Source of the DNA: Dechloromonas sp. A34 | Lineage (GTDB): Bacteria; Pseudomonadota; Gammaproteobacteria; Burkholderiales; Rhodocyclaceae | Direction of reading: 5' to 3' | Length of the DNA stretch: 64,000 nt | Assembly: GCF_026261605.1 (NCBI RefSeq) | Contig: NZ_CP102486.1 | Location: 930,001-994,000, forward strand | Part shown: positions 1-64,000 of the stretch, one piece after another | Position numbering within the stretch: position 1 is the first letter of the stretch | Layout of the letters: every line of letters begins with the position of its first letter | The notes under the pieces: generated by a model | Told to the model about the DNA's origin: nothing | Database searches by the model: none | Seen by the model: the letters and a program-made list of their open reading frames with translations, nothing else | Position numbers and translations under genes: made by a program

Positions 1-1561
1 AGGCGCCGGGCTGATCCTTCTCGTTGCGCGGCGCGGCATTCCAGGTGGTGGGGACGACGCACTGGTAGTTCTTGATCTTGCCGTCCTCGATCACCACCCA
101 GTGCGACAGCACGCCGCGCGGCGCTTCGTGGAAGCCGACGCCGACCTGCTCGCCCTTGGGGAAGGTCGGCTTGTTGAAGGTCTTGAGATCGCCCTTGGCC
201 ATGTTGGCGAGCAGCAGATCCCACTGTTTGGCAAGCTCATCCGACTGCACGGCACAGCCGACGGCGCGCGCCGCATGGCGGCCGATGGTCGAGTGCATGG
301 CCTCCAGCCCGACCTTGGTGCCGGCGATCGCCGACACCTTGTCGAGCGCCGCCGTGGCATAGAGCTTGGTCGGCTCGTGGCCGGCGGCCAGCATGTTGAG
401 GACGCGGGCCAACGGGCCGACCTGCATCGGCTTGCCGTAGAAGGTCGGCGACTTCAGCCAGCTGTATTTGCCGTCATCCTGGAAGTCGGTGTAATTCGGC
501 TGGGTCTCGCCCTTGTAGGGATGCAGCGACTTGTCGTTGCCGTCCTTGTAGTCGTACCAGGAGTGCTTTATCGCCTCGGAGACGCCGTCGGTGAAATACT
601 TGTCGTTGAAGTTGGTGATCGGCTTGTAGCTCTCCAGCTTGCCGTCCGCAATATAGCCGCCGGGCAGTGCAAACTGCGTGCCCTTGCCGTCGAGCGGGAT
701 GTCCGGCACGCACAGGTAGTCGGTGATGCCGCGGCCGACCGTGGTCCAGTCGGCGTAGAAGGCGCCGATCGCGGCGACGTCGGGCAGATAGACGTTCTTG
801 ACGAAATCGTCGAGCTTGCCTATCCATTCCTTGACCGCCAGCAGGCGCTCGATGGTCAGCACCGACTGCGAGTCGACCGACAGCGCGTTGGCGACGCCGC
901 CGACCGCGACGTTCTGGATGTGCGGCGACTTGGAACCGAGCACGGCGACGATCTTGCTGGCGTAGCGCTGCACTTCCAGGGCCTGCAGGTAATGCACGAC
1001 GGCCATCAGGTTGACCTCAGGCGTCAGCTTCATCGCCGGGTGGCCCCAGTAGCCGTTGGTGAAGATGCCGAGCTGGCCGGTGCCGACGAAGCCGGTCAGC
1101 TTTTCCTGCACCTTCTTGAACTCGGCCTTGCTGTTGCCGTTCCAGTTGGACAGGCTTTGCGCCAGCGAGGCGGATTTTTCCGGATCGGCCTTCAGGGCAG
1201 AGACCACGTCCACCCAGTCGAGGGCCGAGAGGTGGTAGAAATGCACGATATGGTCATGGATGGCGTGGGCCAGCATGATCATGTTGCGGATGTACTGGGC
1301 GTTGACCGGGATTTCCAGCTGCAGCGCATTCTCGACGGCACGCACCGAGGCCATGGCATGGACCGTGGTGCACACGCCGCAGATGCGCTGGGTGATCGCC
1401 CAGGCGTCGCGCGGGTCGCGGCCGATCAGGATGTTCTCGACGCCGCGCCACATCTGGCCGGAGGCCCAGGCCTTCTTGACGCGGCCGCCGTCCACTTCGA
1501 CGTCGACGCGCAGGTGGCCCTCGATGCGGGTGACCGGGTCAATGGTGACTCGTTTGGACAT
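1..1561 (-). CDS. hybC: [NiFe]-hydrogenase large subunit, Hyd-2 type (3' end cut by window)
   Basis: Catalytic subunit of a periplasm-facing uptake hydrogenase that oxidises H2 at a NiFe(CN)2CO centre. It starts at the ATG at 1561 ([19 protein letters not shown]), and the N-terminal nickel-binding motif RICGVC gives Cys61 and Cys64. About 520 residues are visible. The family is usually about 570 long, so the second motif (DPCxxCxxH) and the processing site lie beyond the left edge. It is the last gene of hybO-A-B-C, 21 bases after hybB. It clearly differs from the other large subunit at 13405-15201, so this is a second enzyme rather than a duplicate. Confidence 0.95.
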   Translation of the reverse strand, partial: MSKRVTIDPVTRIEGHLRVDVEVDGGRVKKAWASGQMWRGVENILIGRDPRDAWAITQRICGVCTTVHAMASVRAVENALQLEIPVNAQYIRNMIMLAHAIHDHIVHFYHLSALDWVDVVSALKADPEKSASLAQSLSNWNGNSKAEFKKVQEKLTGFVGTGQLGIFTNGYWGHPAMKLTPEVNLMAVVHYLQALEVQRYASKIVAVLGSKSPHIQNVAVGGVANALSVDSQSVLTIERLLAVKEWIGKLDDFVKNVYLPDVAAIGAFYADWTTVGRGITDYLCVPDIPLDGKGTQFALPGGYIADGKLESYKPITNFNDKYFTDGVSEAIKHSWYDYKDGNDKSLHPYKGETQPNYTDFQDDGKYSWLKSPTFYGKPMQVGPLARVLNMLAAGHEPTKLYATAALDKVSAIAGTKVGLEAMHSTIGRHAARAVGCAVQSDELAKQWDLLLANMAKGDLKTFNKPTFPKGEQVGVGFHEAPRGVLSHWVVIEDGKIKNYQCVVPTTWNAAPRNEKDQPGA

Positions 1562-1582
1562 GTTTTTCTCCTATCCCTGAAT

Positions 1583-2737
1583 TCAGTGGGCGGCTTCTTC
1601 GCGCGGCAGCACGGGGAAGCGGCGGGTGATGATGATGTAGCCGAGGACCTCGGTGGCGAACATGCCGAGGGTGACCAGCATTTCGGCGATGCTCGGGAAG
1701 TAGTTCCAGCCCGGACCGGTGTCGTAACCGATCAGGAAGCCGTTGACGCGCAGGAAGACGCCGCCGAGCATGATCGCGACACCGGCCAGGAACAGCCGGG
1801 CCGGATTGCGCCGGGCGTCTGCCGAGCCGATCAGCGCAAAGGGCAGTGCAAAGAGGATCATCTCGATCCAGAAGACCAGCGCTTCCAGGCTCGGACTGAA
1901 GGCATGGCCCAGCGCGCCGCGTACGACGAGGTCGGCGATGCGGACTACCAGATAGACGGCCAGGATGCCGAGCATGATCTTGGCCATCGGCTGCAGCAGG
2001 TGCACTTCGATCTGCCGGCGGTAGGCCGAGGAGGCGACACAGGATTCGAAGAGCACGACGCCGTAACCGATGACGATGGCGGTCAGCAGGTAGAGCAGCG
2101 GCACGACCGGCGTCTGCCACAGCGGATTGACCTGGCTGCCCATGACAACCAGCATGGTGCCCAGCGAGGACTGGTGCATCATCGGCAGCAGGGTGCCGAG
2201 GGCGATGAAGAAGAACAGTGCCTTGTTCAACTTCTTCTTGGCATCGCGCAGGCCCCACTTCTCCATGAACACCGGCGAGAACTCGATCCACATCACCAGC
2301 ACGTAGGCCGTAATGCAGACCGCCACCTCGAACATTACCGAGTTCGGGTTGGCGTAGGTCGGCCACAGGATGTGCCAGAAATTCCAGTAGCGGCCGAGGT
2401 CGAAAAGCACCCCGATGCCGGCCAGCGTATAGCCGAACAGGCTGGCCAGCAGCGCCGGCCGGACCAGTGGGTGGTATTCGCCCTTGTTGAAAATGTAGAC
2501 CAGCATGGCGACCGAGAAACCGCCGCAGGCGAAGGCCGAGCCGATGACGACATCGAAGACGACCCAGATGCCCCACGGGTAACCATCGTTGAGGTTGGTT
2601 ACGGCGCCCAGTCCGAAGATGAAGCGGGTGATCAGGATGGCGATCATTACAGCGATCAGGATCCCGCAGACGAAAGTGGCAGTGTTGAACAGCTTGCCGC
2701 CGACCGGCGCCGGTACTGCATGTTGATGGCTGCTCAT
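1583..2737 (-). CDS. hybB: Hydrogenase-2 integral membrane subunit HybB (NrfD family)
   Basis: 384-residue polytopic membrane protein of the NrfD/HybB family, which carries electrons between the HybA ferredoxin subunit and the quinone pool. Many hydrophobic helices are visible, for example the first at about residues 18-42 (FNTATFVCGILIAVM) and others throughout. No cytochrome-type heme ligand pattern is evident, as expected for this family. It begins 1 base after the hybA stop and precedes hybC, the E. coli hybOABC order. The organism therefore has a HybA/HybB-linked hydrogenase in addition to the cytochrome b-linked one upstream. Confidence 0.93.
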   Translation of the reverse strand: MSSHQHAVPAPVGGKLFNTATFVCGILIAVMIAILITRFIFGLGAVTNLNDGYPWGIWVVFDVVIGSAFACGGFSVAMLVYIFNKGEYHPLVRPALLASLFGYTLAGIGVLFDLGRYWNFWHILWPTYANPNSVMFEVAVCITAYVLVMWIEFSPVFMEKWGLRDAKKKLNKALFFFIALGTLLPMMHQSSLGTMLVVMGSQVNPLWQTPVVPLLYLLTAIVIGYGVVLFESCVASSAYRRQIEVHLLQPMAKIMLGILAVYLVVRIADLVVRGALGHAFSPSLEALVFWIEMILFALPFALIGSADARRNPARLFLAGVAIMLGGVFLRVNGFLIGYDTGPGWNYFPSIAEMLVTLGMFATEVLGYIIITRRFPVLPREEAAH

Positions 2738-2738
2738 C

Positions 2739-3773
2739 TCATTCCCCTCCTTGCGCCGGTTCGTCGTCGGGCACCACGTTGCGCCGGGCCACCCAGGTCA
2801 GCCCGGCGAGCACGGCAATCGGCATGAGCAGGCCGCCATACAGCGTGTGCTGGATGGTTTCCGAGGTCGCGGCCGAGGAGCGCGGCGGCAGATTGGGCAT
2901 GCCGAGCTTCTCGAAATTGACCGCCGAGAGCTTGAGCACCTGGGTGCCGCCGTACTCGGTTTCGCCATAGACGTGATTGATGTAGTTGCCGACCTGGGCT
3001 TCGTAGCCCTGGTCGAGCGGCCCCTTCCATTTGGCGGCATCTTCCGGGGTTTCGCCTTTGGCCGGCAGGCGACCGCGCGGTACCGTTGTCCACGCGCCGG
3101 GCTTCAGCGCCAGGCGGCGCTTGGCCTCGGCCAGCAGGTCCTCGGTGCGGCCGAACAGCGTCGCCCCGGTCGGGCAGACCTCGGCGCAGGCCGAGTAGTG
3201 GCCGTCCTTGGCGCGGTGCCGGCACAACTCGCACTTGCCGATCTTGCCGGTCGGCGAATCGTACTGGTACTTGGGAATGCCGAACGGGCAGGCGGCGACG
3301 CAGTAACGGCAGCCGATGCAGGCATCGGCGTCGTAGCCGACGACGCCGGTCACCGGGTCTTTCTGCATGGCCGAGACCGGGCAGGCCGAAACGCAGGACG
3401 GGTCGGCGCAGTGCATGCACGAGGTCTTCATGAAGGAGAAGCCGTTTTCTTCGGCGTCCTTGGCCTGCATCGTGCCGTTGCGGTACATCTTGATCAGGTT
3501 GAAGGTGTGGCCCGAGGTGTCGAGCGGGGTGTCCCACAACTTGTCCATGGCCGTGAACTCGGCCGGGTTGTCGTTGGCCCGCTTGCAGGCCGCGACACAG
3601 GCCTGACAACCGACGCAGAGGGTTGCGTCGTAGAGCAGGCCGAGGCCTTCCGGCGGGCGTTGCAAGGTGTCGCGGGCGCCGGCCGTTTCCGGGACGACGG
3701 CAGCGGCCGCCACGGCCCCACCGGCCAGGCAGCCCTTGAGGAAGTTGCGCCGCGAGTTTTTGTCGGGTGTCAT
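2739..3773 (-). CDS. hybA: Hydrogenase-2 ferredoxin-type subunit HybA
   Basis: 344-residue electron-transfer subunit with a twin-arginine signal (SRRNFLK, residues 7-13) and four cysteine clusters typical of 4x[4Fe-4S] proteins: CVGCQACVAAC, CMHCADPSCVSAC, CIGCRYCVAAC and CELC...CAEVC. A C-terminal hydrophobic stretch (LLMPIAVLAGLTWV) followed by basic residues looks like a membrane anchor, as in E. coli HybA. It passes electrons from HybO to HybB on the periplasmic side. The start lies one base after the hybO stop codon, indicating tight co-transcription. Confidence 0.95.
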   Translation of the reverse strand: MTPDKNSRRNFLKGCLAGGAVAAAAVVPETAGARDTLQRPPEGLGLLYDATLCVGCQACVAACKRANDNPAEFTAMDKLWDTPLDTSGHTFNLIKMYRNGTMQAKDAEENGFSFMKTSCMHCADPSCVSACPVSAMQKDPVTGVVGYDADACIGCRYCVAACPFGIPKYQYDSPTGKIGKCELCRHRAKDGHYSACAEVCPTGATLFGRTEDLLAEAKRRLALKPGAWTTVPRGRLPAKGETPEDAAKWKGPLDQGYEAQVGNYINHVYGETEYGGTQVLKLSAVNFEKLGMPNLPPRSSAATSETIQHTLYGGLLMPIAVLAGLTWVARRNVVPDDEPAQGGE

Positions 3774-3774
3774 C

Positions 3775-4959
3775 TCAGACCTCCGTCGATTCGCTGGCCT
3801 TGCTGCCGTCCTTCTTGGCCTTCTCCAGTTCCTCGGCCTGGTGCGACAGGCCGAGATTCTTCGTCACCATCACCCCGGCGCCGGCTGCGGCACCGGCTAC
3901 GGCGGCCAGCACAGCGGCGGCGCCGAGCGAGGCGCCGATGCCCTTTTCCTCGACGATGCGGGGCAGGAAGGCGCTGGGTTCGATATTCTTCATCTTGGAC
4001 AGGGCGTGGATCGGCTTGGCGAAACCGATGCCCTGCTCGGTGCAGCCGATGCAGGGATGGCCGCAGGCCACCGGCCAGGTGCCGGCGCCGGCGTCGCCGA
4101 ACATGATGACCGAGCAGTTGGCGTAGGTTTCCGGGCCCTTGCAGCCCAGCTTGTAGAGGCAGTGGCCCTTGCGGTGGCCCTCGTCGCCGAATTCCATGGC
4201 GAAGCGGCCGGCGTCGAAGTGGGCGCGGCGCTCGCAGTTTTCGTGGATCAGCCGCGAGTAGGCGAACTTCGGGCGGCCTAGGTGATCGACCGCCGGCAGC
4301 GCGCCGAAGGTCAGGAAGTGCACCACCGTCGACAGGAAGTTGTAGGGGTTGGGCGGGCAGCCGGGAATGGTTACCACCGGCTTGCCGAGCACCTGGCCGA
4401 CGCTGGAGGCGCCGGTCGGATTGGGATCGGTCGATGGCATGCCGCCCCAGGAGGCGCAGGAGCCGATGGCGATCACCGCCGCGGCGTCGGCGGCGCATTC
4501 CTTGAGCAATTCGATGGCCGTCTTGCCGCCGATCTTGCAATAGATGCCGCCGTCGCGGGTCGGAATCGCCCCTTCGACGACCAGGATGTACTTGCCCTTG
4601 TGTTGCTCCATCGCCGATTTGCGCGCCGCCTCGACCTGATGGCCGGCCGCGGCAAACAGCGTCTCGTGGTAGTCGAGCGAAATGACGTCGAGGATCAGCT
4701 TTTCCAGCGTCGGATGCTCGGCGCGCAGCATCGATTCGGTGCACCCGGTGCATTCCTGGAAGTGCAGCCAGATGACGCTCGGCCGCTGTTTGGTCGCCAC
4801 CGCTTCGGCGACGGCCGCGTCGGCACCCTGCGGTAGGCCCAGGGTGGTCGCCAGGGCGGCGCAGAATTGCAGAAACTCGCGGCGCGTCATCGACAGACGC
4901 TCCGCGGCCGCCAGGATGCGCGGATCACTCTCCAGCGAGATCAGTTGTTGCTTGGCCAT
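3775..4959 (-). CDS. hybO: [NiFe]-hydrogenase small subunit, Hyd-2 type
   Basis: 394-residue Fe-S subunit carrying electrons from the NiFe site. The Tat signal TRREFLQF (residues 25-32) exports the folded heterodimer with HybC. The proximal-cluster motif is ECTGCTES (Cys70, Gly72, Cys73), and the second signature is GSCASWGG, with glycines where oxygen-tolerant enzymes have extra cysteines. This predicts a standard [4Fe-4S] proximal cluster and an oxygen-sensitive enzyme. A C-terminal Ala/Gly/Val-rich hydrophobic segment should anchor it. The Shine-Dalgarno GGAGGAG lies just before the ATG. It is first gene of hybOABC, behind the -24/-12 promoter at 5040-5054. Confidence 0.95.
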   Translation of the reverse strand: MAKQQLISLESDPRILAAAERLSMTRREFLQFCAALATTLGLPQGADAAVAEAVATKQRPSVIWLHFQECTGCTESMLRAEHPTLEKLILDVISLDYHETLFAAAGHQVEAARKSAMEQHKGKYILVVEGAIPTRDGGIYCKIGGKTAIELLKECAADAAAVIAIGSCASWGGMPSTDPNPTGASSVGQVLGKPVVTIPGCPPNPYNFLSTVVHFLTFGALPAVDHLGRPKFAYSRLIHENCERRAHFDAGRFAMEFGDEGHRKGHCLYKLGCKGPETYANCSVIMFGDAGAGTWPVACGHPCIGCTEQGIGFAKPIHALSKMKNIEPSAFLPRIVEEKGIGASLGAAAVLAAVAGAAAGAGVMVTKNLGLSHQAEELEKAKKDGSKASESTEV

Positions 4960-5039
4960 TTCTCCTCCGTTTTCCTCTGATGTCGGGCGTTGGCCGACCA
5001 GGTCTCTCTATTGGGGAGTTGGCGTTTTTTCTAATATTA

Positions 5040-5054
5040 GCAACTAGCGAGCCA
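5040..5054 (-). promoter_or_regulatory. Sigma-54 (-24/-12) promoter of hybOABC
   Basis: On the minus strand this reads TGGCTCGCTAGTTGC followed by T, one mismatch from the RpoN consensus TGGCACG-N4-TTGC with correct GG-GC spacing. The transcription start would be near 5028, about 69 bases before the hybO ATG. RpoN promoters need an NtrC-type activator; HoxA/HupR would be the hydrogenase-specific one, but no such gene is in the window. Confidence 0.75.
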
Positions 5055-5127
5055 GAAACGATTGTTGTTTATATCCAGCAGCTTAGAGAGATTTCTGGGG
5101 AAAAGTGGCGCGTCGGATTGGAATCTG

Positions 5128-5157
5128 ACTTTCCATTTTTGGCAAATAATGGAAAGT
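5128..5157. promoter_or_regulatory. 10-bp inverted repeat upstream of hybO; possible enhancer site
   Basis: ACTTTCCATT and AATGGAAAGT form perfect 10-base arms around a 10-base spacer. The centre is about 115 bases upstream of the predicted hybO start site, where sigma-54 activators usually bind. No T run follows on the minus strand, so it is a poor terminator for hypF. The binding role is inference. Confidence 0.45.
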
Positions 5158-5168
5158 TGCTTGCCAGC

Positions 5169-7454
5169 CTAAGAACTAGGGATTCGGGCTGGCCTGGCGT
5201 GCGACCCAGGCCTGGCCCAGGGCCAGGCCGCCATCGTTGGCCGGGCCTGCCGGGCTTCGAGCAGGGTTAGGCCGGCGCTTTCGAGCGGCCGCCGGAGGGC
5301 GGCCATCAATATCGCGTTCATCGCGCAGCCGCCGCCGACGGCGATCTGCGTCAGGTTTTCGCGATGAGCGGCGTCAATCAGCCATTCGGCCAGTCCGGCA
5401 GCCAGCGTGGCATGGAACTGGGCGGCGCCGAGGGCGGTGTCCTGGCAGGTCAGCAGGCCGGTGAGCAGCGCCGTGAAGTCGAGAACAGCTCCTTTGTCCA
5501 CTATCTGGTAGCCGCCGGGCAATGGCGCGGTCGGTCCGTGGCGGGCGGCCAGGCCTTCCAGTTCCATCGCCGCCTGGCCTTCGTAGTGCGCCAGGTCGCT
5601 GACCCCTAGCAGGCCGGCGGCGGCGTCGAACCAGCGGCCGAGGCTGCTGGTATGCGGGCTGCGCAGCTGGCGCTCGAGCATCAGCAGCAGAGGCGTCGCC
5701 TCGCGTTCGGGATAATGCTGTTTCAACCAGCCTCCGACCCGGTAATCCATCCCCGCGCCATGCAGGGCCGATACCGCCATCCGCCAGGGTTCGCGGGCGG
5801 CGCGATCGCCGCCGGGCAGGGCCAGGGTTTTCAGGTGGCCGAGGCGCTGGCAGTCGGCCCCCTCGACGCGCAGCAGTTCGCCGCCCCACAGGCCGCCGTC
5901 CGGCCCGAGGCCGACGCCGTCGATGGCCAGGCCGAGCACCGGCTCGGCGATCTGGTGTTCGGCGCAGATCGCCGCAATATGGGCATGATGGTGGGCAACC
6001 GCCAGCGCCGGGACGCCGAGCTCGGTTGCCAGGCGCAAGGCCAGTTGCGTCGAGGCGTAATCGGGGTGGAGGTCGTGGGCGATCAGTTCGGGCCTGACGT
6101 CGAGGATGCTCAGCAGGTGACCGACCGTTTCTTCGAGAAAGCCGATGGCCGCCGCATTGTCGAGGCCGCCGACGTGCTGCGAGAGGAAGGCTTCGCGATC
6201 CTTCAGCACGCACACCGTGTTCTTTAGATGGCCGCCCAGCGCCAGCACGCGCGGCCCGCCCCGGGCCAGCGCAATCGGCACCGGCACGTAGCCGCGGGCT
6301 CGCCGGATCAGGGCTGGCCCGGCGCGGACCACCGAGTCGTCGCAGCGCACGACAATCTCGCGGTCGTGCACCAGGAAAGCGTCGGCGATACCAGCCAGGC
6401 GTTCGAGCGCCTCGTCGTTGGCGATGACCAGCGGTTCGCCATGCGGGTTGGCGCTGGTCATGACCAGCAGTAGGTCGCTGGGGGCCGCGAGCCAGTCGGT
6501 GCCGGCCGGCTGGCCGGCGGCTTCGTGCCAGAGCAGGAGGTGGAGCGGCGTCGTCGGCAGCATGGCGCCGAGCCAGGCCAAGCCGGGGGCTACGTCGGGC
6601 AGTTCGGCGTCGGCCTTGGAGCACAGTACGATGGGTGCGGCGCTGCTCTGCAACAGGGCCTGTTCCGTCGGGCCGACCTGCGCGAAGTCGACGAGCGAGG
6701 CGGCGTTCAGCGCCATCACCGCGAAGGGCTTTTCCTCGCGTTGCTTGCGTTCGCGCAGTTCGGCGACGGCGGCCGCATTGCGGGCATCGCAGGCGAGATG
6801 GAATCCGCCCAGCCCCTTGATCGCAACGATGCTGCCGGCGCGCAGCCGGCGCAGGCTTTCAGCGATCGGATCGCCGGCGATGGGGGCGCCGCCCGCATCG
6901 AGCAGGCTCAGTTGCGGGCCGCAAGCCGGGCAGCAGGTGGTTTCGGCATGAAACCGGCGGTCGGCCGGCGCCTGGTATTCAGCGGCGCACGGCGCGCACA
7001 GCGGAAAGCTCGCCAGGCTGGTTTGCGCCCGGTCGTAAGGAATGCTTCGGCTGACCGTAAAGCGCGGACCGCAGTGCGTACAGGTCGTGAAGGCGTAGCG
7101 CCAGCGGCGGTTGTGCGGGGTGCAGAGGTCGGCGATGCAGTCCGGGCAGAGCGCGGCGTCGGGGCCGATGGCGGTCGTCACGTCGCCGGCAATGCTCTCC
7201 AGGATGGCGAAGCCCTGCTCACCGACCTCGGTGTCGACCGACTCGATGCCGTCGATGCGGGCCAGCGGCGGTGCTTCCTTGGGCAGGCGGGCGAGAAACT
7301 CGCCCAGTCGGTTGCCGCCGATGGCGATGCTGACGCCGGCCCCGTCATTGCGGATCCAGCCGTTCAGTCCGAGTTCGTTGGCCAGGCGCCAGACGTAGGG
7401 ACGAAAACCGACGCCCTGGACAAGGCCGCGAACGCGGATCTGCCGGCCGGTCAT
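5169..7454 (-). CDS. hypF: Carbamoyltransferase HypF (C-terminus frameshifted)
   Basis: HypF makes the thiocarboxamide/cyanide precursor for the NiFe-site CN ligands. The domains are in order: acylphosphatase (residues 1-90, [12 protein letters not shown]), two CxxC-rich zinc fingers (about 105-190), YrdC-like domain, and a Kae1-like carbamoyltransferase domain ending near GGGCAMN. The conserved end [13 protein letters not shown] is present but one frame over: near 5239-5244 one base appears missing, so the read frame drifts into an unrelated tail and stops at 5169. The corrected frame would stop at 5176-5178. The ATGA start overlaps the hypB stop. The protein was probably intact in the living cell. 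Confidence 0.93.
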
Positions 7455-8479
7455 TTTGTCGCCTGCATCTGCTCCATCTGGCGCTCCAGTTCGGCAACCC
7501 GTTGCTTCAGCGCGGCGACAGTTTCGGAGCGCTGACCGCGCTGCGCTTCGAGACCGGCTTCAATATACGAGACCCAGGCCGAGAGGCCGTCGCCCTTGGT
7601 CGCCGAGACCCGGAAAATGGTCAGGTGCGGATTGACCCGGCGCGCATTGGCTTCGGCCAGGTCGGCGTCGAATTCGAGGTAGGGCAGCAGGTCGCACTTG
7701 TTGAGCAGCATGACGTCGGCGGCACGGAACATGTCCGGATACTTGAGTGGCTTGTCCTCGCCTTCGGTGACCGAGAGGATGGCAACCTTGTGGTGCTCGC
7801 CGAGATCGAAGGCGGCCGGGCAGACCAGGTTGCCGACGTTCTCGATCAGGAACAGCGAGTCGTCTTCCGGCTTCAGGCGTTGCAGGGCCTGGCCGACCAT
7901 GTGGCCGTCGAGGTGGCAGCCCTTGCCGGTGTTGATCTGCAAGGCGGCAACGCCGGTGGCGCGGATGCGCTCGGCGTCGTTCGAGGTCTGCTGGTCGCCT
8001 TCGACGACGGCGATCGCCACCTTGTCCTTCAAAAGTTCGATGGTCCGGACAAGCAGCGTGGTCTTGCCGGAGCCCGGGCTGGACACCAGGTTCAGAGCGA
8101 AGATGCCGCGCTCGTCGAACCAGCGGCGATTGGCGACGGCATAGGTGTTGTTCTTGGCGAGGATGTCCTGCTCGATCTGCACCATGCGCGACTGGCTTAT
8201 CCCCGGGGCATGGGCGCGGGCCGGGCCGGTACCGTAATCGAGATCGCCGCCGACGCCGTGCTCGTGGTGCGACGCGCCATGGTCGTGAGCATGTTCGCCG
8301 GCATGATCGTGGGGGTGGCTGTGTTCGCTGCCATCTGCGTGGGGGTGCGAATGGGCATGCTCGCTGCCATGGTCGTGCGAGTGACTATGCAACGTTCCAT
8401 CCGCATGAACGTGGGTGTGTTCGTGCCCGCCTTCCTCGATTTTCACTTCTCCTGCTCCACAACCGCAAACCGTACACAT
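7451..8479 (-). CDS. hypB: Hydrogenase nickel incorporation GTPase HypB with His-rich N-terminus
   Basis: 342-residue G3E-family GTPase that, with HypA, inserts nickel into the hydrogenase large subunit. The start MCTVCGCG carries the high-affinity N-terminal metal motif. Residues 19-75 hold about 22 histidines in repeated HxHxH blocks, a nickel-storage stretch as in rhizobial HypB. The P-loop [11 protein letters not shown] and GTPase motifs follow. The frame is open upstream to 8644, but family homology and the position 20 bases after the corrected hypA stop favour 8479. The C-terminus ends in a short coiled-coil-like tail ([10 protein letters not shown]). Both hydrogenases in the window probably depend on it. 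Confidence 0.96.
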
Positions 8480-8499
8480 CGTCCCGTCTCCTATTCGAC

Positions 8500-8840
8500 T
8501 TACTCGATTTCGATTTCCTTGACCCGCATGTCGGTGCCGCCGGTCGGTTGCACCTGGTAGCTGCCGCACCGCGGACAGGCGCCAAAGCTTTCGCTCATCG
8601 GCACCGTCTCGGCGCAGGGCATGCACCAGCCGACCCCGGCACATCGATGATTTCCAGGGCGGCGCCCTGGGCGATGCTGCCGTGTGTCACGGCCTCAAAG
8701 CAGAATTTCAGCGCCTCCGGTTCGACCGATGAGAGGCGCCCGATTTCCAGAACCACCAGCTTAACCCGCTGTGCATTTTCACGCTGCGCCGTTTCCTCGA
8801 CCAGTTGCAGCACGCCCTCGGCGAGCGACATTTCATGCAT
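8500..8840 (-). CDS. hypA: Hydrogenase nickel metallochaperone HypA (single frameshift)
   Basis: HypA delivers nickel with HypB. The start [10 protein letters not shown] includes the nickel-binding His2. The first frame runs 81 residues and stops at 8595, losing the zinc domain. The zinc-site sequences WCMPCAE and CPRCGSYQ and the ending KEIEIE are present in the next frame, with a stop at 8500-8502. Restoring one base in the G run at 8634-8637 gives a 113-residue protein, exactly the usual HypA length. The gene overlaps the end of hupK and precedes hypB by 20 bases. The deletion is most likely a sequencing error. Confidence 0.9.
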
Positions 8841-9729
8841 GGTTGAGCTCCACGAGATGCGGCAGGCAGGGGTCGAGGGTCAGGATGGCCCGCTCGAGCG
8901 CCAGCCGTGCTTCCTCGGGCGAGGCAAAGTGCTGCCCGGCGAGCAGGGCAGCAAGGGCGGCGGGGTTGGCGAAAAAATCGTCGGTCGGGGCGGTGATCCG
9001 GTAATTCAGGATATGCCCGTCGACGACATGGACAGCATGGGTCAGCACGCCCCGTGCCGTCAGCGTCTGACCGACGCCCCAGCCGTCGGCGCCGGCTGCG
9101 CTGATCGGGTAGGGCGCGCCGCCGGCCAGTGCCGCTGCCGCCCGATCCGCCTCGGCCAGCCGTGAGCGATAGGCCGCCGCGACCGAAGTCGGCAGATGCA
9201 TGGCTGGCGGATGATCGAGCGTGCCCTGCCAATAGGCCAGCCAAGGCTCGGGCGCCAAGCGTTGCGGGACTGAACTCTCCGGGGGGGAGCCATCGTTCAA
9301 CTTTTCCAGGCATTGCCTGCCCAGGCGGTGCACCGTTTCGAGCAGTTTTTGCGTTTCGAGCACCCGGTTCGGGCCGTGCCGCGCTGCCCGCCAGGTGACG
9401 AAGGCGTCCTGGGCAGTCGGCAGTCCGAGCGCCGTCGGCCAGTCGAGCAGCAAGCGCCAGAAATTCTCATGCAGCATTTCGGTCCACAACTCGGCGTCGT
9501 CGACCGGGCGGCGCGCCTCGCCTTCCGCCGCCGCCACCGCCGCCTGGGCGACGGCGCGCTGGGCGTGGGCGCACAGCGTGTAGAGGTAGGGCACGGTCTT
9601 GACCACCGCATCCGGAATCTGGCCGAAGAACAGCCGGGTGACCGGCGGCCGCTGCAGGTCGACCGCGATGTTCTTCAGGACACCCTCGCTGAACAGGGCG
9701 CGAACGGTCAGCAGGCCGGCCGAAGTCAT
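8833..9729 (-). CDS. hupK: Hydrogenase maturation protein HupK/HoxV
   Basis: 298-residue protein distantly resembling hydrogenase large subunits without their nickel-binding cysteine motifs, as known for HupK/HoxV. In Ralstonia, HoxV is proposed to act as a scaffold for the Fe(CN)2CO group before transfer to the large subunit. Its place between hupJ and hypA and its length match. The start overlaps the hupJ stop by 4 bases. The assignment relies on gene order and general similarity, because the family is poorly conserved. Confidence 0.82.
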   Translation of the reverse strand: MTSAGLLTVRALFSEGVLKNIAVDLQRPPVTRLFFGQIPDAVVKTVPYLYTLCAHAQRAVAQAAVAAAEGEARRPVDDAELWTEMLHENFWRLLLDWPTALGLPTAQDAFVTWRAARHGPNRVLETQKLLETVHRLGRQCLEKLNDGSPPESSVPQRLAPEPWLAYWQGTLDHPPAMHLPTSVAAAYRSRLAEADRAAAALAGGAPYPISAAGADGWGVGQTLTARGVLTHAVHVVDGHILNYRITAPTDDFFANPAALAALLAGQHFASPEEARLALERAILTLDPCLPHLVELNHA

Positions 9730-10193
9730 CCGCGCAACCCGAGAAAGGCGCGCCGGGTCGGCGCTGCGGCGGCCGCCGGCGGGGCCAGCGGTTCGGCGAA
9801 CAGGGCATGCGCCGTGGCCAGCGCGGTCAGCTGCGCGGCTTCATGGGTGGCGAATTCAAGGGCCGGCGAGAACAGCGAGCAGAGGTGGTAAGTGCCCAGG
9901 CTGTCTTCCTGGGCCACGATGAATTCGTAGTCGCCGGAAGGGAAGCGCCAGTCATGCTTGCTGCAGGCAGCAAGTATCGGCCAGCCGTCTTGCTGTCCGG
10001 GCAGAACGAGCAGATTGATCGCCCACGGTGTGATCATCAGGCCGGCCCAGTGACCTTCGCTCATGCGGCGAAAACCGAGCGCCTCGACTTCGAGGGCCCC
10101 GTTGCAGATCGGCACGTCGGCCATCCGGGTGCCAGCGATGTTCGCGAAGACGGTCACCAGTTGCGGCGACGGGTCAGCGGTCCAGAACCTCAC
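9726..10193 (-). CDS. hupJ: Hydrogenase assembly chaperone HupJ/HoxT (HybE family)
   Basis: 155-residue HybE-family protein involved in small-subunit maturation and in preventing premature Tat export. I chose the GTG at 10193 because it overlaps the hupI stop as GTGA; the frame is open further upstream but there it overlays the hupI coding sequence. The core MADVPICN...GFRR...WAINLLVLP is typical of the family. The C-terminus is an Ala/Pro-rich tail. Confidence 0.87.
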   Translation of the reverse strand: MRFWTADPSPQLVTVFANIAGTRMADVPICNGALEVEALGFRRMSEGHWAGLMITPWAINLLVLPGQQDGWPILAACSKHDWRFPSGDYEFIVAQEDSLGTYHLCSLFSPALEFATHEAAQLTALATAHALFAEPLAPPAAAAAPTRRAFLGLRG

Positions 10194-10387
10194 TCGGTCA
10201 CCATGAATTTGTGAGGCGGCGCATCGCAGCCTGGGCAACACCAATCCTCCGGCAGATCGGCAAAGGCCGTGCCGGGCGTAATGCCACGCATGTCGTCGCC
10301 GATGGCCGGGTCGTACACCCACCAGCAGATGCCGCACTCCAGGCGGTCACCGGGTTTGACGTCGAGAAAGGAACCTTCGAAACGCAT
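10190..10387 (-). CDS. hupI: Rubredoxin HupI/HoxR
   Basis: 65-residue rubredoxin with the two iron-binding knuckles ECGICWWVYDP and CCPGCDAPPHKF. Rubredoxins encoded in oxygen-tolerant hydrogenase operons are needed for making or protecting the Fe-S small subunit under oxygen. It sits between hupH and hupJ, as hoxR does between hoxQ and hoxT in Ralstonia. Its presence fits the oxygen-tolerant signature of HupS. Confidence 0.95.
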   Translation of the reverse strand: MRFEGSFLDVKPGDRLECGICWWVYDPAIGDDMRGITPGTAFADLPEDWCCPGCDAPPHKFMVTE

Positions 10388-10396
10388 TCCTCCAGC

Positions 10397-11257
10397 CTAT
10401 ACAGGCTCGGCCATCATGTCGAGATATTCGCGCAGGCGCTCCAGCGAATCGCTGAAATCTTCGTCGGCAGCCAGCGCCACGTCGGGCATGCCGACGATTT
10501 CGATCGAATTGAGGATCAGCGTGTCCATGCTGTTGAAGTATTGCACCCACCAGACATTCCGCAGTCGCGTGCTGGTGATCCGGCAGTTGCCGTAGCCGCG
10601 CGACAGGATCGAGACCTCGCGATGGCCGAGCCAGCCATACAGCGTGTCGAGATCGGCATCGCTGACCGGGAGCAGGGTCAGATTGATGACGTGGGCGGCC
10701 GCGCCGGGTTGCCAGGCAGTGGCCTGCAGGCGTATCTCCTCGACCAGCGCCTGGGCGTTCATGCAGCCGGCCGGGTAGTCCGGGGCGGGCAGCTCGCCGG
10801 CCGCCGTCTGCAACATGGCTTCGGTCAGCACCGCGGGAATGGTCCCGGTTTCCAGGCGGTCGAGGACGAAGCGGCCGTCGTCGGCCACTTCCAGGACGCG
10901 CCACAGGCCGGCAAAAGCCGTCTCCTGGACGCGCCAGTGACGCGGTGCCGTGGTGAAGGCGCTGACTTCGCCGAAGCCGAGCGACTGGTTGATGACCTCG
11001 CGCACGTGGGGCGTCAGGGCCAGCAGGTCGAGTCCGGCGCCGCCGGTGAAGCCGGCCTGTGCCAGGTGCTCGCCGAAAGCGGCGAGCAGTTCGCCGGCTG
11101 CGGCTACCGCCTCGGGCGCGACATTGTCCGGCAGGCGCGGCGCCGCGAAGGTTTCCATGCGCGGCATGGGCATGTATTCCGGGGCATCGTCGCCCTGCGA
11201 GCCGGGGCCCATGGCGACGACCGAAATCGGGAAGGGACGCAGCGTGGACGGGTTCAT
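10397..11257 (-). CDS. hupH: Hydrogenase small-subunit maturation protein HupH/HyaF/HoxQ
   Basis: 286-residue HupH/HyaF-family protein that helps small-subunit maturation. The chosen start is the ATG at 11257 (MNPSTLRPFPISVVAMG), which overlaps the hupG stop as ATGA. The open frame continues upstream only as a shadow of hupG. C-terminal family sequence includes SRGYGNCRITST and WWVQYFNSMD. It acts in the cytoplasm on the Tat-signal-bearing small subunit, with HupG. Confidence 0.92.
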   Translation of the reverse strand: MNPSTLRPFPISVVAMGPGSQGDDAPEYMPMPRMETFAAPRLPDNVAPEAVAAAGELLAAFGEHLAQAGFTGGAGLDLLALTPHVREVINQSLGFGEVSAFTTAPRHWRVQETAFAGLWRVLEVADDGRFVLDRLETGTIPAVLTEAMLQTAAGELPAPDYPAGCMNAQALVEEIRLQATAWQPGAAAHVINLTLLPVSDADLDTLYGWLGHREVSILSRGYGNCRITSTRLRNVWWVQYFNSMDTLILNSIEIVGMPDVALAADEDFSDSLERLREYLDMMAEPV

Positions 11258-11712
11258 GCGCAGGCTCCTGAGGTATTTTCGGCGCGGACCGGAATGCCGA
11301 TCGGCATGGGCTGGGCCGGGCCATCGAGCAGGCGCGCCACTTCGCTCTGATATTCGCGCCAGTCGCGGATGCCGTTCAGGCCGCCGAGATATTGGCCGTC
11401 GCGCAGGAAGACGACGGCCGGGGCGCGGGCAACGCCGAATTTCTGCATCAGCCCGGCGGCAGTGTCGGGACCAGCCACCCAACGGGCAACTTCGGTGCCG
11501 AGCGGCTTCAGGGCCTCGGGCAGGATGACGCAGGCGTCGAGCACTTCCAGGTTGCGTTGCGGGTCTTCGGTCAGCAGCAGGGCGATCAGGCCGCCCGGAA
11601 ATTCCTGGTCGTTGCCGACGACCCGCTGAAAACCGTGCTTCTGCTGCAGTCGGCCAATGGCGGTTTCCAGGCGGTCGAGCGAAGTCGGTCCGGGGGCAAG
11701 TTGCAGGCTCAT
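11254..11712 (-). CDS. hupG: Hydrogenase chaperone HupG/HyaE/HoxO (thioredoxin fold)
   Basis: 152-residue HyaE/HupG-family protein, a thioredoxin-fold chaperone without an active CxxC that binds the Tat signal of the small subunit. The start is the ATG at 11712, overlapping the hupF stop as ATGA. The central FGVARAPAVVFLRDG matches the cis-Pro strand of the fold. It is translationally coupled on both sides. Confidence 0.9.
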   Translation of the reverse strand: MSLQLAPGPTSLDRLETAIGRLQQKHGFQRVVGNDQEFPGGLIALLLTEDPQRNLEVLDACVILPEALKPLGTEVARWVAGPDTAAGLMQKFGVARAPAVVFLRDGQYLGGLNGIRDWREYQSEVARLLDGPAQPMPIGIPVRAENTSGACA

Positions 11713-12011
11713 GATTGTTCCGTTCGCAAGAATTCGGGGAGTTGGGGTTCGCGGTCGAGGTCGGCGAAGAAGGCCGTGAAATCGGTGGCGCCGTTCTGGG
11801 CGGCGTCGAGTGCAGCCAGTGCGGCATCGATCGCCGCGGCGCGTTCGGCCGTAATCACCTCGTGGGCGGCATCGAGGAAAGTCAGCAGCCAGGTGCCGAC
11901 GGCTTGCCGGCCGACCAGGCTGAGGCCGACCCGCACTTCGCCGTTGCGGCCCTGGCAGCGGGCGAAGTGCTCGCCGCATTCCAGTACCTGAACCGGGATG
12001 CCGAGGCACAT
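11709..12011 (-). CDS. hupF: Hydrogenase maturation protein HupF/HoxL (HypC family)
   Basis: 100-residue HypC-family chaperone starting MCLGIPVQV; the N-terminal Cys2 is the residue that binds the Fe(CN)2CO intermediate and the large-subunit precursor. It is the hydrogenase-specific paralogue used with HupK in oxygen-exposed maturation in Rhizobium and Ralstonia. It overlaps the hupD stop as TGATG and the hupG start as ATGA. The general hypC is not in the window. Confidence 0.94.
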   Translation of the reverse strand: MCLGIPVQVLECGEHFARCQGRNGEVRVGLSLVGRQAVGTWLLTFLDAAHEVITAERAAAIDAALAALDAAQNGATDFTAFFADLDREPQLPEFLRTEQS

Positions 12012-12625
12012 CAGATCGCCTCCAAATTCAGGAAACGGGCGTCGCCCAGCCGATAGGCCTGGTCGGCCGGCGGTCGTTCGCCTTCGTAGAGCGCCAAGGC
12101 CAGCGCCGGGTTGTTGATGCCTTCCGTCTTGCCCTGGCGCACCACCGGTGTCGCACCCCAGCGTTCGAGCCAGCTCAGGGCGAGCTCCAGCGCCGGGGCG
12201 ATCTGTGCCTTGACCACGTCGCGCAGGCTGCCGCCGTAGTCTTCCAGCTCTTCCGGCTGGACGCCGATCAGTACCAGTTCGGTCGGCAGCTTGTTGGTCA
12301 GCTCGGCCGCCATCAGCACTTCCTGAAAACCGGTCTGGTGCAGGCTCATCTTTTTGGCGCCCATGAAGCGCGGTACCTGATCGCCGATCACTTCGCGCAG
12401 CTTGCCCGCCGGGTCGCCGTAATCGACGGCATCGAAGACCAGCAGGCAGTCGGCTTCCTGGACGTAGGGCAGCAGATAAAGGCCCTGCGTGCCGCCATCC
12501 ATCAGTTCAACCTGGGGCGGAAATTCCCAATCGGCGTTCAGCGCCTCGACGCAGCGGACGCCGAAGCCTTCATCGGCCCACAGGATGTTGCCGATGCCGA
12601 GTACCAGTATGCGTTTGCTATTCAT
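12011..12625 (-). CDS. hupD: Hydrogenase large-subunit maturation protease HupD/HyaD
   Basis: 204-residue endopeptidase (HycI/HupD/HyaD family) that removes the C-terminal extension of HupL after nickel insertion. Motifs are GIGNILWADEGFG with the metal-binding Glu, MDGGTQGLYLL with the second acid, and MSLHQTGFQEVL with the His ligand. It lies just downstream of the hairpin and T run at 12638-12672, so it may be made at a lower level than the structural subunits. Confidence 0.95.
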   Translation of the reverse strand: MNSKRILVLGIGNILWADEGFGVRCVEALNADWEFPPQVELMDGGTQGLYLLPYVQEADCLLVFDAVDYGDPAGKLREVIGDQVPRFMGAKKMSLHQTGFQEVLMAAELTNKLPTELVLIGVQPEELEDYGGSLRDVVKAQIAPALELALSWLERWGATPVVRQGKTEGINNPALALALYEGERPPADQAYRLGDARFLNLEAI

Positions 12626-12637
12626 TGTGATCGCCTG

Positions 12638-12672
12638 AAAAAAACGCCCCAGGTACGGCTGTACGCCGGGGC
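12638..12672 (-). terminator. Rho-independent terminator/attenuator between hupC and hupD
   Basis: On the minus strand a stem GCCCCGG/GTAC with one bulge and loop AGCC (bases 12672-12646, about 11 pairs) is followed by G and seven T residues (12644-12638). It lies inside an otherwise tightly packed operon, immediately after the structural genes. It would lower expression of the maturation genes relative to hupSLC. Confidence 0.75.
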
Positions 12673-12689
12673 CAACGCAAGGAAAACCT

Positions 12690-13394
12690 TTAGTCCTTGA
12701 ACATCCGCCAGCCGCTGATCATCGTCGAGATCAGCGACTGCCGGCTCATGATGTCCTCGCGGATCGCCGCGTAGACATGCACCAGCACGAAAGTCATCAT
12801 GATCCACATGCCCAGCCGGTGCAGGTTATGGACCTGCATCGAGCCGCCCAGCGCCGGGATCACCCAGCCGAACAGGCTGTCCTGCCAACTGCCCAGGCCG
12901 GCCCCTTCGCTGTACAGCGCGAAACCGGTGAACAGCATGCCGACGGCGAGCACCGTGAAGAAAAAGAACATCATCAATTGCGCCATTGGATTGTGGCCAA
13001 CGTACTTCTTCGGGGTCTTTTCGAGGAACAGATACCAGCGCAACTCGAAGAAGACTTCGTTCCACCACGCCTTGTTGGTAATTGGCAGCTTGAAGATTTG
13101 CTTGGCGTGGTGGTTGCCGACGAAAGCCCAGTAAATGCGCCCGAGCAGGCCGACGGCGAAGATGTAGGCGGCGGCGAAATGGGCGAAACGGATATAGCCC
13201 ATCAGGAAGTTGGCCGAGGCCTCGCCGGGCTGGGTGGGCAACGGCTGGCCGATGAAATAGCCGGTCACCGCCAGGACCACCATGGCCAGGGCATTGACCC
13301 AGTGCCACAGGCGGACCGGCGCTTCGTAGACATAGATCGAACGGACCTGTTTGCCGTGCCGTTCGGCTTCCAGCATGTCCTGTTGAGATAGCAT
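12690..13394 (-). CDS. hupC: Hydrogenase-linked cytochrome b (HupC/HyaC/HoxZ)
   Basis: 234-residue diheme cytochrome b with four hydrophobic helices that anchors the HupSL dimer to the membrane and passes electrons to quinone. Likely heme ligands are in RLWHWVNA, IRFAHFAAAYIF, and the C-terminal VHNLHRLGMW and VLVHVYAAI. It lies 10 bases downstream of hupL. Its presence, unlike HybA/HybB, places this enzyme in the Hyd-1/MBH type, which feeds the quinone pool at higher potential. Confidence 0.96.
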   Translation of the reverse strand: MLSQQDMLEAERHGKQVRSIYVYEAPVRLWHWVNALAMVVLAVTGYFIGQPLPTQPGEASANFLMGYIRFAHFAAAYIFAVGLLGRIYWAFVGNHHAKQIFKLPITNKAWWNEVFFELRWYLFLEKTPKKYVGHNPMAQLMMFFFFTVLAVGMLFTGFALYSEGAGLGSWQDSLFGWVIPALGGSMQVHNLHRLGMWIMMTFVLVHVYAAIREDIMSRQSLISTMISGWRMFKD

Positions 13395-13404
13395 GGCAGT
13401 CTCC

Positions 13405-15201
13405 TTAGCGGACTTTCACCGACGTCATTTCCTGGCCGTCCGGGCTCATCACGTGCGTCGAGCAGGCCAGGCAGGGATCGAAGGAATGCAGCGTGCGCAG
13501 GATTTCCAGCGGTTCGTCGGCCTTGGCCACCGGGGTGTCCATCAGCGAGGCCTCGAAGGCGCCGATCTGCCCCTTGTGGTCGCGCGGACCGCCGTTCCAG
13601 GTGGTCGGTACGACGCACTGGTAGTTGTCGATCTTGGTGTCCTTGATCCTGATCCAGTGGCCGAGCGCACCGCGCGGGGCTTCGGTGAAGCCAGCCCCCT
13701 TGGCCTCCTTCGGCCAGGTCGACGGTTCCCATTTGGCGATGTTGGCGGTGTTGAGGTCGCCGGTCTTCAGGTTGGCCATCAGCTTGTCGAACTGCTGGCT
13801 CTGCAGCTTGACGCAGTAGGCCGTCTCCAGGCCGCGCGCGGCGGTCCGGCCGAGGGTCGAGAACAGCGCGGTGACCGGCACGTCGAGCTTCTTCAGCGCG
13901 CCGTCGACCAGGGCATGGATTTCCGGGTACTGCTTCGGTTGCAGGTAGCCGAGCACCATGCGCGGCAGGCAGCCGACTTCCATGGCGTGGCCGCGCCAGC
14001 GCGGCGCCTTGATCCACGAATACTTGGCGCCTTCGTCGAGTTCCTTGATGTTGGTCTTGGTGCCTTTGGTGTTCGGGCCGAGGACGAAGCTCGGCTCGGT
14101 GACGCCGTCGAAGGGGTGCAGGCCCTTGGTTTCGTCCGGGTACTTGTACCAGGAGTGGGCGACGAATTCCTGAATCTGCTCCGGGTCGTTGAGATCGACG
14201 GGATGGATCTCGTCGAGCTTGCCATTGATGATCGCGCCGCGCGGCAGCAGCAGGTTGCCGGCCGAGTAGTCGTTGGCCTTCTGCGGGATGTCGCCATAGG
14301 ACATCAGGTTCTTCGACGACAGGCCGCCGCCGTACAGCCAGCCCTTGTAGAAGGAGCCGATGGCCAGCAGGTCGGGGATGTAGACCTGTTCGACGAAATC
14401 GGTGCAGCGGTCGATGATGCTCTTGACGAGATTCAGGCGTTCCATGTTGATGGCGCCGACCGCCCCCGTGCCTTCCATATTGATGGCGCAGGGCACGCCG
14501 CCGACCAGCCAGTTCGGGTGCGGGTTCTTGCCGCCGAAGATGGTGTGCACCTTGACGATTTCCTTCTGGAAATCGAGCGCTTCGAGATAGTGGGCGACCG
14601 CCATCAGGTTGGCTTCCGGCGGCAGCTTGTAGGCCGGATTGCCCCAGTAGCCGTTCATGAAGGGGCCGAGCTGACCGGAGTCGACGAACTTCTTCAGGCG
14701 GTTCTGGATGTCGCGGAAATAGCCGGGCGACGACAGCGGCCAGCTGGAAATGCTCTGGGCCAGCGTCGAGGTCGCTTTCGGATCGGCCTTCAGCGCCGAG
14801 ACCACATCGACCCAGTCGAGCGCGTGCAGGTGGTAGAAATGCACCAGATGGTCGTGAACGTAGAGGTTCAGCTGCATCAGGTTGCGGATGGTGTTGGCGT
14901 TTTCCGGAATCTGGATGTTCAGCGCATCCTCGACAGCGCGCACCGAAGTCAGCGCGTGGGTGCCGGTACAGACGCCGCAGATGCGCTCGGTGAAGGCCCA
15001 GGCGTCGCGCGGGTCGCGGCCCTTGAGGATGACTTCGAGGCCGCGCCACATGGTGCCGGTGGACACGGCGTTGCGGATCACGTTGTTGTCATCAAGGTTC
15101 ACTTCCACCCGCAGGTGGCCCTCGATGCGGCAGACCGGGTCGACGACGACGCGCTTGCCGGAGTTATCAACCTTGAAGCCTTGGGTTTCGTAGGCAGCCA
15201 T
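13405..15201 (-). CDS. hupL: [NiFe]-hydrogenase large subunit, Hyd-1/MBH type
   Basis: 598-residue catalytic subunit. The N-terminal motif [10 protein letters not shown] and C-terminal motif DPCLACSTH supply the four nickel-binding cysteines. After the final His there is a 15-residue extension ([15 protein letters not shown]) that HupD should remove. It is complete and starts one base after the hupS stop. It forms the periplasmic H2-oxidising dimer with HupS and is exported with it by the Tat system. Confidence 0.97.
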
Positions 15202-15202
15202 C

Positions 15203-16294
15203 TTATTTTTCCCCCTTCTGTTCTTCAGCCTCGCCAGCCTTCTGGCGGGCGCGGGCCAGTGCCGTCACGGCGGCATGTGCAGCAATCGCGGCGCCAACGG
15301 TGCCGGCGGCGGTCTTGCCGATGGTGTCGGCATTGGCTTCGACGCCGAAGGCCTTGATGTCGGTGACGCGGTCGTAGAAGCTGCCCTTGTCCCAGAAACC
15401 TTCCTCGGAGCAGCCGATACAGCCATGGCCGGACTGCACCGGCCAGCTGACGCCGCCGTTCCAGCGCATCGAGGAGCAGGCGTTGTAGGTGGTCGGGCCC
15501 TTGCAGCCCATCTTGTAGAGGCAGTAACCCTTGCGCGAACCCTCGTCGTCCCAGGCTTCGGCAAACTGGCCGGCATCGAAATGGCCACGGCGATAGCACT
15601 TGTCGTGGATGCGCTGGCCGTAGAACATCTTCGGCCGGCCCTGACGGTCGAGTTCGGGAATCCGGTCGAAGGTCAGCATGTAGGTGACGACGCCGGTCAT
15701 GACTTCGGCGATCGGCGGGCAGCCCGGCACGTTGATGATCGGCTTGCCGGAAATCACCTTGTGCACCGGCGTGGCGCGGGTCGGGTTCGGCTTGGCGGCC
15801 TGGACGCAGCCGTAGGAGGCGCAGGCCCCCCAGCTGATCACGGCCTTGGCATCGGCGCAGGTTTCCTTCAAGACTTCGACGAAGGGGCGGCCGCCGTGGA
15901 TGCAGAACATGCCGTCCTCGTTGAGCGGCGGATTGCCTTCAACGGCAACGATGTAGTTGCCCTTGTATTTCTTCTTGACCTCTTCGATGATCGCCTCGGC
16001 CTGGTGGCCGGCGGCGGCCATCAGCGTGTCGTCGTAGTCGAGGGAAAGCATCGAGAGCACGACATCCTTGGTCAGCGGGTGCGCCGAGCGGATGAAGGAT
16101 TCGGAGCAACAAGTGCACTCCAGGCCGTGCAGCCAGATCACCGGCGTCCGCGCCTTGGTTTCCAGCGCGTGGGCGATGCGCGGCGCGGCGGCACTGCCCA
16201 GCCCGAGCGAGGTGGCGGTCAGGCTGCAGAACTTCAGGAAGCTGCGCCGGGTGATCCCCTGGCGGCGCAGCACTTCGTAAAATGTCTCGGTCAC
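15203..16294 (-). CDS. hupS: [NiFe]-hydrogenase small subunit, oxygen-tolerant type
   Basis: 363-residue Fe-S subunit. I chose the GTG at 16294 (preceded by GGGGGA), giving [22 protein letters not shown], which aligns with E. coli HyaA. The ATG at 16360 would place the sigma-54 promoter inside the gene. The Tat motif TRRSFLKF is at residues 15-22. The proximal-cluster motif ECTCCSES (Cys60, Cys62, Cys63) and ASYGCVQAA (Cys163) contain the two extra cysteines that make the [4Fe-3S] cluster of oxygen-tolerant hydrogenases. A C-terminal Ala-rich helix anchors it near HupC. It is the first gene of the hup operon. Confidence 0.96.
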
Positions 16295-16337
16295 GTTCGA
16301 TCCCCCGTTGTGGTGTCGTGTTGCGTGAGGCCATAAC

Positions 16338-16352
16338 GCAAAGCCCATGCCA
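16338..16352 (-). promoter_or_regulatory. Sigma-54 (-24/-12) promoter of the hup operon
   Basis: The minus strand reads TGGCATGGGCTTTGC, matching TGGCACG-N4-TTGC with correct spacing. The predicted start is near 16326, leaving a leader of about 32 bases before the GTG of hupS. Known hup/hox operons in Ralstonia and rhizobia use RpoN with HoxA or NifA; the activator here is unknown. Confidence 0.75.
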
Positions 16353-16374
16353 CGGCTCACCGATTGGAAAGATA

Positions 16375-16388
16375 TTGATATAAATCAA
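16375..16388. promoter_or_regulatory. FNR/Anr-type box upstream of hupS
   Basis: TTGATATAAATCAA is a perfect match to the FNR/Anr consensus TTGAT-N4-ATCAA. It lies 23 bases upstream of the -24 element of the hup promoter, centred near -55 from the predicted start. It also sits in the leader region of the divergent gene at 16551. Which promoter it serves is inference. Confidence 0.75.
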
Positions 16389-16550
16389 AGGATTTTTCGG
16401 ACCAGCGGCGATCGACGGACGGACCTTGTTCGTTGGTTGCGGTGGCAAGTTGGCTGCCATACTGGAAATTGCGCTTACAGATGGTCGATGGCCCAAAGAT
16501 AAGACTCGGGCAATTAGTCGAAATCCTCGCTCAGGCCCTAAAATTATGGG

Positions 16551-19500
16551 ATGACAGCGCACCGAATCATCGATCTGATCCCCTGCCAGAGCGGCCATCT
16601 CCACCCCGATGCGTCGTTGGCCGAGGCCGCCACCCTGATGATCGAAAAGCGGATCTCGTCGGTGATCGTCGTCGATGGCGACCGCGCCGTCGGTATCGTC
16701 ACCGAAGGCGACATGCTGCATGCGATGCGCGAACACCGCGCCGTCGATGTGTCGATCGCTGCCGTGATGACGGCGCCCGTCCACAGCGTCAAGGGCAGCG
16801 TCGATTTTCGCCTGGCCTATCGCGAAGCGGCCCGCCTGGGCATCCGCCATATCGTCGTCACAGACGAAAGTGGCCTGCCGGTGGGCGTCGCCAGCGAATC
16901 CGATTTTCGCCACCATCTCGGGCCGGATTTCTTTCGTCATCTGCATGATGTCGATTCGCAGATGGACCGGCTGTTCCCGCGTCTGCCGCCCGATGCCTCG
17001 CTGGACAGCGCGCTGTCCGCCATGGAAGCAGTGCGCGCGACATGCGCCGTCATCGTTGCCGACCGCAAACCGCTGGGTATCCTGACCGAGCGCGATGTCG
17101 TCCGTCTCTTCCTGAATGCCGCCGACAATCCGCCGCTGTCCTCGGTGATGACCCAGCCGGCGATCACGATCGGCGAGGAATGCTCGCTGGCAGAAGCCGC
17201 CGCCACGATGACCGCGTGCGGTATCCGCCATCTGGTGGTGGTCGATCGCAGTGGCCATGCCGTCGGCCTGCTCTCCGAACACACGTTGATGCGGCCGCTC
17301 GAAATCGATCTGGTCGACGATATGCTGGCCGAGCGTCAGGCACTGACCCAGTCGCGCGATGCGGCCTTGCGCCATACGAAACGCAGCGAACTGTACCAGC
17401 GCGCCCTGCTCGACAATTTTCCCTTCCTGGTCTGGCTGAAGGACACCGAATCCCGTTATCTCGAGGTCAATCGCAGCTTCAGCAACGCGGTCGGGGGGAA
17501 GTCAGCCGCCGACCTGATCGGCAAGACCGACACTGATTTTTTCCCGCCGGATCTTGCCGGGCACTACCGTAGCGATGATGCGCTGGTCATGGCCAGCCGC
17601 CAGGACAAGGTCATCGTCGAGCCCATCCTGATCAATCGGCAGCCCGTCTGGCACGAAACCTACAAGGCGCCGGTCATTGGTGAGGACGGCCAGTTGCTCG
17701 GTACGGTCGGCTTTGCCCAGGACATCTCCGCCAAGAAGCGCTCCGAAGAGGGCATGCTGCTGCGCAATGCTGCGCTCTCCGGCCTGATCCGCGGCGATGG
17801 CCTGGTCGGCGTCTTCGAACTGATCGCCCTTTCGGTCGAGGCCGAAATGCCGGACTGGATGTGTGCCATCCTGCTCGCCGAGGAAGACGGCAAATATCTG
17901 AACTGCACCGCCGCTCCGCGCCTGCCGGAGGAATTCGTCGCTGCCGCCAACGGCGTGCCCATCGCCGAAGGGGTGGGTTCGTGCGGAACGGCCGCCGCCT
18001 TGCGCGAGCGCGTCGTCGTCGAAGACGTCTTCCAGCACCCGCACTGGTCCGCCTTTCACGACCTAGCCCGGAACTGCGGTTTTGCCGCCTGTTGGGCCGA
18101 ACCGATACTCGGCCCGGCCGGCGAGTTGCTGGGCATCTTCGCCGCCTATCACCAGACCCCGGCCCGGCCGCGCGATGACGATCTGGCTCAAATGAACCAG
18201 GCCAGCCAGCTGGCCGGGCTGGTCATCGCCCACCAGCGCAGCGCCACCCGCCTGGAGCGCAGCCTGGAAACTTTCCGCGGCATCTTCGACAGCGTCAGCG
18301 AAGCGCTGTTCATCCAGTCCGAAGACGGTAGCTTCCTGGACGTCAATCGCGGTGCCGAACAGATTACCGGTCATCCGCGGAGCGCCTTGATTGGTCGTCA
18401 TTACGCGGACTTCGGCGCGCCCGGCCTCAACGATCAGGCCAGGGCAGACCAGCAGCAGGCGGCCGCCTTCGCCGGCACGCCGCAGATTTTCGAATACTGG
18501 GCCGAGGATGCGGTCGGTCGCGTCCTGCCGATCGAGGTCCGGCTGCATCCTGGGGATTACTTCGGGCGGCGGGTAGTGATTGCCTCCATTTTTGATATTA
18601 CCGAGCGCAGGAATGCCGCGCTCCAGCTCGAAGTCGAGCATGATCTGGCCCAGGCCCTGGCCAGTGGTCTGCCGCGCGAAGCAGTGTTCGGCGTCATTCT
18701 GCGTGCCGCCATGCGTTTCCATGAGTTCGATGCCGGCAGTGTCCATGCCCTGCACCCGGACGGTGGCTACCGGCTGGTCACCCAGTCCGGGTTATCGCCC
18801 GAATTCGTCGCCGGGAGCGGCGACTACGCTGCCGACAGTGCGCGTGCCGCCCTCGTTCGGGCCGGTCAGGTGGTCTGTAGTTGCAGCTCGGCTCACAGCG
18901 AATGCAGTTCCTGCCTGCTCGACGAAAATCCAGCGTTGCTTGATGAAGGCTTGCGCTGCCTGGCCGTTCTACCCTTGGTCGTCGCCGGGCAGAGCGTTGC
19001 CTTCCTGCAACTCGGCGGGCACCGGACGACCCAGGTTTCATCGACCACGATGCAGGCGCTGGCAACGCTCGCTCGCCACTTCGCCCAGACCCTGGTGCGT
19101 CTTGGCGAACAGGAGGAGGCGCAACGCCAGCAGCAGAACCTCAGTGGTCTGTTCGATGCGGTGGACGATTTCATCTTCATCGTCGACCCTTCCGGACACA
19201 TCGTGCATCACAACCAGGCCGTCGCCGAGGTGCTGGGTTATGGGCCAAGCGCCCTGCTCGGGGTGCCGGTGGTGAACATTCATCCGGAAGATACTCGTGC
19301 CACGGCCCGCCAGCTGGTCGCCGAGATTCTCGCAGGTGGCCGGTCGACGTGCTCGCTGCCCATTCAGCGCGCCAACGGCGAAATCGTGATGGTCGAGACG
19401 CGCGCCGTTTCTGGCTCGTGGAACGGCCAGCCGGCTTTTTTCGGGATTGCGCAGGACATCAGCGAGCGCCTGATCGCCGAGGAACGCCAGAAACTGGCGG

Positions 19501-21557
19501 CCAGCGTCTTCGACAATGCCCACGAGGGCATCATGATCACCGATCCGCGCGGCTGGATCATCGAAGTCAACGCCACCTTCACCGAACTGACCGGCTACAC
19601 GCGGGACGAGGCGGTCGGCCAGTCGGCCGACCTGCTCAAGTCCGGCCATCACGAACCGGGTGTCTACGACGCGATGTGGCGCACCATTCGCGATGTCGGC
19701 TACTGGCGCGGCGAGGTCTGGAACCGGAAAAAATCCGGCGAGATTTTCGTCGAACTGCTGACCATTTCGACGGTCCGCAACCGCAACGGCCAGATTTCGC
19801 AATTCGTCGGCATCTTTTCCGATATCACGCTGCTCAAAGAGCACCAGCAGCGTCTCGAACACCTGGCGCATTTCGATGCCCTGACCCAGTTGCCCAACCG
19901 CATGCTGCTCGGCGACCGCATGCAGACCGCGATGGCCCAGACCGAACGCAGCGGCAAGGTGCTGGCCGTCTGTTATCTCGATCTCGACGGCTTCAAGCCG
20001 GTCAATGACCTCTACGGCCATGCGATCGGCGATCGCCTGCTGGTCGAAGTGGCGCAGCGCCTGAAGACCTGCGTCCGGGCAGGCGATACGGTGTCGCGCC
20101 TGGGCGGCGACGAGTTCGTGCTGCTCTTCTCCGGGCTCGACAGTGTGCACGAATGCGATAACGCCATCGGTCGCGTGATTTCGAAGCTGACCCATCCTTT
20201 CCAGATCGATGGCCACCTGATCTCGATTTCGGCCAGCATCGGCGTCACCTTGTTCCCGAACGATGGCGCCGACTCGGATACGCTGCTCCGCCATGCCGAT
20301 CAGGCGATGTATGCCGCCAAGCAGGCTGGGCGCAATCGCTTCCACCTGTTCGACCCGGAAGGCGACCGCCGCGCCCGGGTGCGCCGGGAGGAGTTGAGCC
20401 GTCTCCGCGAAGGGCTGGCGCGCGGCGAGTTCGCGCTCTACTACCAGCCCAAGGTCAATATGCGCGAAGGTAGCGTGATCGGTGCCGAAGCGCTGATCCG
20501 CTGGCAACATCCAGAGTTGGGCCTGCTGCCGCCCGGCCAGTTCCTGCCGGCGATCGAGGGCAGCGAACTAGCCATCGAGCTCGGCGACTGGGTCATCCGG
20601 GAAGCGCTGCAGCAGATGGCGCAGTGGCTTGCCGAGGGCCTGGACATGGCGGTCAGCGTCAATATCGCCGGCAACCATCTGCAAAGCCCCGGCTTCGCCC
20701 TGCGCCTGGGCGAACTGCTGGCGGGCTTTCCGCAGGTTTCACCGGCCCGGCTCGAACTCGAGATTCTTGAAACGGCGGCCCTCGAAGACATTGCGCTGGC
20801 TGCCGAGATTTTTGCCGAGTGCCGGCAACTGGGCGTCAGCTTCGCGCTCGACGACTTCGGTACCGGCTATTCCTCGCTCACCTACTTCCGCCGTTTACCG
20901 GCCGACATCCTGAAAATCGATCAGTCCTTCGTCCGCGACATGCTCGACGACCCGGACGATCTGGCCATTGTCGAGGGGGTCATCGGTCTGACTCAGGCCT
21001 TCAAACGCAAGGTGATCGCCGAGGGGGTGGAAAGTGTCGAGCATGGCCTGGTTTTGCTGCTGCTTGGCTGTGACGTGGCGCAGGGTTTCGGCATCGCCCA
21101 CCCGATGCCAGCCGCGGCGTTGCCGGCATGGGTCGGCCAGTTCCGGCCCGATGAGTTGTGGGGTTCGGCGACCGCCTTCCGCTGGTCGCGCGAGGATCTG
21201 CCGATGCTGATCGCCGAGGTCGAGCACACGCGCTGGAAGAAGAAGCTTTACGCCTACCTCGAGGACAGCACGCTCAGTCCGCCGGCTGGCGACCATCGCA
21301 GTTGCCGCTTCGGACGCTGGTACTACAGCCCGGAAAGCCGTCACTACGCCGGCGTCGAAGGCTATATCGCGCTCGAAAATACCCATGCCCGACTTCACCA
21401 GATCGGCGACGAACTGATCGCCGCCCATCTCCAACGGGAAACCGCCCGCGTCAATCAGTTGCGGCTGGCGCTGGAGGAGGTCAGCGGCGAACTGATTGGC
21501 CACCTGCAACAGATCCAGGTCGAAACGCTGATCGCCGGTCAGAAGAGCAAGCGCTAG
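16551..21557 (+). CDS. Giant multi-sensor c-di-GMP protein (CBS-PAS-GAF-GGDEF-EAL-CZB)
   Basis: 1668-residue protein without obvious transmembrane helices. Four CBS motifs occupy about residues 1-260 (for example SSVIVVDGDRAVGIVTEGDM). A PAS domain follows (about 285-400), then a GAF-like part, a PAS domain (about 575-690), a second GAF-like part with several cysteines, and two more PAS domains. Next is a diguanylate cyclase domain with intact GGDEF near residue 1184, then an EAL phosphodiesterase domain with EALIRW near 1313 and DDFGTGYSS near 1433. The C-terminal 110 residues carry a zinc-binding CZB motif (HRSCRFGRW). Both output domains look catalytically competent. It is divergent from hupS and ends 10 bases from the convergent kinase gene. 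Confidence 0.92.
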   Translation: MTAHRIIDLIPCQSGHLHPDASLAEAATLMIEKRISSVIVVDGDRAVGIVTEGDMLHAMREHRAVDVSIAAVMTAPVHSVKGSVDFRLAYREAARLGIRHIVVTDESGLPVGVASESDFRHHLGPDFFRHLHDVDSQMDRLFPRLPPDASLDSALSAMEAVRATCAVIVADRKPLGILTERDVVRLFLNAADNPPLSSVMTQPAITIGEECSLAEAAATMTACGIRHLVVVDRSGHAVGLLSEHTLMRPLEIDLVDDMLAERQALTQSRDAALRHTKRSELYQRALLDNFPFLVWLKDTESRYLEVNRSFSNAVGGKSAADLIGKTDTDFFPPDLAGHYRSDDALVMASRQDKVIVEPILINRQPVWHETYKAPVIGEDGQLLGTVGFAQDISAKKRSEEGMLLRNAALSGLIRGDGLVGVFELIALSVEAEMPDWMCAILLAEEDGKYLNCTAAPRLPEEFVAAANGVPIAEGVGSCGTAAALRERVVVEDVFQHPHWSAFHDLARNCGFAACWAEPILGPAGELLGIFAAYHQTPARPRDDDLAQMNQASQLAGLVIAHQRSATRLERSLETFRGIFDSVSEALFIQSEDGSFLDVNRGAEQITGHPRSALIGRHYADFGAPGLNDQARADQQQAAAFAGTPQIFEYWAEDAVGRVLPIEVRLHPGDYFGRRVVIASIFDITERRNAALQLEVEHDLAQALASGLPREAVFGVILRAAMRFHEFDAGSVHALHPDGGYRLVTQSGLSPEFVAGSGDYAADSARAALVRAGQVVCSCSSAHSECSSCLLDENPALLDEGLRCLAVLPLVVAGQSVAFLQLGGHRTTQVSSTTMQALATLARHFAQTLVRLGEQEEAQRQQQNLSGLFDAVDDFIFIVDPSGHIVHHNQAVAEVLGYGPSALLGVPVVNIHPEDTRATARQLVAEILAGGRSTCSLPIQRANGEIVMVETRAVSGSWNGQPAFFGIAQDISERLIAEERQKLAASVFDNAHEGIMITDPRGWIIEVNATFTELTGYTRDEAVGQSADLLKSGHHEPGVYDAMWRTIRDVGYWRGEVWNRKKSGEIFVELLTISTVRNRNGQISQFVGIFSDITLLKEHQQRLEHLAHFDALTQLPNRMLLGDRMQTAMAQTERSGKVLAVCYLDLDGFKPVNDLYGHAIGDRLLVEVAQRLKTCVRAGDTVSRLGGDEFVLLFSGLDSVHECDNAIGRVISKLTHPFQIDGHLISISASIGVTLFPNDGADSDTLLRHADQAMYAAKQAGRNRFHLFDPEGDRRARVRREELSRLREGLARGEFALYYQPKVNMREGSVIGAEALIRWQHPELGLLPPGQFLPAIEGSELAIELGDWVIREALQQMAQWLAEGLDMAVSVNIAGNHLQSPGFALRLGELLAGFPQVSPARLELEILETAALEDIALAAEIFAECRQLGVSFALDDFGTGYSSLTYFRRLPADILKIDQSFVRDMLDDPDDLAIVEGVIGLTQAFKRKVIAEGVESVEHGLVLLLLGCDVAQGFGIAHPMPAAALPAWVGQFRPDELWGSATAFRWSREDLPMLIAEVEHTRWKKKLYAYLEDSTLSPPAGDHRSCRFGRWYYSPESRHYAGVEGYIALENTHARLHQIGDELIAAHLQRETARVNQLRLALEEVSGELIGHLQQIQVETLIAGQKSKR

Positions 21558-21567
21558 GCCGGCATTC

Positions 21568-22965
21568 TCAGTCACCGTTTTCGAGGGTTGTAATGGGCAG
21601 GCGCATGCTGATGCACAGACCGCCACCTTCGATGTTTTTCGCACTTACCTGTCCGCCGTGGGCCTCGATCGCATGGCGGGCGATCGATAGTCCAAGACCG
21701 TAACCCCTTGCCTTGTCGCCGCGGCGTCCCCGGACGAAGGGTTCGAACAGGGTTTCGAGTTCATCGTCGGGGACGCCGGGTCCGCCGTCGGCAACACTGA
21801 CCGTGACCTGGCCAGGCTCGGCAACGCCGAGTGCGATGCTGACCGCCGAACCTTCCGGGGTGTGCAGGATGGCGTTGCGAATCACGTTCTCGACGGCGCT
21901 CCGCAACAATTCGCTGCGCCCGGCAATCAGGACGTCGCCGGTGGCCTGCAAATCGATTTTTCGGCCACTCTTGCCGGTCTCGAAGCGCGCGTCATCGACG
22001 ATGTCCACCAGTAGTTCGACGAGGTCGAAACACTCCTCGTCGGGGAGTGCGGCGACGGATTTCAGTCGTGAAAGGGTCAGGGTTTCGCCCAGGGTTTTGT
22101 CCAGGCGCTCGATTTCGTAAGCGATCCGGTCGAGCATTTCCCCGGTCTTTGCCGGGGTCTGGCGGGCCAGTTCCAAGGCAATCTGCATGCGTGCGAGGGG
22201 GGAGCGCAATTCGTGCGAAACGTCATGAAGAAGCCGGGTCTTCTCCTCGATGGTGCTTTGCAGGCGGCTGGCCATGTCATCGAAGTCCCGCCCGAGATCG
22301 GCAATTTCATCGCGTCGTCGGCCGATCAGTCCGCCGACACGGGTGTCCAGATCACCGGCAGCGAACCGCCGGTTGGCCAGATGGAGATGGCGGATCGGGC
22401 GATACAGGTACCAGGTGAAGCCAGCCGCGAATAGCAGGCTGACCAGCGCCATGGCCATGACCTCGACACTGGAGGATTCGGCATAGCGATAGACGTGCTG
22501 ATGTGGCGCGACGGCGGGCAGCATCATGAGCGGCACGAAAAGCGTAAGGTCTTCACCGTTGGCCGTCGCTACCTGCTGAACGGACTTTGCCGCGGGGTTC
22601 TTCGCCAGCATGGCCCGGGCCTGGGCGAGCGCCGTTGCCGGGACCGGGCGCTCGAGAATATCCCGGCCCAGGGCATCGACCACCAGTACCGGCAGTTCCC
22701 GCTTGCCCGACCACTCCATCAATAGCTGGCGCGCCCCCTCGGTATCGGCGTGGCGCAGAGTGGTTGCAAGCAGTGTGGTGGCTAGTTCGGCGCGAAAACC
22801 GATCGACAGTTCGGGGGATTGGCGAAGTTCCGACTGGAACATCGCGTCGACGACAAAATCCACGCAAAAGGTAATGGCGGCGATGGCCAGCCAGAGCGAC
22901 AAAAAAATCTTCCAGAATAGCCGGCTCGGCACCGGCCAGCCGAGCAGGGCTTGCAGTCTTTTCAC
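21568..22965 (-). CDS. Sensor histidine kinase, CpxA-like
   Basis: 465-residue membrane kinase. An N-terminal helix (KIFLSLWLAIAAITFCV) and a second near residues 160-180 bracket a periplasmic sensor of about 120 residues. A HAMP region, the HisKA H-box HDVSHELRSPLARM (His near 247) and an HATPase domain with NVIRNAILHT and DGGPGV follow. It starts a few bases after the stop of the response regulator gene. Overall layout and the FLSLW start recall CpxA envelope-stress kinases, but no cpxP-like gene is nearby and the signal is unknown. Confidence 0.9.
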   Translation of the reverse strand: MKRLQALLGWPVPSRLFWKIFLSLWLAIAAITFCVDFVVDAMFQSELRQSPELSIGFRAELATTLLATTLRHADTEGARQLLMEWSGKRELPVLVVDALGRDILERPVPATALAQARAMLAKNPAAKSVQQVATANGEDLTLFVPLMMLPAVAPHQHVYRYAESSSVEVMAMALVSLLFAAGFTWYLYRPIRHLHLANRRFAAGDLDTRVGGLIGRRRDEIADLGRDFDDMASRLQSTIEEKTRLLHDVSHELRSPLARMQIALELARQTPAKTGEMLDRIAYEIERLDKTLGETLTLSRLKSVAALPDEECFDLVELLVDIVDDARFETGKSGRKIDLQATGDVLIAGRSELLRSAVENVIRNAILHTPEGSAVSIALGVAEPGQVTVSVADGGPGVPDDELETLFEPFVRGRRGDKARGYGLGLSIARHAIEAHGGQVSAKNIEGGGLCISMRLPITTLENGD

Positions 22966-22968
22966 GGT

Positions 22969-23667
22969 TTATGCCCGCAGCAACTGATAGCCAATCCCGT
23001 GAATGGTCTGGATCGGTGGCCGGCCGTCGTCGAATTTTCCGAGTTTGCGCCGCAGGTTGCTGACATGCATGTCGAGGCTGCGGTCGTAGCGGGCCGGGGT
23101 CCGGCCCAGTACGCGGTTGGCGAGCTCCGCCTTGGTAACGATCTGTCCGGCATGCTCGTATAGAACCTCAAGGACGTTGAACTCGGTACTGGTCAATTGC
23201 AGCGCCTCGCCACGCCAACGGGCCACGCGTTTTGCCGAGGACAAGGAGAGGGTTTCGCCAGCGGCCACTTCGGCTGACCGGGCTTCCTGCTTGCCTCCGC
23301 TACGGCGCAGGACAGCACGCAGGCGCGCCGCCAGTTCGCGCGGGTTGCAGGGCTTCGGCAGGTAATCGTCGGCCCCCAGTTCAAGTCCGATGATGCGGTC
23401 CAGGTCATCGCCCTTGGCGGTCAGCATCAGAACCGGCAATTCGCCGTGCCGACGGATGTGGCGGAGTACTTCGATGCCGCTGATGCCCGGCATCATGACG
23501 TCGAGCAGGACCAGATCGAAATTGCCGCTGGTCGCCTCGCGGCATCCGGTCTCGCCATCATGGACGGCGGACACTGCCATGCCTTCGCCGCCCAGATACT
23601 CGATCAGCATGTGACAGAAGGCCTGGTCGTCGTCAACCAGCAAGATTTGCGGCAAGCGTATTTCCAA
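22969..23667 (-). CDS. OmpR-family response regulator, CpxR-like
   Basis: 232-residue regulator with a receiver domain (acidic VDDD at 11-14, phospho-acceptor Asp56 in LLDVMMPG, Lys in LMLTAKGDD) and a C-terminal winged-helix DNA-binding domain ending GIGYQLLRA. It is co-transcribed with the downstream kinase. The region upstream (23668-24130) holds a GTAAA half-site and two palindromes that could be its targets. It is divergent from the electron-transfer genes at 24131 onward, so shared control is possible. Confidence 0.93.
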   Translation of the reverse strand: MEIRLPQILLVDDDQAFCHMLIEYLGGEGMAVSAVHDGETGCREATSGNFDLVLLDVMMPGISGIEVLRHIRRHGELPVLMLTAKGDDLDRIIGLELGADDYLPKPCNPRELAARLRAVLRRSGGKQEARSAEVAAGETLSLSSAKRVARWRGEALQLTSTEFNVLEVLYEHAGQIVTKAELANRVLGRTPARYDRSLDMHVSNLRRKLGKFDDGRPPIQTIHGIGYQLLRA

Positions 23668-23761
23668 AACAGCATTCTCCGAAGCGATGGTCGAAGCTTA
23701 CTGTAAAGCACCCGTGATCAGCGGGGCATTCGACACCGGCAAAAGGCGGAATTTTCAATAC

Positions 23762-23785
23762 TTTACATTTGCTGAGCAATGTAAA
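23762..23785. repeat. Palindrome TTTACATT-N8-AATGTAAA
   Basis: Eight-base perfect arms surround TGCTGAGC. With one bulged base the pairing extends through GCT/AGC to the centre. It lies about 100 bases upstream of the response regulator gene. It could be an operator for that regulator (CpxR sites contain GTAAA) or a small hairpin; no T run makes it a clear terminator. Confidence 0.5.
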
Positions 23786-23849
23786 TACCGCAGTCTTTTT
23801 GTCGGGTTTGTTGCCGAACCCTGCCGGCGACCAGGGTGCCCCCGGCTAT

Positions 23850-23863
23850 ATACCAATTGGTAT
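23850..23863. repeat. Perfect 14-bp palindrome ATACCAATTGGTAT
   Basis: A fully symmetrical AT-centred site of operator type, 281 bases upstream of the monoheme cytochrome gene and 183 bases from the response regulator gene. No gene for a dimeric repressor of TetR or similar type lies nearby. Its role is unknown. Confidence 0.45.
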
Positions 23864-24130
23864 CTGTTTTGTGCTTTGTAAACAATGCCATACGCGAAGT
23901 GTTTTTGAACGACCTGGGCGCTGCCGAAGGAACCGCTGAAGGGTGCCTTGATCGACCGCGTTTGCGCCGAACGATGTCCATGAATGGTGTAGGGGCAAGC
24001 CGGGTAAAGAATTGTCAGCTTCCCCCTGGTGGCAGTCGGGCGGTTCATTGACCGTGTCGGCCGCAAAGCGGAATCTTGCCTCCCAAATATCGACTCGGAA
24101 TTTTCCGTAGCTGCTTCAGGGGGAACTCAA

Positions 24131-24472
24131 ATGAACAAAAAGACCTATTTTCTGCTGTCCGGATCCTTGATCCTGGCGCTGGCCGGCAGCGGCAATCTCC
24201 ATGCCGCGATCGACGATGCCGATGCCGAGAAATTGCTCAAGGACAGCAAGTGCCTGAAATGCCATGACGTCGAGAAAACCAAGAAAGGCAAGCCCTACAA
24301 GAAGATCGCCGCCGAATACAAAGGCAAGGCGAATGCCATGGCCGAGTTGACCAAGCATGTCACGGAACCGAATCAGGTCGAGGTTGAAGGCGAAAAGGTC
24401 GATCACGGCACCGTCAAGACACGCGACGCCGCAAGAATTACCAATCTGATCGAGTGGATATTGGCCCGCTGA
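24131..24472 (+). CDS. Small periplasmic monoheme cytochrome c (MtoD-like position)
   Basis: 113-residue protein with a signal peptide (KKTYFLLSGSLILALAGSGNLHA) and one heme motif CLKCH. Length and flanking helices (GKPYKKIAAEYKGKA, ITNLIEWILA) match class I c-type cytochromes. The usual C-terminal methionine ligand loop (MPP type) is absent and a VDHGTVKT segment stands there, so the distal ligand may be histidine. The ATG at 24131 follows GGGGGAACT. It precedes the decaheme/porin genes as mtoD accompanies mtoAB in iron-oxidising Sideroxydans. It probably shuttles electrons across the periplasm. Confidence 0.82.
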   Translation: MNKKTYFLLSGSLILALAGSGNLHAAIDDADAEKLLKDSKCLKCHDVEKTKKGKPYKKIAAEYKGKANAMAELTKHVTEPNQVEVEGEKVDHGTVKTRDAARITNLIEWILAR

Positions 24473-24527
24473 GGTTTGGCAAGTCAGGGGTTACAAAAGT
24501 AAGGCAAGAAAGCACGGGGGTTTGGTC

Positions 24528-25388
24528 ATGAAACGTTTTATTGGAATTGCAGCGGTATTACTGGGGACACTGCTGTCCGCCCCCATCATCGCGGCACCTG
24601 CCGCAAAATCTGCTCCGGTTGGGGCGGCGTGCGTCAGCTGCCACGAAGCTGAAACCAAGGCTCACGCCTATCACGGCGACTGCGTCAGCTGCCATACGAG
24701 CGCGGCGGATCACGCCAAGGTCGAAGAAGCGCGCGAAAACGCCACAGCCAAGACCGCCAAACCCAAGAGTGTTTTGGCCGGTCTGCCGGAATCGAAGCAA
24801 TGTCTGACCTGTCACGAGACCGATAGAAAGCGCACACACTTCGCCTTTGCCGAGCACAACAAGGCCGGCGTCCAATGTAACGACTGTCACGGCAACCACA
24901 CCGACAAGGTCAAAAAGCTGAATGCATCCCAGCTCAAGGGTGGCAAAACTACGGCTCTGTGTGCAACCTGCCACCAGGACGTACTGGCCAAGTTCAACAT
25001 GCCTTCGCATCATCCCGTCAAGGAAGGCGGCGCCACCTGCACCGGCTGCCATGACCCGCATGCATCCAAGCAAGCCACGCTGGGTGCGGTCACCGAGCAA
25101 TGCACATCCTGCCATCAGGCTGTTCGTGGCCCCCACGTCTTCGAGCATGCACCGGTCGTCGAAGGTTGCACCACCTGCCATGATCCCCACGGCGCGCCTA
25201 ATCGCAAGCTGCAAACCATCGCCCAGCCAATGCAGTGCCTGCAATGTCACTCAATTGCCGGCAACCGGCATGGCCTGGGTGGCACCTCCAGCAACGTCGC
25301 ACCAATCTCCGGTTCCGTTCTGCGCGATTGCGTCAGTTGCCACAGCGCCATCCACGGCAGCTCAACTGACCAGCATCTGAGATTCTGA
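24528..25388 (+). CDS. mtrA: Decaheme cytochrome c, MtrA/MtoA/DmsE family
   Basis: 286-residue secreted cytochrome (signal MKRFIGIAAVLLGTLLSAPIIAAPA) with ten CxxCH motifs: CVSCH, CVSCH, CLTCH, CNDCH, CATCH, CTGCH, CTSCH, CTTCH, CLQCH and CVSCH. I chose the ATG at 24528, with MVMKRF from 24522 as the alternative. Ten hemes and the following MtrB-type barrel gene identify it as the electron wire that fills the outer-membrane porin. It can run outward (metal reduction) or inward (Fe(II) oxidation). No outer-surface MtrC-type decaheme is encoded nearby, as in Mto/Pio systems. It is 11 bases from the porin gene. Confidence 0.92.
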   Translation: MKRFIGIAAVLLGTLLSAPIIAAPAAKSAPVGAACVSCHEAETKAHAYHGDCVSCHTSAADHAKVEEARENATAKTAKPKSVLAGLPESKQCLTCHETDRKRTHFAFAEHNKAGVQCNDCHGNHTDKVKKLNASQLKGGKTTALCATCHQDVLAKFNMPSHHPVKEGGATCTGCHDPHASKQATLGAVTEQCTSCHQAVRGPHVFEHAPVVEGCTTCHDPHGAPNRKLQTIAQPMQCLQCHSIAGNRHGLGGTSSNVAPISGSVLRDCVSCHSAIHGSSTDQHLRF

Positions 25389-25399
25389 GGGGAAACATC

Positions 25400-27571
25400 A
25401 TGCATGCGAAATCACAGAAGAAAGTCCTGGCCCTCGCCATTGCCGGCCTGTTTGCCTCGCCCTTGTACGCTGCCGAAGCAGTTTCTGAAGGAATGGCCAT
25501 CATCGGGGAAGTGACCGCCAAGCTCTTTGCCTTCGATTATTTCAAGGGCGCCGACGCAAGCCGTACCCAGTTTCTGGAGCGCTACAACTACCAGAAAGGC
25601 ATCGGCGACGACAATCGCTCTGGCGCCTATCTCGATCTGGATCTCGATATTGTCGCTAACAATGGTCAGCGCAATGTCTTCGTTCTGAAGCGCGACAGTT
25701 TCGGCGAGTACAACCAACGCAATATCCTAAAAGCCAACACTGACCTGTTCGGGGTTACCGGCTACTACAACAATTTCCGCTCCTCCACTGCCGGACTGGG
25801 GTTTCTTTACAGCCCGGGACAAATTCCGAGCGGTGGTGTGGATACGACTTACGGAGCAGCATCTCAGACTGGCTTTGTCAGGCAATTCAACAACGACTCG
25901 CTTGGGCAAAGTGTTTTCAAGGTTGACCGTCAAACTTACGGTATTGGTGTCGATCTGAAACCTGAAGTGCTTGGCAAGAAGCTCAACGCTTCGCTGGAAT
26001 ACGACGGCTACGCCCGGGACGGCAATCGTTTTGCCACTTACGTGCTGGGAAACGGTGACCTGACAGGTGGCAACGCCAATAAGCGGCCGCTCCGCTGGCG
26101 CGGCTTCGATGCCCCGATCGATGAAAAAATGAACCGCTACACCTTCAGCCTGAATGGCTCGCCGGGCGGATTCAATCTGGGCTACGAAGGCCGCCTAGAA
26201 AAGTTCGAAAGTAGCCGAAACTTCACGATTGGCGATTTCGGTGCTCAGATTACCGCTCAAGATGCAACTGTCGCGCCCACCAATGCTGCTGTCGCACGCC
26301 GTCCTATTCAGTACGCTCCGGACAGCACTCTCATTTCCAACAATTTCCGTTTTGCCAAGAGCTTCGGGGCCACTTCTGTTGCTGCCGGCTATGGCCTATC
26401 TGTGCTTGATCAGGATTCGTTCTCGCAACAACAGCAGTTTGTCGGCTACAGCACCGGAAAAATCACCACCAACAGTGCCTATGCCAGCGTCAGCAGCAAT
26501 ATCATCAGTGGCGTTGGTCTGGATGGCTTTATCCGCTACAACCATCGTAAAAACAATTCGGACTTTCCGGTTGCCGGGCTGATCACGCCGACAGCTACTG
26601 AAGGTCTTGATGTCCGGATCAACCAGATTGAAGCCTTGAGCTATGGCATCTCTGCCACCATACGGCCCGGCTTCCTGAAATCGACGGCGACTCTTGGCTG
26701 GAAACATGAAGACAAGGATCGCGACCTGACCTGGAGTCAGTGGGGTGGTGGTGTAGTCTCGATCAACCAGGCGCAGACCCTCTACCGTAACGACACCCGC
26801 GTCGACGAGCTTTTCCTGAAGTGGGTCGCCCGACCGATGCCGGGGCTCATCGTGCGCGTCACGCCTTCCTACGCCCTGGCCAACAGCACCGGCTTGGTAA
26901 CTGAACCCGAAAGGGCTCTCAATCTGAAAACCCAGCTGAGCTATACGACTACCAAGGGCATTCAGACAAGCGGTTACTACAATTACAAGCGCGCAGAAAA
27001 CGGCAAAAACGCCTTTACCAGCAGCGCCGCAGGTGGTGCCCTGGGCGCGTCGGTTCAACAGGAGACCGAGAAAACGCTCCAATCGGCAGGCGTTTCGGTG
27101 AACGTGCCGGTCAGCGAATGGATCAATACCTACGCCAGTTTCTCGTGGCTTCAGGATAATTTCTCCAGCTACCTGATGCGTAATGACGCTCGTCGCTATG
27201 ACGCGCCAACGGCAGCCATCAATTTTCTGGCGATCGACCGGCCAAACTACAAGATCGACAGCTATGTCGTCTCACTGGGTGGCGACTGGCAGGTCAGCGA
27301 TCCGCTACGCTTGAATGCCGGTTATACCTGGACCCAATCGAAGGGCGATACGGCTTCCGGTTACGTCGGTACGCAACTGGCCGCCGGCAACAGCATCGAC
27401 GGCGTGATCAACAGCAACGTTCATACGCTGACCCTTGGCGTGGACTACGAGTTGAAAAAGCGGATGAAACTGCGAGGCACCTATGTCTATGACTACTACA
27501 CCGACAACGCCTACACAGCCCTGACCGGGGCTTATCAAGGCCTTATGGTTGGTGTTTCGCTGGGCTTTTGA
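25400..27571 (+). CDS. mtrB: Outer-membrane beta-barrel porin, MtrB/MtoB/PioB family
   Basis: 723-residue protein with a signal peptide (VLALAIAGLFASPLYA) and a long run of alternating amphipathic strands separated by loops, ending in an aromatic barrel terminus (GLMVGVSLGF). Size and linkage to the decaheme gene match MtrB-family porins, which sheathe the cytochrome across the outer membrane. I see no cysteine in the mature N-terminus, unlike Shewanella MtrB with its CxxC; MtoB and PioB-type proteins also vary there. Base composition is somewhat less GC-rich than neighbouring metabolic genes, as is usual for barrels. Confidence 0.88.
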   Translation: MHAKSQKKVLALAIAGLFASPLYAAEAVSEGMAIIGEVTAKLFAFDYFKGADASRTQFLERYNYQKGIGDDNRSGAYLDLDLDIVANNGQRNVFVLKRDSFGEYNQRNILKANTDLFGVTGYYNNFRSSTAGLGFLYSPGQIPSGGVDTTYGAASQTGFVRQFNNDSLGQSVFKVDRQTYGIGVDLKPEVLGKKLNASLEYDGYARDGNRFATYVLGNGDLTGGNANKRPLRWRGFDAPIDEKMNRYTFSLNGSPGGFNLGYEGRLEKFESSRNFTIGDFGAQITAQDATVAPTNAAVARRPIQYAPDSTLISNNFRFAKSFGATSVAAGYGLSVLDQDSFSQQQQFVGYSTGKITTNSAYASVSSNIISGVGLDGFIRYNHRKNNSDFPVAGLITPTATEGLDVRINQIEALSYGISATIRPGFLKSTATLGWKHEDKDRDLTWSQWGGGVVSINQAQTLYRNDTRVDELFLKWVARPMPGLIVRVTPSYALANSTGLVTEPERALNLKTQLSYTTTKGIQTSGYYNYKRAENGKNAFTSSAAGGALGASVQQETEKTLQSAGVSVNVPVSEWINTYASFSWLQDNFSSYLMRNDARRYDAPTAAINFLAIDRPNYKIDSYVVSLGGDWQVSDPLRLNAGYTWTQSKGDTASGYVGTQLAAGNSIDGVINSNVHTLTLGVDYELKKRMKLRGTYVYDYYTDNAYTALTGAYQGLMVGVSLGF

Positions 27572-27578
27572 TGCCCCC

Positions 27579-27655
27579 GACCGCCTTGTTCGCGAGGCGG
27601 TCTTCGAAGACTGACAGTTTCCATCAAGGCACGAGCGAATTCCTCGTGCCTTTTT
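27579..27655 (+). terminator. Tandem hairpins ending in a terminator after the porin gene
   Basis: A first stem GACCGCCT/AGGCGGTC (27579-27602) is followed by a second, AAGGCACGAG/CTCGTGCCTT (27626-27652), running into a T run. This is a convincing Rho-independent terminator between the porin gene and the cytochrome b fusion gene at 27671, whose ATG is only 16 bases further on. Confidence 0.8.
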
Positions 27656-27670
27656 CTTGAGGCGTAAGCC

Positions 27671-29656
27671 ATGCTTAGCACCAAATCCCTCCGCCCGCTG
27701 CTTGGCGGATTCCTCTTGAGTGTTGCCCTGTTTTCAGGGGCGGCTGGCGCCACGCCGGCCGCTAGCGACAAACTCGACAATGCAACCTGTCTTTCCTGCC
27801 ACGACGGAAAGAAAGGCAAGTTGGAAGTCGATGGGGCAGACGGCGAAAAACGTGCCTTGCTATCGGTTCGCGACGCTGCTTTCGGCAAGAGTGTGCATGC
27901 AAAAATGGAATGTATCGCTTGCCACAGCGACATCAAGGACAATAAGGCGCCGCACGAAAAAAGCGGGCCGGCGGCAAAAGTTGACTGCGTCCAGTGTCAC
28001 ACCGAGCTCTGGGAAAATGCCCGGAAAGAGGGTAGGGCTACCGAAAAGCCGCGCCTGGGCCTGATCGTAGAAAATATTGAAGCCCACAAGAAATCCTTTC
28101 ATGGCCGAGCCAACGAGGATGACCCGTCGCGAATCAACGCCGCCTGCGACCAGTGCCACGATACGCATAGCTTCAATATCCCCACAAAGGACAGCCCGGA
28201 CTATGCCGAATGGCGACTGACCACCCCCAAGGTCTGCGCCAATAGCTGTCACGAGGAGCAACTCGAAGAATATGCAGCCTCGGCACATGGAGCGGCGGTA
28301 CTGGACAAGGGGGATGCCAAGGCTGCTGTCTGCGTCGATTGCCATACCAGCCACGCCATCGGTGCCACTGCAGCATCTCCAGTCAGGCTGGCAATTACCG
28401 AGCGTTGCGGCAACTGCCATGAAGCAAACCTGAAGAGCTACCGGGCAACCTATCACGGCCAAGTTGGTGCTCTGGGGCACGCCTACACGGCCAAGTGTTT
28501 CGACTGTCACGGCAGCCACGGTATTCTCAAGGCTGACAACGAGGACTCATCGATTCACCCGAACAATCTGCTGGAAACCTGCCAGAAGTGCCACACCGAC
28601 AAGAAGCCCGGGATGCGGACGGCGACCGCCGGCTTCGTCAGCTTCGGGCCCCACGCCCATGGTGGTGATTTCAAGAAATACCCCGAAATGTGGATTGCCA
28701 CGAAATTCATGGTCGGTCTGCTGATCTTCGTCTTTGCCTTCTTTTGGGCGCATTCCGGCCTCTGGTATTACCGTGAATGGAAGGACCGCAAGCAGGGCAA
28801 ACGCGCCGTTCATGTCAAGACCGAGGGCCTCGATCTCGACGAAACCAAACATTTCAAGCGCTTCCCCTGGGGGTGGCGTATCGCTCACCTGGCCTTTGCC
28901 CTGGTCACGATGACTCTGGTGCTGACCGGAACTTCCGCCCTCTTTGCTGAAAGCAGCTGGGCGCCGGTTGTTTCGAACGCCTTGGGCGGACCGCGGCAGC
29001 TCGGCCTGATTCATCGCATTGCCGCGGCACTGTTTGTTGGAATCTTCCTGATCCACTTCGTCTATGTCATGCAGAAGCTGTTGCGCGACAAGACTTTCCG
29101 CTGGTTTGGCCCGGATTCGCTGATTCCGAATTGGAAGGACTTGGCCGACTGCTGGGGCATGTTCAAGTGGTTCTTCGGCAAGGGGCCGCGGCCACAGTTC
29201 GACCGCTGGGCCTACTTCGAGAAGTTCGACTACTGGGCCGTCTTCTGGGGGGTGAACATCATCGGCTGGAGCGGCCTGATGCTGGCTTTTCCGCATATCA
29301 CGGCGACTTACCTGCCGGGCTGGGTGTTCAACGTCGGGACGCTGGTTCACGGCGAGGAGGCTTTCCTGGCCGCCGTCTTCCTGTTCACTGTGCATTTCTT
29401 TAACAATCATTTCCGTCCGGACAAGCTGCCGCCACCGGATATCGTGATGTTCACCGGCACGCAGTCGATCGAGGAATTCCGCCACGACCACCCGGCCCAG
29501 TACCAGCGCCTGGTTGATGCTGGCGAACTGGAGAAGTATCTGGTCGATGCCCCGTCGGCGCCGCTGGCCCTGGGTTCGAAGATTCTCGGACTGGTCCTGA
29601 TTGCCGCCGGCCTGATTTTGCTGGCACTGGTCAGCATAGGCTTCTTCGGCGGCTAG
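27671..29656 (+). CDS. Nonaheme cytochrome c fused to membrane cytochrome b (CbcL-like)
   Basis: 661-residue inner-membrane protein. After a signal peptide, residues about 35-320 hold nine heme sites: CLSCH, CIACH, CVQCH, CDQCH, an unusual CANSCH (three residues between the cysteines), CVDCH, CGNCH, CFDCH and CQKCH. From about residue 340 there are five or six membrane helices with paired histidines (IAHLAF, LIHRIAAALFVGIFLIHFVYV, VHGEEAFLAAVFLFTVHFFNNHF), as in FdnI/HydC-type diheme cytochromes b. Nine c hemes plus a cytochrome b is the architecture of Geobacter CbcL, a quinone/periplasm oxidoreductase. Here it would link the quinone pool to the MtrAB-type conduit in place of CymA. It ends at the strong terminator 29676-29701. 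Confidence 0.85.
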   Translation: MLSTKSLRPLLGGFLLSVALFSGAAGATPAASDKLDNATCLSCHDGKKGKLEVDGADGEKRALLSVRDAAFGKSVHAKMECIACHSDIKDNKAPHEKSGPAAKVDCVQCHTELWENARKEGRATEKPRLGLIVENIEAHKKSFHGRANEDDPSRINAACDQCHDTHSFNIPTKDSPDYAEWRLTTPKVCANSCHEEQLEEYAASAHGAAVLDKGDAKAAVCVDCHTSHAIGATAASPVRLAITERCGNCHEANLKSYRATYHGQVGALGHAYTAKCFDCHGSHGILKADNEDSSIHPNNLLETCQKCHTDKKPGMRTATAGFVSFGPHAHGGDFKKYPEMWIATKFMVGLLIFVFAFFWAHSGLWYYREWKDRKQGKRAVHVKTEGLDLDETKHFKRFPWGWRIAHLAFALVTMTLVLTGTSALFAESSWAPVVSNALGGPRQLGLIHRIAAALFVGIFLIHFVYVMQKLLRDKTFRWFGPDSLIPNWKDLADCWGMFKWFFGKGPRPQFDRWAYFEKFDYWAVFWGVNIIGWSGLMLAFPHITATYLPGWVFNVGTLVHGEEAFLAAVFLFTVHFFNNHFRPDKLPPPDIVMFTGTQSIEEFRHDHPAQYQRLVDAGELEKYLVDAPSAPLALGSKILGLVLIAAGLILLALVSIGFFGG

Positions 29657-29675
29657 GCAGGCTCCTAGGCACACC

Positions 29676-29707
29676 AAGGGGAGGGATGCGTCCCTCCCCT
29701 TTATTTT
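29676..29707 (+). terminator. Strong Rho-independent terminator
   Basis: AAGGGGAGGGA and TCCCTCCCCTT form an 11-pair stem with loop TGCG (29676-29701), followed by TATTTT. It closes the electron-transfer cluster before the ccm promoter. Confidence 0.9.
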
Positions 29708-29721
29708 GCGGCTGTATTTGT

Positions 29722-29763
29722 TTGATTCCGCTCAATCTGCCGGTACACTGGCGCGTTCATAAT
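29722..29763 (+). promoter_or_regulatory. FNR/Anr-dependent class II promoter of ccm-napF
   Basis: TTGATTCCGCTCAA (29722-29735) matches the FNR box TTGAT-N4-ATCAA at nine of ten positions. CATAAT at 29758-29763 is a good -10. The implied start near 29770 places the box centre at -41.5, the classical position for FNR class II activation. The ccmA ATG follows at 29795. Confidence 0.65.
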
Positions 29764-29794
29764 TTGCCGCTGAATTAATTCGGTTTTTTCCCTG

Positions 29795-30403
29795 ATGCTC
29801 GAAGCTGACAATCTGGAATGCGTGCGTGGCGAGCGCCGCCTGTTCAAGGGCCTCGGCTTTCGGCTGGAGGCTGGCGAATTGCTCTACCTGCAAGGCAAGA
29901 ACGGCGCCGGCAAGACCAGCCTGTTGCGCATGCTGATCGGCCTGCTGCCGCCGGAAGCTGGCGAAATTCGCTGGAAGGGCAAATCGATCAAGTCCGACGA
30001 GTTTCGCGCCGACCTCTGCTATCTCGGGCATTTGAACGCCATCAAGGAAGAATTGACGCCGCTGGAAAACCTGCTCGCTGCCGCCCGTCTGGCCGAGGAG
30101 GATCTCTCCGAGGACGATGCCATCGATGCGCTGGAACAGGTCGGACTGGCCGGCCGTGAGGATCTCGCCTGCAAATATCTCTCGCAAGGCCAGAAGCGAC
30201 GGGTCGCCCTGGCCCGCCTGGTCAAGGAAAAACGCCCTTTGTGGATACTCGATGAACCCTTCGTTGCGCTCGACGTGGCGGCGGTGGACTGGTTGGCCGG
30301 TATCATTTCCGGCCATCTGCAACGCGGCGGTCTGGCCGTGATGACGACCCACCAGCTGGTTACCATTCCGGCCGGCAAGGTCCGCGAATTGCGGCTCTCC
30401 TGA
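29795..30403 (+). CDS. ccmA: Heme exporter ATP-binding protein CcmA
   Basis: 202-residue ABC ATPase of cytochrome c maturation System I. Walker A GKNGAGKTS is near residues 36-44, the signature is LSQGQKRR, and Walker B is LWILDEPF. With CcmB, CcmC and CcmD it drives release of holo-CcmE. First gene of ccmABCDEFGHI-napF. Its last base overlaps the ccmB ATG. Confidence 0.96.
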   Translation: MLEADNLECVRGERRLFKGLGFRLEAGELLYLQGKNGAGKTSLLRMLIGLLPPEAGEIRWKGKSIKSDEFRADLCYLGHLNAIKEELTPLENLLAAARLAEEDLSEDDAIDALEQVGLAGREDLACKYLSQGQKRRVALARLVKEKRPLWILDEPFVALDVAAVDWLAGIISGHLQRGGLAVMTTHQLVTIPAGKVRELRLS

Positions 30404-31070
30404 TGTTCAAGATCGTTACCGCGGTAATCGGCCGCGATCTCAAACTGGCCATGCGGCGGCAGGCGGACATCGTCTCGGCGCTGTTCTTCTTCGTCATCGT
30501 GGTCAGCCTGTTTCCGCTCGGCATCGGGCCGGAACCCGATCTGTTGCGCAAGCTGGCGCCCGGTGTGCTCTGGGTCGCGGCGCTGCTTGCCACCATGCTC
30601 TCGCTGCCCAGGCTGTTCGCCGACGACCATCGCGACGGCACGCTGGAGCAACTGGCGCTGGCCCCGCATCCGCTCGGCCTGGTGGTGACTGGGAAGGTGA
30701 TCGCTCACTGGCTGGTCTCCGGTCTGCCGCTGGCGCTGATCGCACCGGTGCTCGGCATCCAGTTCGATCTCTCGGCCGATGCCCTGCTCGTGCTGACCGG
30801 CGCCATCCTGCTTGGCACTCCGGCGCTGTCCGGCATCGGCGCCATCGGCGCCGCGCTGACCCTCGGTCTGCGCGGCGGCGGCGTACTGCTCTCGCTGCTC
30901 GTATTGCCGCTCTACATACCGGTGCTAATATTCGGCGCTGGCGCAGTGGATGCGACGGTGTCCGGTCTCGGGGGGAAGGGCACCTGTCGCTGCTCGCCGC
31001 CCTGACTTTTGCCTCACTTGGCTTTGCCCCTTGGGCATCGGCCGCTGCCTTGAAGATTGCCCTCGAATGA
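30403..31070 (+). CDS. ccmB: Heme exporter membrane protein CcmB (single frameshift)
   Basis: Six-helix membrane subunit of the CcmABCD complex. The start frame runs 200 residues and ends KGTCRCSPP at 31005, losing the last helix. Adding one base in the G run at about 30970-30975 restores SLLAALTFASLGFAPWASAA and a stop at 31068-31070 that overlaps the ccmC ATG as ATGA. This gives a 222-residue protein, the normal CcmB length. A true null would block maturation of all the multiheme cytochromes next door, so a sequencing or assembly error is the simplest explanation. Confidence 0.92.
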
Positions 31071-31813
31071 AAGACCGCTTCAATCTTTACCGCTTTGCCT
31101 CGCCGGCGACGTTCTACCCCCTGGCCGGTGCGATGATTCCTTATTTCGTCGCCGTTTCGGTTGTCTTCGGTCTCGCCGGGCTGTGGCTCGGCATGCTGGT
31201 GGCGCCGACCGACTTTCAGCAGGGTGAGGGCTACCGGATCATCTTCATCCACGTCCCGGCGTCCTGGATGTCGATGTTCATCTACTTGGTGATGGCCTTC
31301 TGGGCCGCCATCGGCCTCGCCTTCAACACCCGTCTGTCGGGCATGATGGCCCAGGCCCTGGCCCCGACCGGCGCGCTGATGGCCTTCCTCTCGCTGTGGA
31401 CCGGTGCCTTGTGGGGCAAACCGATGTGGGGTGCCTGGTGGGTCTGGGATGCCCGGCTGACCTCCGAACTGATCCTGCTTTTCCTCTATATCGGCTACAT
31501 GGCGCTGACCGCGGCGATCGACGATGCCCGCCGCGCCGACAAGGCTGGGGCGCTGTTGCTGCTGGTCGGCGTCGTCAACATCCCGATCATCTATTTCTCG
31601 GTGAAATGGTGGAACACCCTGCACCAGGGCTCCAGCATCAACCTGACCAAGTCCTCGATGGCGACCACGATGCTCTGGGGCATGCTGCTGATGGCGATGT
31701 GTTTCTGGATGTATTCGATTGCCGTGGCCTTGATGCGGGCGCGTACCATCATGCTCGAACGCGAGCGCAACAACGACTGGGTCAAGGCCGTGCTGGCCGG
31801 AGGTGAAAAATGA
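31067..31813 (+). CDS. ccmC: Heme exporter protein CcmC
   Basis: 248-residue six-helix heme-handling protein with the tryptophan-rich WWD motif (WGAWWVWDARLTSEL) that presents heme to CcmE. I chose the ATG at 31067 (MKDRFNLYRFASPATFY), which overlaps the corrected ccmB stop. The frame is open upstream only because of the ccmB shift. The stop overlaps the ccmD ATG as ATGA. Confidence 0.96.
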   Translation: MKDRFNLYRFASPATFYPLAGAMIPYFVAVSVVFGLAGLWLGMLVAPTDFQQGEGYRIIFIHVPASWMSMFIYLVMAFWAAIGLAFNTRLSGMMAQALAPTGALMAFLSLWTGALWGKPMWGAWWVWDARLTSELILLFLYIGYMALTAAIDDARRADKAGALLLLVGVVNIPIIYFSVKWWNTLHQGSSINLTKSSMATTMLWGMLLMAMCFWMYSIAVALMRARTIMLERERNNDWVKAVLAGGEK

Positions 31814-31997
31814 TCCACTGGAACAGTTTTTCCGATTTCCTCGCCATGGGGGGTACGGTCTATACGTCTGGGGCTCCTTTGGCATGACCGCCCTGATCAT
31901 GCTTATTGAACCGATTGCCGTTGCGCGCAATCGAAAGATCACCATTGCACGTCTCAAACGCCAGTTGCGCGCTGAAAACAGGAACACTACTGAATGA
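31810..31997 (+). CDS. ccmD: Small membrane protein CcmD (single frameshift)
   Basis: CcmD stabilises the CcmABC-CcmE complex. The ATG at 31810 gives [15 protein letters not shown], the typical CcmD start. The family continuation [17 protein letters not shown] lies one frame over. Adding one G to the run at 31848-31853 joins them into a 62-residue protein with one membrane helix and a basic tail, ending at 31997 with ATGA overlap to ccmE. An alternative in-frame reading from 31803 ([10 protein letters not shown]) lacks the conserved N-terminus and is not favoured. Confidence 0.85.
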
Positions 31998-32485
31998 AAT
32001 CCCGTCACAAGAAACTCGCCCTGATCGGTGGCGCCCTGGTCATCTTCGGCATCATTGTTTGGCTTGTGCTGAATGCGCTGAACAGCAATATCGCGTTGTT
32101 TAAGTCGCCCACCGAGGTGGCATCGGGCCAGTATCCGAAGAATCAAGTCTTCCGCATCGGTGGTCTGGTCAAGGAAAGCAGCCTGGCCCGCGAGGCCGAC
32201 GGCGTGACCGTCCGTTTTGTCGTTACCGACAACGAAAAGGACGTCACGGTGAACTACAAGGGCATCCTTCCTGACTTGTTCAAGGAAGGGAAGGGCGTTG
32301 TTGCCCAGGGCAAGCTGACCACTGAAGGCACCTTCATTGCCAACGAGGTATTGGCCAAGCACGACGAAAACTACATGCCGCCGGAGGCCGCTCAGGCCGT
32401 CGGCGACGCTCACGCCCGGGCGGCCGAAAAGAAGGCCGCGGCTGAAGCGGCCGGTACCCCGCCCAAACCCGGCACGAGCTACTGA
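31994..32485 (+). CDS. ccmE: Heme chaperone CcmE
   Basis: 163-residue membrane-anchored periplasmic protein that carries heme covalently on a histidine. It has an N-terminal helix ([19 protein letters not shown]), a beta-barrel core, and the heme-binding His in [12 protein letters not shown]. The tail is Ala/Lys-rich. Overlaps ccmD and lies 2 bases before ccmF. Confidence 0.97.
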
Positions 32486-32487
32486 TC

Positions 32488-34482
32488 ATGATCCCCGAAC
32501 TCGGCAATTTCGCGCTGATCCTCGCCGCATTGGTGGCACTGGTGCTCGGCACGCTGCCCTTGCTCGGCGCCCACAAGAACCGTATGGCCTGGGTCGCTGT
32601 GGCCCGCCCTGCGACCTCGGCACTGGCGCTGTTGGTAACTTTCTCCTTTGCTTGCCTGACCCACGCTTTCGTCAATAATGACTTCTCGGTGGTCTATGTC
32701 GCCCAGCACTCGAATTCGCTGCTGCCGCTGCAATACCGTGTCGCCGCCGTCTGGGGCGGCCATGAGGGCTCGTTGCTGTTGTGGATGCTGATGCTGACCT
32801 GGTGGGCCTTCGCTGTCCGCATGTTGTCGCGACAACTGCCGGAAACCATGGTCGCCCGGGTGCTCGGCACGCTCGGCCTGGTCGCCTTCGGCTTCCTGCT
32901 TTTCATCCTGATCACCTCCAACCCCTTCGAGCGCCTGTTGCCGGCAGCCGCTGAAGGCCGTGACCTGAATCCGCTGTTGCAGGACTTCGGGTTGATCATC
33001 CACCCCCCCTTGCTCTACATGGGCTACGTCGGTTTCTCGGTGGCCTTTGCCTTCGCCATTGCGGCGCTGCTCTCCGGCCAGTTGGATGCCGCCTGGGCGC
33101 GCTGGTCGCGGCCATGGACGACCGCCGCCTGGTGCTTCCTGACCCTGGGCATCGCCATGGGCTCATGGTGGGCTTATTACGAACTGGGCTGGGGCGGCTG
33201 GTGGTTCTGGGATCCGGTCGAAAACGCTTCCTTCATGCCCTGGCTGGTTGGCACGGCGCTGGTGCACTCGCTGGCGGTCACTGAAAAGCGCGGCAGCTTC
33301 AAGAACTGGACGGTCCTGCTAGCGATTACCGCCTTCTCGCTGTCGCTGCTCGGTACCTTCCTGGTGCGTTCTGGCGTACTGACCTCGGTGCATGCATTCG
33401 CTACCGATCCGACTCGCGGCATCTTCATTCTGGTCTTCCTTGTCGCCGTGATTGGCAGTTCGCTAGCGCTCTTCGCCTGGCGGGCCCCCAAGGTCGGCCT
33501 GGGCGGGCGTTTTGCGCTGATTTCGCGCGAATCGATGCTGCTCACCAATAACGTGCTGCTCGCCGTCGCCTGCGCCACGGTGCTGCTTGGCACGCTCTAT
33601 CCACTGCTGATCGATGCGCTGGCGCTGGGCAAGATCTCGGTCGGTCCGCCGTATTTCAACGCGGTATTCGTGCCGGTGATGACGCCCTTGCTCTTCCTGA
33701 TGGGCATTGGCCCCTTCGCCCACTGGAAGGATGCGTCGATTCCGGAAATCCTGCGTACCGTGCGCTGGGCTTTCGCTGCCGCCATCGTGGTTGCCATCGT
33801 CGTGCCGCTGCTCTACGGCACCTGGTCGCCGCTGACCGCCCTCGGTTTGCTGGCCGCGGCGTGGATCGTGCTGGCCGGGGCAATCAATTTTGTCGGGCGC
33901 GTGCAGAGCACCCGCGCCGGACAATCCTTCCTGAAGGCGGCGCTCAAGCAGCCGCGCAGCTTCTTCGGCATGCACGTGGCGCACTTCGGGATCGCCGTCT
34001 TTGTCGTCGGCGTCACCATGGTAAGCAGCTTCCAGGATGAAAAAGACATCAAGATGGCTCGCGGCGACAGCGTCGATGTCGCCGGCTACCACTTCACCTT
34101 CAACGGCGTGAAGACGGTGCAAGGGCCGAACTACGTGGCGGCGCAGGGCGACTTCGATCTGGCGATCAATGGCAAGTTCCAACGCAAGATGAACCCCGAG
34201 AAGCGCAACTACCATTCGTCGCAGATGCCAATGACCGAAGCCGCGATCGATGCCGGCTTCCTGCGCGACGTCTATGTTTCGCTCGGTGAACCGATCGACC
34301 GCGCGCGGCCGGAAGGCGAGTGGGCGGTGCGCGTCTATTACAAACCCTTTGTCGACTGGATCTGGGGCGGTTGCCTGCTGATGGCACTCGGTGGCCTGCT
34401 CGCCATCCTCGACCGGCGCTACCGCGTCAAATCCCGCGCCGCTTCGGCAGTCAATATCCCGGCTGGAACTCAACAAGCATGA
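32488..34482 (+). CDS. ccmF: Cytochrome c heme lyase subunit CcmF
   Basis: 664-residue polytopic membrane protein that joins heme from CcmE to apocytochrome CxxCH motifs. The WWD signature GWGGWWFWDPVENASFMPW is present near residue 235. Full family length, with a large periplasmic C-terminal part. Stop overlaps ccmG as ATGA. Confidence 0.97.
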   Translation: MIPELGNFALILAALVALVLGTLPLLGAHKNRMAWVAVARPATSALALLVTFSFACLTHAFVNNDFSVVYVAQHSNSLLPLQYRVAAVWGGHEGSLLLWMLMLTWWAFAVRMLSRQLPETMVARVLGTLGLVAFGFLLFILITSNPFERLLPAAAEGRDLNPLLQDFGLIIHPPLLYMGYVGFSVAFAFAIAALLSGQLDAAWARWSRPWTTAAWCFLTLGIAMGSWWAYYELGWGGWWFWDPVENASFMPWLVGTALVHSLAVTEKRGSFKNWTVLLAITAFSLSLLGTFLVRSGVLTSVHAFATDPTRGIFILVFLVAVIGSSLALFAWRAPKVGLGGRFALISRESMLLTNNVLLAVACATVLLGTLYPLLIDALALGKISVGPPYFNAVFVPVMTPLLFLMGIGPFAHWKDASIPEILRTVRWAFAAAIVVAIVVPLLYGTWSPLTALGLLAAAWIVLAGAINFVGRVQSTRAGQSFLKAALKQPRSFFGMHVAHFGIAVFVVGVTMVSSFQDEKDIKMARGDSVDVAGYHFTFNGVKTVQGPNYVAAQGDFDLAINGKFQRKMNPEKRNYHSSQMPMTEAAIDAGFLRDVYVSLGEPIDRARPEGEWAVRVYYKPFVDWIWGGCLLMALGGLLAILDRRYRVKSRAASAVNIPAGTQQA

Positions 34483-35063
34483 ACCGTTATTTCTGGATTC
34501 TTGGCGGCTTTGCCGCCCTCGTCGTTTTGCTCGCCGTCGGCCTGGGCCTCAATCCGCGCGACGTGCCGTCGCCGCTGGTCGGCAAGCCGGCCCCGGCCTT
34601 CAACCTGAACGTGTTGGCAACGCCGGACACGACCCTGGGGCCGAAGGACATGCAGGGCAAGGTCTGGCTGCTCAACGTCTGGTCTTCGTGGTGTGTTTCC
34701 TGCCGTGCCGAACACCCGGTGCTGGTCGATTTCTCGCGGAAATCGGACGTCCCGCTGATTGGCCTCAATTACAAAGAAGTGCGCGGTGACGGCGAATTCG
34801 ATATCAGCAAGATGGCGCCTGAAGACGAGAAGAAACTGGCCTTCCAGCGAGCCAACCGCTGGCTGGCCCAGCATGGTGATCCCTACAAGCTGACCGTGAT
34901 GGACCTCGATGGCCGGGTCGGCATCGACTACGGCGTCTATGGTGTGCCCGAGACCTACGTCATCGACAAGGGCGGCATCATCCGCATGAAGCATACCGGC
35001 CCGATTTCGCCGGACGTGCTCGCCAAGAAGATCATGCCGCTGGTCGCGGAGCTGAGCAAATGA
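34479..35063 (+). CDS. ccmG: Thiol:disulfide oxidoreductase CcmG/DsbE
   Basis: 194-residue membrane-tethered thioredoxin-fold protein with active site WCVSC and cis-Pro region GVYGVPETYVID. It reduces apocytochrome cysteines before heme attachment. The start at 34479 (MNRYFWILGG) overlaps the ccmF stop; the open frame upstream is a shadow of ccmF. The stop overlaps the ccmH ATG. Confidence 0.96.
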   Translation: MNRYFWILGGFAALVVLLAVGLGLNPRDVPSPLVGKPAPAFNLNVLATPDTTLGPKDMQGKVWLLNVWSSWCVSCRAEHPVLVDFSRKSDVPLIGLNYKEVRGDGEFDISKMAPEDEKKLAFQRANRWLAQHGDPYKLTVMDLDGRVGIDYGVYGVPETYVIDKGGIIRMKHTGPISPDVLAKKIMPLVAELSK

Positions 35064-35548
35064 GCTTTCGCGCACTGATCCTGGCCGGCGTGCTGATTTG
35101 TTTACCCGGCGTTCCCTCCGTCCTCGCCTCGCCGGCCAGCGAGGCGGCACTGGCGGCGGACCCGGTCGCCGAGAAGCGCCTGCAGAAGCTCTCCGAAGAG
35201 TTGCGCTGCCTGGTCTGCCAGAACCAGACGATTGCCGACTCCAATGCCGAGCTGGCCCAGGATCTGCGCCGCGAAATCCGCGGCATGCTCAAGGAAGGCA
35301 AGACGGACAAGGAGATCATCGATTTCATGGTCGTCCGCTATGGCGATTTCGTCCTCTACCGGCCACCGGTCAAGGGCGTCACGCTGCTGCTCTGGGGCGG
35401 GCCGCTCGCCTTGATGCTGTTCGGTATCTTCGCATTGCTGCGCTACCTGCGCCGTCGTGCCACCCGTATCAATGCCGAAGACCATCCGCTCTCGGCCGAT
35501 GAAGCCAGTCGCGTCGACGCGCTGCTCAAGGAAGCTGAACCCAAATGA
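35060..35548 (+). CDS. ccmH: Cytochrome c maturation protein CcmH (CycL)
   Basis: 162-residue protein with a signal peptide, the redox motif LRCLVCQNQ in a three-helix periplasmic domain, and one C-terminal membrane helix (LLLWGGPLALMLFGIFALL). It reduces or holds the apocytochrome with CcmG. Overlaps ccmG and ccmI by four bases each. Confidence 0.96.
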   Translation: MSFRALILAGVLICLPGVPSVLASPASEAALAADPVAEKRLQKLSEELRCLVCQNQTIADSNAELAQDLRREIRGMLKEGKTDKEIIDFMVVRYGDFVLYRPPVKGVTLLLWGGPLALMLFGIFALLRYLRRRATRINAEDHPLSADEASRVDALLKEAEPK

Positions 35549-36399
35549 CCGTGTTTGCCATTATTGCCACCCTGTTGATCGTGGTGGTCAGTGCCTTTGT
35601 TTTGCCGCCTCTCTGGCTTGGTCTGCGCGCTCCCGATGGGCAGGCTGACCGCAAGGAGATTAATCTGGCCATATTCCGTGACCAGTTGGCCGATCTGGAA
35701 CGCGAAAAAGCTGACGGCACCCTGAGCGAGGCCGATTTCGAGCAGGCACGGCGCGAACTGCAGCGTCGCTTGCTCGAAGAGGTCGAGCCCGCCGATGCAT
35801 CCGGCGCGGCACAGGCCGGCTACGGCCCGAGTCGCAAGATGGCGATTGTCATTCTGATGCTGCTGCCACCGCTGGCCTTGGTCGGGTACAGCGTTCTCGG
35901 CGACCCGAAGGCGCTCGATCCGACCTCGACGCCGGCCGTCGAGCAGGCAAAAGTCACCCCTGAACAGATCAATGGCATGGTCGAGCAACTGGCAGCAAAG
36001 ATGCAGGCCAATCCGGACGATATGCAGGGATGGCTGATGCTGGCGCGCTCCTACAAGGCGCTCGGCCGTTTTGAAGAAGCCGTGCAAGCGTATGGCAAGG
36101 CCGAAAAAGTCGTCAATGAGACGCCGGATCTGCTGGCCAGCTATGCCGAAGCCGTCGCCATGGCCGGTGGCAGTGGCTTGCTCGGCAAACCCCAGCAACT
36201 GGTCGAGAAGGCACTGACAATCGATCCCAACCATGGCCACAGTCTTTTCCTGGGCGGTGCGGCGGCGATGGAGGCTGGTGACAACAAGAAAGGCATCGCC
36301 TACTGGGAAAAATTGCTGCCGCAGGTCGAGCCGGGATCGGAAATCGAGCAGATGCTGAAGAGCGGCATCGACAAGATGAAGCAGGAAAAACAGGGCTGA
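35545..36399 (+). CDS. ccmI: Apocytochrome chaperone CcmI (CycH)
   Basis: 284-residue protein with two N-terminal membrane helices and a periplasmic TPR domain (residues about 125-280) that binds apocytochrome C-termini and presents them to CcmF/CcmH. The domain holds repeats such as PDDMQGWLMLARSYKALGRF. It is separate from ccmH here, unlike the fused E. coli CcmH. Confidence 0.92.
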   Translation: MTVFAIIATLLIVVVSAFVLPPLWLGLRAPDGQADRKEINLAIFRDQLADLEREKADGTLSEADFEQARRELQRRLLEEVEPADASGAAQAGYGPSRKMAIVILMLLPPLALVGYSVLGDPKALDPTSTPAVEQAKVTPEQINGMVEQLAAKMQANPDDMQGWLMLARSYKALGRFEEAVQAYGKAEKVVNETPDLLASYAEAVAMAGGSGLLGKPQQLVEKALTIDPNHGHSLFLGGAAAMEAGDNKKGIAYWEKLLPQVEPGSEIEQMLKSGIDKMKQEKQG

Positions 36400-36403
36400 T
36401 CCG

Positions 36404-36883
36404 ATGGTCGATGCCAGCCGCCGGGGCTTCTTGCGCGGTCGGCCCCGGCCGCAGGCCGAGATTCGCCCGCCCTGGGCGCTGCCTGAAGAGGGCTTTATCG
36501 ACCGCTGTACGCGCTGCAATGACTGCCTGAAAGCCTGTCCGCAAAAAATTCTCGTGATCGGCGACGGTGGCTACCCGACCGTCGATTTCAGCCACGCCGA
36601 ATGCACCTTTTGCGGTGACTGTGTCGCCGCCTGCCAACCCAGAGCCTTGATGCGTCTCGATAACGCCGCCTTGCCCTGGCAGCGCAAAGCCTTCATCAGC
36701 GACGCCTGTCTGGCTCGCCAGGGCGTCGAGTGCCGCATTTGCGGCGACTTCTGCGATGTCCGGGCGATTCGGTTTATGCCGCGCCTAGGCGGCAGCCCTT
36801 TACCCGAAATCGACAGCGAACTCTGCACCGGCTGCGGGGCTTGTGTCGCGCCCTGCCCAAGTCGGGCGATTGCCATTCGCTGA
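36404..36883 (+). CDS. napF: Ferredoxin-type protein NapF
   Basis: 159-residue cytoplasmic protein with four cysteine clusters (CTRCNDCLKACP, CTFCGDCVAAC, CRICGDFCD, CTGCGACVAPCP) and an N-terminal SRRGFLRG segment, all as in NapF. NapF assists maturation of the periplasmic nitrate reductase NapA. It follows ccmI by 4 bases, but napD/A/B are not adjacent. In E. coli nap and ccm form one operon, so this may be a remnant of that linkage or the nap genes lie elsewhere. Confidence 0.9.
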   Translation: MVDASRRGFLRGRPRPQAEIRPPWALPEEGFIDRCTRCNDCLKACPQKILVIGDGGYPTVDFSHAECTFCGDCVAACQPRALMRLDNAALPWQRKAFISDACLARQGVECRICGDFCDVRAIRFMPRLGGSPLPEIDSELCTGCGACVAPCPSRAIAIR

Positions 36884-36975
36884 TCGGCATCTCCGGCGCT
36901 TTTCCCCGGCAACGGCGGCGGCCTTGTGCTTTAATTTGCCCTTGCTACCCGACCCGCCTACCGGAGACAAATAAA

Positions 36976-37908
36976 ATGACCCAACAGAAATTCCGCCTCG
37001 TCACGCGCAGTGATTTCGACGGCCTGGTCTGTGCCGTGCTGCTCAACGAACTGGACCTGATCGACGACATCAAGTTCGTCCATCCGAAAGACATGCAGGA
37101 CGGCAAGATCGACATCACCGAACGCGACATCACGACCAATCTGCCCTACGTCGCCGCCGCCCACCTCGCCTTCGATCACCACCTCTCGGAGACCATCCGC
37201 AATACCGGCGAGCGCAAGAACCACATCATCGAGCCCGATGCCCCTTCGGCGGCTCGCGTCGTCTACAACTACTACGGTGGCAAGCAGGTTTTTCCGACCA
37301 TCGCCGACGACATGATGGACGCCGTCGACAAGAGCGATTCGGCGCAGTTCAGCCGCGACGAAATCCTCAATCCGAGCGGCTGGGTACTGCTCAATTACCT
37401 GATGGACGCGCGTACCGGCCTCGGTCGTTTTCGCGAATTCCGGATCAGCAACTACACGCTGATGATGGATCTGATCAAATACTGCCGCAATCACAACATC
37501 GACGAGATTCTGGCCTTGCCGGATGTCAGTGAGCGGGTCGAGCTCTATTTCGAGCAGTCCGAGAAAGCCAGGGATCAGATTCTGCGCTGCAGTACGGTGC
37601 TCAAGAATCTGGTGGTACTCGACCTGCGCCAGGAAGAAACCATCTGGGCGACCAACCGCTTCATGATCTACGCCTTGTTTCCGCAGACCAACATTTCCAT
37701 TCACGTGCTGTGGGGCGTCCAGAAACAGAATACCGTCTTCGCCACCGGCAAGTCGATTCTCGATCGTGGCAGCCGGACCAATGTCGGCGAACTGATGCTG
37801 CAGTACGGTGGCGGCGGCCATCAGGCCGCGGGCACCTGTCAGGTCGACAACGAGCAGGCGGCGGCCACCCTGGCCGCATTGACCGCCCGGATCAACCAGG
37901 ACGGCTGA
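36976..37908 (+). CDS. DHH-family phosphoesterase
   Basis: 310-residue protein with the DHH-superfamily motifs TRSDFDGLVC (residues 10-19), FDHHLS (about 66-71) and a C-terminal DHHA1-type GGGGHQAAGTC. Such proteins hydrolyse phosphodiesters: oligoribonucleases (NrnA), cyclic-dinucleotide phosphodiesterases or exopolyphosphatase-like enzymes. Sequence alone does not tell which. The start at 36976 follows CCGGAGACAA; the longer open frame upstream overlays napF. It ends one base before the stop of the convergent small gene. Confidence 0.87.
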   Translation: MTQQKFRLVTRSDFDGLVCAVLLNELDLIDDIKFVHPKDMQDGKIDITERDITTNLPYVAAAHLAFDHHLSETIRNTGERKNHIIEPDAPSAARVVYNYYGGKQVFPTIADDMMDAVDKSDSAQFSRDEILNPSGWVLLNYLMDARTGLGRFREFRISNYTLMMDLIKYCRNHNIDEILALPDVSERVELYFEQSEKARDQILRCSTVLKNLVVLDLRQEETIWATNRFMIYALFPQTNISIHVLWGVQKQNTVFATGKSILDRGSRTNVGELMLQYGGGGHQAAGTCQVDNEQAAATLAALTARINQDG

Positions 37909-38175
37909 TTACTGCTTGGCCTTGGGGGCGGGCGGCGAGAGCGGCGGCGGCGAAAAGCCCTGTTCGATCATTTCCGCCTCCAGTTTGATACGCAGGACGA
38001 GCAGGCCTTGCAGGTTCTCGCGTGCCTTGTCTGCCACCCAACCGTCGTGGTGGTTGCGCAAACAGGCGTCGATTTCGTAACGGTTGCCCGGATCGACGCC
38101 GCAAATCGCGGCATAACGGCGAATCTCGTGATCCAGATCGGCCAGTTCGCGCTCATAATGTTCAAATCCGCTCAT
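37909..38175 (-). CDS. Small conserved-looking protein of unknown function
   Basis: 88-residue acidic-to-neutral protein starting MSGFEHYERELADLDHEI. It looks helical, contains two cysteines (AICGVD, DACLRNHH) and ends in a Pro/Lys-rich tail. It has no signal peptide or membrane helix. It is divergent from the gene at 38205 with 29 bases between starts. I do not recognise the family. The longer open frame to 38373 overlaps that neighbour and is unlikely. Confidence 0.6.
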   Translation of the reverse strand: MSGFEHYERELADLDHEIRRYAAICGVDPGNRYEIDACLRNHHDGWVADKARENLQGLLVLRIKLEAEMIEQGFSPPPLSPPAPKAKQ

Positions 38176-38204
38176 GGTTGGAGCATACCCTCGAAGGAGC
38201 CTCC

Positions 38205-39740
38205 ATGCACTGGCTAAACCTGCCCGAACCCCGCAAGAATATTGCCCTGGCCTTTCAGGACGTCGCCTCGGCTCGCATCTGGCTGGCCAATCAGCCCCAG
38301 GCCCAGGCGCTGCACATGCTGGCCGCCCTGCGCACGCAGATCGAAGCGATCGATAGTGCCGGCCTGGCCCCAAGCTTGGCCGTCGAGCTGCTCAATCTGC
38401 TGCGGCGTGCGGCGGTGCCGGCCCAGGCGGCGATCGAGCCGCGCTATTTCCGCAAGGCCCTGCCGCTACCGGAAGAAGATGAGCGTAGTTTCGAGGTCGC
38501 CCAGCAGTTATGGACCCGGCTCGGCATCGCCTATATGCGGCTGACGCCGCATTTTCCGCCGGCCGAGAAAGGCCTGCCGCTGAATCGGGCGGCCTGTGCC
38601 CTGCGCATGGCGCAATATTGTCACTTCCAGGCAGCCCGCCAGTCTCCGGCGCTGCTCGACCACCTCTTGTTCGGCGTGCTGGCCCAGGCGGCCAGCAACA
38701 AGCTGCTGCGCGAGCCGCTGGCCGACCCGGATTTTCCGCATCTTGGCGACTCCAACATCGCCGGCCATCTGGCATGGGCCTTTCTGCTCCGGCTGATCGA
38801 CCCCTATCGCCTGACCGCCACCCAGCTGATCGTCGCCAACCGGGCGATCAGTCGCTGGCGCGAGCTGACGTCCTTCCTGGTTGCCCCGGACAGCGATCCG
38901 AAAGCCAGGAATGTCGATCTCGCCCCGCTCTACGGCGGTCCTCTGCCGGAAGGAGTGCCCTGCTGGCTTGAGGTACGCTCGGTCATCCGCAAGATTCGTC
39001 AGCGCATTGAGTCATTGACTGCCGGGCAGTCTCCCGAGTCCCTGAAGCTTGGCCGGGAACTGTCGGCGTCTGCCTGCAGCCGCCTGCTCAAGGAGGTCGA
39101 GGCCAGCCTGCGCTCCCAGCAGCGCGAAAGCTCAACCGAAATCGGTGAAATCGAGATCGCCTTCGGTGGCGAGCATGCCTATGCCGTGATCAAAGGCGAG
39201 TTCCTCAACCCGGTCGGAAATCTGGATGCAAGTAGTGCTTCGCTTGCGCATCAGCGCATGGCCTTGTTCGGTTTCGATCGGCTTTCCCAGATGCCGACAG
39301 CCGTCAAGAAGCTGAACGTGCCTGGGGAAATTTGGACCATGGTCGACGGGATGGCTGTTCGCGCTGCCGACCAGGAGGGCGCGCGACGGCTGGCGCCCTG
39401 CCTGATCGCCTCCAGTGCAAAGGGCATGCCCCGCCTGGGGGTTCTCTTCGGACTACAAATGACCGCGGCCAATGCCCTGGTCGCCGGCCTCCACTGGTAC
39501 GACGAACAGGTCGAAGCGGGCTACCTGAAGCGTCTGGCACCGCATGACCAGCGCGCCCCCAAGGTTCCGGCTTTCGTGCTCCGCACCGATGATGCGATTT
39601 CGCTGATTCTTCCGGCCAGCGCGGCGACCCGACTCGAGTTTGGGCTAGCGCTGGAGGGAACATCGCTCGAACATCTGGTCCCGACCGAGGTTCTCGAGCG
39701 AGGGGTCGATTTCGTTCGCTATGCTTGCCGGCGGGCCTAA
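38205..39740 (+). CDS. Unrecognised 511-residue cytoplasmic protein
   Basis: A good Shine-Dalgarno (AAGGAGCC) precedes the ATG at 38205. The first about 300 residues are Leu/Ala-rich and helical. A C-terminal half from about residue 300 has a beta-rich region (IGEIEIAFGGEHAYAVIKGEF) and later AFVLRTDDAISLILPASAA. There are no membrane helices. The layout recalls beta-proteobacterial proteins with PilZ-like C-termini, but I cannot see a clear RxxxR motif, so I do not assign a function. The frame reads open further upstream only as a shadow of the divergent small gene. Confidence 0.7.
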   Translation: MHWLNLPEPRKNIALAFQDVASARIWLANQPQAQALHMLAALRTQIEAIDSAGLAPSLAVELLNLLRRAAVPAQAAIEPRYFRKALPLPEEDERSFEVAQQLWTRLGIAYMRLTPHFPPAEKGLPLNRAACALRMAQYCHFQAARQSPALLDHLLFGVLAQAASNKLLREPLADPDFPHLGDSNIAGHLAWAFLLRLIDPYRLTATQLIVANRAISRWRELTSFLVAPDSDPKARNVDLAPLYGGPLPEGVPCWLEVRSVIRKIRQRIESLTAGQSPESLKLGRELSASACSRLLKEVEASLRSQQRESSTEIGEIEIAFGGEHAYAVIKGEFLNPVGNLDASSASLAHQRMALFGFDRLSQMPTAVKKLNVPGEIWTMVDGMAVRAADQEGARRLAPCLIASSAKGMPRLGVLFGLQMTAANALVAGLHWYDEQVEAGYLKRLAPHDQRAPKVPAFVLRTDDAISLILPASAATRLEFGLALEGTSLEHLVPTEVLERGVDFVRYACRRA

Positions 39741-39774
39741 CACCACGAATTCAAGGGCTGGCACCAGCGGCAAG

Positions 39775-39801
39775 AAAAAGGCCCGTCCGGGGACGGGCCT
39801 T
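39775..39801 (-). terminator. Terminator of the mcm-meaB-pccB-pccA operon
   Basis: AAGGCCCGTC/GACGGGCCTT stem (39778-39801) with loop CGGG. On the minus strand it runs into TTTTT (39779-39775). It lies 45 bases after the pccA stop and could also slow transcription from the convergent gene ending at 39740. Confidence 0.85.
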
Positions 39802-39845
39802 GCATGGACGATGCACCGCCGGCCGTCAGCGACGGCCGGGTACCA

Positions 39846-41849
<2,004 letters not shown>

Positions 41850-41870
41850 GTTTCTATTTCTCCCTGACGC

Positions 41871-43406
41871 TTACAGCGGAATATTGCCGTGCTTGCGCCA
41901 CGGATTTTCCAGTTTCTTGTCGCGCAGCATGGCCAGCGAGCGGGCAATGCGCTTGCGGGTGGCGTGCGGCATGATGACGTCGTCGATGAAGCCACGGGCG
42001 CCGGCCACGAACGGGTTGGCGAACTTGGTCTTGTATTCGGCTTCGCGCTCGGCCAGCTTTTCCGGATCGTTCTTTTCCTCGCGGAAAATGATCTCGACGG
42101 CACCCTTCGGTCCCATGACCGCGATTTCAGCCGACGGCCAGGCGAGGTTGACGTCGCCGCGCAGGTGCTTGGACGACATCACGTCGTAGGCACCGCCGTA
42201 GGCCTTGCGGGTGATCACGGTGACCTTCGGTACGGTGCATTCGGCGTAGGCGTAGAGCAACTTGGCGCCGTGCTTGATGATGCCGCCGTATTCCTGCGTG
42301 GTGCCCGGCATGAAGCCCGGGACATCGACGAAGGTGACGACCGGAATATTGAAGGCATCGCAGAAGCGGACAAAACGGGCGGCCTTGATCGAGGACTTGA
42401 TGTCCAGGCAGCCGGCCAGCACCAGCGGCTGGTTGGCGACGATGCCGACCGGATGGCCGTCGACGCGGCCGAAACCGATGATGATGTTCTTGGCGTAGTC
42501 GGCCTGCAGTTCAAAGAAGTCGTTGTCGTCGACGACCTTGATCAGCAGTTCCTTCATGTCATACGGCTTGTTGGCGTTGTCCGGGACCAGCGTGTCCAGC
42601 GAGTAGTCCATGCGGTCGACCGGATCGTTGGTCGGCGTGACCGGTGGCTTTTCGCGGTTGTTGGCCGGCAGGAAATTCATGAAGCGACGCAGCATGGACA
42701 GGGCTTCGACGTCGTTCTCGAAAGCCAGGTCGGCAACGCCGGACTTGCTGGTGTGGGTCACGGCACCGCCCAGTTCTTCGGCAGTCACATCCTCGTGGGT
42801 CACGGTCTTGACGACTTCCGGACCAGTCACGAACATGTAGGAAGAGTCCTTGACCATGAAGATGAAGTCGGTCATCGATGGCGAATACACCGCGCCGCCG
42901 GCGCAGGGGCCCATGATCATCGAGATCTGCGGCACGACGCCGGAAGCCATCACGTTGCGCTGGAAGACGTCGGCGTAGCCGCCGAGGGAAGCGACGCCCT
43001 CCTGAATGCGGGCGCCGCCCGAGTCGTTGAGGCCGATCACCGGGGCGCCGACCTTCATCGCCTGGTCCATGACCTTGCAGATCTTTTCGGCATGGGTTTC
43101 CGACAGCGAACCGCCGAAGACCGTGAAGTCCTGCGAGAAGACAAATACCAGCCGGCCGTTGACCGTGCCGTAGCCGATCACCACGCCGTCGCCCGGCGTC
43201 TTTTCGGACTGATCCATGCCGAAGTCGGTGCAGCGGTGCTCCTTGAACATGTCCCATTCCTCGAAGGAATTGGGGTCGAGCAACAGCTCGATGCGTTCGC
43301 GGGCAGTCAGCTTGCCCTTCTTGTGCTGGCTGTCGATGCGCTTCTGGCCACCGCCGAGGCGGGCCAGTTCACGCTTTTTTTCCAGCTGGCGGATGATGTC
43401 GTGCAT
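41871..43406 (-). CDS. pccB: Propionyl-CoA carboxylase carboxyltransferase beta subunit
   Basis: 511-residue carboxyltransferase with the two crotonase-like halves of the family. Recognisable parts are [12 protein letters not shown] and [12 protein letters not shown] in the N-half and [17 protein letters not shown] and [15 protein letters not shown] in the C-half. It transfers the carboxyl from biotin to propionyl-CoA. It begins 33 bases after the meaB stop and 21 bases before pccA. Confidence 0.95.
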
Positions 43407-43439
43407 AGAAAACTCCCTAAATGGATCGGGTGATTTGAA

Positions 43440-44450
43440 TCAGTGTTTCAGATAGCCGAGCAGGGCATACGCGGCGGCAGCCGGGGTCGTATGACCCTCC
43501 TCGACGGAGCGGGTGAAGGCAGGCAGGTTTTCCTGCACTTGCGGGTGATGACGGAAGTACTGACGCAGCCCGGAGTCGATCAGTTGCCACATCCACGATA
43601 GTGACTGGTGCTGGCGCTTGGCTTCGAATTCGCCGGTCGGCTTCAAGGCCGCCTGATATTTCTCGATCTGTTCCCAGAACTCGGCAATGCCTTCCTTGTG
43701 CAGCGCCGACAGCGCAATGACCGGCGGCGCCCAGTTGGGCGAAGCCGGACGCAGCATGTGCAGCGCATTGCGCCATTGGGCACGGACGACGGCGGTCGCC
43801 TGGCGGTCGATATCGGCCTTGTTGATGACCACCAGGTCGGCAATCTCGACGATGCCCTTTTTGATCGCCTGCAAGTCGTCGCCGGCATTCGGCAACTGCA
43901 GCAGGCAGAACATGTCGACCATGCCGGCGACGGTCGTTTCCGACTGGCCGACGCCGACCGTCTCGATGATGATCACATCGTAGCCGGAGGCTTCGCAAAG
44001 CAGCATCGCCTCGCGCGTCTTCTCGGCGACGCCGCCCAGCGAACCGGCCGACGGGCTGGGCCGGATGAAGGCTTCCACGCGCTGGCTCAATAGTTCCATG
44101 CGCGTCTTGTCGCCGAGGATCGAGCCGCCGGACACCGACGATGATGGATCGACGGCGAGCACGGCGAGTTTCTTGCCTTGCTCGATCAGCCAGATACCGA
44201 GCGCCTCGATGAAAGTCGACTTGCCAGCGCCCGGGACGCCGGAAATGCCGATGCGGATGGCGTTTCCGGTTTTCGGCAGGAGCGCGGTCAGCACCTGCTG
44301 GGCGCGCTGCTGGTGATCATCGCGGGTCGACTCGATCAGCGTGATGGCCTTGGCCAGCGCACGGCGCTGACCGGCCAGCACGCCGTCGACCAGCGACTGG
44401 TCGGCAGCGGACAAAATATTGGCACGCACGGGAGCTTCGCCCAGATTCAT
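43440..44450 (-). CDS. meaB: Methylmalonyl-CoA mutase G-protein chaperone MeaB/ArgK
   Basis: 336-residue G3E GTPase with P-loop GVPGAGKST, switch ETVGVGQSE and base motif NKAD. MeaB loads and protects the B12 cofactor of methylmalonyl-CoA mutase. I chose the ATG at 44450 (MNLGEAPVRANILS); the longer frame to 44549 overlaps the mutase end. It is 7 bases downstream of the mutase gene, strongly supporting this partner. Confidence 0.95.
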   Translation of the reverse strand: MNLGEAPVRANILSAADQSLVDGVLAGQRRALAKAITLIESTRDDHQQRAQQVLTALLPKTGNAIRIGISGVPGAGKSTFIEALGIWLIEQGKKLAVLAVDPSSSVSGGSILGDKTRMELLSQRVEAFIRPSPSAGSLGGVAEKTREAMLLCEASGYDVIIIETVGVGQSETTVAGMVDMFCLLQLPNAGDDLQAIKKGIVEIADLVVINKADIDRQATAVVRAQWRNALHMLRPASPNWAPPVIALSALHKEGIAEFWEQIEKYQAALKPTGEFEAKRQHQSLSWMWQLIDSGLRQYFRHHPQVQENLPAFTRSVEEGHTTPAAAAYALLGYLKH

Positions 44451-44457
44451 GCAGCGC

Positions 44458-46608
<2,151 letters not shown>

Positions 46609-46701
46609 GACACCCCTCTCGCTGATTCGATTTTTTCAGGCTTATGATGCAGAATTCAAAATTCTACGCTTTGCAGCCTAGCTTGACATACCAAACCTCG
46701 C

Positions 46702-46731
46702 ATAATACTGTATCCATAATTATGGACGCAA
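46702..46731 (-). promoter_or_regulatory. mcm promoter with GntR-type operator in its spacer
   Basis: On the minus strand TTGCGT (46731-46726) and TATTAT (46707-46702) are separated by 18 bases. The perfect palindrome TCCATAATTATGGA (46713-46726) fills the spacer. On the plus strand TTGACA at 46683-46688 may be the -35 of the divergent gntR gene, which would place the same palindrome just after its -10. One site could repress both directions. Confidence 0.6.
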
Positions 46732-46768
46732 GTCGGCTAAGCACCGGTTTGCTCATTCACACCACACC

Positions 46769-47443
46769 ATGAACATGAACCGCATTGCACCTACCGCGCT
46801 TTACCAGGAAGTGGCCGAGCGCCTGCGCCAGCGCATCTTCAACCACGAACTGACCCCCGGTACCTGGATCGACGAGCAGAAACTCGCCGAGCAGTACGGC
46901 ATTTCCCGCACGCCGCTGCGCGAAGCGCTCAAGGTGCTGGCTTCGGAAGGCGTGGTTGAACTGAAACCGCGGCGTGGCTGCTACGTCACCGAGATTTCCC
47001 GTCAGGACATGGACGACATCTTCCCGCTGATGGCCATGCTCGAAGGTCGATGTGCGCTGGAAGCGGTGCGCCGGGCCAAACTGGCTGACATCCGGGCCTT
47101 GAAGGCGATCCACGAAAGGTTGGAGGTGGCGGCCAAGGAGGGGCGGATCGATGCCTTTTTCGAGGCCAACCAGGAGTTCCACCGGCTGATTCAGGAACTG
47201 GCCAACAATCGCTGGCTGCTGTCGGTGATCCAGGATCTGCGTAAAGTCCTGAAGCTGTCGCGCCTGCACTCGCTTTCCTTGGAGGGCCGGTTGCAGCAGT
47301 CGCTCGAAGAGCACCGCGTGATCATGGCGGCGTTCGAGGCTAACGATCCTGAAAAAGCCGAGAAGCACATGCAGGACCACCTGCTCTCCAGCCGCCAGGC
47401 GCTGGCCCGTCAGTACGACAGCAACACCGGCAAGGCTGCCTGA
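46769..47443 (+). CDS. GntR-family (FCD) regulator divergent from mcm
   Basis: 224-residue regulator with an N-terminal winged helix (AEQYGISRTPLREALKVLASEGVVEL) and a helical FCD ligand-binding domain (residues about 80-215) with the usual His residues for a metal/acid effector (EFHRL, EEHRVIM). The gene is divergent from mcm-meaB-pccBA with a palindrome between. It probably controls propionate/methylmalonate use in response to a pathway acid or CoA ester, which is inference. The start could also be the second Met at 46775. Confidence 0.9.
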   Translation: MNMNRIAPTALYQEVAERLRQRIFNHELTPGTWIDEQKLAEQYGISRTPLREALKVLASEGVVELKPRRGCYVTEISRQDMDDIFPLMAMLEGRCALEAVRRAKLADIRALKAIHERLEVAAKEGRIDAFFEANQEFHRLIQELANNRWLLSVIQDLRKVLKLSRLHSLSLEGRLQQSLEEHRVIMAAFEANDPEKAEKHMQDHLLSSRQALARQYDSNTGKAA

Positions 47444-47501
47444 CGGTAGTTTGAATGGCCGGCGGGGCCCCGCTCGCCACTGCGCTGACGACTCAGAATA
47501 A

Positions 47502-47535
47502 AAAAACCCCGACAACTTGCGCTGTCGGGGTTTTT
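47502..47535. terminator. Bidirectional terminator between gntR and actP
   Basis: AAAAACCCCGACA and TGTCGGGGTTTTT form a 13-pair stem with an 8-base loop (47515-47522). T runs are present in both directions, so it can end the plus-strand gntR gene and the minus-strand actP gene. Confidence 0.92.
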
Positions 47536-47550
47536 CAATGGCGGGGCGAG

Positions 47551-49227
47551 TTAGTGACTGCTCGCGCCGGATGCGCCGAAGCCTGTTTGAGCCCGGACGT
47601 ACTGATCTTCAAAAGCCTCGATTTCCTTGCCAGCGCGCACGCTGCTGTCGCTCTTCGAGAAGATGTAGGCGAGCAGGAAGGCAATCGGCATCGCGAACAG
47701 TGCCGGCTGGGTGTAAGGGAAGAGCGGTGCCGGATTGTGCAGCACATCGACCCACACCGACTTCGAGAAGACCACGAAGAGCACAGCCGAAACCAGGCCG
47801 CCGTAGCCGCCGAACAGCGCGCCGCGGGTGGTCAGGCCTTTCCAGTACATGGAGAGGATGAGCACCGGGAAGTTGGCTGCCGCCGCCACACCGAAGGCCA
47901 GGCCGACCATGAAGGCGATGTTCTGCTTCTCGAACAGGATGCCGAGCACGATGGCGACGAAGCCGAGGCAGATCGTGGCGATCCGCGAGACGCGGATTTC
48001 GGTGGCTTCCGAAGCCTGCCCCTTCATGATGACGCGAGCGTAGATGTCGTGCGAGATGGCCGAAGCGCCGGCCAGGGCCAGACCGGAGACGACGGCCAGG
48101 ATGGTCGCGAAAGCCACGGCAGCCAGGAAACCGAGCAGCATGTTGCCGCCGACCGCCTTGGCCAGATGCATGGCGACCATGTTGCCGCCGCCGATCAGCT
48201 TGCCACCGACCGTGCCGCCCTCGAAGAACTCGGGGTTCTGGCCGACGATCAGGATGCCGCACAAGCCCATGATGAAGATCACGTTGAAGAAGTAGGCGAC
48301 GAAACCGGAGGCGTAAAGCACGGACTTGCGGGCTTCCTTGGCGTCGGTGACGGTGAAGAAGCGCATCAGGATGTGCGGCAGGCCGGCGGTGCCGAACATC
48401 AGGCCGAGACCGAGCGAGATCGCGGTCACTGGATCGGCCAGCAGGCTGCCCGGCGACATCAGCTTGTCGCCCAGCTTGTGCACGGCCGTGGCTTTTTCCA
48501 GCAAGGTCTGGAAGGAGAAGCCAAACTGGCTGAAAGCCAGAATCATGACCAGCGTGCCACCGGCGAGCAGCATGCAGGCCTTGATGATCTGCACCCAGGT
48601 TGTGGCGACCATGCCGCCGAAGGTGACGTAGACCATCATCAGGATGCCGACGGCGAAGATCGCGATGTTGTAGTCGAGACCGAAGAGCAGCTTGATCAAC
48701 TGGCCGGCACCGACCATCTGGGCGATCAGGTAGAAGCAGACCACGGTCAGCGAGGAGATCGCGGCCATGGTGCGCACCTTACCCTGGTCGAGGCGATAGG
48801 CGGTGATGTCGGAGAAGGTGAACTTGCCGAGATTGCGCAGGCGTTCGGCCATCAGGAACAGAATGATCGGCCAGCCGGCGAAGAAGGCCAGCATGTAGAT
48901 GTAGCCGTCGTAGCCCTGGGTGTAGACCATGGCGGTCAGGCCGAGCAGGGTGGCGGCCGACATGTAGTCGCCGGCGATCGCCAAGCCGTTCTGGAAGCCG
49001 GTGATGCCGCCGCCGGCGGTGTAGAAGTCGGCGGTCGACTTGGTGCGGCTGGCCGCCCAGTAGGTAATGCCCATCGTCATCGCGACGAAGAGGCAGAACA
49101 TGATGATGGCGTGCCAGTTGGTCGCCGATTTTTCCATGGCGCCTTCGACCGGCGGGCCGGCATAGGCCATCGCGGCGATCGCGAACAGGCCGAGAGCAGT
49201 AGTGAGATGAGTCAGGCGGCGCATCAT
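47551..49227 (-). CDS. actP: Cation/acetate symporter ActP
   Basis: 558-residue sodium:solute symporter with about 13 membrane helices. Family segments include [38 protein letters not shown], which is near-universal in ActP. It brings acetate, and often other short carboxylates such as propionate, into the cell. It follows yjcH with an ATGA overlap, the classic yjcH-actP pair, without acs in the window. Confidence 0.94.
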
Positions 49228-49544
49228 TTGTTCTCCTTCCAGGCTTCCTTGACGATTTCCTGCGTCAGGGCGTCGAATTCCGTATTGGCACGCTTGACAT
49301 AAACCGCGGTCAGCACCCAGAAGAAAACGAACATGAAAAATTCGACAGCGACCCCCACTGTCAGCATCGAACCTTCACTGACCGGCTGGCCAAGTGATGC
49401 CGGATTAAAGGCCACCACCATCACAAAGCCGTAGAACATGGTTAAAACAATAAAAGCCAGGATCCAGGCAAAACGTCCCCGTCTGCTGACGAGATCCTGG
49501 AATTTCGGGTTGGCTCGCATCCGCTCATACATCGCGCTGCTCAT
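49224..49544 (-). CDS. yjcH: DUF485 inner-membrane protein YjcH
   Basis: 106-residue DUF485 protein with two membrane helices ([20 protein letters not shown] and [21 protein letters not shown]) and the conserved N-terminal [11 protein letters not shown]. It is always paired with ActP-type symporters, where its role is unclear. First gene of the pair; probable FNR-type promoter upstream. Confidence 0.93.
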
Positions 49545-49589
49545 GGCATATCCTCCCTAATTAATAATTACCGTAGATCGGCGGGCAGT

Positions 49590-49631
49590 ATTCTATCTTA
49601 TAGAAGACTGATTTCAGTTGATTTGCATCAT
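49590..49631 (-). promoter_or_regulatory. FNR/Anr-type promoter of yjcH-actP
   Basis: TTGATTTGCATCAT (49618-49631) matches the FNR box at nine of ten positions. On the minus strand TAGAAT (49595-49590) is a good -10, implying a start near 49583. This puts the box centre at -41.5, as for class II activation. For the divergent gene at 49671 the same box would cover the promoter (TATAAT at 49639-49644) and could repress it. Confidence 0.5.
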
Positions 49632-49670
49632 CCGAACCTATAATTCCACACCTCACATAGGACGCAGCAC

Positions 49671-50447
49671 ATGAGTAAAGTCATCCTTTCCCGCGCCGGT
49701 GAAGTCGCCACGCTGACCCTCGACAACCCCGGCAAGCTCAATGCAATCGATCTCGGTATGTGGCAGCAACTGGCTGAAAATATGGCGAAAATTTCCGCCG
49801 ATCGCGACCTTCGCTGTGTCGTCGTGCGCGGTGCCGGCAACGAGGCTTTCGCCGCCGGTGGCGATCTTGAAGAGTTCGTGACCGGCCGCGCGACGCTCGA
49901 ACAGGCCCTGCATTACCACGGTCAGGTGGCCGCCGCGCTGAATGCCATCGCCGACTGTCCGCATCCGACTGTTGCCCTGATCCAGGGCGCCTGCATCGGT
50001 GGCGGGCTGGAGATTGCCGGCGTCTGCGACCTGCGGATCAGCGGCGAGAGCGCCCGTTTCGGGGCGCCGATCAACAAGCTCGGCTTTTCGATGTACCCCG
50101 GTGAAATGGAAGGCCTGCTCAAGCTGGCCGGCCCGGCCGTGATCAAGGAAATCCTGCTCGAAGGGCGCATCCTGACCGCCACCGAGGCCTATGAAAAAGG
50201 CCTGCTGACCCGCGTCGTGCCCGATGCCCAGGTCGAGGACGAAGCCTACGCCACGGCCCGCCGTATTGGTGGCGGCGCGCCGCTGGTCGCCGGCTGGCAC
50301 AAGCAGTGGATCCGCCGGCTGCAGAGCGGTCGGCCGCTCAACGACGAGGAAAAGGCCGCCTCCTTCGCCTTCCTCGACACCGAGGACTACAAAGAAGGTT
50401 TGGCCGCCTTCCTGGAAAAGCGCAAGCCGGTCTTCAAGGCGCGCTAA
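49671..50447 (+). CDS. Enoyl-CoA hydratase/isomerase family protein
   Basis: 258-residue crotonase-fold protein. The oxyanion-hole segments are AFAAGGDLEEF and ACIGGGLEIAGVCDLRI, and a Glu in the second half (MYPGEMEGL) occupies a catalytic position. It could act on short-chain enoyl-CoA. The exact substrate cannot be read from sequence. It stands alone on the plus strand, divergent from yjcH-actP. Confidence 0.88.
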   Translation: MSKVILSRAGEVATLTLDNPGKLNAIDLGMWQQLAENMAKISADRDLRCVVVRGAGNEAFAAGGDLEEFVTGRATLEQALHYHGQVAAALNAIADCPHPTVALIQGACIGGGLEIAGVCDLRISGESARFGAPINKLGFSMYPGEMEGLLKLAGPAVIKEILLEGRILTATEAYEKGLLTRVVPDAQVEDEAYATARRIGGGAPLVAGWHKQWIRRLQSGRPLNDEEKAASFAFLDTEDYKEGLAAFLEKRKPVFKAR

Positions 50448-50468
50448 GTTGTCGCCGGCTCAACTGCC

Positions 50469-51269
50469 CTACAGGCTCCACAGCATCCTGGCCGAGAGCA
50501 CGAGCAACAGGCCGGCAAAGATCCGCTTCAGGACCTGGATCGGCAGGCGGTGGGCGAGCCGGGCGCCGAACTGGGGGGTCAGTACGCTGGTCAGCAGGAT
50601 GACGCCGAGCGCCGGCAGATAGACGAAACCCAGGCTGCCCGCCGGCAGTTCGGCATGACCCCAGCCATTCCAGATGTAGCCGACGGTGCCGCCGAGCGCG
50701 ATCGGCAGGCCGACCGCCGCCGAGGTGCCGATCGCCCGGTGCGGGCGGACATTGCACCAGATCAGGTAGGGCACGGTCAGCGCCCCGCCGCCCATCGCCG
50801 CCAGGCTCGCCACCCCGCCGATAACGATGCCGGTCAGGCCCAGTCCGCCGCGTCCAGGCAGGCTGCGGCTCGGTGCCGGGCGCAGGTTGGCGATCATCTG
50901 GATGGCGACCAGGAGCATGAAGCCGACGAAGAAGATGGCCAGCGCCTGCGACGAAATGCGGCCGGCCAGCTGGGTGCCGAGCAGCGTGCCGAGCAGGATG
51001 CCCGGTGTCAGGTCGCGGACCACCGGCCAGAGCACGGCCTGATGGGCGTGATGGGCGCGCAGGCTGGACAGCGAGGTGAACAGGATGGTCGCCATCGAGG
51101 TGCCGAGCGCCAGATGCAGCACTTCGCGGGCGGGAAAGCCCTGGCCGGCGAACAGCACGGTCAGGATGGGCACGACGACCACGCCACCGCCGACCCCGAG
51201 CAGGCCGGCAAAGAAACCGGCAGCGGCGCCGGTCAGCAGATAGGCGACCAGCGCTTCGCCGGGAATCAC
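50469..51269 (-). CDS. TauE/SafE-family membrane exporter/permease (copy 1)
   Basis: 266-residue membrane protein of the TauE/SafE (DUF81) family with two repeated halves, each with a glycine-rich motif (GLLGVGGGVVVVP and AAMGGGALTVP). The family moves sulfur-containing or small organic anions. It is the last gene downstream of mdcH on the same strand, so it may serve the malonate cluster. Clearly paralogous to the equal-length protein at 61307-62107 (shared GTSMATI and SLRAHHAH/SMRAHHAH segments). Confidence 0.85.
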   Translation of the reverse strand: MIPGEALVAYLLTGAAAGFFAGLLGVGGGVVVVPILTVLFAGQGFPAREVLHLALGTSMATILFTSLSSLRAHHAHQAVLWPVVRDLTPGILLGTLLGTQLAGRISSQALAIFFVGFMLLVAIQMIANLRPAPSRSLPGRGGLGLTGIVIGGVASLAAMGGGALTVPYLIWCNVRPHRAIGTSAAVGLPIALGGTVGYIWNGWGHAELPAGSLGFVYLPALGVILLTSVLTPQFGARLAHRLPIQVLKRIFAGLLLVLSARMLWSL

Positions 51270-51307
51270 CGCGTGTCTCTCATCGGAATATTCGAAAAGT
51301 CTGAATT

Positions 51308-52225
51308 CTATCGGCGGTCGGTCTGAAGCCAGGCGACGATGCCATCGACGCTGCGAAAATCGTCGGCGGCGCGGGCCGGAATCTCCGGTGCGAACTCGTT
51401 GAACAACCGGGTCAGGGCATTGCCGGGGCCGATTTCGAGCACGACGTCGGGCTGCAGTTCGACGATGGCCTGCTGGCAGGCCGCCCAGTCGAGCCGCGTG
51501 CAGATCTGGCGGGCCAACGCCGCGCCAGCGGCGGCGACGCTACGGGCCGGCGTCGCATCAATGGCGCTGAGTACTGGCACGGGCAGGCGGCCATCGGGCA
51601 GGGCGGCCAGGCGTTCCCCGAAAGCGGCCGCCGCCTTGGCCAGCAGCGGCGTATGCGACGGGGTGCGGACCGCAAGATGGACCAGGCGGCTGGCCCCTGC
51701 TGCCGCGAATGCCGCGGCGGCGGCGTCGATGCCGGCCCGCGGCCCAGCGACCACCAGATGGCGCGGTGCATTGCGGATGGCGACGGCGAGACCGGCTTCG
51801 GCGGCCAGGGTTTCGACCCTTGGGTCATCGAGGCCGAGCACGGCGAGCATGCCGTGCTCGCCGGGCGCTGCGCCGTCCATCAGGCGGGCGCGTTCGACGG
51901 TCAGGGCCAGTCCGCTCGCTGCCGGGAAAACGCCGGCCACGCAGCAGGCCGCCATTTCGCCCAGCGAATAGCCGGCGACGCAGATCGGGCGCGGCAATTT
52001 CTCCCGCAACTGCTCCCAGAGCAGCATCTGCTGGGCGAAGATCAGGGGCTGGGCGATGGCGTTCCGGGCCAGGATTTCCGATGCCGGGGCGGCGCCTTCC
52101 TCGGCGAGGTCGGGCAAGGCGGCCAACAAGGCTTCACGCAGCGGGCCGCCGAGGCCGGCCCTGACTTGTTGCCAGTGGGCCGGGCCTTGTCCGCCCTGGC
52201 CGCTGAAGAGGAGGGCGAGGCGCAT
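51308..52225 (-). CDS. mdcH: Malonate decarboxylase malonyl-CoA:ACP transacylase MdcH
   Basis: 305-residue acyltransferase with a FabD-like fold: FSGQGGQG at the start, active-site serine in GYSLGEMAA and His in TPSHTPLL. MdcH loads malonate onto the acetylated carrier to start the decarboxylase cycle. It is 2 bases after the mdcB stop. Confidence 0.92.
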   Translation of the reverse strand: MRLALLFSGQGGQGPAHWQQVRAGLGGPLREALLAALPDLAEEGAAPASEILARNAIAQPLIFAQQMLLWEQLREKLPRPICVAGYSLGEMAACCVAGVFPAASGLALTVERARLMDGAAPGEHGMLAVLGLDDPRVETLAAEAGLAVAIRNAPRHLVVAGPRAGIDAAAAAFAAAGASRLVHLAVRTPSHTPLLAKAAAAFGERLAALPDGRLPVPVLSAIDATPARSVAAAGAALARQICTRLDWAACQQAIVELQPDVVLEIGPGNALTRLFNEFAPEIPARAADDFRSVDGIVAWLQTDRR

Positions 52226-52227
52226 GC

Positions 52228-53124
52228 TCAGGCCAGGCCGTCGAGCTCGGCGAGAAACAGGGTCACGCCGAGCAGGTCGGCGGTGCCGCCGGGACTAAGC
52301 CGGCGGTCGACGAATTCGCGATCGATGGCGGCGGCGTGCGTCCGCCAGTCGGCGGCGAAGATGCCGCCCGCCGCGAGAAAGCCGGCCGCCGCCCGGTGCG
52401 CCTGGGCGAGCCCGGCCGGTCCGCCGCGCCAGAGCAGGTTGGTGTCGTCCAGTTCGGCCATCAGCGCGAACAGGGCCTGGACGGCAGCCAACTCGCCATC
52501 GCCGGTCGCCGCCAGTGTCGCCCGGTAGGCCGGCAGCCCGATTTCGCGCGCCGCCGGAAAGCCGCTGGCCGCCTCCTGGCGGGCGCCGCCCGAGCCATAA
52601 CGGCGGGCGACGACCAGTCCGTGGCTGGGGGGGGCCGAGTCGGGCAGCACATCGGCCGAGGTCAGGATTTCGCGTCCCCAAAGCGCCTCGACGGCCGAGC
52701 AGGCCGACTCGGCCCCGACGGGCCGTCCGGCGCCGAGCAGCGCACCGCTCGCCGCGCAGAGCAGGCCGAGGTTGAAGATCGCGCCGCGATGCGTATTGAC
52801 CCCGCCGGTCGCGGCCAGCATGGCCGACTCGGCGGCGATGCCCAGGGTCTGCAAAGGCGCGAAGCCGGGGGCGGAGCGGCCGCCGGCGGTGATCGCCGGA
52901 AAATAGGGGCGCAGCGCATTCAGGCTGCGCAGGAAAGTGCGGAAGTCCATATCGCGATGGCTGCCGTTGCCTTCCGGGGTGACCAGTCCCGGCTTGGGAT
53001 GCAGTTCGACTTCGCGGTACAGGCTGCGGATGGCGAGGCGACCGATCAGCGCGTCGCCGGGCGCCGGGCTGGCGTCGGGCAGGAGACAGACCGGGCGGGC
53101 GGGCAGCGGATTCGGCATGTTCAT
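52228..53124 (-). CDS. mdcB: Triphosphoribosyl-dephospho-CoA synthase MdcB
   Basis: 298-residue CitG/MdcB-family enzyme that makes the precursor of the decarboxylase prosthetic group from ATP and dephospho-CoA. Family motifs are VELHPKPGLVTPEGNGSHRDMD, GGVNTHRGAIF and DDTNLLWRGG. It lies between mdcG and mdcH. Confidence 0.93.
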   Translation of the reverse strand: MNMPNPLPARPVCLLPDASPAPGDALIGRLAIRSLYREVELHPKPGLVTPEGNGSHRDMDFRTFLRSLNALRPYFPAITAGGRSAPGFAPLQTLGIAAESAMLAATGGVNTHRGAIFNLGLLCAASGALLGAGRPVGAESACSAVEALWGREILTSADVLPDSAPPSHGLVVARRYGSGGARQEAASGFPAAREIGLPAYRATLAATGDGELAAVQALFALMAELDDTNLLWRGGPAGLAQAHRAAAGFLAAGGIFAADWRTHAAAIDREFVDRRLSPGGTADLLGVTLFLAELDGLA

Positions 53125-53140
53125 TCTCCTTGGCAGCGGC

Positions 53141-53806
53141 TCAGGCGGCCAGTGCGGCCGGGGCCAGCCCGGCGAGCAGCGTATTCAACGGCTTCAGGGT
53201 GACCTCGCATTCGCCCTTGACCAGGACCGTCCTGGCACGCGTCGGCTGGCCGGCCAGTTCGGCCCAGGCGACGGCGTCGCCGTTCGGGAAGCGTAGTTCG
53301 CCATCCAGCCGGCAAGGGAGATGAGCCGCAGTGCTGGAGAGGGCGGTGAGCGCCAATTCGTACTGCTCGCGATCGGCGACATCGCAAATCAGGTCGATGT
53401 CCGATTCGGCATGGCGGTAGCTGTCGCCGCTCAAGGTTTCCCACGCCAGCGAGCCATAGACCCCGAGCCGGGCGCCGCTGCCCTGGATCGCGGTCGCCAG
53501 GGCGAGCAGGCCTTGCCCGGTCGACGGTGCCAGTCGTGGCGCGCAGCGTTCGACGCTCAGCGGCGGGCGAATGTCGATGATCTGGCCAGCTTCGACCTGG
53601 ATGGTCAGGCGTTTGCGCGCTTGGTGTAGCGGCAGGGCCAGGCCCAGGCAGAGCGGCCCACCGCCGTCCGGCTGGCGGGCAGCGACCAGTGGCCGACCCC
53701 GGGCGATCCATTGCCGGGCGGCCAGCCAGAAGGGGCTGCCCGCTTCGGCGCAGGGTGTCGTGAAGGTCGTCTCCGGGTGCAGATAAACCAGGTCGTGGCG
53801 GCGCAT
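53141..53806 (-). CDS. mdcG: Phosphoribosyl-dephospho-CoA transferase MdcG
   Basis: 221-residue nucleotidyltransferase-like protein that attaches the prosthetic group to a serine of MdcC. The metal-binding motif is GVYGSLAWETLSGDSYRHAESDIDLI with acidic residues at its end. It is 4 bases after the mdcE stop and 16 bases before mdcB. Confidence 0.92.
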   Translation of the reverse strand: MRRHDLVYLHPETTFTTPCAEAGSPFWLAARQWIARGRPLVAARQPDGGGPLCLGLALPLHQARKRLTIQVEAGQIIDIRPPLSVERCAPRLAPSTGQGLLALATAIQGSGARLGVYGSLAWETLSGDSYRHAESDIDLICDVADREQYELALTALSSTAAHLPCRLDGELRFPNGDAVAWAELAGQPTRARTVLVKGECEVTLKPLNTLLAGLAPAALAA

Positions 53807-53810
53807 CGCG

Positions 53811-54533
53811 TCAGGCGCCGATCACTGCGTTGTCGACGGCTTGGGCAATGCCCGCCGCCAGTTGGCGGCCGTCCCGCGCCAGACCGCTGGCCATGCGTTG
53901 GTCGCTGGCCGAGGCGCTCTGGCAGGCCGCGGTCAGCGCGGCTTCCAGCAAGGCGGCCGATGGTGCCGGCCAGATTGCCTCGATGCCGCCCATGCGCCGA
54001 TAGCTCTCGGCGCCCGGCGCGAAGATCGGCGAACTGGCCGCCAGTTCGACCAGGCGTTCATGGGCGATCTTGGTCACCCGTGCCATGGCGCGCAGGTCCA
54101 TGACTCGGACCTGGGCGTCGGCCAGCGCATAGGCCTGGTCGGCCATCAGGCCGAAGGAGAGGAAGCCGCCGCTGACCGCGTTGGCGGTGACCAGACTGAG
54201 CGAGGGGTGGCCCTGGCGGCGGGCGAGGTCGACGCAAGCGGCGAGATGGGCCAGCGAGCCGTTCAGACAAAGCAGTTCCTGGCTGCGCGACAAGGCCTGG
54301 CCGCTGGTGTCGACCAGGAAGACCAGAGGCCGGTCGGGATGCTGCTCGATGGTGTCGAGGATGAAACCGGCCAGGGCCAGCGCCATGGCGTGGTCGATAG
54401 CCGCCGCATCGGTGGTGCCGAGCACGGCGACCGTACCCTGCGCGGTCTGCGCCTGGCCGGTAATCACCTGGTTGGCCACGGCCACGGTATGGCCGGCCGG
54501 GAACAGGGCGTCGAGAATGTCGTTGAGGCTCAT
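53811..54533 (-). CDS. mdcE: Malonate decarboxylase gamma subunit MdcE
   Basis: 240-residue carboxyltransferase-like subunit that with MdcD decarboxylates the malonyl-carrier. The family segment LVFLVDTSGQALSRSQELLCLNG and ANAVSGGFLSFGL (oxyanion region) are clear. Its start overlaps the mdcD stop as ATGA. Confidence 0.93.
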   Translation of the reverse strand: MSLNDILDALFPAGHTVAVANQVITGQAQTAQGTVAVLGTTDAAAIDHAMALALAGFILDTIEQHPDRPLVFLVDTSGQALSRSQELLCLNGSLAHLAACVDLARRQGHPSLSLVTANAVSGGFLSFGLMADQAYALADAQVRVMDLRAMARVTKIAHERLVELAASSPIFAPGAESYRRMGGIEAIWPAPSAALLEAALTAACQSASASDQRMASGLARDGRQLAAGIAQAVDNAVIGA

Positions 54534-55432
54534 GTCGGCAATCCTTCTTTCAAGGCGACCAGGCTGTCGCGGTCGAGCATCGGCACGGCGTCGGGGTCGG
54601 CGACGCCGAGCGCGGCCCAGACCTGCAAGCCGTCGCGATAGGTGGCGTAGGCGGCCAGCCGGGTTTCCAGGCGGTGCTGGGTGGCGCGTAAATTGGCTAG
54701 CGTCGGTGCCGGTTCCCGCCAGGCGGCGAGCAATTCCACCGTGCCGGCCCGGAAGGCCGGGATGTCATCCTCGACCAGCGCCGCGCAATCGCCCATCAGG
54801 TAACGGTGCTTGCCGCCGGTAACGCGCCAGACCAGCGCCCGGTCCTTCGAATCAAATTCCTCGACACCGGCCACCGTCTCGATGACCTCGGGGCCGGAGA
54901 GGGCCAGCCGGCCCTCTTCGGAAATCAGGATGGCCGAACAGAGCTTGGCGACAATACCCATGCCGCCAAAGGCGCCGCAACTGCCGCCGATCAGCGCCAG
55001 CACGGGCACGCCGGCGGCGCGGGCGTCGAGCACGGCGCGCATGATTTCGGAAATGGCGATCAGGCCGGCATTGGCTTCGTGCAGCCGGACCCCGCCTGAG
55101 TCGATGAGCAGCAGCACGGCGGCCGGTTTTTCGAGGATCGCCCGCCGCAACAGGCCGACGATCTTGGCGCCGTGGATTTCGCCGACGGCGCCGCCCATGA
55201 ACTGGCCTTCCTGCGCCGCGATCAAAACGGCTTGGCCGGCCAGACGGCCGCAGCCGACGACTACGCCGTCGTCGAAGGCGCCGGGCAGGTCGAGCTGGGC
55301 GAGGTGGGGGCTGGGCTGCGACTCGGCCGGCGGCAGGATTTCGCGGAAACTGCCGGCATCGAGCAGGCCGGCAATGCGGTGGCGGGCCGTGGCTTCGAAC
55401 CAGCTATGGCGGGCAGCGAGCGACGGCGTCAT
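54530..55432 (-). CDS. mdcD: Malonate decarboxylase beta subunit MdcD
   Basis: 300-residue carboxyltransferase-like subunit. The start ATG at 55432 (MTPSLAARHSWFEA) overlaps the mdcC stop; the frame is open to 55897 only as a shadow. Recognisable parts are LLIDSGGVRLHEANAGLIAISEI and GGSCGAFGGMGI. Works with MdcE on the acyl carrier MdcC. Confidence 0.94.
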   Translation of the reverse strand: MTPSLAARHSWFEATARHRIAGLLDAGSFREILPPAESQPSPHLAQLDLPGAFDDGVVVGCGRLAGQAVLIAAQEGQFMGGAVGEIHGAKIVGLLRRAILEKPAAVLLLIDSGGVRLHEANAGLIAISEIMRAVLDARAAGVPVLALIGGSCGAFGGMGIVAKLCSAILISEEGRLALSGPEVIETVAGVEEFDSKDRALVWRVTGGKHRYLMGDCAALVEDDIPAFRAGTVELLAAWREPAPTLANLRATQHRLETRLAAYATYRDGLQVWAALGVADPDAVPMLDRDSLVALKEGLPT

Positions 55433-55743
55433 TGCGCACCTCCCCGGTATTCGGCCAGGGCCTGGGCCAGCCGCAGGCTGACGACGGCCGGGGTGGCGCC
55501 CATGTCGTTGATGGCGATAGCCGTGCCGCCGGCCGGGTGGGTGGCGGCAAAGCTGCCGAGCACGGCTCGCCAGGTCTCGCCGAAACCGCGCGCCGAGGTC
55601 TTGATGCGGACGGCGCAGGCGGCCGGCTGGTCGCCTGCCTTGACCAGGATTTCCAGGTTGCCGGAGCCGACCACGCCGCACAGGGCAGGATCGGCGGCCC
55701 GCAAAACGGGTGCGGAGTCGAAACGAAAGTCGAGTGTTTCCAT
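55429..55743 (-). CDS. mdcC: Malonate decarboxylase acyl carrier protein MdcC
   Basis: 104-residue carrier starting METLDFRFDS. The serine in VVGSGNLEIL is the expected attachment site of the phosphoribosyl-dephospho-CoA group. A GTG at 55752 that overlaps the mdcA stop is an alternative start adding three residues. It follows mdcA, as in other mdcACDE operons. Confidence 0.92.
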   Translation of the reverse strand: METLDFRFDSAPVLRAADPALCGVVGSGNLEILVKAGDQPAACAVRIKTSARGFGETWRAVLGSFAATHPAGGTAIAINDMGATPAVVSLRLAQALAEYRGGAQ

Positions 55744-55748
55744 GGCGG

Positions 55749-57412
55749 TCACCAGTTACGGAAGCGGGAAGGGGGCGCGTAGAGGCCGCCCGACCAGCGC
55801 ACCAGATCCTTGACGGAACGGGCAGCGAGCAGGTCGCGCGTCGCCATGCGTGGGTCGATGCCGAGGTCTTCGGGACGGCGGATGATGCCGCGGTCACGCA
55901 GGTTTTCGACCATCACCTTGTCGCGGGCCATGCCGACCGGCGTGAAGCCGGCGACACCGCGGATCGCCTGCTCGCGCTCTTCCGGGCTACGGCAGAGCAG
56001 CAGGTTGGCGATGCCTTCCTCGGTCACGATATGGCTGACGTCGTCGCCGTAGATCATGATTGGCGGCAGTTCGGCGCCCATCGACTTCTGCAGCTTCCAG
56101 GCATCGAGTTCCTCGACGAAGACTGGTGCCATGTGCTCGCGGAAGGTTTCGACCATCTGGACGACCAGCTTGCGGCCGCGGATGGCGTTCGGCCCGTAGG
56201 CCTCGCGCCCGGCTTTCAGCCAGGCCGGGCTGGCGTGGCGCCGACCGTGCGGATCGGAACCCATGTTCGGCGCGCCGCCGAAGCCGGTGATGCGGCCCAG
56301 CGTCGCCGTCGAACTGTTGCCAGCCATGTCCATCTGCAAGGTCGAACCGATGAACATGTCGCAGGCGTAGAGGCCTGCCGTTTGGGAAAACGCCCGGTTG
56401 GAACGCATGCTGCCATCGGCGCCGGTGAAGAAGACGTCGGAACGGGCCGAGATGTAGGCGTCCATGCCGACTTCCGAACCGAAGCAATGCACCGATTCGA
56501 CGAAACCGGACTCGATCGCCGGAATCAGTGTCGGGTGCGGATTCAAGGCCCAGTGCGTGCAGATCTTGCCCTTCAGACCGAGATCGGCGGCGTAGGTCGG
56601 CAGCAACAGCTCAATCGCCGCGGTGTCGAAGCCGATGCCATGGTTCAGGCGGGTGACGCCATACTCGGCGTAGATGCCCTTGATCGCCATCATCGCCATC
56701 AAGACTTGGACTTCGGTGATCTGCGCCGGATCGCGGGTGAATAGCGGCTCGATGTAGTTCGGCTTCGGGCGAGCACGGTGAAATCGACCCAGTCGGCCGG
56801 CACGTCGACACGTGGCAGCTTGTCGAGGCGCTCATTGACCTGGGCGATCACGATGCCACCCTTGAAGGCGGTCGCCTCGACAATGGCCGGCGTGTCTTCA
56901 GTATTCGGCCCGAGGTAGAGATTGCCCTCGGCATCCGCCGCCTGCGCCGCGATCAACGCCACATTCGGCGTCAGATCCATGAAGTAGCGGCCGAACAGTT
57001 CGAGATAGGTATGAATCGCCCCGATCTCAATGCGCTGTTCCTGGACCAGTTTGGCCAGTCGGGCGCCTTGCGGGCCGCTGAAAGAAAAGTCGAGGCGGTT
57101 TGCCAGGCCGCGCTCGAAAAGGTCCACATGGCTCGGGAGAGCCAGGACTGACTGGACCATACTGAGGTGATTGATGCGTTCCGGGCTGCAGTCAGCCAGG
57201 GACTCGGACAGGAAATCGGCCTGCTTCTGGTTGTTGCCTTCGAGACAGACGCGGTCGCCCGGCTGGATCACGGCTTCAAGCAGGTCGATGATACGGTCGA
57301 CCGGGATTTCTTTGCCGTTTTTGCCAGCCAGGCCGAGGCTCGCCGCCCGCTCAAGGCGGCGACCACGGCTCTGGCGCAGAGTGTCCCAGTCACGCGGGAG
57401 TGGTGCGTTCAT
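55749..57412 (-). CDS. mdcA: Malonate decarboxylase alpha subunit MdcA (single frameshift)
   Basis: CoA-transferase-like subunit that exchanges acetyl for malonyl on the carrier. The N-terminal part (237 residues from 57412, MNAPLPRDWDTLRQ) runs to FTVLAR and then leaves frame. The rest (NYIEPLFTRDPAQITEVQV and onward to SRFRNW) continues in another frame. Restoring one base near 56763-56770 gives a single 554-residue protein, the usual MdcA length, whose stop overlaps mdcC. Without correction it reads as two separate genes, 56699-57412 and 55749-56702. Probably a sequencing error. Confidence 0.92.
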
Positions 57413-57430
57413 GATCGTCTTTCCGCCGAC

Positions 57431-58771
57431 TCAGGAACCGCTGTACTGCGACGGCAGCCAGGTGGCGATTTCCGGGAAGATACAGAGCAGAACGATGCCG
57501 AGCGCCATCAGCAGCAGGAAGGGGACGGTGCCCCACATGATTTCCTTGAGCTTGATGTCGGGTGCGATACCGCTGATCACGAACAGGTTGAGGCCAACCG
57601 GCGGGTGAATCAGGCCCATTTCCATGAGGATGGTCATGATCACGCCGAACCAGATCAGATCGATACCCAGGGCGTTCAGCGCCGGCAGGATGATAGGCGT
57701 GACCATCAGGATGATGGCGACCGGCGGCAGGAAGAAGCCGAGCACGATGAGCAGAATATTGACCCAGAAGAAGAAGGCCCATTTGCTCAGTTCCAGCGAA
57801 ATCATCCAGGCAGCAGCCGACTGGGTGATGTGCAGATAGCTCATGACATAGGTGTAGAGGAAGGACATCGCGATGATCAGCATGATCATCGACGACTCAC
57901 GTGCCGTGCCGGAGAGGATGACCTTGAGGTCGCTCCAGCGCCAGCAGCCGTAGATCGCCATGACCATAAGCAGCGCACCGAATGCACCGATGCCGGCGAC
58001 TTCCGAAGGCGTTGCCCAGCCGCCGTAGAGGGCGACCATGACGATGATGATCAGGCCAAGGAAGGGAGCGAGGCGAGGCAGCGTTTCGAGGCGCTGTTTC
58101 CAGCTGAACGACTCTTCCGCCGGCATGGCGATGCCGGTCGAACGATTGGCCGAAATTTTCTCGTTCTTTTCCGCCCAGGATTTGTACACCACCCAGATCG
58201 AGAACATCGCCGTCAGCATCAAGCCAGGACCAACACCGGCCATGAATAGCTTGCCGATCGATTGCTCGGTGGCCAGACCATAGAGAATCAAGGTCAGCGA
58301 CGGTGGAATCAGGATGCCCAGCGTGCCGCCGGCAGCGATCAGGCCAGTCGCCAGGCGCTCGGAATAGCCGCGTTTGCGCATTTCCGGAATGCCCGAGGAA
58401 CCGATCGCCGAGCAGGTCGCCGGCGAGGAACCGCACATTGCGGCAAACACCGAGCAGGCCAAGGTGTTGGCCAGGCCGAGGCCGCCCGGCACCTTGTACA
58501 GCCAGCGGTTCAGCGAGTTGTAGAGATCGGCGCCAGCGCGTGATTTGCCGATCGCCGCGCCCATCATGATGAAGAGCGGAATGGTCAGCAGCGTAAAGCT
58601 GTTCAACTCGGAAAAGATGGTTTCAGCGATGATCGACAGCTGCGCCACTGGCATGAAAAAGTACATGAAAATCAGGGCGACCGAGCCAACGGCAAAGGCA
58701 ATCGGCATCCCGGAAAAGAGGAATACGAAAGTGGCGGCCGCGTAGAGCAGGCCCAAGGTTCCGACGCTCAT
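57431..58771 (-). CDS. dctM: TRAP transporter large permease subunit (DctM)
   Basis: 446-residue DctM-family permease with about 12 membrane helices and the family segment [25 protein letters not shown]. It forms the channel of the TRAP transporter. It is 18 bases upstream of mdcA on the same strand, which makes malonate or a related dicarboxylate the likely substrate. Confidence 0.94.
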
Positions 58772-59352
58772 TTGCGATCTCCTTCGTCGTCATGCTGGAT
58801 GCGCTCAATCGCCACCTGGATGGCGGCATTGTGCTGCGGCGGTGGGTGATGCGAGCGCATCGCTTCGGGCAGCGAATCCTCGATGAACTGGACAAAAATC
58901 TGCAGGGTCAGCGAGGTCATGCCGACTGCCATGGTGGCAAAGACCGGCCACATCTTCGGCGCCCAGGAGGTGTCGCTCATCCGGCCTTCGTCCCAGGCTT
59001 CGTAGAACAGGTGCCAACAATTCCAGGCAATGAAGGCGCAAAACAGGAAGGACAACAGATCGGAAAACGCCATCCGCCACTGGGTCCAGCTTGGCGGCGT
59101 GATTTCGTCGAGAATCTCGATCGTCACGTGACCACGGTTGAGCTGGGTATGAGCAGCTGCCAGAAAGCTGGAGGCGATCAGTAAATAGATGCAAAACTCG
59201 ATTTCCCAGTCGGTCGGCCAGGCAAAGAAATAACGGACCGCGACTTCAAAAACGAGAACGCAGGTAGCGATGACGATCAGAAAGGCCGACAGGTAACCCG
59301 TCGCAATATTGAAGGCCTTGACCGCTCGGCTGATGAAATATCCGGGGCTCAT
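58768..59352 (-). CDS. dctQ: TRAP transporter small permease subunit (DctQ)
   Basis: 194-residue protein with four membrane helices (first [22 protein letters not shown]) and the family segment [23 protein letters not shown]. The stop overlaps the dctM start as ATGA. It pairs with DctM to take up the ligand delivered by DctP. Confidence 0.92.
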
Positions 59353-59373
59353 GATTCACCTTTAAGAAGGATG

Positions 59374-59392
59374 GGCCGGGCTATGCCCGGCC
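59374..59392 (-). repeat. Stem-loop between dctP and dctQ
   Basis: GGCCGGGC-TAT-GCCCGGCC, an 8-pair GC-only hairpin starting 5 bases after the dctP stop. There is no T run. Such hairpins protect the upstream message and raise binding-protein yield relative to the permeases. Confidence 0.6.
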
Positions 59393-59397
59393 GGGGG

Positions 59398-60423
59398 TTA
59401 CTTGACCGACAGCGCCATGTCGAGCAGGGCGCGACCATCCTTGATGTTCTCGGCGAAATCCTTGAAAGCGGTCTGTTCGGCGACGCCGCGCCAGGCCATG
59501 AAGGCTTTGTCATCCATGTCGACCACCTTGGCTCCGGCTTTGGCGAATACGTCGGCCATCCGTTGATCGTCCTTCTTGGCTTCCTCGACGCCAAACTTCT
59601 CCAGACTGGCACCGACTTCGCTGATGATCTTCTGTTGTTCCGGGGTCAGCGAGTCATAGAGGCCCTTGGAAATCAGCAGCGGCTCGAACATGAACCAGAA
59701 GCTCTTGTTGCGGGCCGTGGTCACGTACTTGCTGAACTCCTGCAGACGGAAACTGATCAGCGAAGTGCTGGAAGTCAGGGCTGCATCGAGCACGCCGGAT
59801 TGCATTGCACTGTAGATTTCCGAGGACGGCATGCCGGTCACTGCAGCTCCGGCGCCCTTCAACATCTGATCCATTTCCTTGCTGCCGCCGCGGAATTTCA
59901 GGCCCTTGGCGTCGTCGGGAACGACCACCGTTTTCTTGGTCGAGGCAATTCCGCCGGCCTGCCAGACCCAGGTGAGGATCTTGATGTTCTTGTCGGCCAG
60001 GATGCGGTCCAGTTCCTTGCCGATCGGTGCCGTCTTCCAGCGCATGCCCTGCTCGTAGCTGCTGACCAGGGTCGGCATCAGGGTCAGGTTGACTGCCGGA
60101 ATCTCGCCGCCGCCATAGGCCAGCGGCACCAGGCTCATGTCGAGCGCACTCTTGCGCAGGGCGCCGATCTGACTGTTGGTCTTCATCAGCGAACTACCCG
60201 GATAGATCTCGAACTTCAGACTGCCCTTGGACTGCTTTTCGACTTCGGCAGCAAAGCGGCGGACCAGGCGATCGCGAAAATCGCCATCCTCGGTGGTGGC
60301 GGCCGGGAACTGATGCGAAATCTTGATGACGCGCGGCGCCTGGGCGTGAGCCGAGGGTAGGGCACAGGTCAAAGCGGCGGCGGCAATAGCCAGCGTAAGG
60401 TGGCGCTTGGTCTTGCTGATCAT
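59398..60423 (-). CDS. dctP: TRAP transporter substrate-binding protein (DctP family)
   Basis: 341-residue periplasmic binding protein with a signal peptide (HLTLAIAAAALTCALPSAHA). Family parts are IKISHQFPAATTEDGDFRDRLVRRFAAEVE and the ligand-arginine region FRGGSKEMDQML. The first gene of a long operon dctPQM-mdcACDEGBH. Shine-Dalgarno GGAGGAG. Probably binds malonate. Confidence 0.93.
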   Translation of the reverse strand: MISKTKRHLTLAIAAAALTCALPSAHAQAPRVIKISHQFPAATTEDGDFRDRLVRRFAAEVEKQSKGSLKFEIYPGSSLMKTNSQIGALRKSALDMSLVPLAYGGGEIPAVNLTLMPTLVSSYEQGMRWKTAPIGKELDRILADKNIKILTWVWQAGGIASTKKTVVVPDDAKGLKFRGGSKEMDQMLKGAGAAVTGMPSSEIYSAMQSGVLDAALTSSTSLISFRLQEFSKYVTTARNKSFWFMFEPLLISKGLYDSLTPEQQKIISEVGASLEKFGVEEAKKDDQRMADVFAKAGAKVVDMDDKAFMAWRGVAEQTAFKDFAENIKDGRALLDMALSVK

Positions 60424-60531
60424 GGATGTCTCCTCCAGAGTTAATCATGCACGGACGGTGAAACCTCACTGGCTGGCTTATCCTGATTTCAGGAATACCG
60501 CACTGTTGTTTGTGTTCAAAAATCACCGTTG

Positions 60532-60582
60532 TGTATACAAGATAGACATTCATTGAATACTGGTCAACTAATTTCGTATAAT
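60532..60582 (+). promoter_or_regulatory. gntR promoter with upstream TGTATACA operator
   Basis: TTGAAT (60553-60558) and a perfect TATAAT (60577-60582) with an 18-base spacer face the plus-strand regulator gene. TGTATACA at 60532-60539 within GTGTATACAA resembles FCD-type GntR operators (TTGTATACAA). A second symmetrical element TCCTGA-TT-TCAGGA lies at 60481-60494 nearer dctP. Confidence 0.6.
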
Positions 60583-60613
60583 TTAATCATTGCTACCTGC
60601 TGGAGCCTGGACC

Positions 60614-61300
60614 ATGAGCAGCCCTGCTGAAATTCCCGCCACCACCCGCCAGTCAGAACGCCTCGGCGAACTGATCGAGGAACGCATCGTCACCGGCGTC
60701 TATCCGCCCGGGACGCGGCTCGACGAACAGGAGCTGGCCGATACTTTTGGCGTCTCGCGGACACCGGTGCGCGAGGCACTGATCCAGCTCTCTTCGGTCG
60801 GGCTGATCGAAATCAAGCCGCGGCGCGGCGCGACGGTGCCCGAGGTCGGGGCTGACCGGGTTTGCGAAATGTTTGAGGTGATGGCCGAGCTGGAGGCGAT
60901 GTGCGGCCGGCTGGCCGCCCGCCGGATCACGGCGGATGAGCAAATGACGCTGCAAGAGGCGCATCGCGCCTGCGAAGCGGCGCGCGATGCCAATACGCCG
61001 GATATCTATTACCAGCTCAACGAGGTTTTCCACCGGCGCATCTACGCAGCCAGCCACAACGGTTTCCTGGTCGAGCAGGCGACTGCGCTGCATCGCCGGC
61101 TGCGCCCCTATCGGCGGCTACAGTTGCGGGTCCGCAACCGGATGGCGACTTCGTTCAACGAGCATCAGGCCATCGTCGACGCCATCGTCAAGGGCGACAG
61201 CGATCTCGCTGCGGCCCAGTTGCGCGCCCATGTGACGGTTCAGGGAGAGCGTTTCGCCGATCTGGTCGCGACGCTGCGCGATTTCAATGCCGGCGCCTGA
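60614..61300 (+). CDS. GntR-family (FCD) regulator of the malonate cluster
   Basis: 228-residue regulator with winged helix (DTFGVSRTPVREALIQLSSVGLIEI) and FCD domain (NEVFHRRIY, FNEHQAIVDAI). I chose the ATG at 60614 with GGAG upstream; a TTG at 60590 is in frame but less likely. It is divergent from dctPQM-mdc, so it is the probable malonate-responsive regulator, like MdcY/MatR proteins. Distinct from the GntR gene at 46769. Confidence 0.9.
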   Translation: MSSPAEIPATTRQSERLGELIEERIVTGVYPPGTRLDEQELADTFGVSRTPVREALIQLSSVGLIEIKPRRGATVPEVGADRVCEMFEVMAELEAMCGRLAARRITADEQMTLQEAHRACEAARDANTPDIYYQLNEVFHRRIYAASHNGFLVEQATALHRRLRPYRRLQLRVRNRMATSFNEHQAIVDAIVKGDSDLAAAQLRAHVTVQGERFADLVATLRDFNAGA

Positions 61301-61306
61301 GCGGCT

Positions 61307-62107
61307 TCAGCCGATCAGGCTGTAGAGCATCTTGCTGGCGAGCAGGGCGAGAAAGACGCCGAAGGCGCGCTTGAGTTTCTTAACCGGCAACTTGTGGGCC
61401 AGCCGGGCACCGACCGGCGCCATCAGGATGCTCATCACGACGATGCCGACAAAGGCCGGCAGATAGATGTAGCCCAGCGTGTAGGCCGGCAGCCCGGTGT
61501 CGTTCCAGCCGGCGACGATGTAGCCGATGGCACCGGCGACGGCAATCGGAAAACCCAGGGCCGACGAGGTGCCGACCGCCGAATGGATGGCGACGTTGCA
61601 GAACAGCATGAAGGGCACTGACAGAAAGCCGCCACCGGCCGCGACCAGGCTCGAAACTCCACCGATCACGCCGCCGGCGCTAAACAGCCCGAGCGGGCCG
61701 GGCAACTGGCGGTGGGCGTGCGGCTTGAAGTCGAGGATCATCTGGAGTGAGGCGTAATAGACGATGACGACGAAAATCGCCGTCATCGGGCCGGTCGGTA
61801 CCTGGCCGGCGACCAGTGAGCCGCCGAAGGTGCCGAGCACCAGTCCGGGCGCCATGCTGCGCACGATCTCCCAGCGCACTGCGCCATGCGCATGATGGGC
61901 GCGCATGCTGGAAATCGAGGTGAAGACGATGGTCGCCATCGAGGTGCCGAGCGCCAGGTGCATGACGTGTTCCGACGGAAAACCCTGGGCGACGAACAGC
62001 ATGTACATGAAGGGCACCAGGGTCAGGCCGCCGCCGACGCCGAACAAGCCGGCCACGAAGCCGCCGAATATCCCGAGCAGGGGATAGGTCAACCACCAGA
62101 GAGTCAT
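61307..62107 (-). CDS. TauE/SafE-family membrane protein (copy 2)
   Basis: 266-residue DUF81 membrane protein with motifs GLFGVGGGLTLVP and AAGGGFLSVP in its two halves. I chose the ATG at 62107, overlapping the stop of the EVE gene as TGATGA; the longer frame to 62143 overlaps that gene. Same length and layout as the protein at 50469-51269. The pair flanks the malonate cluster. Substrate unknown. Confidence 0.85.
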   Translation of the reverse strand: MTLWWLTYPLLGIFGGFVAGLFGVGGGLTLVPFMYMLFVAQGFPSEHVMHLALGTSMATIVFTSISSMRAHHAHGAVRWEIVRSMAPGLVLGTFGGSLVAGQVPTGPMTAIFVVIVYYASLQMILDFKPHAHRQLPGPLGLFSAGGVIGGVSSLVAAGGGFLSVPFMLFCNVAIHSAVGTSSALGFPIAVAGAIGYIVAGWNDTGLPAYTLGYIYLPAFVGIVVMSILMAPVGARLAHKLPVKKLKRAFGVFLALLASKMLYSLIG

Positions 62108-62571
62108 CAGTTTTTCGCCAGAAGCCGGGTTATGCAAGCCCATTCTTCGGCTGTCACCGGCGTGATCGACAGCCGGTTGCCGCGGGCCAGGAGGCGCATG
62201 GTAGCAAGTTCCGGGGTTTGCCGCAGTTCGGCCAGCGGCAGGTAGCGCGTCTTCTCTACGAAGCGGACGTCGCGCAGCAGCCAGCGTGGCTCTTCCGGTC
62301 TCGACTTGGGGTCGAAATAGTGGCTGTCAGGGACGAACTGGGTGTCGTCCGGGTAGGGCTCGGAGCAGATCTCGCAAATGCCGGCGATGCCCGGAACGGC
62401 GCAGCCCGAGTGGTAGAACAGCGCCCGGTCGCCGATCCGCATGCTGTCGCGCATGAAGTTGCGCGCCTGGTAATTGCGCACGCCAAACCAAGGAAGGGTC
62501 TGCCCGGGGGCGGCTGCGAGGTCGTCGATCGAGACCTCGGCGGGCTCGGATTTCATCAGCCAGTAGTGCAT
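62107..62571 (-). CDS. EVE-domain protein
   Basis: 154-residue single-domain EVE (PUA-like) protein starting MHYWLMKSEPAEVSIDDL, with WFGVRNYQARNFMRD and YHSGCAVPGIAGI typical of the family. EVE domains bind modified bases in DNA or RNA. It lies downstream of the 6S RNA terminator and overlaps the TauE-type gene by a TGATGA junction. Confidence 0.92.
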   Translation of the reverse strand: MHYWLMKSEPAEVSIDDLAAAPGQTLPWFGVRNYQARNFMRDSMRIGDRALFYHSGCAVPGIAGICEICSEPYPDDTQFVPDSHYFDPKSRPEEPRWLLRDVRFVEKTRYLPLAELRQTPELATMRLLARGNRLSITPVTAEEWACITRLLAKN

Positions 62572-62591
62572 GTCGTGGTTTCGGAAATGAA

Positions 62592-62620
62592 AACAGGTGG
62601 CAGAAAATCTGCCACCTGTT
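62592..62620 (-). terminator. Terminator after 6S RNA
   Basis: AACAGGTGGCAGA/TCTGCCACCTGTT, a 13-pair stem with loop of three, followed on the minus strand by TTCATTT. It sits between the 3' end of 6S RNA and the EVE gene. Confidence 0.85.
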
Positions 62621-62627
62621 GAAGGTA

Positions 62628-62804
62628 GGCCCCCGCAAGTGCCGTCAGGCCGGCATCCTGAACCTGGGTCCAGAGTGGTCGCTTTCCCGTTGTATCAGGA
62701 ACGCCTGGCTAGAGGCACTCACAACAACAACTTTACGGTCGGCAACCGATGCCAATTAGCATTGGTTCAAGGAATATATGGCCTAAACAAACACCGCAGG
62801 GGAC
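62628..62804 (-). ncRNA. ssrS: 6S RNA
   Basis: On the minus strand, about 177 nt begin CCCCTGCGGTGTTTG and end GACGGCACTTGCGGGGG; the two ends pair into the closing stem. Internal pieces such as TTCCTTGAACC, AGGCGTTCCTGATACAACGG and GGTTCAGGATGCCGGCCTGA resemble betaproteobacterial 6S RNAs, and the centre can open as a bulge. The place directly downstream of zapA is the conserved position of ssrS. 6S RNA binds sigma-70 RNA polymerase in stationary phase. The ends are approximate. Confidence 0.87.
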
Positions 62805-62839
62805 GCTCGGCGGGCGGCACCGGGATCAGCAGTGGCGGA

Positions 62840-63163
62840 CTAGATGTCCAGTTGCTGCTGGGGTGCAAGCACGGTATCTATCCGTGCTCCCATGGCACCG
62901 ATTCTACGCTTTGCGTCGGAAGTATCAACCGCTTCGGAGAATGTTTCTGACGGCCCGGAAAGGTGTTCGTGGGCGATGTTCAGCGCGGCCATCACGGCGA
63001 CGCGCTCGGCGATGGTGTTCTTGGTGCGCTGGGCGATTTCGCGCATCTTGCCGTCGACCAGATCGACCGCGGCGAGCAGGGCGTCGCGTTCTTCCGGCGT
63101 GCAGGCGACGCGGTATTCGCGGCCCATGATCTTGACATCGAGGAAATTCGGTTCGGTGCTCAT
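62840..63163 (-). CDS. zapA: Cell division protein ZapA
   Basis: 107-residue FtsZ-ring stabiliser with the family start VKIMGREYRVACTPEERDALLAAVDLVDGKM and a C-terminal coiled coil. It follows a small coiled-coil gene by one base and precedes 6S RNA, a conserved arrangement. Confidence 0.94.
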   Translation of the reverse strand: MSTEPNFLDVKIMGREYRVACTPEERDALLAAVDLVDGKMREIAQRTKNTIAERVAVMAALNIAHEHLSGPSETFSEAVDTSDAKRRIGAMGARIDTVLAPQQQLDI

Positions 63164-63164
63164 C

Positions 63165-63362
63165 TCAGGCCTCCTCGGGCAGCTTGTCGACCAGGCCTTC
63201 GAGCCGCTCGCGGGCCGCGGTCATCGTCTGCCGCAGGTGAAGGCGTTCGGCTTCGGCCGCCGCCATCTGATTCTTCAGCACCTCGTTCTCGGCGCGCAAC
63301 TGGTGCACCAGGGCAACTGCCTGTTCGATCTTCGCTTCAAGCGCTTCGAGTTCCGTATTCAT
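63165..63362 (-). CDS. Small coiled-coil protein (ZapB-like/TIGR02449 type)
   Basis: 65-residue coiled-coil protein (LEALEAKIEQAVALVHQLRAENEVLKNQM) ending just before zapA. The ATG at 63362 is preferred; a GTG three codons upstream is possible. It is probably co-transcribed with zapA and may act at the division ring, which is inference. Confidence 0.82.
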   Translation of the reverse strand: MNTELEALEAKIEQAVALVHQLRAENEVLKNQMAAAEAERLHLRQTMTAARERLEGLVDKLPEEA

Positions 63363-63490
63363 GGGCCGCACTATAGTTGGGAAAATGCCGCATGGTCAAG
63401 GACTAAGCCTTTATTCTCAAAGTGGTTTATTGGAAGCGCTCAGGATTTTTCTGATGCGGCGCAACAACGATGCATGTAGAATTCGCGCCG

Positions 63491-63718
63491 TGTCAGGTGC
63501 TGTGCGAGGTTTCTCCAAGCGCAGTTAAACGGGAAAGCGGTGCGTCTCGCAAGAGACAAATCCGCTGCTGCCCCCGCAACGGTAAGCAAGTGCGGGCGCG
63601 TCAGAATGCCACTGGGTGACAACCTGGGAAGGCGACGCGCCAAGACTTGCGAGCCCGGATACCGGCCTGGAACACAAGCGGAAGTGCCACGGGGCTGTGG
63701 TGCCGGTCGTGTGACCTG
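63491..63718 (+). promoter_or_regulatory. Cobalamin riboswitch
   Basis: The B12-riboswitch core is clear: AAGCGCAGTTAAACGGGAA followed by GCGGTG, then CCCCCGCAACGGTAAG, the B12 box GCCACTG (63608-63614) and GGGAAGGC. CAGGT near 63494 can pair with ACCTG near 63714 as the closing helix. It lies 76 bases before the btuB start, so it should repress the receptor when B12 is plentiful. Boundaries are approximate. Confidence 0.95.
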
Positions 63719-63793
63719 TCTTTCCTCCCCCATTGCGCTTCCTTGTCCATGCTATTCCGGCATGCGGGGACGCCCGCCGGGAAAGGAAGATCC

Positions 63794-64000
63794 ATGTATC
63801 CACGTTTCAAGCCGCTGGCCGCGCTGCTGCCACTCGTTTTCGCAACCCCGTCGCAAGCCGACACCCCGCTGCTGGTCGCCAGTCTCGACCCGGTGATGGT
63901 CACTGCCACCCGCCAGGAGATGCGCAGCTCGGAATTGCTCTCCGACGTCACCGTCGTCGAAAGCGAAGAACTGAAGCAGGCCGGCAATTCCACGCTGGGC
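63794..64000 (+). CDS. btuB: TonB-dependent cobalamin receptor BtuB (5' part only)
   Basis: The first 69 codons of a TonB-dependent receptor: signal peptide (PLAALLPLVFATPSQA), TonB box region DPVMVTATR and the start of the plug domain (LLSDVTVVESEELKQAG). It is cut by the right edge. The riboswitch upstream supports vitamin B12 as substrate. Shine-Dalgarno AAGGAAGA. The organism has a B12-dependent mutase at 44458-46608. Confidence 0.92.
   Translation, partial: MYPRFKPLAALLPLVFATPSQADTPLLVASLDPVMVTATRQEMRSSELLSDVTVVESEELKQAGNSTLG

Follow-up and report, generated by a model that had tools for sequence, protein, structure and literature searches.

A putative electron conduit of a divergent MtrAB/MtoAB branch with a CbcL-like quinone module in Dechloromonas sp. 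A34

A cluster in which a decaheme cytochrome and an MtrB-type barrel are followed by a nonaheme c/cytochrome b fusion raises the question of whether it encodes a route for electrons across the outer membrane and, if so, what would connect that route to the quinone pool. The cluster lies at 24131–29656 of the window, i.e., the whole stretch of 64,000 nucleotides that was analysed, and its open reading frames can be read as four open genes on one strand with tight spacing. An mtoD-like gene for a monoheme cytochrome c (24131–24472, plus strand; 113 aa, one CXXCH and an N-terminal signal-like stretch) is followed by an mtoA/mtrA-like decaheme gene (24528–25388, plus strand; 286 aa from the ATG at 24528, ten CXXCH), by a gene for an outer-membrane beta-barrel of the MtrB/PioB family (25400–27571, plus strand; 723 aa, no CXXCH) and by mtoC (27671–29656, plus strand; 661 aa), which joins a nonaheme c domain to a cytochrome b membrane domain of the CbcL/MtrH/MtoC family. 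The genes and coordinates given in the initial annotation are retained; the decaheme and the barrel are divergent, and are referred to below as type w.

Transcribed divergently on the minus strand are genes for a CpxA-like sensor histidine kinase (21568–22965; closest in NCBIfam to CpxA models, whose cut-offs it does not reach) and a CpxR/OmpR-type response regulator (22969–23667; the top NCBIfam hit is CpxR with 219 bits, short of the cut-off of 341). Directly 3' of mtoC, the plus strand carries the cytochrome c maturation genes ccmABC-EFGHI (29795–36399), among which ccmA, ccmB, ccmC, ccmF, dsbE, ccmE and ccmI exceed their NCBIfam cut-offs and ccmH is an NrfF-type match below cut-off, and then a napF-like ferredoxin gene (36404–36883; TIGR00402, 137.6 bits, cut-off 102). 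Fourteen distinct type-w loci were found, and mtoA adjoins the barrel gene in every one. The four-gene order is kept in three of them (L034, L136 and L137), where mtoA and the barrel are 91–97% identical; the ccm linkage recurs in L136 and L137 and, after a gene for a two-CXXCH cytochrome, in L118, and the CpxA-like kinase is kept beside the conduit in 7 of the 14 loci, the window locus counted. Three points had been missed in the initial annotation, namely a second, canonical mtoDABC locus in the same genome, the position of the conduit on a distant branch rather than within ordinary MtoAB, and two 11-heme proteins.

The decaheme and the barrel

The window MtoA matches chain A of 6r2q (E 4.3e-36, 128 bits, residues 53–280), which we take to be MtrA (the entry is titled 'Structure of the Mtr complex'; the chain label itself differs). 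Despite its ten CXXCH motifs, the protein scores 173.8 bits on TIGR03508 (DmsE/MtrA), below the cut-off of 192.2 that was reached by none of the eight type-w MtoAs scanned (162.4–184.5 bits); two canonical MtoAs score 256 and 280 bits on the same model. With the canonical MtoA encoded in the same genome it shares 32% identity. In a phylogenetic tree whose canonical rows were limited to sequences of 270–480 aa with exactly ten CXXCH, and in which long branches are flagged for two loci (L057 and L144), the 14 type-w MtoAs form one clade with support of 100/100, and 3.14 changes per column lie between them and the 43 canonical sequences. Type w is a rare, deep branch of MtrAB/MtoAB, coexisting here with a canonical mtoDABC locus.

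The barrel is similarly remote. It scores 48.4 bits on PF11854 (MtrB_PioB; cut-off 23), which places it inside the MtrB family, as had been claimed, and the canonical barrel of the same genome scores 464; a BLAST comparison of these two barrels yields nothing significant (best E 0.23). The PF11854 cut-off is exceeded by 13 of the 14 type-w barrels (32.7–76.6 bits), and the barrel of L118 gives no hit at E<=0.01, so that the statement that all of them pass is false; a genome-level search with the same model found nothing in 2 of the 12 type-w genomes (G145 and G1093). Searches with an MtrB model can therefore miss conduits. A type-w barrel profile run against the PDB finds no MtrB, its only match being the unrelated chain 6k1t_A (E 0.84), and a canonical barrel profile finds 6r2q_B at 1e-98. 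In profile–profile comparison, the type-w barrel is matched to canonical MtoB with a score of 141 over 614 columns and a probability of 98.8%, and six block-shuffled controls give scores of 62–85 over 145–323 aligned columns with probabilities of 91–96% (a reversed profile and two single-sequence controls give 0.2%). The probability alone is not trusted here, because the shuffled controls came so high; it is by score and aligned length that the true pairing is set apart. An AlphaFold2 model of the barrel, built from a four-row alignment, has a pLDDT of 50, and Foldseek ranks 6r2q_B first for this low-confidence model (7e-10) and a TonB-type receptor next (3e-5), a ranking that may count as support solely in company with the sequence evidence.

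The quinone module

The window MtoC carries nine c-heme sites (eight CX2CH and one CX3CH), and these, together with His406, 448, 560 and 575, are invariant in all 30 aligned relatives. Its AlphaFold2 model (mean pLDDT 75) has six long helices in the second half, for which the best fold match is FdnI (1kqf_C, E 1.9e-3); the best NCBIfam match, although weak (22 bits), is likewise to a b cytochrome of the formate-dehydrogenase gamma/FdnI type, rather than to a nitrite or tetrathionate reductase family. On the NapC/NirT model the protein scores 19.6 bits, below 24.1, and the window cluster contains no NapC/NirT tetraheme; NapC-family genes of the genome lie at 1.25 and 2.64 Mb, with a further marginal match inside the second MtoC. 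The proposal that a CbcL-like fusion stands where Sideroxydans has CymA is upheld. Among 249 other genomes of the order, 13 contain a relative of MtoC at E<=1e-20, three of these relatives being partial (in G002, G201 and, with the b domain only, G145). Geobacter CbcL itself is not known to be part of an MtrAB-type cluster.

The gene order and the pairing as such are already known, from relatives that oxidise iron. In the relevant passages of the literature, mtoABCD is described for Gallionella capsiferriformans ES-2 and Dechloromonas aromatica RCB, and CymA for Sideroxydans ES-1 (He 2017; Zhong & Shi 2018; PMC5566968, PMC6295460); the four kinds of gene in ES-2 and RCB are like those of the window, and MtoC, a nonaheme protein in ES-2, is the proposed quinone link. 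The porin-cytochrome conduit of the initial annotation is borne out and the novelty of its hybrid route is not, mtoABCD and mtoC having been published (PMC5566968, PMC6295460); the unusual part is the distant branch to which the window conduit belongs. Excerpts of the mtoABCD literature yielded no experimental test of MtoAB paired with a CbcL-like protein. CbcL of Geobacter sulfurreducens, as described in PMC6295460, combines nine c-heme sites with a six-helix HydC/FdnI-like b domain on a single polypeptide, as the window protein does, and its published identity to MtoC of RCB and ES-2 is about 35%. With the ES-2 and RCB clusters compared by description, the window differs in that its decaheme and barrel are remote from the canonical clade built here, to which the second locus of the genome belongs. 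The mtoABD-cymA cluster of Sideroxydans lithotrophicus ES-1 shares MtoD, MtoA and MtoB, and no MtrC is described for it in the passages concerned; on the inner-membrane side it has a NapC-family tetraheme (CymA; named ImoA in PMC13390432), a type of partner shared by 6 of the 14 type-w loci but absent from the window cluster. Shewanella MtrCAB has the same core of decaheme and barrel (6r2q), whereas the window genome has no MtrC above cut-off, its cluster has no CymA, and its barrel is only distantly related.

Across the 14 type-w loci the inner-membrane partner varies: MtoC alone is present at six, a NapC/CymA-type tetraheme alone at three, both at three and neither at two, and the tetraheme, where present, lies between mtoD and mtoA (six loci). 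In an MtoC tree (sequences under 560 aa left out; quick search, no bootstrap), the MtoCs from type-w loci are spread over three positions, and their union in a single clade is rejected with an AU p of 1.5e-61. The tetrahemes likewise occupy three places in their tree (rows shorter than 120 aa or interrupted by stops left out; AU p 5.5e-4); a single ancestral CymA-type gene in the branch had been expected, but finds no support there. Across the branch, the inner-membrane module is interchangeable between MtoC, a tetraheme, or both, so that the CbcL-like protein of the window does occupy the position that a CymA-type protein has in relatives, and the type-w outer-membrane part has on more than one occasion been combined with a different inner-membrane part. 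One conduit clade with three inner-membrane arrangements makes the effect of the quinone module (on direction, potential window and energy yield) testable with the outer-membrane part held constant. It is a rather doubtful extension of this that type w is a functionally distinct conduit with plug-in quinone modules, whose swaps reflect the evolution of energy coupling and whose substrate is possibly not iron. If it were true, a swap from a CymA-type protein, which is one-sided and not charge-moving, to MtoC, whose b hemes would span the membrane, would change the energetics, since flow between the periplasm and a quinone site on the cytoplasmic side would be electrogenic; repeated swaps would then record energy coupling evolving on a fixed outer-membrane wire.

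Proposed chain, alternatives and direction of flow

The four genes probably encode a conduit across the outer membrane that MtoC connects to the quinone pool, although we infer complex formation, direction and substrate. By homology to MtrAB, the decaheme would sit inside the barrel and carry electrons through the outer membrane; the MtoD-like protein would act in the periplasm, the nine c hemes of MtoC would receive electrons, and its b hemes, given the FdnI-like fold, would pass them to or from the quinone pool. The MtoD-like protein matches the MtoD structure 4xxl (73 bits, E 2e-19) and by its sequence fits a class I monoheme fold; its His92, at a position that 92 of the 94 MtoD-like proteins aligned also fill with His and that is aligned with a His in 4xxl as well, presumably serves as the second heme ligand where Met is usual. 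The MtoD step of the chain may nevertheless be wrong, because PMC13390432, in the passage concerned, reports ES-1 MtoD to lack interaction with MtoA or the inner-membrane tetraheme.

MtoC by itself is not proof of extracellular transfer, because it also adjoins other systems (ArrA-like, EB_dh and FCSD genes). Neither conduit type lies within 9 kb at 38 of 80 MtoC loci (21 of 54 among those with good flanks), as labelled by BLAST to a few reference genes named by eye, with seven later checked by Pfam, which rules out any rule that MtoC means extracellular electron transfer. These neighbours would fit a conduit that serves a dedicated extracellular reductase or oxidase instead of metals, in the manner of DmsEF for DMSO, as would the DmsE-named family being the best-scoring one for the window decaheme, though it is so for canonical decahemes too; with no molybdopterin enzyme recognised near the window locus, L034, L136 or L137, whose ORFs were part-scanned by family models, such a role is unlikely. 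A periplasmic respiratory system that leaves the outer membrane uncrossed, the barrel being an unrelated porin, is very improbable: the empty PDB search for MtrB and the weak Pfam score of the barrel (none for L118) would agree with it, but 13 of the 14 barrels pass PF11854, the profile match to canonical MtoB exceeds all six shuffled controls, and mtoA adjoins the barrel throughout. There is also little chance that the locus is a second copy of a canonical mtoDABC iron-oxidation operon, diverged after duplication in this genome. The locus at C1:519–525 kb has the same gene order, and the two MtoCs are 66% and the two MtoDs 50% identical; yet a simple duplication is disfavoured by the separate, fully supported MtoA clades, by the barrels, by an MtoC tree in which the two proteins are not sisters, by regulators of different types (CpxAR-like here, a GacA/NarL-like regulator with a kinase there), and by two same-genus genomes (G1089 and G1119) in which the type-w barrel is the sole PF11854 match. 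It follows from these two genomes that a type-w barrel can be the only conduit.

For the trans-outer-membrane conduit, the direction of flow leans slightly towards electron uptake, with metal or Mn(III) reduction a little short of even. A specific form of the reducing case, in which MtoC oxidises quinol and electrons leave, possibly by way of 11-heme surface proteins from other loci, for a partner cell or for humics, Mn(III) or Fe(III), is a tentative but substantial possibility, and a sub-case of the conduit rather than its competitor. It draws on Geobacter CbcL as a proposed quinol oxidase (a passage of PMC6295460) and on the Mto proteins and the occ multiheme cluster cited for Mn(III) reduction by a Dechloromonas (a passage of PMC8258643), and 8 of 39 canonical mtoC loci have an MtrC/MtrF-like 10-heme match within 9 kb. 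Elsewhere in the genome, two 11-heme proteins exceed the cut-off of PF22113 (MtrC/MtrF-like); they are candidate surface partners only, since this model is unspecific and gives the window MtoA itself 32 bits against a cut-off of 30. Weighing against export, no ORF listed in the mapped type-w loci, MtoA and MtoC aside, exceeds four CXXCH, and, as had been noted, no MtrC-like gene is present in the cluster, the best genome-wide score on the OmcA/MtrC model (TIGR03507) being 20.1 against 209.3 bits. A RuBisCO large subunit is encoded in this genome and in the same-genus G1089 and G1119, and is compatible with electron uptake.

Composition of the conduit locus

The window covers C1:930001-994000 of the Dechloromonas sp. 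A34 genome, a single contig of 4.76 Mb. Four forward-strand genes (window 24131–29656) encode, in order, a monoheme cytochrome (mtoD), a decaheme cytochrome (mtoA), a barrel and a nonaheme c/cytochrome b fusion (mtoC). By motif count they carry 1, 10, 0 and then eight CX2CH plus one CX3CH c-heme sites. The observation made in the initial annotation is confirmed. A CpxA-like kinase and a CpxR/OmpR-type regulator lie divergently upstream, with ccm genes and napF downstream.

The monoheme protein matches 4xxl (73 bits), the MtoD of Sideroxydans, with bis-His heme ligation according to excerpts of PMC4412085; one His is kept in 92 of 94 aligned MtoD-like relatives and presumably occupies the ligand place. 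The decaheme protein matches 6r2q chain A, from the structure of the Mtr complex, and scores 173.8 bits against TIGR03508, under the cut-off of 192.2, and the barrel exceeds the Pfam MtrB_PioB cut-off at 48.4 bits. The fusion belongs with CbcL, MtrH and MtoC: its nine c sites and four His of the membrane domain are invariant in 30 of 30 aligned sequences, its AlphaFold2 model has six long helices, and its best fold match is FdnI (E = 1.9e-3; TM-score over target 0.76), with none at E ≤ 0.001. The fifth c-heme site (residues 189–194 of the window protein) is CX3CH instead of CX2CH; across 86 MtoCs, eight CX2CH and a CX3CH occur in 69, and nine CX2CH in 16.

Downstream, the window ccmB (30403–31005) encodes 200 aa versus 222 aa at L136 and L137, two related conduit loci, and its NCBIfam match ends at position 183 of 211; its reading frame looks to have been changed close to the C-terminus. 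A very large CBS-PAS-GAF-GGDEF-EAL-CZB protein (window 16551–21557) also has homologues upstream of the conduit in both of these loci.

A divergent outer-membrane pair

The same genome holds mtoD, mtoA, a canonical MtrB (464 bits) and mtoC on the reverse strand at about 519–525 kb (positions 7335–12944 of L003, G000:C1:512000-531000), adjoined by a GacA/NarL-like (LuxR-type) two-component system. Identity between the two loci is 66% for MtoC, 50% for MtoD and 32% for MtoA, and BLAST shows no significant similarity between the barrels (best E 0.23); because of this low MtoA identity and the unmatched barrels, the window's outer-membrane pair is assigned to another type, here called type w.

With the window barrel alone as query, the search hit 1 of 398 further genomes in the order, 0 of 397 others in the phylum and 2 of 248 others in the family. 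A seven-row barrel profile (E ≤ 1e-40) matched 11 of 394 other family genomes, including 2 of the 21 others listed for the genus. All of these genome sets overlap one another. The profile matches, genome G145 and three named-collection loci, two of which are identical to loci of the numbered genomes (L085 = L141, L101 = L138), give 14 distinct type-w loci, window included. PF11854 is passed by 13 of the 14 barrels (32.7–76.6 bits), the L118 barrel having no match at E ≤ 0.01 despite 53% identity to the window barrel, and none of eight type-w MtoAs scanned reaches the TIGR03508 cut-off. Against 43 canonical MtoAs, the type-w MtoAs form one clade (support 100/100; branch 3.14) in a tree with flagged long branches at L057 and L144.

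As to regulators, CpxAR-like proteins are present at seven type-w loci, in all of which MtoC directly follows the barrel. Six type-w loci have genes that match the second locus's kinase or its LuxR-type regulator (weakly in L118 and L124), and five of these six have a CymA-type tetraheme.

Proposed exchange of quinone modules

The initial annotation had proposed an MtrAB/MtoAB conduit with a CbcL-like protein in the place of CymA. This hybrid is real, but the combination had already been published: excerpts of He et al. (2017, PMC5566968) assign tetraheme CymA to ES-1 and nonaheme MtoC to ES-2, which D. aromatica RCB resembles, while those of Zhong and Shi (2018, PMC6295460) place mtoC with mtoA, mtoB and mtoD in RCB and ES-2, and mtrH/mtoC with mtrAB/mtoAB in seven further species. 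Both the CymA/MtoC swap and the modularity are thus in print.

Beside the type-w pair, MtoC stands alone at 6 of 14 loci (the window, L034, L085, L136, L137 and L143), a NapC/CymA-type tetraheme alone at three (L124, L140 and L142), both together at three (L101, and L125 and L139, where a contig end cuts MtoC) and neither at two (L118 and L144), counts that do not distinguish gain from loss. Wherever the tetraheme is present, its gene is flanked by mtoD and mtoA. Of the six, the two scanned with Pfam exceed the NapC/NirT cut-off of 24 bits (218 and 240 bits); three scanned with NCBIfam are NapC/NirT- or TorC-like, under those cut-offs, and that of L125 is a short ORF with three CX2CH and a CX3CH.

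A quick tree of 86 MtoCs splits the eight that come from type-w loci over three places, and forcing them into one clade lowers the log-likelihood by 439 units (p 1.5e-61). L125 has a partial MtoC that is nearest to the one of L143. The six tetrahemes, in a set of 42, are likewise split over three positions (p 5.5e-4). The simplest reading is that the outer-membrane conduit was retained while its inner-membrane partners were exchanged several times. No description of the type-w branch was found in the literature searched, which takes in few subscription papers and no bioRxiv preprints, so that this is weak evidence of absence.

Proposed electron flow and a possible wider role of MtoC

The best-supported mechanism would be a wire across the outer membrane, joined to quinone through MtoC. 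The MtoD step is uncertain, because in ES-1, according to excerpts of PMC13390432, MtoD interacted neither with MtoA nor with the inner-membrane tetraheme.

Regarding direction, RuBisCO is present in the three genomes tested and a genome-wide model search of strain A34 returned no MtrC-family protein over the cut-off, both of which lean towards electron uptake. Elsewhere in this genome, L120 (G000:C1:3712000-3731500) holds an 11-heme protein with PF22113, a triheme 'nanowire' domain protein, an NHL-repeat-like protein and a peptidyl-prolyl isomerase. An occ cluster is cited for a Mn(III)-reducing Dechloromonas, and L120 may be similar to it. Another 11-heme protein, with PF22113 over the cut-off, lies at 6193–8883 of L121 (G000:C1:612000-626000). 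These 11-heme proteins, together with the Mn(III)-reducing Dechloromonas cited in PMC8258643, lean towards reduction.

Around the best 80 named MtoC loci among the matches listed, a canonical mtoA or barrel lies within 9 kb at 39, type w at 3 and neither at 38; in the well-flanked subset (n = 54; >5.5 kb upstream, >3.5 kb downstream), the numbers are 31, 2 and 21. A gene matching an MtrC/MtrF-like 10-heme protein (reference with PF22113 at 164 bits) accompanies 8 of the 39, 0 of the 3 and 1 of the 38, respectively. The loci with neither include an EB_dh protein (8), a 7-heme cytochrome (4), a NapC-type protein (3), a molybdopterin enzyme (5, plus one labelled NapA) and a flavocytochrome c sulfide dehydrogenase-like protein (1). 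MtoC looks to serve as a quinone hub in general, the part that CymA plays in Shewanella. Since the L092 molybdopterin enzyme is ArrA-like (969 bits with the ArrA model, under the cut-off of 1600), MtoC may also serve arsenic respiration. The loci with mtoC within 9 kb of molybdopterin enzymes are L049, L080, L092, L093 and L102.
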